A stretch of DNA of 64,000 nt from Panopea generosa (Eukaryota > Mollusca > Bivalvia > Adapedonta > Hiatellidae): assembly GCA_029582155.1 (NCBI GenBank), contig CM055900.1, positions 76,862,731 to 76,926,730 of the forward strand, given 5' to 3'. This document shows positions 1 through 64,000 of the stretch, in pieces (positions within the stretch are counted from its first letter, which is position 1; every line of letters begins with the position of its first letter). The position numbers and the translations under genes were made by a program. The notes below the pieces were generated by a model. The model had not been told where the DNA came from. It saw only the letters and a program-made list of their open reading frames with translations, and did not search any database.

Positions 1-343
1 CATAGAATATGCATGCACTAAGCAAGAAGCACCCGGATGTCCAGTTCTTTTTAATGACGCAGTATGGTCAATGCGTCAATGGTGTGGCCGAACACATTAT
101 AAACAAACAAGGCTTTTATTTCACCAACACATTTAAGTACATGCTAAATACTAAAAAAACTTAAATCTATAAATTCAGGCGATATCATGATTTAGACTGG
201 TTCCAGAAAATCTGCAGTTGGTTGAACTTACATTAATGAAACAATGTTGACAGAACCAGTTAAATTTAAGTTTGTTTTAAGTTTTTAAGCAAAACTTAAG
301 AAAATGGTGGTCAAGCAGAAGCCAGATCCTATAACCTGGTCCG
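1..343. other. Intergenic sequence, nothing recognised
   Basis: AT-rich sequence without a codon-like ORF, splice-bounded exon or recognisable repeat. The last few bases grade into the tail of the adjacent SINE. Confidence 0.4.
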
Positions 344-637
344 ACTGATTGATTGGTTGAATATTTCGCGTCACTTTCATGCCATCGAGGGCTTACAGAC
401 GATCAGTTAACCTAACTACTGTTTCTGGGGTCCTGGAAGTTTAACCATTACTCGAACACACCCCATCTCCACAAGAAACTGATAACTTTCCCACTTAAAT
501 CAGCGGTGATAGGTGATAATTAGACGCAATATCGTATATCAATCATCACGGAAATTGTGGCCGGGCGGGGATTCGAACTCAAGACCCTTGAATTGATAGT
601 CAGACGCGCTAAAGACTGAGCTAATCGGGCCCGGCTG
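344..637 (-). mobile_element. tRNA-derived SINE, family A (full copy)
   Basis: Read on the minus strand, the element starts with a tRNA-like head: a box-A-like 'ttagctcagt' stretch and a box-B-like 'ggttcgaat'-type stretch (here 'gagttcgaatcccc'). A body of about 190 bp follows, then a conserved 3' end, 'ccctcgatggcat', and a short AT-rich GATT-type tail. The same unit occurs at 52345-52695, 55225-55497 and 56809-57106, which defines it as a dispersed family. The tRNA part is degenerate, so this is a retroposon and not a functional tRNA gene. Confidence 0.8.
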
Positions 638-799
638 GTCGGACTGACCAGAAGTTGAGTTCAAGAACAGCATTCCGCCATACCATGTGTTTTTCCAGCT
701 CACGACAGAGGTTGCGGGTTTGATCACCAGTTCAACCAGATACCTCTAAAAATCTCACTTCGTACTGGTTATACCCAAGAAACGGACTCGAGAGCTCGG

Positions 800-886
800 C
801 AAATAGACCCCCCCCCCCCCCCCCCGACACACACACCACCACCACCACCACCACCACCACCACACACACACACACACACACACACC
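800..886. repeat. Compound simple repeat: poly-C, (CCA)n, (CA)n
   Basis: A run of about 17 C is followed by CCA triplets and then CA dinucleotides. It produces a Gly/Val/Cys-rich spurious ORF on the minus strand. Confidence 0.9.
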
Positions 887-2087
887 CTCTCAGTCTCGTT
901 CATGTTGTAATAACAATTTGAATATCCGACCACTCCGAACATAACCGCGCACACTGACATAATACATTTAATATCTGCTACAACAGGGCATTAAACAAAA
1001 CAACGAATAAATGAAGATTATAATCAGACCTTTTCATGCGTCACAAAAAAACATTTCTATAGTCCTTTGTTTCAACAGCGTTTAAGCGCCAATACTACGT
1101 AAACTCCACTTTTACAATAACGCAGTTTTCAATAGAACATTATCTGGGGTATAAATGTGACTTATATGTATTTATAATTATTCTTTATAAAATATAATCA
1201 TTGATTATAGCCATATAAATTCGATGGCAATTGTTGTGCAGATATACACCAGCTTTCTGCACGTCTGACGTGTTCGTTGTTGTTGTTTTTTGGCACTCCG
1301 CAATAACTTATTCTATACGGAGTTCTTTTAGACTCATAATTCTAAGAATATATCAATATTCTATACGTTAAACCTAATACCTTATAATTAAATGAACTCA
1401 GTACTGGTGTATAATGAATGGACATTCGTATGTGAGTAATTGTAAAGAAGCCTCTGTTAGAGATGAGGATGTGTTTCTGTAACGGACACACCTTCTTACT
1501 CAAAATCTTAGAACGAAATTGAGGTTTGAACCCATAACTGCAGAGGTGGGGTGGGGTGGGAGTGGGGTGGGGTTGGGGTTTGGGGCATACCATTTCTTCT
1601 GACAACGTCAATAACTGGTATGCCATCTGGATACAGCAATCCTTTATCTCGAATGAACGGGAAATGCTTTTATACACGTTTAGGAGACGTATATGCCCGT
1701 CCGCCATTATATCTTGTATTAATGTGTAAGATTTAAAATGACATTACAGCAAATCCATTTATCTAAAACATGTTTAAAACTTAACATTTAATAAAATACA
1801 CTTTAATTTGTTTAAGTATTAGGTTGCCAAAATTGAAATTAAATGTCCCATTTACTTGTAGAATACGTACCTACTTTCCTTTGATAACTAGTGACTCGAA
1901 ACAGCGACCGTGTTGACAATGTACAATAGTCTTCGATACCGCGGCACAGTCGTTCGTTTTGCAAATTGTGTTTAGATACAAACACATATGGGCTGTTAAG
2001 GAATTTCACTTCAAATGGTGTCTATGGTGTTGTTATTCAAAGGGACATGATTATTCTGATATATATTGGATACATGAGTGCCCAAAC
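887..2087. other. Intergenic region upstream of the TRIM gene
   Basis: No conserved coding signal. A short G/T-rich stretch (GGGGTGGGGTG-like) lies at about 1550-1585. The in-frame extension of the TRIM reading frame from 1959 to 2087 has no ATG, so it is treated as 5' UTR or upstream sequence. No convincing TATA box was identified. Confidence 0.4.
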
Positions 2088-4124
2088 ATGTCCGTACGGG
2101 ACAACGATTCGGAAATTGGAGAAACTTTTAAATTAACGGAGACGCGCGTTCGTCCACGAAAAGCTTTAAGCGCTTTCTCTGACGATTTATTGAACTGCCA
2201 ACTGTGTCACAGTCGTTTTAAGAATCCGAAAAGTCTCACGTGTCTTCATTCCTTCTGTGAGAATTGTCTTGAGGTTTACATCGCAAAATTACCCGGTTCT
2301 AACAACAAACGTTTCATTCCTTGTCCAACTTGCCGGGAGTTGAACCCACCACCGAAACCCGACACAGATAGTCGAACTGAAGGGTGGGCCGGACATTCGC
2401 CCACTATGTCGTTGCCGATATTATCAAGTCGACGTTCGTCTGTTTCGGATCCTTCAGAGAGAGCTGATAGGAGCATGGCACTGCAAATTCGAAATGAGCG
2501 TCGCTGCGACCCATGTATGGAAAATGAGGAAAACTGTCCAGCCATGTATTGGTGTCCTACATGTCGCGAAGCGATGTGCGACATGTGCACCAGAAGTCAC
2601 CGAGGCATGAAAATCACGCGCAATCATGCGTTGATGGATATCGATGACGTCAAAGAGCGACCGATACGTATGCTGCAGACGCACGAGATATGTCCTGACC
2701 ACAGGGGTAAACTGATGGACATGTATTGCCAGGATCATCAATGCTCCGTCTGCAGCACGTGCATAGCAGTGGGACATCGTCGTTGTGATACAGTCATTGG
2801 CGTAGATAAGATGGCGCGAAACATCCGGTCTAAAAGAACAAACAAAACCTTAGCCCAACGTTTACGACATTGCATCAGCATTGTCGAGAGTGTCTTGATG
2901 ACAAAGGAAAGTAGCAAAAGTCGTTTGATGTCGCGAAAGGAATATATATTGGATGAGGTTGCAAAATTAAAGCTCTCCATAGTACAGCTTCTAGAAGAAC
3001 TGGAAGAAAAGATGAAGGATGAATTAGACAGCGTTTCTCGCGACTACGAGGACATTCTACAGTCCAAGATTGACCGCAGCATTGGTCTCCGTGACTCAAT
3101 CCAGAGTTCCTTGTCTATTATGGAAACTACTCTCGACAGTGGATCCGATTACCAACAAGTAGTAGCAACACAGACCATGAAAGAGGAAGTCGAAAAATAC
3201 GAATCGATGGCTGACGACGAACGGATCGACTACAAAGAGGTTGACCTTGTGTTTACACCTGATGAAAATCTCGTACGTATGGCAAAGATGGTGGATCGAA
3301 TGGGATACGTCGAGGTAGCCGAGAAACGCGAAATAACCAAGGCATTCCGCAATTGTTCAGCTCAAAAGAATGGCATTATAAATGCAAAAATCAAGGGAGA
3401 TCGAAATGGCTGTATCTTTAATTCCGTGGACATTTCGGACTCTGGAGAAATTATCCTATCTGATTTCAACAACTGTTCCATAAAGCTGTTCGACCACCTT
3501 GGAATGTTTCGATCTCAAGCAAAGTTAAATTCACCACCACGTGGAGTTTGCATGCTTCCGGATAAAACAGCGGCCATTGCACTTCCGGAAGAATGTGTCA
3601 TCAAATTAATGTCGGTCGAAGGGAAATTCTTGTCTCATCTCCGGGAACTTCATACTGCTTTCAAAGCATACAGGATCACTAGCTTCCGGGGCAAGATAAT
3701 GGGCATATGTTACTCTAAGGCTTGCCGCAGTTTGTCCATAGTTGAAAAAAATGGCCGCGTTGAAAGAACAATAACTCGCAAGCGCGATTACAAGGGGCTT
3801 GGTGGCGTCGCTTTCGATCCAGTTAAGAATTACATGTACATGTCCGATCGCGACGCAATCACATGTTATAACAGCGCTGGAAAGCAGGTTTTCCGGAATA
3901 CGTATAGGCGGACAGATTTACGCGGGATGGCTCTGGATTGTCAAGGAAATCTTTACGTCTGCTCGCACGACTCTGGGCAGGTTCTTCAGATCTCGCCTGA
4001 CGGGAATCTCGTCAAGTCCATCCTTGTTCCTTTGTCACCGCAAGATGTCGCAATCGAGCCATTGGGGAACAAAATGGTCGTCGTTGGACTGGGGGAAATT
4101 GTTCACATTTACAACCTTGTCTAA
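2088..4124 (+). CDS. TRIM-type RING/B-box/coiled-coil protein with NHL-like C-terminal propeller
   Basis: Intronless ORF of 678 residues from the first in-frame ATG, which has A at -3. The open frame reaches back to 1959, but only through a non-ATG codon. RING (C3HC4): Cys37, Cys40, Cys52, His54, Cys57, Cys60, Cys79, Cys82. B-box 1 spans about 140-180 (starts RRCDPC, ends RNHAL). B-box 2 spans about 200-240 (HEICPDH...CSVCSTC...GH). A coiled coil follows at about 255-380, containing LLEELEEKMKDEL. The C-terminal ~230 residues carry degenerate blades such as DISDSGEIILSD, GVAFDPVKNYMYMSD and GMALDCQGNLYVCS, typical of NHL/TRIM2-3-56-71-like propellers. By family knowledge it is probably an E3 ubiquitin ligase, using RING for E2 recruitment and the propeller for substrate or RNA binding. 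Expanded intronless TRIM genes are common in bivalves and often linked to innate immunity; a role here is inference. The exact orthologue is not assignable. Confidence 0.9.
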   Translation: MSVRDNDSEIGETFKLTETRVRPRKALSAFSDDLLNCQLCHSRFKNPKSLTCLHSFCENCLEVYIAKLPGSNNKRFIPCPTCRELNPPPKPDTDSRTEGWAGHSPTMSLPILSSRRSSVSDPSERADRSMALQIRNERRCDPCMENEENCPAMYWCPTCREAMCDMCTRSHRGMKITRNHALMDIDDVKERPIRMLQTHEICPDHRGKLMDMYCQDHQCSVCSTCIAVGHRRCDTVIGVDKMARNIRSKRTNKTLAQRLRHCISIVESVLMTKESSKSRLMSRKEYILDEVAKLKLSIVQLLEELEEKMKDELDSVSRDYEDILQSKIDRSIGLRDSIQSSLSIMETTLDSGSDYQQVVATQTMKEEVEKYESMADDERIDYKEVDLVFTPDENLVRMAKMVDRMGYVEVAEKREITKAFRNCSAQKNGIINAKIKGDRNGCIFNSVDISDSGEIILSDFNNCSIKLFDHLGMFRSQAKLNSPPRGVCMLPDKTAAIALPEECVIKLMSVEGKFLSHLRELHTAFKAYRITSFRGKIMGICYSKACRSLSIVEKNGRVERTITRKRDYKGLGGVAFDPVKNYMYMSDRDAITCYNSAGKQVFRNTYRRTDLRGMALDCQGNLYVCSHDSGQVLQISPDGNLVKSILVPLSPQDVAIEPLGNKMVVVGLGEIVHIYNLV

Positions 4125-4639
4125 ATTTTATTAGATAATCAGCAGAGATTTATAGGGAAAAAATGACTCATTTAAAATATTTTTATTTTTACCGACACAC
4201 GAGTTTTAATTTAGAATAGCAACACAGGTGCGAGTGGAAAAAAAAAACTGAACGACAGAACGATGGAGATTTTAGTTTAGTTCATAGAAAATTCAGTTTT
4301 GAAATGTCATAAGGGTGACTGTTCCGAAACGAAGTACATAAGGAATTGACACTTGTGCATTGTTTGGCTGCCATACAAATATCTGTAATATTTTATATTC
4401 CAGACATGCGAACTTTTATGACTTTAAATAGCAGCTGAAAATAGAACAGACACGTTGATAATCGGATATGTAATTATTGTATATTCACACATCAACGTGA
4501 CTGCTGGTGGGAATTTTCATCGCCTAAATATTGTGCAAACAATGTAAACGATGGAATAACAACATATCTTCAACAGATGGTGCACGGCTGTGCATTCTCG
4601 GCAACAGTATCGACGGCTGAACATTACGTGTTTTACTCG
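4125..4639. other. 3' flank of the TRIM gene
   Basis: AT-rich sequence, presumably including the 3' UTR. No canonical AATAAA was found within the first ~250 bases. Nothing else is recognised. Confidence 0.3.
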
Positions 4640-5015
4640 AATTGTTTGATATCGCCGGTATGGTAATATAGTCTATATCGTCATATCGCCGATATCATGA
4701 TACGTTTTGTGATATCGTCATTGATGATATCGTGACATCGTCAGTGTCGTGATATCGTCGGTATCGTCAGTTATATGATATCATCGGTATTATGTTACCA
4801 CTGTGTTGTAATATGATATCGTCGATATCACGATATCGCCAGCGTCGTGATATCGTTGGTATCGTGAGTTTTGTGATATCATTGGTATTATGGTATCGCT
4901 AATGCTGTAATATCGTCGATATCATGATGTTGCCAATGATGTGCTATCGTCGATATTGCGATATCACCGTTATTGTGTCTGTGATATTGTCTGTAACATG
5001 ATATCATTGGAACAA
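4640..5015. repeat. Degenerate GATATCGTC-type tandem repeat
   Basis: Dozens of diverged copies of 'gatatcgtcggtatcgt' variants (gatatcgtc, gatatcatg, gatatcgcc) fill the interval. Because GATATC is palindromic, the array reads similarly on both strands. Copies are too diverged for a single clean period. Confidence 0.75.
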
Positions 5016-6663
5016 TCGCCGGTTGTGGTTGGTTACCTCGGTTGCTTCATTTTGGTCTATTTGTTATTTCAACTTATTTTTGGTCAATGTATTTGACTAT
5101 TCTAGTGAGAGTAAAACCTGCAGTGGTGACAGTTGCACCGGCACCAGTCTAAAATCATGATCACCTGGCTGTTTTTTATGTTAAAGATTTGTGTATTTAC
5201 GTTCACATTTGTGTCGGTGAAACAACAATCAGACCTAGCAGTCACTGATTTTATTCATAATATAAAATGATATAGAACAAGACTGCAAATACGCATTCCT
5301 GTGTGCTCCTTCGGAATTTAACCAGCAGAAAAAAACAAGCATAATTGGATATCATAGCAAAATATATATTTACAAGTATTTGCCTTATCAATAAAGACGA
5401 GTTTAAATAATTGTAAAAACTAAATCGGTAGTTTAAATCGTGTATATAATTAAGTTTCTACATTTGTTAAAAATGTATAAATATAACAAGCGGTGTCAAA
5501 ATGGTTTGACATTTGTTTGAAAAGTGTGAGTATATATATATATACCATATGTACCGTTTGTTATGTGAAAAAAAGAAATATGATACAACTTGAAAAGTAA
5601 TCACTGGTCCGTGCCGCTGCGCTCGCTCAAGAACACAACCGCCGTTAATTAATCCGTTTTAATCGACTTCTCGTTCTGTATCATGGCGTTACGGTTTAAT
5701 ATTTAACCGTTTTATATTTAGATTCCGTTGTTTGTAATGCCACAGATACAAGACGGTAATAACCGTTACATCTTATTTTAACGACGACCTCTATCGAACA
5801 ACCATGTGTCTTTTTTTCAGTCGATCTTTTTTTGCAATGTTCAAGGTTTTAACAACCAAATAGGTATAATGTCCATTGTGTCTTTTGTGTATGATATCGT
5901 GGTTAAAATTATTAACACCTATGTAGTTCCCCAATGTGCCAAATGAATGATGACAAAAGTAGGATCACTGTAGCTCAAGTTTGTCGTAATAAGCGAAAAA
6001 TTGAACATTGGATATAATTTGGTGAAACTCTGTAGTTCAATCAAAATTCTAGGTTCATTATGTATATTGATTTGTTAATGTTTAACATGTATATTTATTT
6101 GGTAATGTTTTGTTGTTTTAATGTGTATGTTTGTTTGCAATTTTGTACATAGAGAGTGAGTATTGAATCTTCTTTCTGTTAATATCACATAACCTTTGTA
6201 TGCTGCCGCAAAACTGCAGTTCATTAATTCAGGATAGACCAATCTGTCTTTACCGTCCACCTGTTTTAAATTCACAATGTACGACAAGTTACACATTATA
6301 CAAATAAAATATGCAAACTCCAGGGTTAGGGTTTCACGAAAAAAAATAACGACAACAATCTTCGTACAGGTAAACCAATAATTATTCATAACATCCAAAT
6401 GAACCCAAAGTTGGCTCAAATCAGTCTGAAAACTTGCGATGATGATTCAGTTTCTGTTAATGAAATCATTTTAAACGTTGATCAAAATTTGAACATACAA
6501 CGAAGAAATTGGCATACAAGTGTACAGTAAGTTACGGTATGATACGCGCTCCAGTCGTATGTATACATTAATGCATACAGACAAAAAACAGAAAACAGAA
6601 AAATAAAACTTAAACAAATCTCCATATATTCATTAATTAAATATAATTACAATTAAAAAAGAA
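5016..6663. other. Intergenic, AT-rich; no gene recognised
   Basis: Short ORFs only. None has a recognisable motif or a splice-site context that I could extend. A 114-residue minus-strand ORF at 6075-6419 has no recognisable motif and was not accepted. Confidence 0.35.
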
Positions 6664-6801
6664 GCAGTATGTCTTATATAGATATCTACGTTCGTGAATG
6701 ACGTAAACAGCAGTTTGTCTTATATAGATATCTACGTTCGTGAATGACGTAAACAGCAGTTTGTCTTATATAGATATCTACGTTCGTGAATGACGTAAAT
6801 G
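6664..6801. repeat. Three tandem copies of a 46-bp unit
   Basis: Copies begin at 6664, 6710 and 6756 and share 'gtcttatatagatatctacg' almost without change. The unit contains the palindrome tatagatatcta and the motif TGACGT near its end. Confidence 0.95.
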
Positions 6802-7309
6802 CTGTTTTAATACCGTGACTGAAATTTACAATTTATGTGTTTCTTAAACTGGTTTGAGCGCAATCGGGCCATCTTTATGATTCATTTTTCATATCATTAA
6901 AAATATGGTTTTAATTTAACAATACATCATTAAGATTTCAATACATGTGTTTTTGTTTAATTAATGTCAAAGCCGACGTATGTTTGACGAATATTAGTTC
7001 AACATTTAACGAAGGACTTCTATGTGGCATTTTACTAAATTCAATGGTAATAAAACAAAAGAAAACACGTAAATACAATTACCGCTAGTTCACAATTTAA
7101 TTATCGTATTTTTGTTGTATCCAGACGCGCGTATTATGTATATCTTTGTATCTGTAATCGGTATGATGAAAACACAAACTGCTTCAAATCACTCAATTGC
7201 GCGGGGTTGGGTGGGAGGATGCTATTGGCAATTCACTATCCATTTCAGACTGGTTCTTTGTAGATTATATAAATATATTGAGTGAATGTTACAGTTATTT
7301 GATGACACG

Positions 7310-7430
7310 TTCACAGACGCACGTAATCATACATGCACGTATGCATGTATGTACATACACACGCACGCACACGCACGCACGCACACGCACGCACGCACGC
7401 ACATACACACATACACGTGCACACTTATAT
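7310..7430. repeat. Simple repeat (ACGC/ACAC)n
   Basis: Tetranucleotide ACGC mixed with ACAC and ATGC units. It gives a His/Thr/Ala/Arg-rich spurious ORF. Confidence 0.9.
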
Positions 7431-7682
7431 TTATGCTGATCGTTGTGAACAGTACTGACTACCAAACAAAAGTCGTCGTGTAGACAGTTTATGTCCGAGT
7501 CAAATTTCTGAGTATTGGTTTAATTGTTATCGTCCCTTGTAACAGTATTTTGAATGCCGTGTTGTTTTGTGCATTGTTTTATTTGTCCGTTATAAATGTA
7601 CATATAATAACACGTAAATGTGATAATGATCTATATTGACTGATTAATCATACTTTGCCGATTTTTTTGGATTTCCTGGGTA

Positions 7683-7836
7683 TATATTATTTGTATTACA
7701 ACACTTGTGGTGATTCCTCACATACAATTATATATTATTTGTATTACAACAATTGTGGTGATTCCTCACATACAATTATATATTATTTGTATTACAACAC
7801 TTGTGGTGATTCCTCACATACAATTATATATTATTA
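7683..7836. repeat. Tandem repeat, 48-bp unit, 3.2 copies
   Basis: Near-identical units start at 7683, 7731 and 7779, each containing 'ttgtggtgattcctcacata', followed by a partial copy. 48 is divisible by 3, so one frame stays open through the array. Confidence 0.95.
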
Positions 7837-8343
7837 AATTTGAAGTTAGATATATAGTTTAATTAAAGTTTTCCTATATTTTACAGTGTGTGTCTGAGTT
7901 TTACATGCATCCATTATTATGTACAACATGAACGAACAGATTTACAAAAATACAACAACAACAACAACAACAAAAAAAAAACAAAAAAACTCTGTGTTCA
8001 TCTCTATTGTACAAAAAGTAAAACCACATTTCCAATTCATTTTCATGTTTTCATCTAAAATTTAGCGACAGTTACAATTTCCATTTCCATGGCTATCTTG
8101 AACAACTCTAGTTTTATTGACAGAATAATTACAAACCTACCCGTACTGACTTACGATACCACGTGACCGTTGTATGACCGATGAAGACTTTTTCAATTTT
8201 GGAAAAGGACATTGCTTTTGTATATATAGTTGAAAGGTATCTGATTTAGTAAACTGGAACCAGGTGTAAAACCGTTTTATGACAAACCAAAATTTGTTCC
8301 GATGTGTTTAAAATGTCTTCCCTAATTGGTATTAAACTGCAAC

Positions 8344-8445
8344 AAATATCGGCGCACACCACAACATCTCAGGCACCAAATATCGGCGCACACCACAACA
8401 TCTCAGGCACCAAATATCGGCGCCCACCACAACATCTCAGGCACC
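8344..8445. repeat. Tandem repeat, 34-bp unit, 3 copies
   Basis: Units start at 8344, 8378 and 8412, each with 'aaatatcggcgc' followed by 'ccacaacatctcaggcacc'. The copies are nearly identical. Confidence 0.95.
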
Positions 8446-9115
8446 AAATCACATGTGACGCTGATGGTGAAAGTATTTAGATTAAATTCAAAAATATAAA
8501 TGTTCGTCTATAGAAAATCAAAGTCTTCCCGATTAAATAGATTTGGGAGAAAGCAGATTCACAGGGATTTGGACATTTGATACCGTCAAGTAACAAATAA
8601 ACTGTCTGGGGTCGGCGATACGAAAATGTTTTATTTCCCATTTAAATCGCTTCTCTTTGCTTTCTTTTTTATTTAATTCCTACAAAAAAACGCCTGTCGG
8701 ATTTGACATTTTTAGTGTATTTTCAAGTTACGATCACAATGCCTACAATAGGCCGGCGCATTAATGCAAGATAATGTTAAATGCAAGTAAATTGTTCACG
8801 TTTATGTGATTTTGTTGTTGCTAGGTTACACGATATAGTGTGTTTCAGAATATCTAAATAATTGTTTAACAAAATTATTGTTTATACGCTTTTATATTGC
8901 TGCGATGTAAACGCTCACATTACGTGAGAATGTAAGATACACTGTTCCATCCTGTCCAATATCAGACAATCCGAACTTAAGTTCATGGGAGTTTCTATAG
9001 ATACTTGACATCAGATGGCTAAACGAATAGAATGGGATTGTTTATTTATGATTCGATTTTTTTTTTATTATTCATGGATTACAGTCAGCTGTTCTTAAGT
9101 TATATGATGGGCTAG

Positions 9116-9116
<1 letters not shown>
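8446..9116. other. Intergenic, nothing recognised
   Basis: AT-rich sequence without coding or repeat signal that I can name. Confidence 0.35.
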
Positions 9117-9211
<95 letters not shown>

Positions 9212-9840
9212 TGACTGACTGACTGACTGACTGACTGACTTGACTGACTGACTGACTGACTGACTGACTGACTGACTGACTGACTGACTGACTGACTGAC
9301 TGACTGACTGACTGGACTGACTGACTGACTGACTGGACTGACTGACTGACTGACTGACTGACTGACTGACTGACTGACTGACTGACTGACTGACTGACTG
9401 ACTGACTGACTGACTGACTGACTGACTGACTGACTGACTGACTGACTGACTGACTGACTGACTGACTGACTGACTGACTGACTGACTGACTGACTGACTG
9501 ACTGACTGACTGACTGACTGACTGACTGACTGACTGACTGACTGACTGACTGACTGACTGACTGACCTGACTGACTGACTGACTGACTGACTGACTGACT
9601 GACTGACTGACTGACTGACTGACTGACTGACTGACTGACTGACTGACTGACTGACTGACTGACTGACTGACTGACTGACTGACTGACTGACTGACTGACT
9701 GACTGACTGACTGACTGACTGACTGACTGACTGACTGACTGACTGACTGACTGACTGACTGACTGACTGACTGACTGACTGACTGACTGACTGACTGACT
9801 GACTGACTGACTGACTGACTGACTGACTGACAGACAGACA
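9117..9840. repeat. Giant compound microsatellite: (GA)n-(GACA)n-(GACT)n-(GACA)
   Basis: About 55 bp of GA and about 40 bp of GACA are followed by roughly 620 bp of GACT, closing with GACA. Only about five single-base slips interrupt it (near 9241, 9314, 9335 and 9566). On the minus strand all three frames read Ser-Gln-Ser-Val without stops, so the 240-263-residue ORFs here are artefacts. Confidence 0.98.
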
Positions 9841-10168
9841 CATATCTTCTCCTCATAACCCACTTAACGTAGAGTAGCTCTGTTGTTTATGGCATCTCGG
9901 TAAATGGCCATTTATCAACCCAATTCTTTACTATTAGGCGCTGGGTGAATTTGTATAAGTATAAGCATGTTTCAAATGCCTTGTTATAATTGGCGACCTA
10001 CCTTTGCCAACTATATGTTAACAGCATCACAAACGCTCCAAGATCAATTTTGCGACAATTGGCAATTGGCACAGACGGCCCATTCGCTTTGTATTCCATC
10101 GCAAACGAAGGTGGAGAAATGGTCTTAGTTTTGTTTAAACATATTTTATTGCATTTGATACATACATA

Positions 10169-10332
10169 TACAGTCAAACATGTCTTAAGCAGCCAGTCAA
10201 GGGAAGGAGCAAAAGTGGCCTTTCAAGACAGTTTGTTGCTTAATACAGGTTAATTTACTCTGAAAACATAGATATGGGAAACAGAAAGTATGATTGCCTA
10301 AGACAGGTGCTGCTTAATAGAGATGTAACAAT
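10169..10332. mobile_element. Short foldback/MITE-like element (family M), right end degenerate
   Basis: Begins 'acagtcaaaca' and contains 'gtcttaagcagccagtcaag', 'gtggcc' and later 'gctgcttaatagag'. It is the same element as 14478-14659 and 63385-63565, and as the split copy at 51088-52045. Complete copies end with an inverted version of the start, 'ggtttgactgt'. Confidence 0.7.
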
Positions 10333-10984
10333 ATATACAAATAGACACCACATGATGACAAATATATAATACATGCAAATCGAGAGAAAGCGACATATAT
10401 TTTACAAACAATATATAACTGTAACAAAAACTGTAAGCCACAAAAAGGGACCTCTATGTGCAACGCACTGCATACTTCTAGTTAAATACGAAATTTTTTA
10501 AGTTTAATTTGTGAAAAACTTTTTATAAGATGATGATGGCCGTGTTTCGCATATTAAACAGTTCAATCTGTAGTGAAACTGGTACTATACTTGTACATAT
10601 CAAATTCAAGATATTTACAGTTAAACACCACTGTAATTGAAAGTGTTTGCAATTGCATGCAATTATGTGTAGTAAATTGGTTGTTAATCGAATTTTAAAA
10701 TGGATCAACTTTGAGATTAAAATTCAGGTCAAAGATCTAATGTATTTTGACCCAGGAATTTGGGCAAACGGAAGTTTATTTGATATTTCGTATTCAACAT
10801 GAAATTACCACTAACATTGACCTTTGCAATCTAAAAAATATGCCAAGCTAGACACTGGCGCATTACCATTTACTTAATATAGAGCGTTCAACACATTCAA
10901 TTTTAAGTTGATCGTCATGTTCAACATATTACGTATGTGTTAAATATGACATACCTAATAAGACAGACTTTATTACCTTGACCT
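10333..10984. other. Intergenic, nothing recognised
   Basis: AT-rich; no coding or repeat feature identified. Confidence 0.35.
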
Positions 10985-12050
10985 GAGTAGAATCACCCTC
11001 CTTCAAACCTCTTTCTACCGCGTCCAATCTCCCACCCTCCTTACAACCGCCTTCTATACCCCGCTCCTAGCTTCCTTCTACCTGTCTTCAAACCTCCTTC
11101 CATCCTCATTCCAGCCTCTGTCCAACCTCCTATCAACCGCCTTCTGTTCCCTCCTAACTTTCTTCTACCTGTCTCTCAACCTCCTTCCACCCTCATTCCG
11201 ACCTCCGTCCACCCTCTTATCAACCTCCTTCTGTACCCTCCTAACTTCCTTCTACCTGTCTTCCACCCTCATTCCGACCTTCTTCCACCCTCCTTCCCAC
11301 CTCCTTCTATACCCTCATATACCCTCCGTCTAGCCTCCTTCTATGTCCGTTCCAACCTTCTTCTATATCCTGATATACCCTTCGTCAAGCCTCCTTCTAT
11401 GCCCGTTCCAACCTTCTTCTATATCCTTATATACCCTTCGTCAAGCCTCCTTCTATGCCCGTTCCAACCTCCTTGTATATCCTTATATACCCTTCGTCTA
11501 GCCTCCTTCTATGTCCGTTCCAACCTCCTTCTATATCCTTATATACCCTTCGTCAAGCCTCCTTCTATGCCCGTTCCAACCTCCTTCTATATCTTTATAT
11601 ACCCTTCGTCAAACCTCCTTCTATGCCCGTTCCAACCTCCTTCTATATCCTTATATACCCTTCGTCTAGCCTCCTTCTATGTCCGTTCCAACCTCAGTCT
11701 ATATCCTTATATACCCTCCGTCTAGCCTCCTTCTATCCTTCTTCCAACCTACATCTATACCGTCCTTCGAATCATCCCTTCTACCCCACTTTAAATCCCC
11801 GTCCAACCTCCTTCTATACCGGCCGTCTAACCTCCTTCTATCCTCCTTCCAACCTCATTCTATACACACTTTCCAACCTCCTTTTATACTCCTTCTAACT
11901 TCCCTCTATCCTCCGTACAATCTCCTTCTACCCTTTCTCCAATAGCCTTCTACCCTCTGTCCGACCTCATTACATCCTCCTTTCAACCTCCTTCTATCCT
12001 CCTTTCAACCTCAGTTTACCCTCTTTCCAACTTTCTTCCACAGTGTCCAC
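10985..12050. repeat. Polypyrimidine minisatellite (CCTCCTTCTA-type) with a 56-bp higher-order unit
   Basis: About 1.07 kb in which the plus strand is almost entirely C/T, built from degenerate 'cctccttcta' and 'cttccaacctc' words. In 11336-11735 it condenses into about seven near-identical 56-bp units containing 'atatccttatatacccttcg'. 56 is not a multiple of 3, so successive units change frame and every plus frame looks open. Confidence 0.9.
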
Positions 12051-12384
12051 ATTTCCATATTAACATATTATCACCTCACTCAGAGCATCAATGCACTATA
12101 TGTACACACGAAACATGAAAGCACATAGCATAAGGGGTCGATATAATGTCGCCATGGGTGACAGCAGGTTCAATTATATTGAGCATATTGGAGTTAACCC
12201 ATACAAGCATTCCACATCTGGGAGAGGAACACACTAGCAGACAAAGACCGATGGACCGGGGTAACAACATGCTCCATTCCTGGCTTGATGGCACCAGCAA
12301 GTATTAAACATGTCTATATTCGCGGTATACTTCTCGTTTCTCAACTTATTCGCCTTGCGTGGTACAGAGTACATGTCATAGTTT

Positions 12385-12584
12385 GTACGTAACCTGTAAG
12401 GAGACAAATGTACTATACTGTAAGTAGTCCTGCTTGCTCAGTCAGCAGAGCATTTGCTTGCTGCACGTAATCTGTAAACCAGTCAGGGACTCGAACCCGG
12501 GGCCTTTCTGTTACACGGTGAATGCTCTACCAAATGAGCTAGTAAGACTGCATTAATGCGATTCTCTCCTTACAGGTTACGTAC
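12385..12584. mobile_element. 200-bp foldback element with perfect 20-bp terminal inverted repeats and two opposed tRNA-like halves
   Basis: Left terminus 'gtacgtaacctgtaaggaga' (12385-12404) is matched exactly in reverse complement at 12565-12584. The plus strand at 12430-12480 carries a tRNA-like 'gcttgctcagtcagcagagc'. The minus strand at 12480-12545 carries a second one with 'tagctcatttggtagagc' and a good box B, 'gggttcgagtccc'. The anticodon arm of the minus copy does not pair, so it is not a functional tRNA. It is a palindromic tRNA-like MITE or a head-to-head SINE pair. Confidence 0.75.
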
Positions 12585-13544
12585 GCACGTACACATATAC
12601 ATAATGTCAGTCTGTGCGTGTGGTGGTGTCGGGGTGGGGCAATGATTGCGAAAAAGAGCGATATATATTTAACTTGTAAAACAGTAATCAATTAATTTTG
12701 TTTACTAGTCAACATCGTAAAATGTTCCAAACTATCTAATACGAAAGTTTAAACTGTAGAATACAGGGCGTGGTCGGTTATGTGCTATATTTAGAAGACC
12801 GCAACTTTACAATGACACTCACTATCCAGTGCAGTTTGCACGTTTCAGCGGTCTGCACGTTCCTTGAGCGAGGACTTGCCAGTAATTAGACCTTTATTTA
12901 TAATCCACTTCCATTTCTTCACGCCTATAAGAGGAAAAAATCTCTTGAAAAACTACACTCAGGTTTGGCACCAATTAAAGAAAAGCGAAATGAAGTGTTT
13001 CCTCTACCACCACATCCGAAAAAGACATTCATTCATGAACCATTTGACGTATACCATTCATTCATAAAACTACATGTACGGTATAAAGATGTCAACAAAT
13101 CGTAGTAGTATATTCCGGAAGTAGTAACCGTTTTAATTGGATTTCCTGTTTTTGTTATTACGTTGTTTTTTTTTTGCTATTTAAAGATTTTTGGTGATAT
13201 TTAGTCTGCGTTATATTGAAGCAGTAAGCAATTTTCTGGTACCAGCAGTGGAAGAGGCACGCGACCACATAAGTGGATTGTTAACTTTTTTTAATGTCAT
13301 ATCTGTGACCAACGGTAACGAGAGAGCTGCGTTCAATAATTCTGACTATCACTTGTTGATAGCCATTGTTACTAAATGGCAACATCCGCCGTACGTTCCT
13401 CATCGCCTTGATGGCGAAATGAACGGTGCAGTTTCAGTTGACACTATCCAAGAGAATGTTTCTTGTTTCAGTTACAGTAATGGATGCTACATAGCAGTGC
13501 TACAATGCCAACCCCCACCCCCACCCCACCCCCATATACGACAA
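12585..13544. other. Intergenic; no gene recognised
   Basis: Contains a 119-residue ORF at 13191-13550 with no motif that I recognise, ending in a CCCCCA-rich tract. No splice partner could be found and coding status is doubtful. Confidence 0.35.
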
Positions 13545-14095
13545 CTTTGATAAAGTATTTACCTTATTTGTGATATTAAATGAAAACAAAATGGCTGAAC
13601 ATTTTTTTCCCCTATATATCATGCCTATATAATATATTCACTGACCCCGTATTGCAAAATGGAATCCTATTTAAACATGCCAAAATGGTACATTGAAAAG
13701 GGACTTCCTTAATTTGACTACACTTCTAAGTTACACAAATATATATTTCCCGCTTAGAATTGCAGCAAATTTTGTGACGTATTATATGAGTCGTGTGATT
13801 TCAATTTGATCAGTTATACAGGTTTTCACGTAATATAAATTGTTTTATCTTAGAAAGAGTTCGAATGACGATGTAAAGGTCGTCAAACAGTATTTCAGCG
13901 ATATCTATTTTTAGAATAGGATTTCGTTTTGAGTTTACCACTCAAACTTAAACGTCGATATCGATTTTGTCACGTTTTGGTGGATTTGACATATCAAACC
14001 ATCCGAATTGTATTTATTAATGATGATGAGATGCTTTTTATCCATTTTAATAATTATTTTATTTTTTTAAGACATTTTAAATATGTTTCGAATGC
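13545..14095 (+). repeat. Dispersed ~540-bp repeat, family R, copy 1
   Basis: Matches 20783-21330 and 51395-51955 over most of its length. Shared landmarks in order are 'atggctgaac/tggctaaaaac', 'tatttaaacatgcc', 'attgaaaagggacttcc', 'tttcccgctta', 'cgtcaaacagtattcag' and 'gtcacgttttgg'. No ORF survives. Probably a transposable-element fragment of unknown class. Confidence 0.75.
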
Positions 14096-14318
14096 CTTAT
14101 ATGATGGGGAAAGTTTTCCTATTCTTCCAAACAAGTAAACATGTTCAGAATATCATATGATGGGGAAAGTTTTCCTATTCTTCCATACAAGTAAACATGT
14201 TCAGAATATCATATGATGGGGAAAGTTTTCCTATTCTTCCATACAAGTAAACATGATCAGAATGTCTTATATGATGGCGACAGTTTTCCTATTCTTCCAT
14301 ACAAGTAAACATGTTCCG
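14090..14318. repeat. Four tandem copies of a 56-58 bp unit
   Basis: Copies begin at 14090, 14148, 14204 and 14260, each with 'gggaaagttttcctattctt' and 'acaagtaaacatg' (minor changes in copy 4). The array starts exactly where family-R copy 1 ends. Confidence 0.9.
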
Positions 14319-14477
14319 AACAGCTATTTTATGATAGAAACATTAAAATTATTTTTATTTTTTATTTTCCTGTCTGATGTTTCACGTCAGCATGCTGCCA
14401 CAACATAGACGTCTTATATTATGTTAAAAAGTTTCACAAACAAATATGATACTTCTTCTGGCTGATTAATAAAAAAT

Positions 14478-14659
14478 ACTGTAAAACCTGTCTTAAGCAG
14501 CCAGTCGAGGGATTTAACAAGTGTGGCCTTTTTAACACAGGTTATTGCTAACTACTGGTTAATTTGCTTTATGAGCATAGAAATCGGAAATAGCAAATGT
14601 GGCTGCTCAAGACAAGTGTTTGCTTAACAGGGGTGACCTCTTACACAGGTTTGACTGTG
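14478..14659. mobile_element. MITE-like element (family M), complete copy
   Basis: Bounded by 'actgtaaaacc' on the left and 'ggtttgactgt' on the right, an imperfect inverted pair. Internally, 'gtcttaagcagccagtcgag' near the left is echoed in opposite orientation by 'ggctgctcaagacaag' on the right, so the whole unit can fold back. Confidence 0.75.
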
Positions 14660-15204
14660 TTGACACAATATTTGGATAGTTTCAGTTTTTAAATAAATTG
14701 AGTCCAACGTCTACGTTACATTTTTCAAGCGGACATGTGTTTTTAAATGGGAACATTTGAGAAAAGTGACGGATTGAACCATTTTCAGATTGAAAACAAC
14801 TCAGTTTATTATATCGGAAGCATTTATGGGACTACTTTATATTTTTATGTATCAATATACAAAATTATATCAGTAAAATTACAAATTGATGTTATAAGGT
14901 TGCTGAACGCCAACATTTGCTGCTTAGCACGTAGCATAAGAAGGTGCTTTGAATATTGTACACTACATAAGTCGGTGTATTCAGTGTGTCATTTAGAGGT
15001 ATTCTAATAACATGAAAGAATACTACTATCCAACTTTTTCAGGGTTGTTTTTAAGTTGTATCGTTGTTTACACGCACAAATAAACTACGTATTTTTTCCG
15101 CTTTAAAACATCGTCCATCTCACTATCTTGTGTGCCATATCGCAGCAGTTTCAGACTCGTATACCATTACCTGTTCTTCGTGTAATACATGTACAATATT
15201 TACA

Positions 15205-15255
15205 TTGTACTATTAGCCCTCGATGGCATAAACTGACGCTAAATATCCAAACAAA
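15205..15255 (+). mobile_element. SINE family A 3'-end fragment
   Basis: 'tattagccctcgatggcata' followed by 'ctgacgctaaatat' is the 3' end of family A (compare 52590-52625). The tRNA head is absent. Confidence 0.65.
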
Positions 15256-17269
15256 ATATTGTTCTAAATATCTTTCTTTTAGCTGTTAAGAGTCGAAGAT
15301 TATAATTAACTATTAGCCAAACTGAGGTAAACGGGTTTACTTGCCTCCGGTAGAATTGTGGAGTTTCACATGTTTATTAGTGTTTTTATGAAAATGATTA
15401 AGTTATTCCCAAAATATTAATTACTTTTGCAAAAATATGACATACCCTTCACATATAATATATGCAGTATACATGTATCATAATACTCAGCAAATACTTG
15501 TCTTACAGTATATTACTAAGAATTGATATGTGCTGTTATGTCGGGTCTAAAAAGCCACCAATGTGTATTCAAGATACCAGTTTAAAAATGGGCAGTTGTA
15601 TAAAATGTAGTTTATGTTATAGATTTGAACGGTTAAAAATGTCTGAAATGTCAGAAAAATGTAGCAAATGCATGCCACGAGCTTAATATATTTTCGTGGC
15701 AGCATGCCCCCGGACACCACTAACAAAGTTGTGATTGCGCCTCCTGTAAAATCAAACAGGACAATATAATAGAATAACTACTTCAACATGTCCGATACCT
15801 CAGCATAATAATATCGCTTTTCATACAAACACAACATGCAAACTTCTACATCACAGGATTGCGAGAGAGATTGTGATTTTGTCGTTGCTTTAAGTTGACA
15901 TATTTTTCAAATGTGTTAGTCGAATACCTGTAAAAGTTTCAATAAAAAAGATAAAAACGAATAAAATAAATGTATTATCATTTTTGTATTTTATTAGCCT
16001 TAACTGCTGTTTGAACATACGACATCCTGAGTGAAAGTCAAAGGCGTACACCATTAGACCACTTCGAAGTCTGATATAAGTGTAAGAGTGAACACCTTTT
16101 TAAAACTCCTAGATCTTGAAAAGGGCGTCATTCTAGTTGACCGGAACTAGAATTAATTGATACGTTTGATATACTTTTTATGTTATGCAAATCGTTGTAA
16201 CCGACTAAAAGTTTTTGCTGGTGAATATAAAATACCTCGAAATGTGTATGGTGTATCCATATGTTTCGGCGGTTTGCTAGAATGCGAATAGCGTAATTTT
16301 TAAATCCTCATTGATTTGAGGTCAACCCATCCAGTGTGATGTGGTTGTCTTACAATTGCTACAATCACCGGCCGTGGAGGATTGAGCGTCTTTTACTGTT
16401 TTCTTTCTATCTTTTTTATGTCTAATATCATAACTTTCTTTTCTTGTGTTTGAATAAAACGATTCGAGTCCTTAGTTAATACGGATATCATATTACTTAA
16501 CTGTTTTTTCAAACACTATTAGTACTCCGTTCCATTCTGGTTTCAGATTTGCCTGATAAAGCCTTCGTTATTCATCTTAACGCTTCTTATTCTGCACATT
16601 CTCGTATTAGTCTGTTTCTCTAAATTTAATATCTTTCATTCTGGAGTGTGCTTACTCATGTTCTATATACTTGCTCCTATGCAAAACCGTCAATATTTCT
16701 TACATTTCGCTTGTTTTCGGTACAGTACCCTCACTTATTAAAACGCTCCTACAACCTTGTATATATGATCACAATGAGTGCTGTATTAAACAAGCACTGT
16801 TGCTAGGGTAAATCACTCTGTGGTAACGTTAATTGTCGCACCGACGATAAATGTCAGATGAAGAAGGTAGAAATTATTTTTTTTTTATTCTTTTATTCGT
16901 TTTTTTTATTGCAGTGATTTATTTTTTCCTACCATGTGTTTAATGCTTAGTGTTTTAGAAATCACCACTGAAAATTTTATGCTGATACCGGATTTATAGG
17001 CAATTCTGTGTCATTTTAGAATTGTTGGCTCGAACTGCATCGTGGGCGAAGAGTTGACAAATCTTTTTTTCTGCAAATTGATAGATATCACAAATTCATT
17101 GAATTACAAAAAACACCTAGTCAAGGTATTTTTTTTCTTTATGGTTACAGATCTTGAACTAATGAAGAAATTGAGCCAGACACATGCTGCAATTTTTTTC
17201 CGCTGTGTTTTGGACATTAATGTTGCAAATGAACCCTATGGGAAATGTTGCAAACCCATCTGCCGCCAA
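15256..17269. other. Intergenic; only a degenerate tRNA-like patch
   Basis: Around 16005-16080 the minus strand reads a degenerate tRNA-like segment ('cgaagtggtctaatggtgta'), probably a SINE remnant. The rest is AT-rich with short ORFs and no recognised motif. Confidence 0.35.
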
Positions 17270-17375
17270 ATATCGCACGTTTATCACGCTATGGCATAGC
17301 ACCACATTGGGAATAGGATGCACTTCCGTGGGGTAGTCGCATAATGACGTTTATGATTAATTAAAAACTGAATAA
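17270..17375 (+). repeat. Short dispersed repeat (copy A)
   Basis: Shares 'cacttccgtggggtagtcgc' and 'ataatgacgtttat' with 49440-49560 ('gcttccgtgggtagttgcat', 'gatggcggttat'). Class unknown. Confidence 0.5.
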
Positions 17376-17604
17376 CAACCCTTAAATAGTTGGGTAGAAG
17401 TAATATTACGTGTAATTAGAATACCGCTGAATGACACAATGCCTCAATTTATGTAGCGTACAATATACAACGCACCTACTTATGCTACGTACTAAGCAAA
17501 TTTTTACGTTTAGCAGCTTTATAACATCAACTTATATATTTTAACGATATAACTTGGTGTATTGATATATAAAACAAATATAAAACACATAAAGTTGTCC
17601 CAGA

Positions 17605-17940
17605 ATTGCTTCCGAAGTGATAGTTGTTGTATGGTGTATAGCGTCGCTTTCAACAATTTTTCAGTCATATCGCGACGGTGTCTACTTGAGACAGTATTCT
17701 GAGCGCTGTCTCACTGGAGTACCACGCCGCAGACACATAGTATGATACCCTACCCAGTCACATTATACTGACACCGGGCCGACCAGACCTAGAACTTTCC
17801 TCTAAATGATGAGCGTCAAGTGAGGAAGCTTCTAGTACCAGTTTTAAAGTATTTGGTATGACCCGGTTGGGGATCGAACCCACGACCTTCCGCATGCAAG
17901 GCGGACGCTCTACCACTAGACCACGATGCGGTCTTCCGAA
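17605..17940 (-). mobile_element. tRNA-derived SINE, family B (possibly RUDI/V-type mollusc SINE)
   Basis: The minus-strand head 'cgtggtctagtggtagagcg' (box A), with 'cgtgggttcgatcccc' (box B) about 35 bp later, looks like an intact tRNA-like promoter. A ~200 bp body follows, then the 3' segment 'actgaaaaattgttgaaagc' and 'gacgct', of a type I associate with widespread mollusc SINE tails. Naming it RUDI is from memory and unverified. Confidence 0.75.
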
Positions 17941-18119
17941 CTGGTAAATAGATCTGTAAATTACGTGTTTTCAATCTGAAAGTGGTTCATTTCATCATTT
18001 TCCCGAATGTTTGAGGAAACGGTCATGTTCCCATTTAAAAACACACGCTCGCTTGAAACTTAAATATAATGCCGCTCGTATCGGCTATATCTTTGATATA
18101 AAAACGAAATGATAATACG

Positions 18120-18269
18120 AAAATAATGGGGTTTTCCCACCTCACTGCTCACTTTTTTTAGGGGATTTTTTCTGACATTAGGGGATGGGGAATGGGGTCG
18201 AATTTCACTGAATATTTAGGGTAAAAAAAACACTGGCTTTGCAATGATGATTTTTCTTCATTTATTTCT
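18120..18269. other. G-rich low-complexity stretch
   Basis: Short sequence with 'ggggatttttt' and 'ggggatggggaatggggtc' words; no function evident. Confidence 0.4.
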
Positions 18270-18770
18270 GTTGATTTAAACCTGTCATTGGTATTTGGAA
18301 ATGGTCAAAGAGGACAAGAAGCGCCAAGAAGGTTTCATATATCCTTTTCTTCAATTCTAGTGGTCCTGTTGTACAAATTCATTGCAAACAGTGTAGAACA
18401 ATTACAGGCAAGTTTTACAAAGATAAAGTACTTAAATCTGTCGAAATAAACGCCCAAGTAAAGGTTTGGTAGGCATACAGTTTATTCATGACAATGATTC
18501 TGTCCATAAAAATAAGTGTACAATCTTTCTTAGAACAAGAAAAGGTAATTCAGGTTGAACATCCCCCTTATTCCCCTAACTTAAGCCCCTGTGACTTTTT
18601 CCTATTTTCCATGCTAAAAAAATGCTTGCAGGTAAACGCTATGCTACTAGAAGTGACCTTGGGTCTGCAATTTTTCAGTGTCTGAACAGTATACCAAGGC
18701 ATTTAGGTCGTGGACAGCAAGACTTCAAAAGTGTGAATCTGTGCAGGGGAACTTTGAAAGGTTGGCCTGG
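18270..18770 (+). pseudogene. mariner-family transposase remnant (C-terminal half)
   Basis: Conceptual translation across frameshifts reads SSGPVVQIHCKQCRTITGKF, then IQFIHDNDSVHKNKCTIFL, then VEHPPYSPNLSPCDFFLF, then RSDLGSAIFQCLNSIPRHL. This order matches the catalytic core and C-terminus of mariner transposases: HDN is the second catalytic Asp motif and PCDFFLF the third. The ORF is broken by frame changes and stops, and the N-terminal DNA-binding half and terminal inverted repeats were not found. It is a dead fragment of a Tc1/mariner element. Confidence 0.85.
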
Positions 18771-19613
18771 TAAACAAATCTGGTTTCTGTGAAAATCTTA
18801 AGTATCCGAACACCAGTGACAGAATACATTGAATGCCCCTCGTATAAGTCCTTGATAAATGCTATTATAAACACGTTAAAAGAACAATATAATGTCCACA
18901 GTGAAGATGGGATAGAAAGTCTTCTGTCTAGTAACACCTAAACATTAGAAGACATGAAACAATTAAACTAATAAAAATGTCAGACATAATATTTACTGAT
19001 ACTTCTAACGGCAGCGTTTAATCTATGTAAGCTTTGACGCAATTTACAGTATGTGGTGGCCTCCCCGGGGATGCGGTTAGATAAGTACAAGGTCTCCATA
19101 TATTATGTTCGGTTGTCAAATTCATTGCCGTGCTGTAACAAGCATAGGTGGCAGAACACATGTGTCTATTTATTTGCTTGTAATATTAATATTTATCATC
19201 AGTAAAATTGTAAAGCTTAAAACTAGGCCCCACTCCACAATTGGATGTTGCTTTATAAAATTATGGTGATTTTTATTTTCATTGAATGATTTATCTGTTT
19301 ATAAAATGCACAATAACAGGTAGATTGACCAGCTTTCTTTCTCAAGACAGTCCAGTGTCACTCATTTTTTTTTTAGGAATAACAGCCCATATCAATAGTA
19401 CGAACTTAATTAAATACAGAAGAATCGTGTGACCGTCACTGAAAGGGTAGTGTGACATCTGCAGATTATTACAAACTTATAAACTCTGATGTTATATGTT
19501 ATGTATGTAGGCTATTTCGTAAGTATGTGCACGCTGGTGCACGACCACGTTTCGTCATGTTAGTGTTTACAAATACATGTAAATAGGTTATCGATTAATA
19601 ATCGCAACTGCTT
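18771..19613. other. Intergenic, nothing recognised
   Basis: AT-rich; no coding or repeat element identified. Confidence 0.35.
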
Positions 19614-19616
19614 TGT

Positions 19617-19647
<31 letters not shown>

Positions 19648-19673
19648 GGGGGGGGGAGGGAGGGGGGGGGGGG
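19614..19673. repeat. (TG)n followed by a near-pure G tract
   Basis: TG dinucleotides run into about 40 bases of G with two interrupting A. Candidate G-quadruplex, and a likely sequencing-length uncertainty. Confidence 0.9.
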
Positions 19674-19702
19674 CATCGCGGCATATTTATTATTTTAAAT
19701 GA

Positions 19703-19768
19703 AGTCGAAACAACGAAACCACATCGTTGTTTCGACTTTTTACTGTCGTAGTTTCGTTGTTTCGATTA
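19703..19768. repeat. Short inverted repeat plus a third direct arm
   Basis: 'agtcgaaacaacga' (19703-19716) is the exact reverse complement of 'tcgttgtttcgact' (19724-19737) with a 7-base loop. A related arm, 'gtttcgttgtttcgatt', follows near 19750. Confidence 0.85.
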
Positions 19769-20045
19769 TTCTTAATTTGTAAAATATATCGCGATGACCT
19801 CTAATGGTACACCATAGTGTATAACTAACAATGCGCGTAAGGTGATTTCGACATTGTCCGTGTCTGTTTTTTGTCAGTGTCTGTATTCAAGACACGCACT
19901 TGAGCTGAATGCTGGCTATAGTTATCTGCATATAACATGTCAACAACTGTTCGATGTGTGTATTTTATCTATTCCTATCAGTTTTGATGACCTTATTAGT
20001 TGTTTACGTCAGGGAAAGTTATTAGTTCACGTAGACTACCATCAA

Positions 20046-20205
20046 ACTGGACGGTAATGCAGTGGATATAGCGTTGGCCGCTAACTCCAGAGTGTGTGGG
20101 TGCGATCCCATCTCGACGCGATTCATCTAAAATTGGGGATTAGAACTCACGACCACTTGATTAATAATCAGACGTGCTACCGACTGAGCTAACCGGGTCC
20201 AGTTT
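20046..20205. mobile_element. Pair of opposed tRNA-like SINE heads
   Basis: On the plus strand, 'gcagtggatatagcgttggc' followed by 'gtgtgggtgcgatccc' resembles boxes A and B. On the minus strand at about 20140-20205, 'accgggttagctcagtcggtagca'-type sequence is present in reverse complement (family A head). Both are degenerate. Confidence 0.6.
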
Positions 20206-20469
20206 TATACAAAAAAATATCATTCTAGTCAAACTGTTTATAACGACAGAAATAAACAGTTGACTTTTTAAACAGAGTTCAGCAGTGTTGTATTGATATT
20301 TTTTTTCTAAATATAAACTTTTCCGATTATTTACTCAATATTAAAATTTTCAAATCATCGTGGAAAGAAAGATTCGCCTATGGGTGTGGTTTAATCATAA
20401 TTATATAAATTATGTAAGGGAAGCTTTGTCCTGTATTTAACAAACATACTTCAAATGTAATTCAATTGA
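20206..20469. other. Intergenic, nothing recognised
   Basis: AT-rich spacer between SINE heads and the LINE remnant. Confidence 0.3.
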
Positions 20470-20790
20470 GTCAATATGGTTAGAAATTAAGCAACCTGAT
20501 AACAAGAAATTATATATTGGCTATACATAGGCCACCTTTTTGAAAAGTAGATTGACTAAAAAGATATACACTATCTTTGGAGAGATCATTTTCAGAAAGG
20601 AAAGAAGCGTGTTATACTGGGTGATTTTAACTTTGATTTGTTGAAATCAGATGGAAACTCCAAATCTTGCTTAGATCTCATGAACTGCCACCATGCGTTA
20701 TCGAATATGCACAAATATATCCGATGTGAACATTCCAGTATATTTAGTTAGTGATCACGGTCCTGTGTTTTTAACTAGTAAATTTTAAAG
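20470..20790 (+). pseudogene. LINE endonuclease-domain remnant
   Basis: Across frameshifts the translation reads WLEIKQPDNKKLYIG, then VILGDFNFDLLKSDGNSKS and CLDLMNCHHAL, and near 20750 SDHGPVFLT. The GDFN and SDH motifs, in this order and spacing, mark the AP-like endonuclease of CR1/Jockey-type non-LTR retrotransposons. Reading frame is lost at several points and no reverse transcriptase follows; family-R repeat sequence begins instead. Confidence 0.75.
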
Positions 20791-21330
20791 GGAATATATA
20801 AGGATTTTGCAAAATTTTAAGTTTGGCTAAAAACATTATTCACAATATAGCATGCCTATATATACTCATTGACCGTGTATTGATAAAAGGATATGTATTT
20901 AAACATGTCACATTAATATATTGAAAAGTGATTTCCCAACTTGGGCTACGCACTAAGGTTAAACTAAAATAGATTTTCCGCTAAAAATTGCAACCTATTT
21001 TGTGAGTGTTATGTGAGTCACGTGGTATTTTGATGCATTATATGGGTTTACACATATTAAAAAATATTTCATCTTGGATATAGTCTGAATGTCGACGTGA
21101 AGGTCGTCAAGCAATATTCAAGAGTTGTCTATTTTTAGAATGTTATTTCCTTTCAAGTTTATCACCACAATTTAAATATCGATTTTGTCACGTTTTGGTT
21201 GATTTGATAAACTGAAACATCCGGATTATTTGTTAATGATAATGAGTAACATTTTATCTATTTTAAAAATAGCACCTTTTAAGACATTAAAGCGTTATAT
21301 TTCCTGATATACTCCCTTCAAAGGTCCACT
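20783..21330 (+). repeat. Dispersed repeat, family R, copy 2
   Basis: Shares with copies 1 and 3 the words 'tttggctaaaaacatt', 'tatttaaacatgtcac', 'cttgggctacgc' and 'tcacgttttggttgatttga'. It adjoins the LINE endonuclease remnant. Confidence 0.75.
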
Positions 21331-21412
21331 ACGTTAATATATCACTTTCAGGTCTTTTAAACGATCTAATGAAAAGTTTTTACTTCTAGACTTATTTTCA
21401 TTATTATGCTTG

Positions 21413-23322
21413 TACTGCTGTGGTGACTGTGTCTGTGGTGACTGTGTCTGTCTGTGGTGACTGTGTCTGTGGTGACTGTGACTGTGGTGACTGTGTCTGT
21501 GGTGACTGTGACTATGGTGACTGTGTCTGTGGTGACTGTGTCTGTCTTTGGTGACTGTGTCTGTCTTTGGTGACTGTGTCTGTGGTGACTGTGTCTGTCT
21601 TTGGTGACTGTGTCTGTGGTGACTGTGTCTGTCTTTGGTAAATGTGTCTGTGGTGACTGTGTGTGTGGTGTGTGTGGGGACTATGTCTGTGGCGTCTTTG
21701 GTGACTGTGACTGTATCTGTCTGTGGTGACTGTGACAGTATCTGTCTGTGGTGTCTGTGGTGACTTCGTCTGTGGTGACTTCGTCTGTGGTGACTGTGTC
21801 TGTGGTGACTGTGTCTGTGGTGTCTTAGGTGCCTGTGTTTGTTATGACTGTGTCTGTGGTGTCTGTGGTGACTGTGTCTGTGGTGTCTGTAGTGACTGTG
21901 AATGAATCTGTCTGTGGTGTCTGTGGTGACATCGTCTGTGGTGACTGTATCTGTTGTGACTGTGTCTGTGGTGTCTTTAGTGACTGTGAATGAATCTGTA
22001 TGTGGTGACTTCGTTTGTGGTGACTGTGTCTTTGGTGACTGTGTCTGTGGTGTCTGTAGTGACTGTGAATGAATCTGTCTGTGTCGACTGTGACTGTGAC
22101 TGTGTCTGTGGTAACTTTGTCTGTGGTGACAGTGTCTGTGGTGTCTGTGGTGACTGTGACTGTATCTGTCTGTGGTATATGTGGTGACTTCGTCTGTGGT
22201 GATTGTGTATTTGGTGACTGTGACTGTGTCTGTATGTGGTGACTGTGTATGTGGTGACTGTGACTGTGACTGTCTTTATTGACTGTGTCTGTAGTGACTG
22301 TGACTGTATCTGCCTGTGGTGTCTGTGGTGACTTCGTCTGTGGTGACTGTGTCTTTGGTGACTGTGTCTGTGGTGACTGTGACTGTGTCTGTCTGTGGTA
22401 ACTGTGTCTGTGGTGACTGTGACTGTGTCTGTGGTAACTTTGTCTGTGGTGACAGTGACTGTGGTGTCTGTGGTGACTTTGACTGTATCTGTCTGTGGTG
22501 TCTGTGGTGACTTCGTCTGTGGTGACTGTGTATTTGGTGACTGTGTATGTGGTGGATGTGAATGCGTCTGTCTAAGTTGACTGTGTCTGTGTTGACTGTG
22601 TCTGTGGTGACTGTGTCTGTGGTGACTTTGTCTGTGGTGACAGTGTCAATGGTGGCTGTGTATGTGGTTACTATGTCTGTCTGTGGTGACTGTGTCTCTC
22701 TTTGGTAACTGTGTTTGTGGTGACAGTTCCTGTCGGGACTGTGTCTGTGGTGTATGTGGTGACTGTGTCTCTGGTGTATGTGGTGACTGTGTCTATGGTG
22801 TCAGTGGTGACTGTGTCTGTCTGTGGTGACTGTGTATGATGTGACTGTGTCTGTTGTGTCCGTGATGACTGTCTGTGGTGACTGTGTCTGTCTGTGGTGA
22901 CTGTGTCTGTGGTGACTGTGTCTGTGGTGACTGTGTATGTTGTGACTGTGTCTGTTTGTGGTGACTGTGACTGTGGTGACTTCGTCTGTGGTGACTGTGT
23001 CTTTGGTAACTGTGTATGTGGTGACTGTGTCTGTGTCTGTCTGTGGTGACTGTGTCTTTGGTGACTATGTATGTGGTGACTGTGACTGTGCCTGTCTGTG
23101 GTGACTGTGTCTGTGTTGACTGTGTCTGTCTGTGGTGACTGTGTCTGTGGTGACTGTGTATGTGGTGACTGTGACTGTGTCTGTCTTTAGCCGGTGACTG
23201 TGTCTTTGGTGACTGTGTATGTAGTGACTGTGTCTGTGGTGACTGTGTCTGTCTGTGGTGACTGTGTCTGTTGTGACTGTGTCTAAGGTGACTTTGTATG
23301 TGGTGACTGTGTATGTGTCTTT
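21413..23322. repeat. 1.9-kb degenerate minisatellite, GGTGACTGTGTCTGT-type
   Basis: Roughly 15-bp units 'ggtgactgtgtctgt' are interspersed with 12-, 18- and 21-bp variants (gtgactgtgact, gtgtctgtctgtg, gtgacttcgtctgt). The plus strand is strongly G+T rich. Units are mostly multiples of 3 bp, so long Val-Thr-Val or Cys-Gly-Asp reading frames appear; these are artefacts. Confidence 0.95.
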
Positions 23323-23544
23323 AGAACCTTGCGGCTTCTGTTTGACATAGTTTTCTTATTGTTTGGTGTACGTGAGCATTGTAAATATTATTATTCCGCC
23401 TCATGCATGTATTATAGAACCCGGACCGTGAATGGCACTGGCCCACTCTCTACTATAGTGTTGGTATTAATGTTGACGGTTCATATACACGTGTGAGTTT
23501 TGTTTAATAAGTGGCGAGTGAGCCTGGAATATGTTAGAGTGTGA

Positions 23545-23722
23545 TGCAACATAACGTTTGTACTGCCACTTAACGTTTGTACTGCAACATAACGTTTGTA
23601 CTGCCACTTAACGTTTGTACTGCAACATAACGTTTGTACTGCCACTTAACGTTTGTACTGCCACTTAACGTTTGTACTGCAACATAACGTTTGTACTGCA
23701 ACATAACGTTTGTACTGCCACG
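23545..23722. repeat. Tandem repeat, 19-bp unit, about nine copies
   Basis: Two alternating variants, 'gcaacataacgtttgtact' and 'gccacttaacgtttgtact', are present. The alternation gives a partial 38-bp higher-order pattern. Confidence 0.95.
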
Positions 23723-24257
23723 TAATTGGTTGTAACTTTTGTATATGACACTTTAACAAATATGTCAAAGTGAAAATTATTGTTACACATTCATTGTTTC
23801 AGGTAGTGTATTCTGTATATACACTTGTTGAAGGTGCGTGCGTGCGTGTTTTCAAATCTGTACATGGAGAATGGGCCTGCAATCTTCCTTCCGACAACAT
23901 AAATTTCTCATTCATTCATTAATTCATTTAATCGTTTATTCATTCGTTCTACTCTTTTTCAAAAATTTTCTTTTCTATGTGATTAAACAAAAAAGATAAT
24001 AATTAGGTCGTTTTTTAAAAGATGCAAAATTATAAGAACATTATCAACAAACGAACAGCTCAAAATACTGAGCATCAAAGACAACAACGAGAGACTGTAA
24101 AGTCATGTTTATTTTAATTCAAATCAAATAACCTTTTTATGTACATATATAGAAAAATAAATATATAAGTAACGACTATGTACACAGTAATATTGACTTA
24201 TGTTAAACTTTATAAAATTAGCATTGTGATAATGTACACATCATTTACATTAATTAC

Positions 24258-24289
<32 letters not shown>

Positions 24290-24494
24290 TTAGGAAGACA
24301 AAAAAACAGCAGTGTTTCAAGTTTTGCACGTTGTTATCCAACAGCTTATGGTATATAGGGGACACCTTTTCCCCTCACGCTGATACCAATTTCTCCATAC
24401 TAAGGTACACAACATATCTTGTATTAACACGTGTTTTTTTCGATTCTTCGTAGAAATGATAATAGATGGCAGCTCTAAAACACGGCTATATTTT
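23723..24494. other. Intergenic with a (TA)n tract
   Basis: Contains a TA dinucleotide tract at about 24258-24284. No gene recognised. Confidence 0.4.
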
Positions 24495-25318
24495 TGTTTA
24501 CCTTACTTAATAAATATATTGTACACAACAGAGTGGTGTTACATAAATGGTTATATCATCCTACGTAACAATAGAGTGGTGATACATAAATTGTTATCAC
24601 ATCCTACATAATAATAAAGTGGTGATACATAAATGGTTATATCATCCTACATAATAATAAAGTGGTGATACATTAATGGTTATATCATCCTACACAACAA
24701 TGGAGTGGTGATACAGTAATGGTTATATCATCCTACACAACAATAGAGTGGTGATACAGTAATGGTTATATCATCCTACACAACAATGGAGTGGTGATAC
24801 AGTAATGGTTATATCATCCTACACAACAATAGAGTGGTGATACAGTAATGGTTATATCATCCTACACAACAATGGAGTGGTGATACATTAATGGTTATAT
24901 CATCCTACACAACAATGGAGTGGTGATACAGTAATGGTTATATCATCCTACACAACAATAGAGTGGTGATACAGTAATGGTTATATCATCCTACACAACA
25001 ATGGAGTGGTGATACATTAATGGTTATATCATCCTACACAACAATGGAGTGGTGATACAGTAATGGTTATGTTATCCTACACAACAATAGAGTGGTGATA
25101 CATTAATGGTTGTATCATCCTACACAACAATAGAGTGGTGATACATTAATGGTTATATCATCCTACACAACAATGGAGTGGTGATACATGAATGGTTATA
25201 TCATCCTACACAACAATGGAGTGGTGATACATTAATGGTTATATCATCCTACACAACAATGGAGTGGTGATACATTAATGGTTATGTTATCATACACAAC
25301 AATAGACTGGTGATACAA
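24495..25318. repeat. Minisatellite, 43-bp unit, about 19 copies
   Basis: Each unit contains 'cctacacaacaatagagtgg' and 'tgatacagtaatggttatat'. Variation is limited to a few alternating sites (aatagagt/aatggagt; acagtaatgg/acattaatgg). The combinations recur in blocks, indicating multi-unit duplication. The first four units are more diverged. Confidence 0.95.
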
Positions 25319-25807
25319 TGGACGGAGAATACTTTAACATGACAACTTAAACAAACATGAAGAAATGTATGACTTGGAAGTAGGTTATATCCTGCTGGCT
25401 GGCTGCTTACTTGTATACGACTGAATCATTGTACAAGCACACTAAGGTGTATACACAAACGGCGCAGATTCTATCTAGGTAAATATTAATTAAACATCAG
25501 ACCGAATTAATCCAAATAAATATGTATAGTGGCCCAGATAAGGTGATTTAGGTGGCGTTTTACCCTCATACCCCTTAGTTTTCAAAAATAGAGGTAAATT
25601 TACTCGCTGCCTTTAAAAATTTAGGATAAAATTACTCCTCCCAAAGAAAATGTTTATATTAAAATATGAAAAAGCTTGTTAAACGTATATGACTTTATAT
25701 CTTGTAGACCGGTATGTCTAAATGCATACGCTGAGCATTTTAATAAGTAAGATTTCTCGACTTTATAACTTCTTTACCCACATCTCTGAAAGTCTTGGAG
25801 CTAAAAT
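25319..25807. other. Intergenic spacer between two arrays
   Basis: No feature recognised except the poly-C tract that follows at 25810-25832. Confidence 0.35.
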
Positions 25808-25840
25808 AACCCCCCCCCCCCCCCCCCCCCCGCCCCAACC
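25808..25840. repeat. Poly-C tract
   Basis: A run of about 22 C interrupted once by G; length likely uncertain. Confidence 0.9.
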
Positions 25841-25905
25841 CCTCACCTCATCTTTTCAATTTTGAGGATACATACATTGCCATCTTACTGTCAAACTTAT
25901 CTTGG

Positions 25906-26715
25906 ACATTGTATATATCATACATTGTATATATCAGATATTGTATATATCATACATTGTATATATCAGATATTGTATATATCATACATTGTATATATAT
26001 CAGACATTGTATATATCAGATATTGTATATATCATACATTGTATATATCAGATATTGTATATATCAGTTATTGTATATATCAGACATTGTATATATCAGT
26101 TATTGTATATATCAGATATTGTATATATCAGATATTGTATATATCAGACATTGTATATATCAGACATTGTATATATATCAGACATTGTATATATCAGATA
26201 TTGTATATATCAGACATTGTATATATCAGTTATTGTATATATCAGACATTGTATATATATCAGACATTGTATATATCAGATATTGTATATATCAGACATT
26301 GTATATATCAGACATTGTATATATTAGACATTGTATATATCAGATTATGTATATATTAGATATTGTATATATCAGACATTGTATATATCAGATATTGTAT
26401 ATATTAGACATTGTATATATCAGACATTGTATATATCAGACATTGTATATATCAGATATTGTATATATATATAATATATTGTATATATATATCAGATATT
26501 GTATATATCAGATATTTTATATATTGTATATATCAGACATTGTATATATCGGATATTGTATATATATCAGACATTATATATATCAGACATTGTATATATC
26601 AGACATTGTATATATCAGATATTGTATATATCAGATATTGTATATATCAGACATTGTATATATCAGACATTGTATATATCAGATATTGTATATATCAGAT
26701 ATTGTATATATCAGC
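25906..26715. repeat. Minisatellite, 16-bp unit 'gtatatatcagacatt', about 50 copies
   Basis: The unit alternates among 'cagacatt', 'cagatatt', 'catacatt' and 'cagttatt' endings, with occasional +2 units (gtatatatat). It is open in all plus frames as Tyr/Ile/Cys repeats (period 16), giving false ORFs up to 277 residues. Confidence 0.97.
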
Positions 26716-27932
26716 ATACGGAAACGTTTCCACGTTTACTAATGTTCACATTTTGTAATAATTAGCCGGCTTCTCAGGTTAGCTATAAGTAAACAAAAAA
26801 CATTTGACATAACCAAATTTGTCCTTGGTAATAAATTTATATGAATAAAAAATCACAATGTTAGGATGAATCACAAGTATTCATTCATAAAATAAAAACA
26901 CATGCGCAAAGAGGTGCGTGCCGCATACAAGGTTGCGCACCATTTCGTATGAGTGGTATGACTAATAAATGCAATTCATGCGTTTAAAAGAAGTGGTGAA
27001 CAATTTTACAAGCGAAGTTTTGATGTGGTTCATCTTTTTTTATAACAATTACTTCAACCATCATTATTATTTCAACTTCTGTCAAAATCAAGTTTGATCA
27101 TACAATCATTAACTAATACAGACGATGCATTTCACTTAGGTGTGTATGTATTATAATCGATTAGTTGATAATTGGGCAAGTTCATCATTGTGCGGTATGG
27201 AAAAAGCGAGCAGTTACTGTTTCTTATTCATAATTGAGTACCTATATACCTGTCTTACCTGTATCGAATAAATGAAGTTTATACCATGTTTACAACCGTT
27301 CTCCATTAAACAAAAAAATGGACTGTAATAATATCACATATTTTGATTTATGGAAATGAGTTTTGTTCCGTGCATTTGTTTTTGGCTTTTGTGCCACTAG
27401 CATTTACAAATTTAATTCTATGATGCCACAAATTTACATTTAATGCAAAAATATTTCCAATATATTCTCTTGCGTGTCCTACACCGTGAACCGCAGACAG
27501 TGCAAGCAGGACATTGTCACACAAACTATAAATATCACTATAGGACGTTATCCTCTAGACGAATTAACTAACTATTATAATTTCTCAAACAGTTCTCATT
27601 GCCAGGTATTAACCTCATGTCCCAGACATACAATTATGTTCCATGCATTTCATTTCACGTTTCGCCAAGCTTGGAATGCCACGCTGGTTAAATTCGACTA
27701 ATTTTGCTGTTTGATCCTCTGCAAATGTCTTCGCTGCTAAATCTTCAAAACATTGCTCTCTTTAGAGTCAGACACCAGACGTGAAATAAGTCTTTGAGAC
27801 TTTTCAGTTTTGTCATAAACACGTGATCTTTTGTCCATTCGGCTTTTCCAGCATTTATCCATGCCTTTTTGATGCACAACAACGTTTGTGTTAACAAATA
27901 TATACTCGGAAGTTTTACGGTTTCTTGACGTT
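26716..27932. other. 3' flank of the CpeT/VirK-like gene
   Basis: Presumably contains the 3' UTR of the minus-strand gene. Minus-strand ATTAAA-type signals are possible near 27411 and 27438, but no strong AATAAA was found. ORFs in this stretch have no recognisable motif. Confidence 0.35.
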
Positions 27933-28198
27933 TCATGAATTAAATAACGATATTGCCTTGGTACTTGAGTTTTGATCAATCTCACACTTGTATTTGATAT
28001 AGCCGCTGACGATTGAGAAGTTCCGCGATTGGCTGGTTAAATGTTTGGTGTGGTATAATACGGTTGTCTCCCCGTGTTTCACAAACCGGAAGATCATGTA
28101 TTGTTCCTCTATTGAAATACTGTTTGATTCTGAATATATCACTTTCTGTCTCTTTAAAGTTACATCAATTGTTTTTCCATTTCTGCCCAGGTCATAAC
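27933..28198 (-). CDS. Exon 6 (terminal) of the CpeT/VirK-like gene
   Basis: Acceptor 'ttctaatttcag' precedes the exon on the minus strand. The two leading bases GT complete a Ser codon with the last base of exon 5. It encodes YDLGRNGKTIDVTLKRQ through EEQYMIFRFVKHGETT to IKYKCEIDQNS, the second half of VirK-like repeat 2, and ends in TGA. Confidence 0.75.
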
Positions 28199-31100
28199 CT
28201 GAAATTAGAAAATAAGCAAACAATATAATAATAATAATTAATGCAGTCCGTGGACAAAGAAATAGTAGATTTGAAGAAAGTCAAATAAGTACAGTATAAT
28301 AAAAAGAATCTGTAAATAACAGTATGTATTTATACAAGGACTTTATAGAATATCTATATAACCCCTTGATACATATGAGGGATCCGCCTTGTCTGAGGGG
28401 GTGGGGGGGAGGGGGGGGGGTTAAGAGGGTGGGCTAAAATTTAGAGCACTGCATTGCGCATGTCCCTTTTATATACTGATTTGTAAAACGGACACGTGCA
28501 GTGAAGACAGACATCAGAGACGGGCAGAAACACCTGTTATACAACACGTGCTTTCGATACGGTAACAAAGTTGATACTAAGTTACTAATAGCAACTTCTT
28601 TAAATGACTTAGAGCGTGATTTGTCTAAGTTGTAGTAACTTGTTTCACAATCGAAGTAAAATAAATAAGTTTCAGATAACTAATGATTCTTTAAATTTCC
28701 CATTTTTTTAGAGAGAAATTGTGGCCAGATCATTTTGTGTAAAATTGTATATGATTTATAATGGATTATATGCTTGCACGACAACACAATATCTTCAAAC
28801 TTTTGTATAAAAATGACGCTAAATATTCAAACACATTTCTGAATATCTCTAAATGTTTACTTACACATTAAATGACAACACATACTTGAAGTCATAGCAA
28901 ATCTTGACTAATTGGTAAATGATAACAAAATAATAATGTAAATAAAGTCAAAGCTTTTAAAATACAGTGACGATGACGAAAATCTTAACTGAATTCACGA
29001 ATGTGATAAGATCGACTATTTTAGAGTTGAACGGATTATTTATTGTCGCAAAGTTTGTATTTTTCTTAGGCGGTCGTGTCAATAGACTCTTGAATCAGTT
29101 TGAAAAAAGGTCAACACTAACTAAGATTTACACACACACAAATATACCTAACAATAAATCTTTCATCTCCGCAATTGATTTTAACATGCAAACTCGTCGT
29201 TCATTCGCCCGCTAAAGAGCTGGGTCCCTTCCTGACCCGATCTGATCTTTAGTACAAATATTTACAGACATAATACTACGATTGCTTGTGATGGGCAGAT
29301 ACGAAGCGTTAAAGTTGGTTCGATTTGTCAATGTCAGTTTAATACAAAACGGGAAATCTAATTCAAAATCTGATATATTTTTGCACCACGACCGACCCAC
29401 TACAATTTATGACAATTCAAATTAATGTAAGTCCCTATTGTTAACAGTTTAAAAATGCCATCATACACAATGTTATTGTCAAACTTGTGCGCTCGTGACA
29501 CCTGCAAAACATTTCATGAGATAAAAACTCCCGATGATATAAGTGTATCATACAGACTGGTATAAAAATAAATATGTAAAAATGAAGGCGTTTCTCGTGT
29601 AATCTCGTTGGAACCGTTCGAGTTGGAGATTAATGGCGCTGGTTTACGGTTACATAAACAATATATTTATGATGGATATCAAACAAGATTTATGTTATAT
29701 TTGTTTATAATACACCCAGTGCTTAAACTCGTAACAGTTTTTTTTCTCCAAAAGAACAAGGTCACCATGTCCCATTTTGATACTAATGTGTTGATATTTA
29801 TGTTTCATTGGTGACCTTGACCCTTCCCAAAGCAAGTACAGTGGAGCACTAGTCTAGTGGTACTGCGTCAGACTAAATATCTGTCAGCAAATAGCTTTAC
29901 TGCTAGTGTTTTATATGTGTACATCCGACACAAAATAAAGATTCTTGTATCTTGTAAGATCGGTGAATCTAACCCTAATCTCCCCGATACCGTGTGGTTT
30001 GTCATTGAGCAAGGAAACTTAATATATATGGGCGCTGCATTATATCAGTTGGTAAGACGATGAAAACGTGGTTTGTATAAACTGAACGTACGTGTGTGTA
30101 ATGCATGTTAAAAATTTAAGTTAATACACCAGATAGGGAAAATATTTACAGGGAATGGGAAGAGAACAGAGTGCAAAGTAGGAGTGCGGGGACTATAGTT
30201 TCTACTATTACGTATAACATCCCGGGAATATAGCTTCTACTATTACGTATAACATCCCGGGAATATAGCTTCTACTATTAAGTATAACATCCCGGGAATA
30301 TAGCTTCTACTATTACGTATAAACGTGACATCGCGGGAATATAGCTTCTACTATAACGTTAAACATCCCGGGAATATAGCTTCTACTATTATGTATAACA
30401 TCCCGGGAATATAGCTTCTACTATAACGTATAACATCCCGGGAATATAGTTTCTACTTTAACGTATAAACGTGACATCGCGGGAATATAGCTTCTACTAT
30501 AACGTATAAACGTGACATCGCGGGAATATACTTCTACTATAACGTTTAACATCCCGGGAATATGGCTCCTACTATAACGTATAAACGTATGACATCGCGG
30601 GAATATAGTTTCTACTATAACGTATAACATCACGGGAATATAGCTTAACGTATAACATCACGGGAATATAGCTTCTACTATAACGTTTAACATCCCGGGA
30701 ATATAGTTTCTACTATAACGTATGACATCGCGGAATATAGCTTCTACTAAAACGTATAACATCGCGGGAATATAGCTTCTACTATAACATATAACATTGC
30801 GAGAATATAGCTTCTACAATAACGTATAACATCACGGGAATATAGCTTCTACTATAACGTATAACATTGCGAGAATATAGCTTCTTATATAACGTATAAC
30901 ATTCCGTCAGGTGTTGGCTCAACTTTTGTATTATGGAGAACATTTGTCTAACAAATGAGCATGTTTTGAGGACGGAGAACGTTGTAAAATGTTAATGCTG
31001 TAATAAAAAATGTAAAATTGAATTTGTCAGTGCTACGTAACTGGTAACCGGTGATAGCTCTCAATGTGCAGTCGTTTAGATAACCAAACAACGGTATAAA

Positions 31101-34100
31101 GTGTCGTCAATTCAAAATACACCTAGGCTATCTATATGACAAATGTGCCTAGCTTTACATGTAAAAACTATACGGCCTGTATTTTGCTTAAATGCATTCG
31201 CTTTCTGCCCCCGCGTTAACTACCCTTACTGTCTGTCCGTCTGTCTGTCTATCTGTTTTTTTTCTCTTTCTCTGTCTGTCTCCCTCCTTCACTCCCTCTC
31301 TCTCTCTCTCCCTCTTTCTATCTCCATATATCTCTGTATAACTAAGAGTCCCTTTAATAACCTGCCTTGTTGTAGATCTGTGTGAGAGTTTTTACATTAA
31401 CTAATTACTGACAATAATTCATTCTTCAGTCTATAACGTAATTAAACATGGGTTTTGTTTTATACTGCCCAAGTTAATTTGTTTAACAATTACTCTTGTG
31501 TTGTTAGATTTGTTAATTAATAAAACACGAGAAGATGTGATATATCATGCAGTTAGCGGTGAACAAGTAACAATAACTTCCGAAGAGAAGTACAAGGTTA
31601 TTTCTAATTTGAATCACTCTCTCACTCAATCACTCATTCGCTCATTGAATCATTCATCCATCGATTATTCAATCACTTACTAACTCAGTCAGTCAATAAC
31701 ACAGAAAGAGAAATGATAAGAAGAGGAAGAGAGCCTGAAAGAAAAGTATATAAACATGGAAATAGCGGGAAATAGAGAGAAAAGTATAAGAAGACAGAAG
31801 AAGGAAAGAGAGAAAGAAAGAACAAAAGAAAGAAGAAACAAGACCTTTGAGGTACAGGTGTGAGTCTTGCTCGCAACACGTCGTCATGTTATGTTGATCA
31901 TTTGTAGCAAGTATTTATAAAATCCATCCATGCATGACAAAGTTACAGGCCGGACACGAAATCTCACACAGATTCAAAGTGTATTCAAACAAACTCAAAT
32001 TGTGACCATGACCTTTGAGGTGCGGGTGTGGGTCTTACTCGCGACACGTCGTCATGTTATGTTGATCATTTGTACCAAGTATAAAGAAAGAAAAAAAGAG
32101 TTTTAGAAAGAAAGAAAACAAGACAGAACAAAAGAAAGAAAGAAGGAAAGACAGAAAGAGGCGCTGTCCAAAATGTAAGCCAATTTTACAATTGAGCGTA
32201 CCACGTCGTCGTGTAGAAAACGTAAAATACGATTAAACTTGTACCAGGCCTACAAATCTAGAGTTCTAGTGTCAGACTCGTTAACTATAATGGCACACGT
32301 TTGCCAACTTATTCGCTAATCCTGGATTTATAAAAAACATGTCATATATAGCAAACGCCTCATATTGGAACGTCACGAATATTGGCAACAGCGATATTTA
32401 AATATAAATATGTAGTAATACAGAACGAACGGATGCCCATTTTGTCATTACTGCTATAATGAAACCAGAACGCTGTCTGTAAAATTGTCACTATATAATG
32501 ACTTAAAATGTTTCTATCATATTGTACTAGTATCTGGAAATATCGTAATTATGGTTTGATCGTATCTAAGATATGCTGTTCATTTTGCCATGGCAACCAA
32601 TCAATGTCAACGTTCTTTTCAGAGTAATTTTCTACTGAACTTCCGCATCATTTTAACTGCTACGGCCGCTCATGTTAGATAATGTCTAAACATTTTAGTA
32701 TTTTAAATATTAAGTCTATTAAAATGATTCACGTGATGTAAATAACTTGTACACATAACATTCATGTATGCACTTAATCGAGTTAAATGACATTCGTATT
32801 TTTCTCATTGCACATAATTTGTATTATATCGATTCGAACCTACAACCACAAGGGTAAGAGACCACCGTTACAGTTTCGCATTGTACAGCCACGGTGGACG
32901 CAAAGAACGTTTTACTTTGGAAATTTAACCAAGTCACGCGCACAAAAGTGGCCACAGAACCGGATATCTCCTAGTTTATCCCAGAACCGGATATCTCCTA
33001 GTCTATCCCAGAACCAGATATCTTCTAGTCTATCCCAGAACCGAATATCTCCTAGTCTATCCCAGAACCTGATATCTCCTAGTCTATCCCAGAACCGGAC
33101 ATCTCCTAGTCTATCCCAGAACCAGATATCTCCTAGTCTATCCCAGAACCGGATATCTCCTAGTCTATCCCAGAACCTGATATCTCCTAGTCTATCCCAG
33201 AACCTGATATCTCCTAGTCTATCCCAGAACCGGATATCTCCTAGTCTATCCCAGAACCTGATATCTCCTAGTCTATCCCAGAACCGGACATCTCCTAGTC
33301 TATCCCAGAACCGGACATCTCCTAGTCTATCCCAGAACCGGATATCTCCTAGTCTATCCCAGAACCGGATATCTCCTAGTCTATCCCAGAACCTGATATC
33401 TCCTAGTCTATCCCAGAACCGGATATCTCCTAGTCTATCCCAGAACCGGATATCTCCTAGTCTATCCCAGAACCGGACATCTCCTAGTCTATCCCAGAAC
33501 CGGACATCTCCTAGTCTATCCCAGAACCGGATATCTCCTAGTCTATCCCAGAACCGGATATCTCCTAGTCTATCCCAGAACCTGATATCTCCTAGTCTAT
33601 CCCAGAACCGGACATCTCCTAGTCTATCCCAGAACCGGACATCTCCTAGTCTATCCCAGAACCGGACATCTCCTAGTCTATCCCAGAACCGGACATCTCC
33701 TAGTCTATCCCAGAACCGGACATCTCCTAGTCTATCCCAGAACCGGACATCTCCTAGTCTATCCCAGAACCGGATATCTCCTAGTCTATCCCAGAACCGG
33801 ATATCTCCTAGTCTATCCCAGAACCGGATATCTCCTAGTCTATCCCAGAACCGGATATCTCCTAGTCTATCTCAGAACCTGATATCTCCTAGTCTATCCC
33901 AGAACCTGATATCTCCTAGTCTATCCCAGAACCGGACATCTCCTAGTCTATCCCAGAACCGGACATCTCCTAGTCTATCCCAGAACCGGATATCTCCTAG
34001 TCTATCCCAGAACCGGATATCTCCTAGTCTATCCCAGAACCTGATATCTCCTAGTCTATCCCAGAACCGGACATCTCCTAGTCTATCCCAGAACCGGATA

Positions 34101-37100
34101 TCTCCTAGTCTATCCCAGAACCGGATATCTCCTAGTCTATCCCAGAACCGGATATCTCCTAGTCTATCCCAGAACCGGATATCTACCGAATCAGGTCTGT
34201 TTAATCACGATGAAAAAGCGGCATCAGATACCCAATTTTATGCAGCCATTCAATGCACCGGAACGTTATTATGACAGCACTTAAAAACATGTTATGTCTT
34301 TTCTCTCTTTTTTTCTCACCTAATTTATTCATTTTTCTTTATTTATCTCTTCATTTATATTGTTGGTTTACACCTTATTGATTGTTAAAATTGCCATCTT
34401 GATTCTAATGTTATTTGTATATTGAAAATGGAGGGCCGTAACTAATGTTGCTAGAACTTGTGGCCCAACCCGTTTGCTGTGTAAAATATGTTTAAACCAT
34501 GAAAAAGCAGGGAATTCTATGCCTGTCCCATAATTCATAGCAAGTTAATGCTTACTAAACTGTGACATCATTCAAACTTTCAGTTGAAACAACTGACCAA
34601 TCAGCATGCTCAAATGTGGCTTTCCCAACATTGCTAATTAACGGACCCAATCTGGAGAGCGGGGTCTGTACTATAGACTAGGTACCAAAATATTTGGAGT
34701 ACTCACTTCTAAATTCACCTCCGAGTATCACGTGGTCCGATTTTCCACCGCTGCATTTTTCGAGGTCAGTAGTCATTCGGATCATCTTTCCTTTTTGTAA
34801 TGAAGACCGAAGATGTCCAAACTTAGACACGGCCGCAACATCGCGATAAGGGTCCAGGTAAAATTTGACATCGCCCTTTCTGAAAAATCGAAAGAAATAT
34901 ACTTTTAAATTTATGTGTATTGTGTAACTGTTTATGTAATAATAACAACCAACATGATGCATTTTAAGGAATAAGCTTTTGTATAAAACCGTTTTATTTT
35001 CAAAGGCGAACCTTCACGTACCAACTGGCAGCTCTGGTGTTACTAAAGGAAATCTCAAATATCGTTGTCATCATCATTTATTACCTATCTAGTTGATAAT
35101 ATGACATCATGTGACGTTTAGATTTTCTTTTTATTCTCATTACTTGGTAATTATACTGAACGAAAAAGCTAACCCGCCAACTGACATTTTGGAATTATCT
35201 TTACCTGATATTTTAAGTATTTTCTTAAAAAAACAACAACATCGGAGCTATATTCTTGAAATTTGGACTTAATTAAGAAAGAACATTAAGGAAAACAATG
35301 ACCAAATCTGCATGATTTATTTTGACAGTAATTGGAATAATTTTATAATTATTGGAATGGGTAGACAAATCAGTTTTCACACGACAGTCAAAAGTGGCGG
35401 GTTAGCTGTTCCGTACTGTATATAACCGCTAGCTGCATACTTACACGTTGTCTTGGTCAAACAGGGTACAAACGGTGAAAGCATGACGGTCTATTTCCCC
35501 TTCTTCGTTCAGGTAAACAGTTGCTATGTGAACAGAACCGTTTCTATGGACTGTGATTTCCTTCACAACATCGTGAAAACCTAGAAATAACAATGGGATT
35601 AGTGACTACAATCATTGATATAGATACAACTACGCGGGAGTTCGTTTAGTTTGTAATATTTTAAACTCAATTGAAGACAGCTCAAAGATTATATGATCTG
35701 CTTTCGGGTCCGCTTCCTGGGAAGAACAAGTTCTGGGTGTTGTTTTTGAGGGTCATCGGGTCCGGCGAGCTGGGGCTCTAACCCATAATATCTTGCGAGA
35801 GCAACCAACATTTTATCCACCACACGACTGCCCATCATTCTATTTGGATAAAGATAATAGGATCTGTTTTCGAATCGAAAAAAAAAGTATAGTTGAAATT
35901 TTATGTATTTTAATAACATTATATTTAAATGGCCAATCTGTTAGAAAATATACATTCCTTTGTAAAATGTTAAATTTGATGAATGGGTGGGTTAAGGGGT
36001 CATTCAGGCTGTTATTGCACGAACTGTAAAAAGTAGACTCACCTGTCTTTGTGTGCTGTAATCGTTTGAATGAGAAAGTCAGATGTGTGTATGGCTGCTT
36101 AATAGAGGAGTCCTTTCCTATCTCGAACACTTCCACGTAGTCACCGAACATTGTTCTTTCGCGCACGGGTACTCTGTCGTGATGACACCTTTTCGTTCTT
36201 GCGGTGAAATACAGTTTGTGTCCATTTATCAATGCGTCAATAACACCGCTGTACGTTTGCACATTCCATGTAGTTTTCTGTTTATCACGTGGATTCTTTT
36301 TCTTATTCGAAGACGTGTGTGCACCGCTGTGCCTCGTTTTGGAATTAATTTCTGGCGTGTCAGTGCGCTTGAATCCAGCTCTGAGAATTGCAGTGTTTAG
36401 AATTTTCTCCTCATTGGTGGGATATTTATTGTGGTTAGAATGGTCCGACTTCAAGCCTACGGGTACAGTGTTTGATGCATATTGATGTTTTCTATTAGGT
36501 CTTCCTCTCCTCAAGATTTCAGAAAGACCTTTGCTGCGTTTTACTTCCGGTATAGCGTTTCCGTTGTTTTGTTTGTTACGTTTAACCCGCCCATCTTGTT
36601 GAGGCAGCAATGGCATTTTTCCTGCTTTTTTGACACTTCCACTGTGAGCTGCAGGCGACGGTTCTTCGTACCTGCAGGAAAGAGATGATTAATTAATTAA
36701 TAATAATAATAATAATAATAAAGCTTTTTATAAATAAGAGAACTCATTTGAATAAATTCAATCTTCCATGAAGTGCTTCTTTAAATCTCCCTTCTGTCCT
36801 CACTTAACTCTCGTCGTTGATGTCGTAGGTTTGAGCCTAGCTCGGTACAAAAACTTTATGTGAGAACGTTTGCCAGTTACTTGCGAAGGATTGTGATTCT
36901 GCTTAGATTTAATCTAAAACAGGACATATCACATATAACCTGCAATGTTCTGAAAATGGCGTTAACACGAAACAACATTATAACCAGACACCGACATAAA
37001 TACTTCGAAAACAATTGATGGAAACAAATAATGCAAAATAAATAACTTACGGTGTATCTGTGTCCACTATGGTTTCTACTTTCGTCATAAAGATGGGTCC

Positions 37101-40100
37101 CTCTAGTTCAATAAGCTTGCTCCCGTCATCAACGTTGTACCATCCTTCGTCTATCTGAAGACTTGCCGACGTCAGGGTGGTCATAACTGATATCCGAACC
37201 TGGAACGAACAGACGACACGTTGAAAGGTGTGTAAAACTTATAAATACGATAATTGTACGTTACCTTATAATACCAATCGTACATACTCGGCCAATTCCG
37301 CCATCCTTCGGTATTATTAAAATTTAATTTGGATAATCGACGAGGTGGTCCGAATGCTTATAATACGTCATATCCAACCAGTTACGTAATTAGAGGTTTA
37401 ACTATAAGACATTTTGTTTTGTTTTGAATAAATCAAGAACAAGGTTTTCACGAACAACAAATAAGCAAAACAACAACAGCGTAAACATCCACAGTAGCAG
37501 AAGTAGCAGTGTTAAAAACATGTAGCAGCAATAAAAGAAGATCATTAAAAACAGCAAAAATAGCAATGAAATAATATCAGCAACAACAACACCGGTAGCA
37601 GCAGGAACACCATCAACAACAACATTAACTATTTAAGCATGATAATGATTTGTTTTTTTTTAACATGTTTTAGTATTCTCTTTAAAAACAATGAGATGCC
37701 ATTAATTAACAATTGCTTATTATATTAACGAGCCAAATTACTGCACAGATCAGAGAGCGGTGAAGCTACCGACTTTTAAACAATTGCCAATTACTGACTT
37801 AGACCTGTCTATATTGGCTGCACGTGACGGATATCCCGGCTCCGCTGCCAACATTACGTACACCTGGCTCTACAAAGATGTTACACGAGATAATGTCTCA
37901 TCGCCTTGAAACAATAGTCAGATAATTGAACGTGGATAATCTCAGGTCACCATTACTGCCACACCTGCCAGACGTCTCAGTAGCGAACTACCTTAATCGT
38001 GTTAATCATGAAATACACGTCAGTCGTAATTGGATTTAGATTAAGAAACGTAGGGGTGGAAAGGGGGGAGGTTGTTGCGTCGGGGTGCTGGATATTGGGA
38101 TCAAAATGTTGGTCTTAAATGAGTGGATGCTTAAGACGGGCTTGTCTGCATATATGTATTAAACGGGTGTTGATCTGGGAGTTTACGTAAATGTTTTTGC
38201 GGTGGGACTCAACACCTGTGAAACGCACGAGGAGTTTGGGGAATCGTGCAAACCCCTGTGTTACTCTCTGAGGTGTATTACGAGATTGGGTAAAGCGATT
38301 GGGTACAGAGTATAGTACGTAATTATTCCTGAAGTAAGAAATAAACGTATTAAACTGAATTTAATGAAAAAATCTCTGATAACATCTAGTTGGCAGAGTA
38401 AGTCATTATTAATTGTAGAAAAAAGAGAACAAAAACCATTTATGTTTGGCGATTGGTACTGTATTTTTAATTGGTAATTTGTTTACTAGCAGTGCTGGGG
38501 GTGAACGAGGACTGTAGTTAGATGCTGTGAAGGGCCGTACCCACGATGACAACTTTTTTTAAATAAGAAAAGATATATTAAATTTTTAAAATGTTACTAA
38601 TTAATTAAAACTTGTTTATTTTACTTCGATTGTGAAACAAGTTATTACAACTTAGACAAATCATCCTCGAAATCCTTCTGGGTAGAACCCGTACTAAGAA
38701 CATGTGGATAAAGTGTCTTGCCCGAGGGCACAACACTTAGCCGTGACGCAGGATCAAACCCACGACCCTTCGATCCTGGATCCGAAGCTCTACACATAGA
38801 CCACACACTCAGCAATTCATAACTAAATATAATGACAGAGATGGGAATTTAACCATAATTTAACTTAAACAAACCATCTAAAAACAATCAAAAATAATAT
38901 AACAATAAAATGCTTCAAAACAACCTCAACATGGGTCAACATAACTCACCCACATACAAATTGATTACACTTAAAACTCAATTCACCCAACTGGACAAAC
39001 AGGCAGGCAAGATGGAACCCAGTAGTAGTCAGGTAGGCAGAGAGACAGACAGGCAGGCAGGATGGAACCCAGGAGCAGTCAGGCAGGCAGAGAGACAGAC
39101 AGGCAAGCAGACATGGCAGCCCCAGTGAATATCGTGCCAAAGCATGTGTGCCTTAGTTCAATACTACAATTAACTTACTCTGTATCCAAACAGTTTAAGT
39201 CGGCCTACTATCATTTAAATAGACATCTCCTTAGTTCCTAATGTTGGAAAATCTGGTTGAATTGTAGACAGAAGAAAATCAGGTCAAGTGTCTAGTATGG
39301 TTTAGAAAAACACAGAAACCAGTATTGTACCCACAAAACCCCAGCAAACCCATCGCTGTAGATGTCAAAAATCATAAACTTCATTTCACGACATTTCAAT
39401 GAACCACATGTTTAACTGCTTTCAATTTTGTCGATTTGTTCTCGTTATGTCAGCGCACGATATCGCAGTGTTGTCATTGAGGTGGCTTTTGTGATAGACG
39501 CCCGAGTCAATTAGTTTGTAAGTTTATCAACATTTTGTTCCTTTGAAACTACATTTGTCTCTTTTCGAACTTTACTTTCAAAGGGATTAACTATATCTGA
39601 TTACAGTTCGAAAACATCGCATTGCGTTTTATGAATGGATTAAGGACCGTATTCAGTTTCGTTTTTTGCTCATCCGTTATACGACACAATGCACATATAG
39701 GTTAAATGTGTCTCATATCTTTTCAATCGTGCACATTTTATGATTTTATGTCATTTTAAAGGTCGTGTGAATCACTCTAATTTTCCATTCAATAGGTATA
39801 CCTATCCCGGATCCTATATAACACGCTACGCAGCTTGATTTACGTGCACTTTAAGACGAAATTTTAAACAAACGTTTGATTCGTTTAGTACCCATATTTC
39901 ATGCTATGATGTAAATATATATACACACACGCGTATTAAGGACACTCGAAAGCTAATAAATGTCTTAAATACAGTTACACTGTTTCGTGTCTTGGCGCCT
40001 GTGTACGTCAGAAGTGGCAGGGCATATAATAAAAAAATACGTTTTTAAGGGCCAGCGTTTTACTGAAACCATTAAAAGCACATACAAAAAAAACAGCCAG

Positions 40101-43100
40101 TGTCAATTGTATCATGTTTTACAACAAATAGACTTATGAACTACAGGTATGTTACATTACGGGTTATCATGTACAGTACAGTGCGTACTTCTCATAGGCG
40201 TAGAAGCCGGATGACCAATGCACCCCTCCCCCCCCCCTCCCCACACCCCAATTATTCAGGTTGTGGGGGCCAGCATGTACTTTTGCCGGCCCTAGAAGAA
40301 CATATCCGCATACTCTCTTTCCTCAGGTCACCCTCCCCCAATAACTGAAACGCCGCTACGCCCATGCGCTGTTGGTGCTACCATATTGAAACGTCACGAA
40401 CACGTGACAAAAATCATTGCGCCATTGGGCGGTCGCCATTGCTTTTCAAAATAGTACTTCACTCTAACAAGGAACGCATCTTTTTTTCATTTATAAAACA
40501 TGTTTTAAAATTATTTTTTTTAAGAACTGAAACATATTTATTTATCTAAAGTTCAATATTCAACCTCATTGTTTTTGTAAAGTGAAATCTGCAAAAGGGA
40601 AATACTCCAAAATGTCGTTTTATTTGAGCATACAAACAGTAATTAATCTGGTAGCCTGTGCGCCATTGCTACATCCAATATACCCATGTTGAACCATTAT
40701 ATAGAGTATTTTGCTCAAACTCAAACGTTCATCTTTATTGACTCTACTTGCCACTTTCTAACCATTTGGTGCTTTATTAATCGCATACAAGTTGTTTCTC
40801 ATTGTAAATATGTTACATAAACACACAAAAACATTTTCATAGCCTATATATATATATATATACTCTCCTCCCATCCTAAATCATCGCCACCCCACCAGCA
40901 TACGCCTCTCGTTGAGCCTTTATTTAATGAATTGAGAATGACGAATGGGCATAAAAGAAATTGATTATACTGTATTCCTTCGTAGCTCTCTCTCTCTCTC
41001 TCACTCTCCGAAAGCTTGCGACCTTAAAATGAAAAAAGTAAATTGACTAACGAAAGTCGTAAAATTCTCTGCAAACGTATTTAACAGTTTGACTTATGGC
41101 ACTAATAACAATCCACGTAAATATCATCCGGGCCAAATGTCCCGTGTAATGACGCCATTTACTGTAATTACGGGCAATAAGTATTTTGTATATCTACATT
41201 AGAACTAAGTCAGATCTACATCCATAAAATTCCCAAAATTACGTTATAAATGGGGCATGCTCTGAATATCAACTGTCATATCTTATGAAGCAAGTTTCCA
41301 ATATACATGCTTGCAACTATTACCGCCATTTTATAATTTAACGATATGTAAAACCTCAATCGGAGCACTTAAAATTATTGTAGATATACGACCTGTTCTG
41401 GGTGCTTGTTTATTCTCATACTTAGACATAATTTATATGTCTGAAATCAAAGAATTATTGTCTGAGAGGATTAAGAATAGCTTGTGAAGTGCGCGTATGC
41501 TGACGTTAATTTGCAATTGTCTATGCTGTATATTAGTCAAAGTACTGACTGCACTGTTGTGCGGGATTAACAATATTGCCGTTGGCGGCAGCACAAGTTT
41601 CTGAACGTATAGTTTACATATGCAATTAAGGGCATAAATAACCATGCTATGGTAATACTAGTATGCGTTATTTGTTCTAAGTTTAAAGTACGCCTACATA
41701 CGTATTGAATGGTAAAATATACACTATATTTCATTTAACCAGGCTCGGTTAGCTCAATCGGTAGCTCGTCTGACTATCAATCCAGAGAATCCAGTAAAGA
41801 GAAAGGTTTCGTAATTCAACATATTAAAATTATAGTGTACTAACTTAAACTTATTATCTTTGTTTGTTTGTTTATGTTTTTCTTTGTTTATATTGTTTTT
41901 TGCTTGACATTTAATACAATTTCAATTTCATCCCTCTAAAAAATGGATAGAGACTTCAGTGGTCTTCAAAAAACAAAATTGGTCCTTCAGATCAACATTA
42001 AAGTCTGCATACGTCGTCATCGAAACTAATTAGCCGCGGCAAATATATACACAACTATCAAAATGTTTACCACAATCGTACAAAAAACAACACAAACGAG
42101 CTTAGTTTTCTGTGAATTGTCGTAATTTAAAAACTCCAGACCTCATAGTATATCAAGGGTGAGAAAGGTGTTGTTTATGTGGTTCGTTGCTTATTGATCA
42201 ATTAGTTGTTTCAACTGTAAACAGCATTAAATGTCGTTTGAGGAAGGAGTGTGGACCTGTGATGTGTGCATATACGTCTAGACGACAGGCAATATTAAAA
42301 ATACGGCCCGCATCCGTGTAACACCTGGCAACTGTATTCACACGGATACTACTTAATAATAAACAGTTATTATTAATAATGCGCATCTGTGTTACATGTT
42401 CATGTATACTCTCGTATTATAACCAAAATTGGTACATGAATGTGTTCACATACGCACACATTTACACTAGCAAGTGCACACGCCCCCGTACATATACACG
42501 TACATACGCACCGACACCAGTAGAGCACGCCGAACAGTTAGTGGTAGAGCATCGGACCTAAGCTCATGAGTTCGTGAGTTCGATCCTCCGCCACAGCTAT
42601 GTGTGTTGTCCAATACACTTTATTCGAATATGCATAAATAGTTCAGCTCCTACACAGGAAAGCGTGATATTTTCGACGTTGTAAGAAAGTAAGAGTGTCA
42701 CAATCGATGTAAAATAAATAAATTTAAAAAATACACCAACAACAAAACAGAACTTTTCCCTTTACTTTATACTTAGTTATTTTATCTCCGCTGCGAAGAA
42801 AGTTCAGTGTCTATATGAACTGCTCTCAAGTCCGCTTCCCGGGTAGAACCAGTTCTGAGTTGTTGTTGTTTCAGAAGCATCGGCTCGAGCTGGGGATCGA
42901 ACCTGCAGTTTCTGGCATGAGCGGCCAACACTGTATTTACTACACCAACCGCCCTGCTAACGGCCCTGTAACTTTACAGCGGCTACTTTTGTAATTATCT
43001 TAAAATGTCTGTCAGATGCAGGTGAGTGCATTGTTAATGGCATTCGTGTATATTTGATATTTCGTTATACCACGAGTCAGAGAAAAAAACACGCGCACCC

Positions 43101-44023
43101 CACTAGCTAAAAACATAAAGTTCCCTCGTAAAACGTGAATATCGGTTACTTCACAAGTAGACCAAACAACCAATCAATAAAACATATCATTTTGATATTT
43201 AATGTAAACGGAACATTTTATGATATATCATTTCGAAACGTTTATTTCTTTTTAAGTAGGAAACCTCACTGTGCAACAATTTATTAGATCACGTTGAATT
43301 TTAGACCAGTCACTTTAAGGGAAAAATACACTTGTCATGTTCAGGAAATTAGAAAACACATAAAACAAGAAGACTTTAAAAAGAATCTGATCGTTCAATT
43401 TAATAATCAATCAATAAACAATTAGTATGTAATCGATATTACAAAAAATATATCGCCATCGTTGTTTGTAAAGTTAATACACACGGTGAGCCAGCGTTTA
43501 TTTATGAATACGTCTAAGTGCTTACCAAATGTACCTCACTGTTCTAATATATTTTTGACTTCAGATGAGATGAGAGTAGGTAACAATGAGGCAATAAATC
43601 TTATCTTGCTGTTGGTCTGTTTATTTAGTATTTAATGTAAGATATTCACCTATATTGTCTGAAGAAACAAGCAATATTGGAGCTAGAGATAGATTGCTTT
43701 TGACCAATTTTTATTTTTGCTGCGATGTCTCGAATTAATACTATGGTTTAGTGTTTTGGCTATTGACTCGTCAGCAATCTTAAGATTGGCTGATTCTGCA
43801 TGCTAGAGGTGCATAAAAATGCATGCTCATTGCATGACATTGTTAAATGTATGCGGGATTGAATCCAAGTTTCTAAGAACATTCATGTGTGCTCAGCAGT
43901 TATATTGTGATTTCCAAGGTTATACAATGCTCTAACTGAGTTTATAAATGAAGCATTCTGTGTGGTGTTGTTTGGTACTTTTGGCTGTTCTGGGTTTTGA
44001 CAATGTGCTTTGATGGTGATCTT

Positions 44024-44096
<73 letters not shown>

Positions 44097-46375
44097 GTAT
44101 TTTGTTTAAAGTTTATTTAACTCCATGTTGTATATGTGACACAGGACCCAGTACCATTCAGTTCAAGTTCTGATACTTTTTTATCGTTTACTGTTAAAGT
44201 GAAACAGCTACAGAATATATAAATTCACTCTTGATGGCACGGTGAAAGCAGTATAATTATATGGCCATGCCGAACTGGTGTAGTCTTGAGAAACACGCCT
44301 ATCCGATTCAAAGCTACCGTGCCTGATATGAAAACCTTTGCCCTTAGGTTAAAGACTTTCACCCCTAGGGTTTTTAAGCTTCAAAACCCAACTCGAGAGT
44401 TCATACTCAATCAAAAAACGAATGGAAATAAGTGTAAAAATAAGTTGTTGCGCTTTAATTTGTATTTTATATGAATCCTTAAACTTGGCTTGGGTTTGAG
44501 AACGCATTTGAGTTGAGCATGAAATAGTTTTATTGCCTCGACACCTGGGTCATAGATCGGCGTGTATTGAGCGTATACATGAATGGAAGGGCGAGGGGAA
44601 ATAGTACGGGCGGAGGGACACTGCTCCGGAATGAAACACATGTGGATTGTATTGGATTTGAACTATATTCTTTATATAAGTACGTTGAGCTTTCTCAAAT
44701 GTTCTCGAGTCTGTTTCTTGGTTTGAACCAATATTGGGGGTTATTGATGATCATCCGGTCGATTCTGAGATCGAACCTGAAACCTATAATGTGAGCGACT
44801 AACACCCATCGACTATAGCACCGCCCCCAAATTTGATTTGACTGCGTGTGTGTTGATCAATTACGAGTTAAGATACAGTCTGTGTTTTAATTTTATTCCC
44901 GCTCAATTTACCATTTCCGGCCTGGCGAATACGATTGCAAAAATAATAAAGCATATCTTACTACTATATAAGGTATATACGACCTGTTGACCCCTGTAAT
45001 CAATGTATATATCTATATATCCCTTCATTAAAACCTTCAAGTATAAAGTTGATTATAAATTGTTAGCACGTGGCGAGATACTTCATTGAGGGCATGTTGC
45101 ACGGATATGTTATATTTTTTGGGCGGATGTATTTGCTAAAACTTGCTAGTTTCTTGGTAGCTAATCCCCGCGTAAGACCACACTGTCAATGGCTGATTAC
45201 AGGGCGCCCTCACCCCGCGACCTGAATATGCAGATTTAAGATTTAAACGCAGTATTGCTCACATAGATCTATCTTTTTTACATAATAATAAAGAATACAC
45301 CATGAAAACACATACGTCGTATCACTTAGTGTTACCCCGAGCTCATCAACGATCACTTTTAATTATCACGTTAAAAATCAAAAGTTGAATAAAAAAAAGA
45401 ACAATCTATTGAATTGGAATTAATTTCAACTTTAATTCGCCCAACGGGTATAAAAACATTAATACTAAATGCTTTCTTAGCAAATAAAGTTAAATAATGT
45501 AATGTTTATGCTATAAAAAACTATTATAAGCGCGTTCTATATCCAGATATGGAGATTATGTGTTTTGTATTGAAATTAAACTGCCTGTTCAATTAAAAAC
45601 GAATGTAAAAGCTGATAGACCCGTTTTGCTGTGTTTGGGATTGCTTAAGTTGAATAAGTCACTCTTGATAGCATGAATGCAAACGCCTTACTGCGGCCAC
45701 AATTATCCCGGTACATGTGTGTATGTGTGAAGACACAGATAGGGGGGAAGGTTACTAAGCTGTCCGATGTGGGTGAGTATTTTTTCAATGGGAGTTAAGC
45801 ATTTTCCAACACATTTCAGGCTATACATGGCATATCTAAGTTTCTTGGTGAAGGGAGCCCTCAGAATGTACATGAGGAGAATCACTGGTCCTCCGCAAGT
45901 AACTGGCAAATTCTTATATACTGTTTTAAGGAATTCGAACCTATGACTTCAACGGTGAGATGTTAGTGGTCTTGAGAAGGTGCCTTAGACCACTCGGACA
46001 CGAAGGAGCCTCCGAGGTTGATATTTGACATTGTGAGAAATGTCGTCCTTAATTTAACCTTTTATTTGCGATAATGTGATCAAACAAAAACAGTAGAATA
46101 TCGAAATTAAATAAGATATCTTTTTTTTTCAAAAGTAAGAAATCATAAAGGCAACACGAAATGTTTTGTATCTGCAAAAATACAATGATTATTACTATAG
46201 CAGGTTTTACTGCCGACCCGTCAAAGTAACACCGACGTGTGACAATTTTATAGCGATGGTTAGTGCCCACGCTGTACTGCTCATAAATAACATGCAAATG
46301 ATATTGCACGAGATGTATACATTGTTGCTGCAGAGGGGGGAGGAGGGGGGCGGGGGGCGTAGAAAGGCAAAGCGC

Positions 46376-46412
<37 letters not shown>

Positions 46413-47163
46413 GGGGGGGGGGAGATAGGAGAGTGATAGAGAGAATTTGAGACGAAGGAAAGGTTGTGTATTGCGAAATTTAGATATAGTCTTTATTCGG
46501 TTTCCAACCGGCTCGCACAATGCCGCGTTGCCGAGTTTGACTGATAGTCTATGTGATTAATAATGACGTACTAACCTGTCTGCCGTTAACCTCTGCTACA
46601 CAGCGTCGCGACGTCGTCCCAACAAACGTATCCCCAAGTCGTCGCCAGTGCATGTCACAGTCGCTACGCGTTGAGACGTCATTTCGACTCAAATACTTTG
46701 CAGCACTTGGGTTTTTGTTAAGTTTCTCCCCTAGCGATTTGTCCAACAGGTTATATACCCGTAATCGCAATAATTTGGAGGATTCGTCCACCGCGAAGCT
46801 ATACAACCATTGCATATGAGGTTTGTGTTTGCCGTAAAGGGTTTGTTGTACGTAAACGTTAAAACACTTTGGTAACGACGTGTCGTCGACATTTAGACAC
46901 TCGGGTAAGAAAGTAACGTTAACTGGTCGATAAATAGCGTTCATGGACATAGCCGTTAACGCCTCGGCGGGGGATTCAACCCGGGTTCCAAGTCGGTGGC
47001 TAAAACTGTGTCTGAGGTTCTTGGAAGTTCTTGGATTGTTGCTGTAAACCCCAGGGAGAATCTGAGACAGTTTATGTAAGTCCTCCTTTAGCTCGATCCC
47101 GAAACCCACACCGCAAAATAATAATATTTGCAGACATCTCACGCACAACATATTACCCGTCAT
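27933..47163 (-). CDS. Secreted CpeT/CpcT-like + tandem VirK-like protein (six exons, 646 aa)
   Basis: Exons in coding order: 46576-47163, 37051-37199, 36043-36671, 35445-35580, 34707-34879, 27933-28198. All introns have GT..AG borders and phases 0,2,1,2,1 close into one 1,941-nt frame. Residues 1-22 form a signal peptide (LCVRCLQILLFCGVGFG). Residues ~24-237 match the CpeT/CpcT family: LSQILPGVYSN, YVQQTLYG, LLRLRVYNLL, SDCDMHWRRLGDTFVG, RRCVAEVNGRQ, IDEGWYNVDDG, GPIFMTKV. Residues 246-382 form a basic, probably disordered linker with a furin-type RVKR at 274-277. Residues ~383-502 and ~515-640 are two diverged copies of one domain, each starting L...L..G......T....C. They resemble VirK-family proteins from memory. 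CpeT proteins in cyanobacteria attach bilins to phycobiliproteins; no such substrate exists in animals, so the role is unknown. The exon chain is my assembly and lacks transcript proof. Confidence 0.78.
28395..28425. repeat. G-rich low-complexity tract
   Basis: 'gggggtggggggga'-type sequence inside intron 5. Confidence 0.85.
28600..28678 (+). mobile_element. SINE family C 3' fragment
   Basis: 'gatttgtctaagttgtagta' plus 'cttgtttcacaatcgaagta' and 'aaataaataagttt' match the 3' end of the family-C copy at 62775-62990. Confidence 0.7.
28679..30184. other. Intron 5 sequence without recognised features
   Basis: AT-rich. Short ORFs lack motifs. A tRNA-like patch near 29850-29870 ('gcactagtctagtggtactg') may be a SINE scrap. 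Confidence 0.35.
30185..30905. repeat. Minisatellite, ~35-bp unit, about 20 copies
   Basis: Units contain 'cgggaatatagcttctacta' followed by 'taacgtataacatcc'. Indel variants insert 'aacgtg' (41-bp units). It lies in intron 5 of the minus-strand gene. Confidence 0.95.
31210..31335. repeat. Pyrimidine simple repeats (TCTG)n and (CT)n
   Basis: 'tgtctgtccgtctgtctgtc' is followed by CT-rich sequence. Confidence 0.85.
31615..31695. repeat. Simple repeat, (TCAA/CACT)-type
   Basis: Degenerate 'ctcactcaatcactcattcg' words. Confidence 0.7.
31700..32165. repeat. Purine-rich (GAAA)n tract with a duplicated ~70-bp dispersed-repeat segment
   Basis: GAAAGA-rich stretches at 31700-31840 and 32085-32165 flank two related segments, 31842-31914 and 32011-32081. 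Both carry 'gacctttgaggt' and 'acacgtcgtcatgttatgtt'. Between them is 'gcatgacaaagttacaggcc' and 'ggacacgaaat', which I associate with a widespread mollusc interspersed repeat (from memory). Confidence 0.75.
32955..34185. repeat. Minisatellite, 27-bp unit, about 45 copies
   Basis: The unit contains 'cggatatctcctagtctatc' and 'ccagaac'. Differences fall almost only at two positions: cgg/ctg/cag, and ata/aca. 27 is a multiple of 3, so the plus strand stays open as a nine-residue ISPSLSQNR repeat within a 495-codon ORF at 32787-34274. Both variable sites change the amino acid, so there is no sign of purifying selection. It lies in intron 5, antisense to the gene. Confidence 0.95.
34300..34520 (+). 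mobile_element. Probable LINE 3'-end fragment
   Basis: 'gtaactaatgttgctagaac' and 'ttgtggcccaaccc' parallel 51300-51350 ('tctaatgttgacagaacttg', 'ttgccgacccca'), preceded in both by pyrimidine-rich sequence. Confidence 0.5.
34707..34879 (-). CDS. Exon 5 of the CpeT/VirK-like gene
   Basis: Acceptor 'cgatttttcag', donor 'gtgagt'. It encodes KGDVKFYLDPYRDVAAV and the start of VirK-like repeat 2, LRSSLQKGKMIRMTTDLEKC. It enters in phase 2 and leaves in phase 1. Confidence 0.8.
35445..35580 (-). CDS. Exon 4 of the CpeT/VirK-like gene
   Basis: Acceptor 'tttctag', donor 'gtaagt'. It encodes FHDVVKEITVHRNGSVHIAT followed by VYLNEEGEIDRHAFTVCTLF, the end of VirK-like repeat 1. Confidence 0.8.
35690..35865 (-). 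mobile_element. SINE family D copy in intron 3
   Basis: Shares 'ggtccgcttcctgggaagaa' and 'gttctgggtgttgtt' with 42755-42965 ('gtccgcttcccgggtagaac', 'gttctgagttgttgtt'). It is a degenerate tRNA-headed element in minus orientation and explains the ORFs in this stretch. Confidence 0.65.
36043..36671 (-). CDS. Exon 3 of the CpeT/VirK-like gene
   Basis: Acceptor 'tttcctgcag', donor 'gtgagt'. The 629-nt exon encodes the whole basic linker and most of VirK-like repeat 1 (YSGVIDALINGHKLYFTART, then KRCHH, then LTFSFKRLQHTKTG). The RVKR furin-type site is near its start. Confidence 0.85.
36697..36721. repeat. (AAT)n in intron 2
   Basis: About eight AAT triplets immediately upstream of exon 3. Confidence 0.9.
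36795..36925 (+). mobile_element. SINE family E fragment
   Basis: 'gtaggtttgagcctagctcg' and 'aaaaactttatgtgagaacg' correspond to 52870-52930 ('cgtgggttgaagtctatctc', 'aaaaactttatatgagaatg'). Confidence 0.6.
37051..37199 (-). CDS. Exon 2 of the CpeT/VirK-like gene
   Basis: Acceptor 'gttcgttccag', donor 'gtaagt'. It begins in phase 0 directly after the exon-1 codons for GRQ and encodes VRISVMTTLTSASLQIDEGW then YNVDDG..GPIFMTKV, the C-terminal strands of the CpeT fold. This exon ties the 46.6-kb exon to the 36-kb cluster. Confidence 0.82.
37200..38605. other. Intron 1, proximal part; nothing recognised
   Basis: CAA/CAG-rich low-complexity sequence at about 37470-37640. Otherwise unremarkable. 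Confidence 0.4.
38610..38815 (-). mobile_element. SINE family C, full-length copy in intron 1
   Basis: The minus-strand 3' part matches 62930-62985 ('gtgaaacaagttattacaac' in plus orientation). The head at 38750-38810 has box-B-like 'aggatcaaacccacgaccct' on the plus strand. Confidence 0.7.
38997..39115. repeat. Two tandem copies of a ~57-bp CAGG/CAGA-rich unit
   Basis: Each copy contains 'gatggaacccag' and 'gcagagagacagacaggca'. Confidence 0.9.
39116..41738. other. Intron 1 interior; no gene recognised
   Basis: AT-rich with a C-rich tract near 40222-40250 and a short TA tract near 40850. No coding exon with a CpeT- or VirK-like signal is seen here, consistent with the direct exon 1-exon 2 join. 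Confidence 0.4.
41742..41800 (+). mobile_element. SINE family A head fragment
   Basis: 'ggctcggttagctcaatcgg' with 'tctgactatcaatcc' resembles the tRNA head of family A. The box-B half and body are lost. Confidence 0.6.
42515..42725 (+). mobile_element. SINE family C copy in intron 1
   Basis: tRNA-like head with 'gtggtagagcatcggaccta' and 'gtgagttcgatcctcc', then 'cacaatcgatgtaaaataaa' at the 3' end. Confidence 0.75.
42755..42965 (-). mobile_element. SINE family D copy in intron 1
   Basis: Minus-orientation element. The plus strand carries 'gctggggatcgaacctgcag' (box B complement) and 'gtccgcttcccgggtagaac'. Confidence 0.7.
42966..44025. other. Intron 1; nothing recognised
   Basis: AT-rich; short ORFs only. 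Confidence 0.35.
44026..44097. repeat. (AAT)n microsatellite, about 24 units
   Basis: Pure ATA/AAT trinucleotide run. Confidence 0.97.
44690..44830 (-). mobile_element. SINE family D fragment in intron 1
   Basis: 'gattctgagatcgaacctga' and 'gtgagcgactaacacc' are related to the head of 42755-42965. Confidence 0.55.
45920..46018 (-). mobile_element. tRNA-Leu-like SINE head fragment
   Basis: The minus strand reads 'cgtgtccgagtggtctaagg' then 'aggttcgaattcc'. The first resembles the D-arm of Leu/Ser-type tRNAs. The arm lengths do not give a full cloverleaf, so it is treated as a SINE remnant. Confidence 0.55.
46332..46440. repeat. G-rich and (GA)n low-complexity tract in intron 1
   Basis: 'ggaggggggcggggggc' is followed by about 15 GA units and a G run. 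Confidence 0.95.
46576..47163 (-). CDS. Exon 1 of the CpeT/VirK-like gene (signal peptide + most of the CpeT-like domain)
   Basis: ATG at 47163, then a hydrophobic signal peptide, then the CpeT-like core through CVAEVNGRQ. Donor 'cag|gttagt' at 46576/46575. Read-through adds only nine codons before a stop, which supports splicing at this donor. Conserved CpeT-type cysteines are SDCDM and RRCVA. Confidence 0.85.
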
Positions 47164-47306
47164 GCTGTTTGTTCAAACACAACAAATATAATAATACAAT
47201 TAACTAAACACACTTGAAAAAAATAAAAACACAGAAAGTTAATAAAAACGCGATCGATTCAGCAGACGTGAAGTAGAAAGTGTTATCACAATGTTCAATT
47301 CAACTT

Positions 47307-47316
47307 CTTTATATAG
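47307..47316 (-). promoter_or_regulatory. Candidate TATA box of the CpeT/VirK-like gene
   Basis: 'ctatataaag' on the minus strand, about 145 bp upstream of the ATG. Transcription would start near 47280, leaving a 5' UTR of about 115 nt. This is a positional prediction only. Confidence 0.4.
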
Positions 47317-48375
47317 ATCACTCCCGTCAACAGGTTTTTATAAACGAGCGTTATCTAGATTACAAAGTGTATTCGCATTAGTCACGTGTATTTTTTTTAA
47401 TAAATATAAATAATCAAATATAACAATGCCGCTCTATGTAATACAGAATTAGTAAAATCCTCTGTAAGTAAAATAAATGTAATTTGAGCGTCTCTCCACT
47501 CGTCTGATGTTAGCTTTACTACACTACCGATACTACTATACGTAGCTTACAGAAACACGGCCGTATTTATACCCAAATTTCGTGTGAACGCGATCAAGTG
47601 CTGTACGATCTGATAGGCTTAAAGTGATTCATTCATTTCGTTCCGTCTGTCAACGGAAATCGACAAGTCCACGGAAACGTAAGTGGCCGCTATACAAACG
47701 TAAATGCCAAAACCGATCCTACTTGAGGGAATGCCTGTTTACCAAACTTACAAGGCACAACAAAAAAGTAAAAAAATGACAATGGATCAACTCGGTAAAT
47801 CTGCCTTATTTAGGTATACAAGGAAATATTTGAAAAAAGCATTGATTTAAATAACTAAATCTGTAAAAGGCTTAAAAGCACCTGCGATCAATTTCATATC
47901 TGCACTTAAGTTGGCAGATTTAAGAAAAATCCGCATTCAGCGCGTTTCATGGGAAATTGATATATAACCGCTGAAGTGGGTGATGTAAAACGATTAAAGC
48001 GACAGCACGAAGCGTTTATAAATATAAAAATGTACGGGTTTTTTTTCATTTAAAGGTTTGAGAAAGTAACAAAATCAAACAAACGCAATGTTTATCAAAC
48101 GTTTGTACAAATGGAGGGAGGTAGGCTATTTGGTTTAACGAAGTTTTCGACACATGGCTAGTATCGCTAACATCTGTACCTCAGAACAAATGGCAGAAAT
48201 GCGACACTCTTCCAAGTTTCTCAAATAACGTATTTGGACGAAGCTGGGAAATGTTTGTACAAAAACAGTTGTGATATAGTTGACGCTTTGTGATATTACC
48301 CAGGCAGAGATCATTATTTATATGAACGAAGCATACATGGACTGAAAATAACTGTAGTCGCATGGGCCATAGTGT
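47317..48375. other. Intergenic; nothing recognised
   Basis: AT-rich sequence between the promoter region and the 40-bp array. Confidence 0.35.
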
Positions 48376-49325
48376 GTGATTTTACTACTATATCGTACCA
48401 GGGTACAACGGCATGGTATCATACCAGGGTACCAGTGTAGTCAAACAACGGTATGGTATCATACCAGTGTACCAGTGTTATCAAAAAAACGGCATGATAT
48501 CATATCGACGTATACCAGTGCAGTCAATCAACGGCATGATATCATACAACTGTACCAGTACAGCAAACAATGACATGATATCATACCTGGGTACCAGTGC
48601 AGTAAAAAAAAACGGCATGATATCAAATCAGGTTACCAGTGCTGTCAAACAACGGCATGATATCATACCAATGTACTAGTGCTGTCAAATAACGGCATGG
48701 TCACATAGCAGGGTACCAGTGCAGTCAAACAACGGCATTATATCATACCAGCGTGTACCAGTGCAGTCCAACAACGACATGATATCATACAAGGGTACCA
48801 GTGCAGTCAAACAACGGCGTGATAGCATACCAGGGTACCAGCGCAGTCAAACAACGGCATGATATCATATATGGGTACCAGTGCAGTCAAACAACGGCAT
48901 AATATCATACCAGGGTACCAGTTCTGTCAAACACCGGCATGATATCATACCAGCGTGTACCAGTGCAGTCAAACAACGAAGTGATAGCATACCCGGGTAC
49001 CAGCGCAGTCAAACAACGGCATGATATCATACAAGGGTACCAGTGCAGTCAAACAACGGCGTGATAGCATACCAGGGTACCAGCGCAGTCAAACAACGGC
49101 ATGATATCATATATGGGTACCAGTGCAGTCAAACAACGGCATAATATCATACCAGGGTACCAGTTCTGTCAAACACCGGCATGATATCATAACCAGCGTG
49201 TACCAGTGCAGTCAAACAACGGCGTGATATCATACCAGCATGTTCCAGCGCCGTCCAACAACGGCATGATATCATACCAGAGTGTACCTGTGCAGTCCAA
49301 CAGCGGCATGTTATCATACAAACGT
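48376..49325. repeat. Minisatellite, ~40-bp unit, about 23 copies, with ~242-bp higher-order duplication
   Basis: Units contain 'gtaccagtgcagtcaaacaa' and 'cggcatgatatcataccagg'. The block from about 48788 to 48950 recurs nearly unchanged from about 49030 to 49192, including the private variants 'cggcgtgatagcat', 'catatatggg' and 'gttctgtcaaacacc'. This shows recent multi-unit duplication. Confidence 0.95.
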
Positions 49326-49430
49326 GTATGTCAATATTAGTAACACTGGTATGATATTATGTCAATATAAGTAACACTGGTATAATATTATGTCAATATT
49401 TGTAACACTGGTATGATATTATGTCATCCT
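49326..49430. repeat. Three tandem copies of a 33-bp unit
   Basis: 'tgtcaatattagtaacactg' plus 'gtatgatattat', directly abutting the 40-bp array. Confidence 0.9.
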
Positions 49431-49439
49431 TTCAACTTT

Positions 49440-49560
49440 AATGTTCACCAATCCTCCTTCCATATAGGCATAGTACCACCATTGCAAAAAGGAAGTGCTT
49501 CCGTGGGTAGTTGCATGATGGCGGTTATAAATAATCCCCATTGCTTCTTCTTAAAAAATG
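49440..49560 (+). repeat. Short dispersed repeat (copy B)
   Basis: Related to 17270-17375 through 'ggcatagtaccaccattgca' and 'gcttccgtgggtagttgcat'. Confidence 0.5.
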
Positions 49561-49929
49561 CATTTTCCTTATTTTAATACTCATTTTTTTATTTCAATGG
49601 CATTATTGATGTATTTTGAACATTTTGATAGCATTGTCATGTTTGAATTGTGAATTTAGAAAAAAAAATTGATGCTTGGAAATTGGGATATGAATACATG
49701 ATTTCGGAAGTCTACTTTCTTTTGTCACCAGTGTACACACTGAGCAGAAAAAAATCTCTTATATGACACATGACCCCTACTTTTCTCATCATATTTTGAT
49801 AGTGCAGAGGTTGACAAACAGTAAAATGTAGGTTTCACTTCTTTCATTTGGGATTCTCTATGAATGACAAGACTTCAAACTTTTATTATTTACTATAGAA
49901 TAAAGAACAAAAATTAATGGTGGGGTGAC

Positions 49930-50300
49930 ACCTATAAGTCGCAAACGTTTAAATTTGAAAGTCAGTCCAATGTGCATTGAAAGTCCAATGTGCACATGCC
50001 GTTCACTCGAAGACAGTAAACATTTCTTACTCAACTGTCAAAACTATAACAATCTTTGAACTGGAATGTTTAACACCATAAGATCTGAATGCATAACTGA
50101 TATCAGCCTTAACCTGTTACTAAGGGAAAATCCAAGAAACAGCAACAAAATAAATATATCGCTGTATTTGATGCTGTGCAAAAGTATATAATTAGTACAA
50201 AACGCTTTGTTTGTTCTGAACTTTTACGATTTTTACTTTCTTTTTACAAATCGCTGTTCATATTGTACAAGTAAAATCAAACACACAAATCCTATTCGGT
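49930..50300 (+). pseudogene. LINE ORF2 C-terminal remnant with 3' UTR-like tail
   Basis: Translation reads SPMCTCRSLEDSKHFLLNCQ then NYNNL, a stop, TGMFNTIRSEC and LLLRENPRNSNKINISLYLM. The C.C..(L/E)..HFLL.C..Y pattern is the C-terminal Cys-rich motif of CR1/RTE-like LINE polymerases. At least two in-frame stops make it non-functional. A pyrimidine-rich segment follows. Confidence 0.7.
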
Positions 50301-51087
50301 TACCCGGGGCACTCTGGACACTCATGCATAACAACATTCCTCTCATCTTTACTTTTCTATCTCTTTAACCTTCTCGTTCAATCATTTACAATTTCTTCTA
50401 TCTTTTTTTTCCTTCTCTTTTCACAGTTCTTACGAGACTTATGCAAAACAACCACGGCGTATTTACTCAAATGGAATAAATACGCCAGTGAATAAACTCA
50501 ACTCTTAAGTTATAACAATAAATAGTTCAAATAACATACTAGTACATGCTTTATATACTGTCACTTGTAAATTCACTTGTAAATCACCAGTAATTTCTGG
50601 GAGCTTGATTCATACAAGCTAATTACCTTTTTTCTAAATCCCAATTCTTAGAATTGTTTGTCATTTATGAATTGCAAATGTTCTTTAATGAAATATTGTT
50701 TAAACCAAACGTTTAAATGTAAACCATGTCTGCGTCAATGAATTGCCAAAACATTCACCAATTTGGGTATAAAATTTTTATCAGGAAATATTAAAAACAA
50801 AAAAGCGTCTGGCAGTCATTTAATAAATGCGCAGTCACTTGCTTGTGCAACAAAAGGTGTGTGTTCGTGAATAATATATTTTATATACATGAATAGCACT
50901 ACTGGTAATAAGGAGGGAATGACCGGACATACAAACATGACTTGTTTGTGTTCCGTATCTCGTTTCTGGTTTACACATCGTATTAGTGTCTAAGTACCGT
51001 ACTACAGTATTGGATGTCAGTACAATACGCCCTTCCGTCGTTGTTCTTTATTTGCCAGTTTATTTGATTTTCTCCCAAAAAATATTA
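50301..51087. other. Intergenic; nothing recognised
   Basis: AT-rich, with a pyrimidine-rich patch at 50340-50425. Confidence 0.35.
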
Positions 51088-51184
51088 TGCAATTAAATCT
51101 GTCTTGAGCGGCCACTCAAGGAAAAGAGCAAAAATGGCCTCTTACGGCAGTGACTGCTTAATACAGGTGGATATAATTGTAAAT

Positions 51185-51370
51185 CTCTCATTGATTTACA
51201 GTTGCTTTTTCTTTTTAATTAGTTATGTTCCTATTTTGACTTTCTTTTCGATAATTGTTTTAACCGTTGTATTGCCATAATGTGTATGACACACTGATGG
51301 GGAAGTGTCGGATCTAATGTTGACAGAACTTGTTGCCGACCCCATTTCATGATATATTGAAACAAGATAT
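51185..51370 (+). mobile_element. Probable LINE 3'-end fragment nested in the MITE
   Basis: 'tctaatgttgacagaacttg' with flanking pyrimidine-rich sequence parallels 34300-34520. Confidence 0.5.
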
Positions 51371-51394
51371 GGTTTTAAACTAAATTAAACTACA

Positions 51395-51955
51395 GGTTGA
51401 TTTAAAGGGAATTTATCATTATTATTTTTAAAAATCTAAATTGGCTAAAAACATTTATTTCCAATTCAGCATCCCTATATATAATCACTGATCCCGCATT
51501 GCCAAAAGGATATCTATTTAAACATGCCAAAATATTATATTGAAAAGGGATTTCCTAACTTGGGCTACGCGCCTAGGTTAGACTAAAATAGATTTCCCGC
51601 TTAAAATTGCAACATATTTTGTGCCATATTAAATGAGTCAAGCGGTTACATTTTCATTTCAATATGATCCGTTATACAGGTTTTACATGTAATACAATTT
51701 ATTTCATCTTAGAAAGTGTCCGAATGACGATATGAAGGTAATTCAGTGCTGTCTATTTTTAGAATGGGGATTTCGTTTCAAGTTTAACACTCCAATTTAA
51801 ATATCGATCATGTCACGTTTTGGTGAATTTGACATACCAAACCATTTAGATTTTATTTATAAATGATAATGAGATGCTCTTTATCTATTTTTAAAATAGT
51901 TCTTTTTTGTAGACATTTATAGCGTTTTCCCCTTGATATAATCCCTTTAAACTAG
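51395..51955 (+). repeat. Dispersed repeat, family R, copy 3
   Basis: Shares 'tatttaaacatgccaaaata', 'gaaaagggatttcctaactt', 'gggctacgc', 'tttcccgcttaaaattgcaa' and 'tcacgttttggtgaatttga' with the other two copies. Confidence 0.8.
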
Positions 51956-52344
51956 AAATATACTGAAAATGGTTAATAGATAATGTGGCTGTTTAAGACA
52001 AGTGGTTGCTTAATAGAGGTAACCACTTGATTTGACGGTATATCCTTGTTAAAATACTGCATTGTAGTCTATAAGCACTATTTGGCTCATTAGTTCAAAT
52101 CGCTGTTACCTCGACGCAACGTTGATAGGGTTTGTGTTATTCTTGCTATTTTGAGATTTCATACATTCAGTGTAACAATGCACTGGCAATCGTGACTATA
52201 ATTATTTTACTTCTCTATAACCAAGTTTACTTGTAAATGTAAACTTTGATTTTTTAAGATATTGAACATAACAATGTTCACCCAACGAAGCGTCAAGCTA
52301 ACAAATCTTTGAAAAAAATCGGCACATATTTTAATTGAAATGCC

Positions 52345-52623
52345 GGGCCCAATTAGTTCAGTCGGTAACGTCTGGCTAACAACCCAGGGGTCTTGAGTTC
52401 GAATCCCCTCCCGGCAACAGTCTCTGTGATGATTGATATACGACATTGTGTCTCATTATCATTCGTCTCTCACCACAGATTCAAGTGGGAAATGTTTCAA
52501 GTTATTTTACTTGCGGAGATGGGGTGTGCTCGAGTACTGGTTAATATTTCAGGATCCCGGGAAACAGTGGTTAGGTTAACTGATCGTCTATTAGCCCTCG
52601 ATGGCATAAAAATGACGCTAAAT

Positions 52624-52674
<51 letters not shown>

Positions 52675-52695
52675 AAATAAATCAATCAATCAATT
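52345..52695 (+). mobile_element. SINE family A, full-length copy with (AATC)n tail
   Basis: tRNA-like head 'ccaattagttcagtcggtaa' and 'tcttgagttcgaatcccctc', a body ending 'tattagccctcgatggcata', and a tail of about 14 AATC units. Best-preserved copy in the window, which makes it useful for defining the family. Confidence 0.85.
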
Positions 52696-52819
52696 ATTTG
52701 AAACGCCCTAATTGTCTTTGTATGTTTTATCACTATAACACTATTATATTGATCCACCTATCGGTCAAGGATTATTTCTTTAACCTTAAGTCGAAGGTTC
52801 CGATTGTCTTTACCTTGAA

Positions 52820-52990
52820 GCGTTCATTCGAGTGGTCTTAGGTGTTGTCTCTAACCCACTTACCTCTCATCATTCAGGTCGTGGGTTGAAGTCTATCTCC
52901 GGGTCCAAAAACTTTATATGAGAATGTTCGCCGGTTCCGCGCCGCGAAGAGAAAGGCGTTGGTTCTGCTCTGATTAATTTTGGTATGTAC
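52820..52990 (+). mobile_element. SINE family E copy
   Basis: Head 'ttcgagtggtcttaggtgtt' with box-B-like 'aggtcgtgggttgaagtc', then 'aaaaactttatatgagaatg'. Related to 36795-36925. Confidence 0.65.
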
Positions 52991-54032
52991 ACCCAACCCC
53001 CTTAAAAATCAACATCAACAACGGATGCCATTATATTGGCGTATAGATCGGATGACTTATATAGAGAAAATATAGGAAACTTACACATCTTGACTTTATG
53101 TTGATATAATAAAACCCGAACAATTAACTATTTGGCAAAATCAGAGGCAGCTGTATTTTTGCACCCGAAATGTAGTTGTATGTAACCTTTAATGTATTAT
53201 GATGGATTGATCATTTGAACTCTACACTGTGATTTCAAACAAACAAACATAAATATCTTTAATTGACAAAGTATGGTAAATGTCAGAAATTGAACTTTTT
53301 ATGTTCTTATGTGACCTGTGTGCACTAACGTATTTCTAATTATTAGTCTGTCATTAAAAAATAAATGGTTTACCGTGCTCCTACCTACTCACTCAAAATT
53401 ACAGCTACCCAAACTTTTTTTATTGACTATCAAAGCGTTTAATTGTTTTTCATGATATCTGTCCATTTTTTTTTAAAATAGTTAGCAAAAAAAACACAAC
53501 AACAAAATAGCTACCTACCTACCTACATGAAAAATATTGGGTCGGAGCACAGCAAACAAATATTTTTAAGGATGGCCTTATATCAGCCGGGATGGAGGCC
53601 ACAATAGACGAGCACTTAAACTTGCAAACAGTGATATGTTAGAATACTCTAACATATTTGTTTTCAATACGGGTGAACATTTCAACGGGTGAACATTTAA
53701 GCATGCAAACATTGGTATGTTTAGTTTCAAAATATTTTTGAAAATGGCTGGTTGGAATAATAGTAAAGTATAACAAATGGGGCGACATGCACGTCTTGAC
53801 AATTAGTCAGGTGTTTGATTGGGAGATTATTGTTAAATAAAGATGAACTTTTTGAGATCTCAATGTGAACTTTGTGTACTTGAGTTAGTATATTCGAATC
53901 CTGGTGCGCGTGTCCTAATATAATGCAGTTAAAAGTCGAAAAAGTTAGCCTTACTCAGCATTGCTGAAATTAAATTTTAAGTACAGAGACTGGCTTGCTA
54001 GTACCCAGTAAATATATACGGCTGGCATTTTG
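52991..54032. other. Intergenic; nothing recognised
   Basis: AT-rich. A duplicated 'cgggtgaacattt' pair occurs near 53670-53700. Confidence 0.35.
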
Positions 54033-54080
54033 GGTGTCACCAAGGACTTATTATAGTCTATATAATTCCTTGGTGACACC
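54033..54080. repeat. Perfect 14-bp inverted repeat (hairpin)
   Basis: 'ggtgtcaccaagga' at 54033-54046 and its exact reverse complement at 54067-54080, with a 20-base AT-rich loop. No T-run follows, so it does not look like a terminator. Confidence 0.85.
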
Positions 54081-54913
54081 AATAGTATTTTTTAAAAACT
54101 ATTTGAATGTTTGTCTGAATTTGATAATTTTGGTAACAAAATAAAGTTAAACATTTTTTTTAAAATTTCTAGTATCAATTATTTAATATATTTCTTTTGA
54201 ATTAAAACTGGATCTATTACAAGTTGAGAACGAAAAATGTTGACATTTAAGAATATATTTAATTTTTGGTAGAAATATTCTCGTTGAAACAAAAGTTTTG
54301 ACAAAACATCATAAAAAAAACTGTATGATAAATTTTAAATAGAAAGATCAATGAATTATATCTACACCAGTATTTTGAAAGATGAAGAAGTAAATCTATA
54401 GACGTATCCATAGGTGGCGAAAAATTAATATCGATTATTTAAATAAGTTTATTAGAGAGACTACCGACTGAGCTAATCAGAAACTTGAAACACACAAATA
54501 GAAACAGCTGATATGCAGTTTCTCAATGAGTGTGTAATTTCAGTGACTTAATATAGGTGGATCGGTAATTTAAAGCTGTTGATGTTTTATGTAGATTTTG
54601 TGTTTGTGCATGTGCGTGTGTATGTACGGGTGTGTATGTTTGTGTTTGTTGTTTATTTATAATATAAATACTTGCGTGTGTTTTTTTACCAATTTCACTA
54701 ATTCTTCAGCGTTCAATATTGGTAATTTTTGTTTGTTGTCCAACATTGGGTTTTGTTATATCTTTCGGCCACTTTGTTTTACTCTGGGTTTCTATGACGC
54801 TTTAAACAAACTCCACCAATGAGCGTCTGAAAGAAAAAAAACGTGATTAAACTAGAAAAGTTTCTTATTAATTAACTTCTGTAGTATCAATTGCTGATAT
54901 TTAGACAGCAATT
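54081..54913. other. Upstream region of KDSR
   Basis: AT-rich; a GTGT-rich stretch lies at 54598-54650. No TATA box or CpG-rich promoter was recognised near the start codon. Confidence 0.35.
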
Positions 54914-55015
54914 ATGTGGATGGTCGTACTCGCCATATGTATCATTTTGGTCCTCGTTATTTTTGCGAAACGACTGTCTCCAGAGCCAGTGAAAGTTGAC
55001 GGAAAACATGTCGTG
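54914..55015 (+). CDS. KDSR: KDSR exon 1
   Basis: 34 codons: a hydrophobic anchor (VVLAICIILVLVIF) and SPEPVKVDGKHVV. Donor 'gtatgtg'. Confidence 0.9.
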
Positions 55016-58000
55016 GTATGTGAACGGGTTGTTGTGTTTTCTCTCTCCTTATTTCTCAGGTAGATAAGTTATAGATCACTGCACCAGGACACTCCTCGAA
55101 GCCAGTCATATGTGATTATTATGTTGTAGTAAATTTAATCAAGTTTTAACATCTCGCATTACACAGAGATTGAATGCATCCAACGTGTGTGTAATTTACG
55201 GGCTTGCCCTAAATAGTTATAACTTGATATTTAGCATCATTTTTATGCCATCGAGGGCTGACATATGATCAGTTAACTAAACCACTGTTTCCTGGGATCC
55301 TGAGAGGTTAACCAGTACTCGAGCACTCCCAATCTCTGCAAATAAATGATAACTTTCCCACTTGAATCAGCAGTGAGAGACGAAGTGATAATGAGACACA
55401 ATGTCGTATATTAAACATCATAGAGACGGCTGCCAAATAGGGATTCAAACTCATGATGGTTCGACTTATAACGGACTGAGCCTATCGGGCCTTAAATAGT
55501 GAAACGGACAGAAAAGGAGATATGTTCTATGTTTATGGGGACTTGACCTGTGTGTATATTAAGAGGTTGATACTAGCTTTGGTCCTATGGGATTCTAGAG
55601 TTGACCATTAAAGTTCTTCCAGCATTTCTCAAACATGACTTTGGTTATGCGAAGGTCTGCAAGCCCATCTTGCAACAGTTCTCTGGACTTTTTTTATTTT
55701 GTTCATCTCCGACTTGTGGTAGGGGTTCCATATCGGTGACTGCTGGGGGGGCAGATCATGGTGTTATAGGCAGCCACTGAGGCAACCATTTTTATTTGTC
55801 TTGGAGCTAGCACCAAGTTATGAGGAATGAAACCTAGGGTTTGAGTTGCCTTAGCAGTAATAGTACTTATGTGTGATCCCATGTCGATAGTGTTAGTTAA
55901 AGTGACCCTAGATACTTGACCCTGAAGTGCCTTATCACATCTAATAATTTTATCTGGTTGATGTCCAGTGATTCTCATAGTGTGGGATTTTAATATATTA
56001 AGTTCCATTACCTAGTTTTTTTCTCAGAGAAAAAGTTTGTCAATCATATTTCTGTATAAAACACAGTCGTCTTTGAACTATCGGATAGATGACTTAATGT
56101 TTCATTAATAAAAAGAAGAGAAAGTACTTGTCAAGGACAGAACCTTGGATAACTCCTAGCATCAGCAGTGTCAGAGAATGAAGGTGCCATCAAGTATTAC
56201 TTGCTGTGTGTGTTCAGATAACCAAACAGAAATCCAACTCTTGGCAGATCTCCATGTACCATGAAAGTCCGTTTTCTGTGCAAGTCTTTTGTGTGGGACT
56301 TTGTTGGATGCTTTGGAAAAAACTATGTTATACCAACTATTAACTTCGTGATTTTCAGACAGCATAAGTTTACAAAGACATTAAACAGAACTGGATGTAA
56401 GGTTGCACTCACCTCCTATCCCATAGGTCCCTAGTTGAATTTCTAGTTCGGTCATGTTCTGAGTCCCTAGGTGCTTTTTTTTATCATGAGTTAACTGTAT
56501 TCTGTAACTGAAGTAGATAAATCTGGTTTAAAAAAGTATGTTGTGTAATTGAGATTTAAGTTAAGCTTAACAAATACTTACTGTTAGCCACTTTTATATT
56601 TCAGGTGACTGGCGGATCTAGCGGTATTGGTAAAACTATTTCTATACTGGCCGCACAGCAGGGAGCAAATGTTACAATTCTGGCAAGGAATAAGGTAAGA
56701 TTATCCAGATTTCCTCTGTTACAATAATTGATCTGCAGTGTTTGTCATGTGTGTGTTTTTTCAATATTAATAAAGAATTGATCGTAAAAGGTTGTTAAGT
56801 TTCTCTAATAATGATTAATTGAATGAATATTTAGCGTCATTTTTATATCATTAAGGGCTAATAGATGATCAGTTAATCTAACCACTGTTTCCTGGGATCC
56901 TGAAAGGTTAACCAGTACTCGAGCACACCCTATCTCTGTAAATTACTGATAACTTTCCCACTTAAATTAGCGGTGAGAGATGAATGATAATGAGATGCAA
57001 TGTTGTATATCAACCATCACTGAGATTGTGGCCAGGCGGGGATTCAAACTCACGACTCCTGGATTGGGAGTCAGACGCGCTAACAACTGAGCTAATCCAG
57101 GCCCGTTTTCTCTATTAAAGAATATTATTAGTACATGTATTTTGAAGAATATAATAATAACTTTACATCATTTTCATGTTGTATGACATCAGGAAGACGT
57201 TCATGCACATATACATTTACTTCCCTTATGAAACTCAAAGATATAATTTTGCTATATACCTTCTTTTTTTTTGCGTCATATAATGGCATTTCTATGGTAA
57301 ACATACAAAACTCAAATACCATGACTAAACCCCATTTTATCTTCTTGCCTTACATTAAAATTTAACTTTAATACTACAACTTCATTATATGAGTGATTCC
57401 ACTTCACTGGTAAATAATTTGATGATTTTTAATATGTTAAATGATTAAATAATGAATGTCCAATACAGTTGAAGCTGGAAGAAGCTAAAACGGAGATTCA
57501 ACAACACCTTAAGTCAGACAGAAAGGTCCAGTGTATATCTGTAGATCTGGCAGCTGAGTATGCGCCAGTGGAAAAAGCAATCAGAGACGTAAGTATAGAT
57601 CAGTAGGACTGGAGAAGTGGTGAATTTTCGACGATCCAGGAAATTTAACCTCTTAATCAGCAAGAGTATGATTCAAACCTGTGCACATAGAATATCACAA
57701 ATCAAAATATATTACAGTATGGAAAATTTCTTTTCTGAAAGGCGAAATCAGTCAGGGTTGATAATGCAGAAAATGCAACATTTTGTGTACGGATCGATAA
57801 ATAGACATACAGAGTTCTAATAGATTTGAGATGGAAATTTATTGTCAGTATTATGTACTGACAGAAAATATTGACAATCTACTAGTAAAGGTTTAAAAAT
57901 TGTTCCAAAAAATCGTTAAATTCAATATTACATAATGTTAACATGGTACCTAAACTACTGCTATTACTTATTATAGGTAGTTATTACTGTGGGTTTTCTT

Positions 58001-61000
58001 GACTGTTTTCACTTTATTGCCTGTAACTATTTCAAATGCTTATGTTCTGGTGCGGAGATTAATGGTGTATTAAGCCATATGTTGAGAATATAACATACAA
58101 ACTGGGTTTTTTTTATTTCACAGGCAGAAGAGAAGCTTGGTCCAGTGTTTATGCTGGTCAACTCTGCTGGTTCCCCTCTTTGCAGGGAGTTTCTGGACTT
58201 GAAACCAGATGATTTCAAGGTAAATTCAATAACAGTTGATGATTGTGTTTTTTCAAATTATATTAGCAAAATACCACCAAGATATATGCCAAAAATGGTC
58301 CACTGTAAAGCATCAAATCCAGGTTTTTTACTACCGTAAGAATCGCACTTATTTTTAATGTCAGCTGCATCATGTATTTTCTCCGTTTATTCATTAATAG
58401 GGAACTATTTCAAGTTTATTTGTGTATTATTTATAACATACTTTATCACAATGTGTACATTTTAATGACTGACATTATGTTTCCGCTTTACTGAATAATT
58501 TTCATTATAAATATTAAAAATTATAGAACCGGAAGTGTCGCAATACCGGAAGCTGCGTGAAATAATCACCATGGAAACCAATGTAACGGTTCATTCAACT
58601 TTTTATTTTTGATATGTGTTGTGCTGTAGCTAGCCACTATGCACAAGTACCAAAACCAGCTCGTATATATAATTCAAGCTATTTTTTAAAATAAATGAAA
58701 CAAACAAGTAACACTGCACGTTTTATCAAATATTTTAATGAAGCAAACAATATTCGGTCCGGCCGTCCCAGCTTTGGCTAGCAGTATATCAAAGAAATTA
58801 CGGACGCAAACACAATCTTTTGGTGAACCGACAACGCTATGGGTCGCTGATCACATGTCGAAGGCATGCTACATAGCGATAGACTCATCTGATAAACTCC
58901 CCCTAATATAGTTAATGGTTTAGTCCAAATTGACATCATTTCGCACAGCAGGTGACAAAACAATCGGATTATTAGGTCAAATGATATTGCCGCAAGGTGT
59001 ATTTCATAGGTCAGTATGGCATGGTAAGAGCAATTTATGAGATTTTATACGACTGATAGAAAATATCTGGACCGATTTTTTATTAAACTTTGAAAATATC
59101 TGGACCGATTTTTTATTAAACTTTGAAACGAAAATCGGTTTTGAACTTCAGAAATCGGTCCAAAATCCGAAAAACCGGTAATTTTAGAAGGCCTGACTGG
59201 CCCCTGTTGGTTTTGAAGGTCAAGGACTTTTGTTGCAGTTCAATAATACATTTCCCATAGGCTTCAGTATAGAAATAACAACCCCTATAAAATGTAAGAC
59301 ATGGGCATTCCAATCCTATATCCCATTTATTATTTAAAACACATAAAAAGGGGAATCACTCAAGCTGCCCATTGGTGGGCTCAGGCTAAATTGCGCAAAC
59401 TAACGAATAAATTTTTTTTGTCAAACGTAATAAATCCTCTTATTCAACCTTAAGCTGTATTAAAAATATAATTGGCCAAAAATTCTGTCATTCTGTAATT
59501 TTGTTGACCTTTAAGGAGGAATATTCCTTTTAAATTATTTTCGAAATCAGTAGTATATTTGGTATAGAATGAAACTAGAAGTAATTTCCAATGTGAATAT
59601 GTATTTTTTTCTAAGGTTAATATAACATATATTTATATGTGACGTCGTAAACATGGCCATGTTCGACCTTTTTGACGTCCCAATTTATAGCAGCAAAATC
59701 GCGTATTTTTCGACCTCAGTCAAGTTTTACCGAAAGAACAGAATCGAAACACATATCACCACGTACACATTCAATGGATATATGAATTTACATATGCAAT
59801 AATTACGACGAACGTCAAATTCTGAAAATATTAGCGAAAAACGGAAATTATTTTTTTTGTCGATTTTTCCGAAAAAAATGTTTCAAATCAAAATTACCAA
59901 TAAACAAACCAAGCAATTTTGGGATAATTTTTATGTGATTTCAAACAATATACTTCACAGTGATTGTGAGTTTTTTAAAACAATCGACAAACTAGATTTT
60001 TTTTATTTTTAATTATTACTGGTGACCTATTGCAAGAGATGACATGTATTGTTCTGTGTGTTATAGACTTTGATGGCCATGAACTACTACAGTGCCGTTT
60101 TCACAACTAAGGCCGTGCTCCCATCTATGGTACAACAGAAGGGTGGCAGGGTCGTGCTGCTGTCATCACAAGCGGGCCAGATTGGCATATACGGCTTTAC
60201 CGCCTACTCCTCAGCTAAGTTTGCTCTTCGGGGGTTCGCTGAGTCATTACAGATGGAGGTATGAATTATATATCAGCTTCAAAACAATTCTATGTTGTAA
60301 TACATATATATATATATTTATATATATATATACACGGCTGTTTTTGTATAGCACTGCCTGATGTAACCTAAATCTCTTATATAATGAGTTTTTATGCTCC
60401 CCAAAAGGTTTGAAGCATATAATCGTCGCTTCGTCCGTGCGTCTGTCCGTCCATCCCCAAGTTCTTGTCCAGGCTATTTAGCTACAACCTCTGGTTGGAA
60501 TTTTATGAAACTTGCTAGGATACATCATTACCAAGTGCAGATGCGCATAATGTCTTGTGTTCCGGTTTGATTATTTTTCATGGAATTATGGCCCTTTGAT
60601 TCTGTCTGTCACTAAATTCTTGTCCGCACTATTTTTCTACAACCCCATGTTGGGATTTTATGAAACTTGCTAGGATGCATCACTACCAAGCGGAGATGCG
60701 CATATTGTCTTGTGTTCCGATTCGATGATTTTTCATGGAGATATGGCCCTTTAATTGAGTCTGTGACCAAATTATTGTCCGCGCTATTTCTCTACAACCT
60801 CAGGTTGGAATTTTATGAAACTTTCTAGGATGCATCATTACCAAGTGCAGATGCGCATAATGTCTTGTGTTCCGGTTTGATTATTTTTCATGGAGTTATG
60901 GCTCTTTGATTATGTCTGTAACCGAATTATTGTCCGTGTTATTTCTCTGAAACCCCATATTGGAATTTTATGAAACTTTCTAGGATGCATCACTACCAAG

Positions 61001-63110
61001 TGGAGATGCCCATATTGTCTTTGTGTTCCAGTTCAATGATTTTTCACAGAGTTATGCCCTTTCATTGAGTCTGTGACCAAATTATTGTCTACGCTATTTC
61101 TCTACAACATCAGGTTGGAATTTTATGAAACTTGCTATGTTTGTGTTCCGGTTCGATGATTTTTCATGGATTTATGGCCCTTTCATTCTGTCTGTGACCA
61201 AGTTCTTCTCAGCTGTATTTCTATTCAACCTCTGGTTAGAATTTGGAATTAGGCTACTTTAGAACTCTCACAGTTACTTCCCCCATTCAATATCATTACC
61301 ATATTGTACAGAGTCAAATACTCACTATGGGGAGCATCCATCTGTTCCACCAATATTTTCTTGTTTTTTGAAGTTTTAAAACAGTAAGTAAACGCATAAA
61401 AAAATTAAAAGAATAAAATTTGTGCGTCTTAGTAAATCTGATTTAGGTTGATGTGATACATGTAGGTGTAGTTAATACAAGTTTCAGTTGTTTTCATGCA
61501 TTTGTGTAGGCTTTAAACATGTTATATGATCAATTGCTGTATAGAGATACCTGTATTTGTATATACACAGATGACTCCTCACAATGTACGAGTGACAGTG
61601 GCATTCCCTCCAGATACAGACACACCAGGGTACCAGCAAGAGTTGGAAGGCAAGGTAAGGTATACCTGAGTTGGGCAGGAGTTGGAAGGCAAGATAATGT
61701 ATATCTGAGTTGGGCAGGAGTTGGAAGGCAAGGTAAGGTATACCTGAGTTTGGCAGGAGTTGGAAGGCAAGGTAAGGAATACCTGAGTTTGGCAGGAGCT
61801 GGAAGGCAAGGTAAGGTATATCTAAGTTTGGCAGGAGTTGGAGTGCAAGGTAAGTTATACCTGAGTTTGGCAGGAGCTGCATGGCAAGGTAAGGTATACC
61901 TGAGTTTGGCAGGAGTTGGATTGCAAGGTAAGGTATACCTGAGTTTGGCAGGAGCTGGATGGCAAGGTAAGGTATACCTAAGTTTGGCAGGAGCTGGAAG
62001 GCAAGGTAAGGTATATCTGCTTTTGGCAGGAGTTGGAAGGCAAGGTAAGGTATACCTGAGTTTGGCAGGAGCTGAAAGGCAAGGTACGGTATACCTGCTT
62101 TTAACAGGAGTTGGAAGGCAAGGTAAGGTATACCTGAGTTTGGCAGAAGCTGAAAGGCAAGGTAAGGTATACCTGAGTTTGGCAGGAGTTGGAAGGCAAG
62201 GTAAGGTATACCTGAGTTTGGCAGGAGTTGGAAGGCAAGGTAAGGTATACCTGAGTTTGGCAGGAGTTGGAAGGCAAGGTAAGGTATACCTGAGTTTGGC
62301 AGGAGCTGAAAGGCAAGGTAAGGTATACCTGAGTTTGGCAGGAGCTGAAAGGCAAGTTAAGGTATACCTGAGTTTGGCAGGAGCTGAAAGGCAAGGTAAT
62401 GTATACCTGAGTTTGGCAGGAGTTAAAATAGAACTTTATCAATCTCCAAACATGACTATCTGGAATGTTATATTTAAGAAATTATTAACAATTTGAGTTT
62501 AAAAACTAGTGGAGTCATGCTGCTTTTGAAAATATGAGTAAGAAATGCAGATAAGAAATTACCTTGTTCACAAAATATAAAAAAAAATATTTAAGTCGCA
62601 ACAAGTGCCCCAAAACAATGAGTGATTTATGTATCCCAAAAATAGAATATCAAACCAAACAGCATTTGTGAAGACCAAGTTCAGTACTTGCCTTACTGTT
62701 TTGACAGCTGTCAAGTATATAAATAATATTAACTTAAAACAATGAACATGAATGTATAGTTTATGTTTTGCATGAATGAGGAGCACATGGTGCAGTGGTA
62801 GAGCATCAAATCCATGATCAGAGCTGAGGGTCGCGGGTTCGATACTCTGCCATGGCTACGTGTGGTGTCCTTGAGCAAGAAACCTTTTCCGCATAGTACT
62901 GGTTCTACCCAGGAAGACTTTGAGCATGATCTGTCTAAGTTGTAAGAACTTGTTTCACAATTGAAGTAAAATAAATAAGTTTAAACCATAAACAAGTAAT
63001 TTATTAATTATTTTGTTACATTTCAGCCAAAGGAGACAATCCTGATTTCTGAAAGTTCTGGGCTGCACAAAGTAGAAGATATTTCCAGCATTATATTCAG
63101 TGATTCTCTG
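54914..63110 (+). CDS. KDSR: 3-ketodihydrosphingosine reductase, exons 1-7 (gene continues past the window)
   Basis: Exons 54914-55015, 56605-56694, 57469-57588, 58124-58219, 60067-60258, 61571-61654, 63027-63110. All are phase 0 with GT/AG borders; 256 codons so far. Short-chain dehydrogenase of the KDSR/FVT1 family, which reduces 3-ketodihydrosphingosine to dihydrosphingosine with NADPH on the cytosolic face of the ER. An N-terminal membrane helix is followed by SPEPVKVDGKHVV. The nucleotide-binding motif TGGSSGIG is at 36-43, NSAG at 117-120, and Asn142 is in MAMNYY. Catalytic Ser170 (LLSSQAGQ) and Tyr183..Lys187 (YSSAK) follow, then PPDTDTPGY, diagnostic of KDSR. Human KDSR is 332 residues, so about 80 remain outside the window. 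Introns 1 and 2 hold antisense SINE/LINE insertions, and intron 6 a splice-site minisatellite. Confidence 0.95.
55225..55497 (-). mobile_element. SINE family A copy in KDSR intron 1 (antisense)
   Basis: 'tatgccatcgagggctgaca' at the plus-strand left end and a degraded tRNA head at the right end ('ggactgagcctatcgggcc'). Confidence 0.8.
55640..56385 (-). pseudogene. LINE reverse-transcriptase remnant in KDSR intron 1 (antisense)
   Basis: The minus strand reads ASNKVPHKRLAQKTDFHG with RSAKSWISVWLSEHTQQVIL (RT palm and fingers region), then, after breaks, LNILKSHTMRIT and MGSHISTITAKATQTLGFI (RT thumb region). The order matches Jockey/CR1-like non-LTR polymerases. The catalytic YIDD-type segment between the two blocks is not intact; stops and frameshifts are present. 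Confidence 0.85.
56605..56694 (+). CDS. KDSR: KDSR exon 2
   Basis: 30 codons: the dinucleotide-binding TGGSSGIGKTISILAAQQGA and VTILARNK. Acceptor 'atatttcag', donor 'gtaaga'. Confidence 0.93.
56809..57106 (-). mobile_element. SINE family A copy in KDSR intron 2 (antisense)
   Basis: 'tatatcattaagggctaata' at the left and 'gcgctaacaactgagctaat' at the right. About the same length and body as 344-637. Confidence 0.85.
57469..57588 (+). CDS. KDSR: KDSR exon 3
   Basis: 40 codons from LKLEEAKTEIQQHLKSDRKV to VEKAIRD. Acceptor 'ccaatacag', donor 'gtaagt'. Confidence 0.93.
58124..58219 (+). CDS. KDSR: KDSR exon 4
   Basis: 32 codons: AEEKLGPVFMLVNSAGSPLC, then REFLDLKPDDFK. It holds the NxAG motif. 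Acceptor 'tttcacag', donor 'gtaaat'. Confidence 0.93.
58220..60066. other. KDSR intron 4
   Basis: 1.85 kb, AT-rich. A 32-bp direct duplication lies at about 59060-59124 ('atatctggaccgattttttat' in both). No other recognised element. Confidence 0.45.
60067..60258 (+). CDS. KDSR: KDSR exon 5 (catalytic)
   Basis: 64 codons with Asn142, LLSSQAGQIG (Ser170) and TAYSSAKFALRG (Tyr183, Lys187). Acceptor 'tgtgttatag', donor 'gtatga'. Confidence 0.95.
60393..61337. mobile_element. ~945-bp repeat element with short terminal inverted repeats, internally tandem
   Basis: Bounded by 'tgctcccc' (60393-60400) and 'ggggagca' (about 61330-61337). The interior is about five diverged copies of a ~170-bp module with 'ggttggaattttatgaaact', 'tgctaggatgcatca' and 'tgatttttcatgga'. 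It resembles the GGGGAGCA-ended repeats I associate with bivalve genomes (from memory). It lies in KDSR intron 5. Confidence 0.65.
61571..61654 (+). CDS. KDSR: KDSR exon 6
   Basis: 28 codons, MTPHNVRVTVAFPPDTDTPG then YQQELEGK. The last 14 bases plus the donor are the first unit of the 39-bp array that fills the next 0.8 kb. Acceptor 'atatacacag', donor 'gtaagg'. Confidence 0.93.
61641..62420. repeat. 39-bp minisatellite, exactly 20 units, made from the exon-6 end and its 5' splice site
   Basis: Each unit reads 'agttggaaggcaag', then 'gtaaggtatacctgagtttg', then 'gcagg'. Unit 1 overlaps the last 14 coding bases of exon 6 and the authentic donor; 19 further units follow head to tail. Most keep a donor-like gtaagg (unit 6 improves it to gtaagt; units 2, 12, 19 and 20 are altered) and an acceptor-like ttggcag. 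39 is divisible by 3, giving a spurious 325-codon ORF in another frame. Confidence 0.95.
62775..62990 (+). mobile_element. SINE family C, full-length copy in KDSR intron 6
   Basis: Head 'gtgcagtggtagagcatcaa' and 'gtcgcgggttcgatactc' (box B), then 'gttctacccaggaagacttt', then 3' end 'gtttcacaattgaagtaaaa'. Sense orientation. Confidence 0.85.
63027..63110 (+). CDS. KDSR: KDSR exon 7
   Basis: 28 codons, PKETILISESSGLHKVEDIS then SIIFSDSL. Acceptor 'acatttcag', donor 'gtgagt'. The coding sequence continues beyond the window. Confidence 0.9.
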
Positions 63111-63384
63111 GTGAGTGTATAATCTTTGTCAGTGTGTCTATAGTGAGTAATACTGAGTTTTGTAATGTTTGATTTTCTTTATACTCCCATTCTTTTAAAT
63201 GTTATATGAGCATGCAACTGTGACTTTGCAAAAAAAAAAGAATGCTTCATATTATTTGTATTTATATAATTTCCTTCCTGCTGTATATCATTACACAGTT
63301 TTTTAGTGACTGTGACACGATTCTTGTGCAAAAAAAAAGTCAATGTAATTCTGTTCGAAATACTTCCTTCAAATTAGTTCATAT

Positions 63385-63565
63385 ACAGTCAAACCCGTGT
63401 AAGCAGTCACCTGCATTAAGCAGTCACTTGTCTTAAGCAGCCATATTTGCTATTTCCCATTTCTTTGTTTTAAGTGTAAATTAACATGTATTAAGCAATA
63501 ACCTGTCTTAAAAGGCCACTTTTGCCCCTTCCTCTGACTGACTGCTTAAGTCAGGTTTGACTATA
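63385..63565. mobile_element. MITE family M, complete copy in KDSR intron 7
   Basis: Ends 'acagtcaaacc' and 'ggtttgactat' form a 10/11 inverted repeat. The interior has 'cttgtcttaagcagccatat' and 'cctgtcttaaaaggccactt'. Confidence 0.8.
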
Positions 63566-63749
63566 CATGTATATATACAACTATACATACATGTATATAC
63601 ATATATACACATGTACTGCAATAATCACTGGTGTTAATAAAATGGCTATTATAGGAATTTAACATATGGATGTATTTATGAAAATTTGAAGACTTTTTTT
63701 AAAAATAAATAAATAGGAGTGTCACTGCACTGTTGTAATTATTGTTATT

Positions 63750-64000
63750 AGCTCACGTGAGCCGAAGGCTCACAGGTGAGCTTTTGTGATCGCCTGGTGT
63801 CCGTCATTAACTTTTAGCTTTTAACAACTTCTCCTCTGAAACCACTGGGCCAATTTTAATATAATTTCACAGAAATGTTCCTTGGGTGACCCTCTACCAA
63901 GTTTGTTCAAGTCATCTTGATTCGTCAAAAAACATGGCAGCCAGGGGGTGGGGTTAGTTTACTATATAAGCTATAGTAAAAACTTAAAAAATCTTCTTGT
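63750..64000 (+). mobile_element. Dispersed repeat cut by the window edge
   Basis: Starts 'agctcacgtgagccgaaggc', containing the palindrome gagcc-gaa-ggctc, then 'ggtgagcttttgtgatcgcc'. The opening is a type I associate with a very common bivalve repeat (from memory). The 3' end lies outside the window. Confidence 0.55.

Follow-up and report, generated by a model that had tools for sequence, protein, structure and literature searches.

The window analyzed here, a stretch of 64,000 nucleotides from Panopea generosa, lies on a contig (C7) of a 1.47-Gb assembly in 39 contigs and carries on its minus strand a predicted gene of six exons, which extends over 19 kb from a start codon at position 47163 to a stop codon ending at 27933 (Table 1). 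All introns are bounded by GT-AG, exons 2 to 6 are entered in phases 0, 2, 1, 2, and 1, and the spliced product comprises 646 residues followed by a TGA stop. This gene model had been put forward in an earlier, sequence-only reading of the window, and its exons, start, stop, phases, product length, and GT-AG junctions were all reproduced. Intron 5 contains a 27-bp minisatellite (positions 32955-34184; 45.6 copies, 96% matches), the long open frames of which, present on both strands, we take to be a by-product of the repeat.

Table 1. Exons and protein features of the predicted gene
Feature	Positions	Strand	Description
Exon 1	46576..47163	-	588 nt, residues 1-196; carries the start codon, the hydrophobic N terminus, and most of the CpeT domain
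Exon 2	37051..37199	-	149 nt, residues 197-246; CpeT barrel, final strands (QIDEGWYNVDDG..GP.F)
Exon 3	36043..36671	-	629 nt, residues 246-456; basic linker (low model confidence) and start of VirK domain 1
VirK domain 1, first part	36043..36274	-	from residue 379
Exon 4	35445..35580	-	136 nt, to residue 501; remainder of VirK domain 1, with Cys493
Exon 5	34707..34879	-	173 nt, residues 501-559; start of VirK domain 2, including Cys543
Exon 6	27933..28198	-	266 nt, to residue 646 and TGA stop; remainder of VirK domain 2, with Cys630
Probable signal peptide	47098..47163	-	residues 1-22; placed by hydrophobicity only, the cleavage site not coming from a dedicated predictor
11-residue insertion and next segment	46843..46908	-	insertion is the first 33 nt (46876-46908); absent from all 10 relatives

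Of 6184 candidates from a search of 5.77 billion proteins, 10 were relatives at E values of up to 0.01, each aligning to 86-100% of the query with 42-55% identity; such searches reach only proteins of comparable length that have short words in common with the query, and the counts given below apply to proteins of that kind rather than to all animals. Four relatives (45-54% identity) come from named clams, all of them Imparidentia, and all four are uncharacterized. LOC132736128 (Ruditapes philippinarum), LOC128244656 (Mya arenaria), and ACF0H5_007002 (Mactra antiquata) share the architecture and Pfam domains of the window protein, and LOC127844898 (Dreissena polymorpha) shows the same architecture in an isoform without the C-terminal end. 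In the open-licence literature on CpeT/CpcT or VirK in molluscs and metazoans, no work on the clam protein appeared among the matches listed; a slug study measures genes named CPCT1 and CPCT2, without defining them in the relevant passages (PMC13336835).

The sequence-only reading had described an animal gene with a CpeT-like domain, the C-terminal segment of which is encoded by the distant exon 2, and two VirK-like domains. In the whole protein, Pfam CpeT (PF06206) scored 46.5 bits against a cut-off of 21 (E value of 5e-12), up from 39.9 bits for exon 1 alone, and VirK (PF06903) scored 27.3 bits against a cut-off of 23.7; both families match all 11 clam proteins, including the query, at E values of up to 0.01. 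VirK domain 2 by itself (residues 502-646) matches PF06903 with an E value of 1.1e-4. This second copy scored 22.6 bits in the window protein and 16.1, 24.9, and 16.9 bits in three relatives, one of the four exceeding 23.7. An NCBIfam search of the protein yielded 0 families. Among the sequences of solved structures, the single protein used as query found no hit at E values of up to 10; the CpeT profile gave four matches, none of them CpcT (a tRNA synthetase family twice at 0.031 and two phage proteins above 0.6), and the VirK profile gave three, with the VirK protein 5xta at 0.15 level with two unrelated structures at 0.18 and 0.27.

Predicted folds point to the same domains. The models are those of the Ruditapes relative, not of the window protein, and have low mean confidences of 48.8 and 53.9; the modelled barrel lies mostly between 56 and 81, with one loop below 40. 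In this relative, the model contains a putative calyx-shaped barrel like that of CpcT, the match spanning model residues 22-226, and the CpcT structure in this match contains phycocyanobilin. The suggested comparison of a structure model with CpcT/CpeT thus returned a barrel match, which, together with the profile score, supports the CpeT assignment including the exon 2 segment. A VirK fold was likewise predicted in both C-terminal copies, in agreement with the VirK profile.

It is through this fold and the VirK profile that we regard the VirK pair as a duplication. The two C-terminal repeats of the sequence-only reading are upheld in this respect, but their self-similarity by sequence alone is not significant: a BLASTP self-comparison of the protein gave the full-length match only, with no internal repeat, and in the hhalign comparison of copy 1 with copy 2 (score of 18.1), three of the 40 column shuffles scored higher (21.8, 21.1, and 18.6).

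The protein is probably secreted, and each domain is probably held by its own disulfide. The best 11-residue Kyte-Doolittle mean is 2.52, starting at residue 13, and the same measure ranges from 1.81 to 2.88 in the 10 relatives; a hydrophobic N terminus is thus found in 11 of 11 proteins, consistent with the secretion that had been predicted. Between barrel and VirK pair lies the linker (approximately residues 244-378), with a charge of +17 in the window protein and of -2 to +17 among the 11 clam proteins. Within this otherwise variable segment of exon 3, a Q-x-D core is conserved in all 11 proteins and an A-G-F motif in nine (not in P0008 and P0009), and these are possible candidates for short binding motifs.

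The CpeT residues that clams have kept and lost bear most directly on function. CpeT proteins are known as phycobiliprotein lyases. The set used for comparison consisted of 22 cyanobacterial and two phage CpeT sequences, narrow in that it represents cyanobacteria and phages, and 19 of these 24 came from a scan whose patterns contain F-Y-x-E-Q and W-G, so that conservation of these motifs is partly built in. The fair set for them comprises the three plasmid and two phage sequences found by plain similarity, and in all five the Y-x-E-Q, P-Y-R-Q, and Trp-Gly motifs and both cysteines are invariant. Cys169 and Cys188 are present in 24 of 24 bacterial or phage and 11 of 11 clam sequences. The C-terminal Trp-Gly motif, found in all 24 bacterial or phage sequences, is absent from all 11 clam proteins. 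The Glu of Y-x-E-Q (24/24) is retained in 10 of 10 other clam sequences, and the Arg of P-Y-R-Q (24/24) in nine of 10; the window protein has Gln106 and Met117 at these positions.

Neither substitution is shared by the named clam relatives, and the same is true of the 11-residue insertion, which sits just before the Y-x-E-Q strand, adjoining the two lost charged positions. From its resemblance to the following segment (LPECLNV / LPKCFNV), this insertion looks like an old, partial tandem duplication. The joint loss of Glu and Arg in this one sequence raises the possibility that the two pair, and Gln106 together with Met117 could mean that the pocket no longer functions in this species, arguing against a bilin role there. 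In most other clams, the kept Y-x-E-Q and R-Q core suggests that a function of the pocket or barrel has been retained.

We propose, with a probability of about 0.5, that this gene of heterodont clams encodes a secreted protein of three domains, in which a CpeT calyx barrel is joined by a flexible basic linker to a VirK pair, the barrel binding a lipophilic ligand noncovalently and the VirK pair docking. Gene structure, architecture, and conservation in clams are established by the data above, and the folds are modelled for a close relative. In this scenario, the barrel would no longer attach bilins to proteins but would bind a small lipophilic ligand noncovalently in the gut lumen, a matrix, or an extracellular fluid, and the two VirK domains might dock to another protein or to a surface. 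A conserved, probably extracellular animal CpeT protein with two VirK domains suggests a role of the fold beyond photosynthesis and offers a tractable protein with which to study that role.

Alternatively, the barrel may be nothing but a structural scaffold in a secreted matrix or defence protein, making contacts with proteins or surfaces and holding no small ligand. We consider this unlikely, though not remote. In its favour are the loss in the window protein of two charged residues that the compared cyanobacteria, phages, and most clams keep, the absence of Trp-Gly from every clam protein, and the long basic linker (+17). Against it, most other clams keep the Y-x-E-Q and R-Q core (Glu in 10/10, Arg in 9/10), and the linker charge of the 11 clam proteins varies between -2 and +17.

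If the barrel does bind a lipophilic ligand, a tetrapyrrole is the most natural guess, since the nearest solved relative was crystallized with phycocyanobilin; by this analogy, dietary phycobilin, biliverdin, a haem breakdown product, or a shell pigment might be bound. One could then imagine that an ancient CpeT barrel became a secreted, VirK-anchored tetrapyrrole binder in heterodont clams, capturing extracellular bilins or breakdown products of haem (from algal diet or haemolymph, or for use in shell pigment), with the pocket altered or lost in P. generosa. This fuller scenario is speculative, and we hold it to be rather doubtful. A tetrapyrrole ligand would be relevant to shell colour and to the handling of algal pigments by filter feeders; otherwise, the protein would still provide a route to a function of VirK domains in animals.

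That the protein is still a bilin lyase, attaching linear tetrapyrroles to some animal protein, appears very improbable. The fold match to CpcT with its phycocyanobilin would fit such an activity, as would the cysteine pair of all clams and the Y-x-E of 10 of 10 relatives, but lyase chemistry is disfavoured because residues found without exception in the bacterial and phage proteins compared have been lost, namely Trp-Gly in all 11 clam proteins and Glu and Arg in the window protein. The clam branch is, moreover, very long (5.21 changes per site), and animals are not known to have phycobiliproteins. The Trp-Gly loss in particular favours the job other than that of a lyase for which the sequence-only reading had argued.

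The T-type lyases CpcT/CpeT (4o4s and 4o4o; phage CpeT, 5hi8) share PF06206, the calyx barrel, and the Cys169/Cys188 pair with the clam proteins, which mostly keep their Y-x-E-Q; the clam protein differs from them in being probably extracellular, in its extra domains, in the missing Trp-Gly motif (11/11), and in a fold-alignment identity of only ~10-15%. CRL (CRUMPLED LEAF; 6lix) of Arabidopsis is a plant protein, unlike the animal protein of clams, and it resides in the plastid and is not known to have VirK domains. Compared to lpg1832 (5xta), a solved example of the VirK family, the clam gene has a tandem VirK pair fused to a CpeT barrel, and does so in an animal. T-type lyases have been described as lipocalin-like barrels (PMC10254012), and CpeT homologues have been reported in a cryptophyte, red algae, plants, and phage S-PM2 (PMC2408579).

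The spread of the exons over 19 kb might suggest that exons of neighbouring genes had been joined by eye, but this is rejected as highly implausible, since all 10 relatives combine the two families in a single protein, and six of these proteins lie on contigs of 2.5-3.5 kb that are probably spliced transcripts (their source label, 'lgn', presumably denotes assembled public reads). Individual junctions can also be followed in the relatives. Those at residues 196, 501, and 559 are gap-free over 17 residues in 10 of 10 relatives and that at residue 246 in eight of 10; that at residue 456 is gap-free in only one of 10, because the window protein is one residue shorter there than most relatives. 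By eye, nine of 10 short hits (P0011-P0019) depart immediately behind the Val at the corresponding position, echoing the end of exon 1, while P0020 departs from the family before that point. Similarly, the four VirK hits (P0021-P0024) all continue into 'GK' at the end of exon 3, matching how a GTAAG donor would read.

With regard to origin, the CpeT profile has one match in the P. generosa genome; the corresponding VirK family search gave zero matches, missing this gene and 14 controls as well, and is uninformative. The clam CpeT profile found no relative among viral and genome contigs, and VirK copy 1 had no match in plasmids by tblastn at an E value of 10. A cyanobacterial/phage CpeT profile, with patterns including F-Y-x-E-Q and W-G, returned 194 relatives, and the 80 kept are cyanobacterial by record title except for one Gracilibacteria sequence (L042). 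In three cyanobacterial plasmids (L006, 32-1279; L007, 1-1288; L008, 129-1279), a CpcT/CpeT gene follows a gene annotated as a phycobiliprotein lyase, indicating that bilin lyase genes can be plasmid-carried.

The phylogeny proposed in the sequence-only reading, metazoan versus bacterial homologues, was obtained for the domain from 35 sequences of clams, cyanobacteria, and phages, without other animals or other bacterial phyla, and within this sample a branch (100/100) with a length of 5.21 changes per site separates the 11 clam domains from all other sequences, a result that speaks against the gene having been acquired recently from the cyanobacteria and phages sampled. Although cyanobacteria supply the nearest characterized relatives of the domain, we reject as exceedingly unlikely that the gene was recently transferred from, or is contamination by, a cyanobacterium or phage, in view of this long branch, the five introns, the 39-contig, 1.47-Gb genome, and the presence of the gene in at least four clam genera known by name. 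In the whole-protein tree, which is midpoint-rooted for drawing only, the window protein groups with P0001-P0007 and P0010 and not with P0008 and P0009, a split that the domain tree does not resolve.

Elsewhere in the window, a single TRIM-like open frame (1917-4124, plus strand) encodes a RING finger, B-boxes, and an SMP-30/NHL-like C-terminal region by Pfam, with NHL under its cut-off. Large tandem arrays occupy positions 9173-9839, 21418-23317, 24525-25317, 25905-26714, 48405-49319, and 61636-62424, comprising a GACT microsatellite and units of ~15, 43, 16, 40, and 39 bp. A weak tRNA match at 17864-17925 on the minus strand (32.2 bits against an Rfam cut-off of 29) is perhaps a tRNA-derived repeat.
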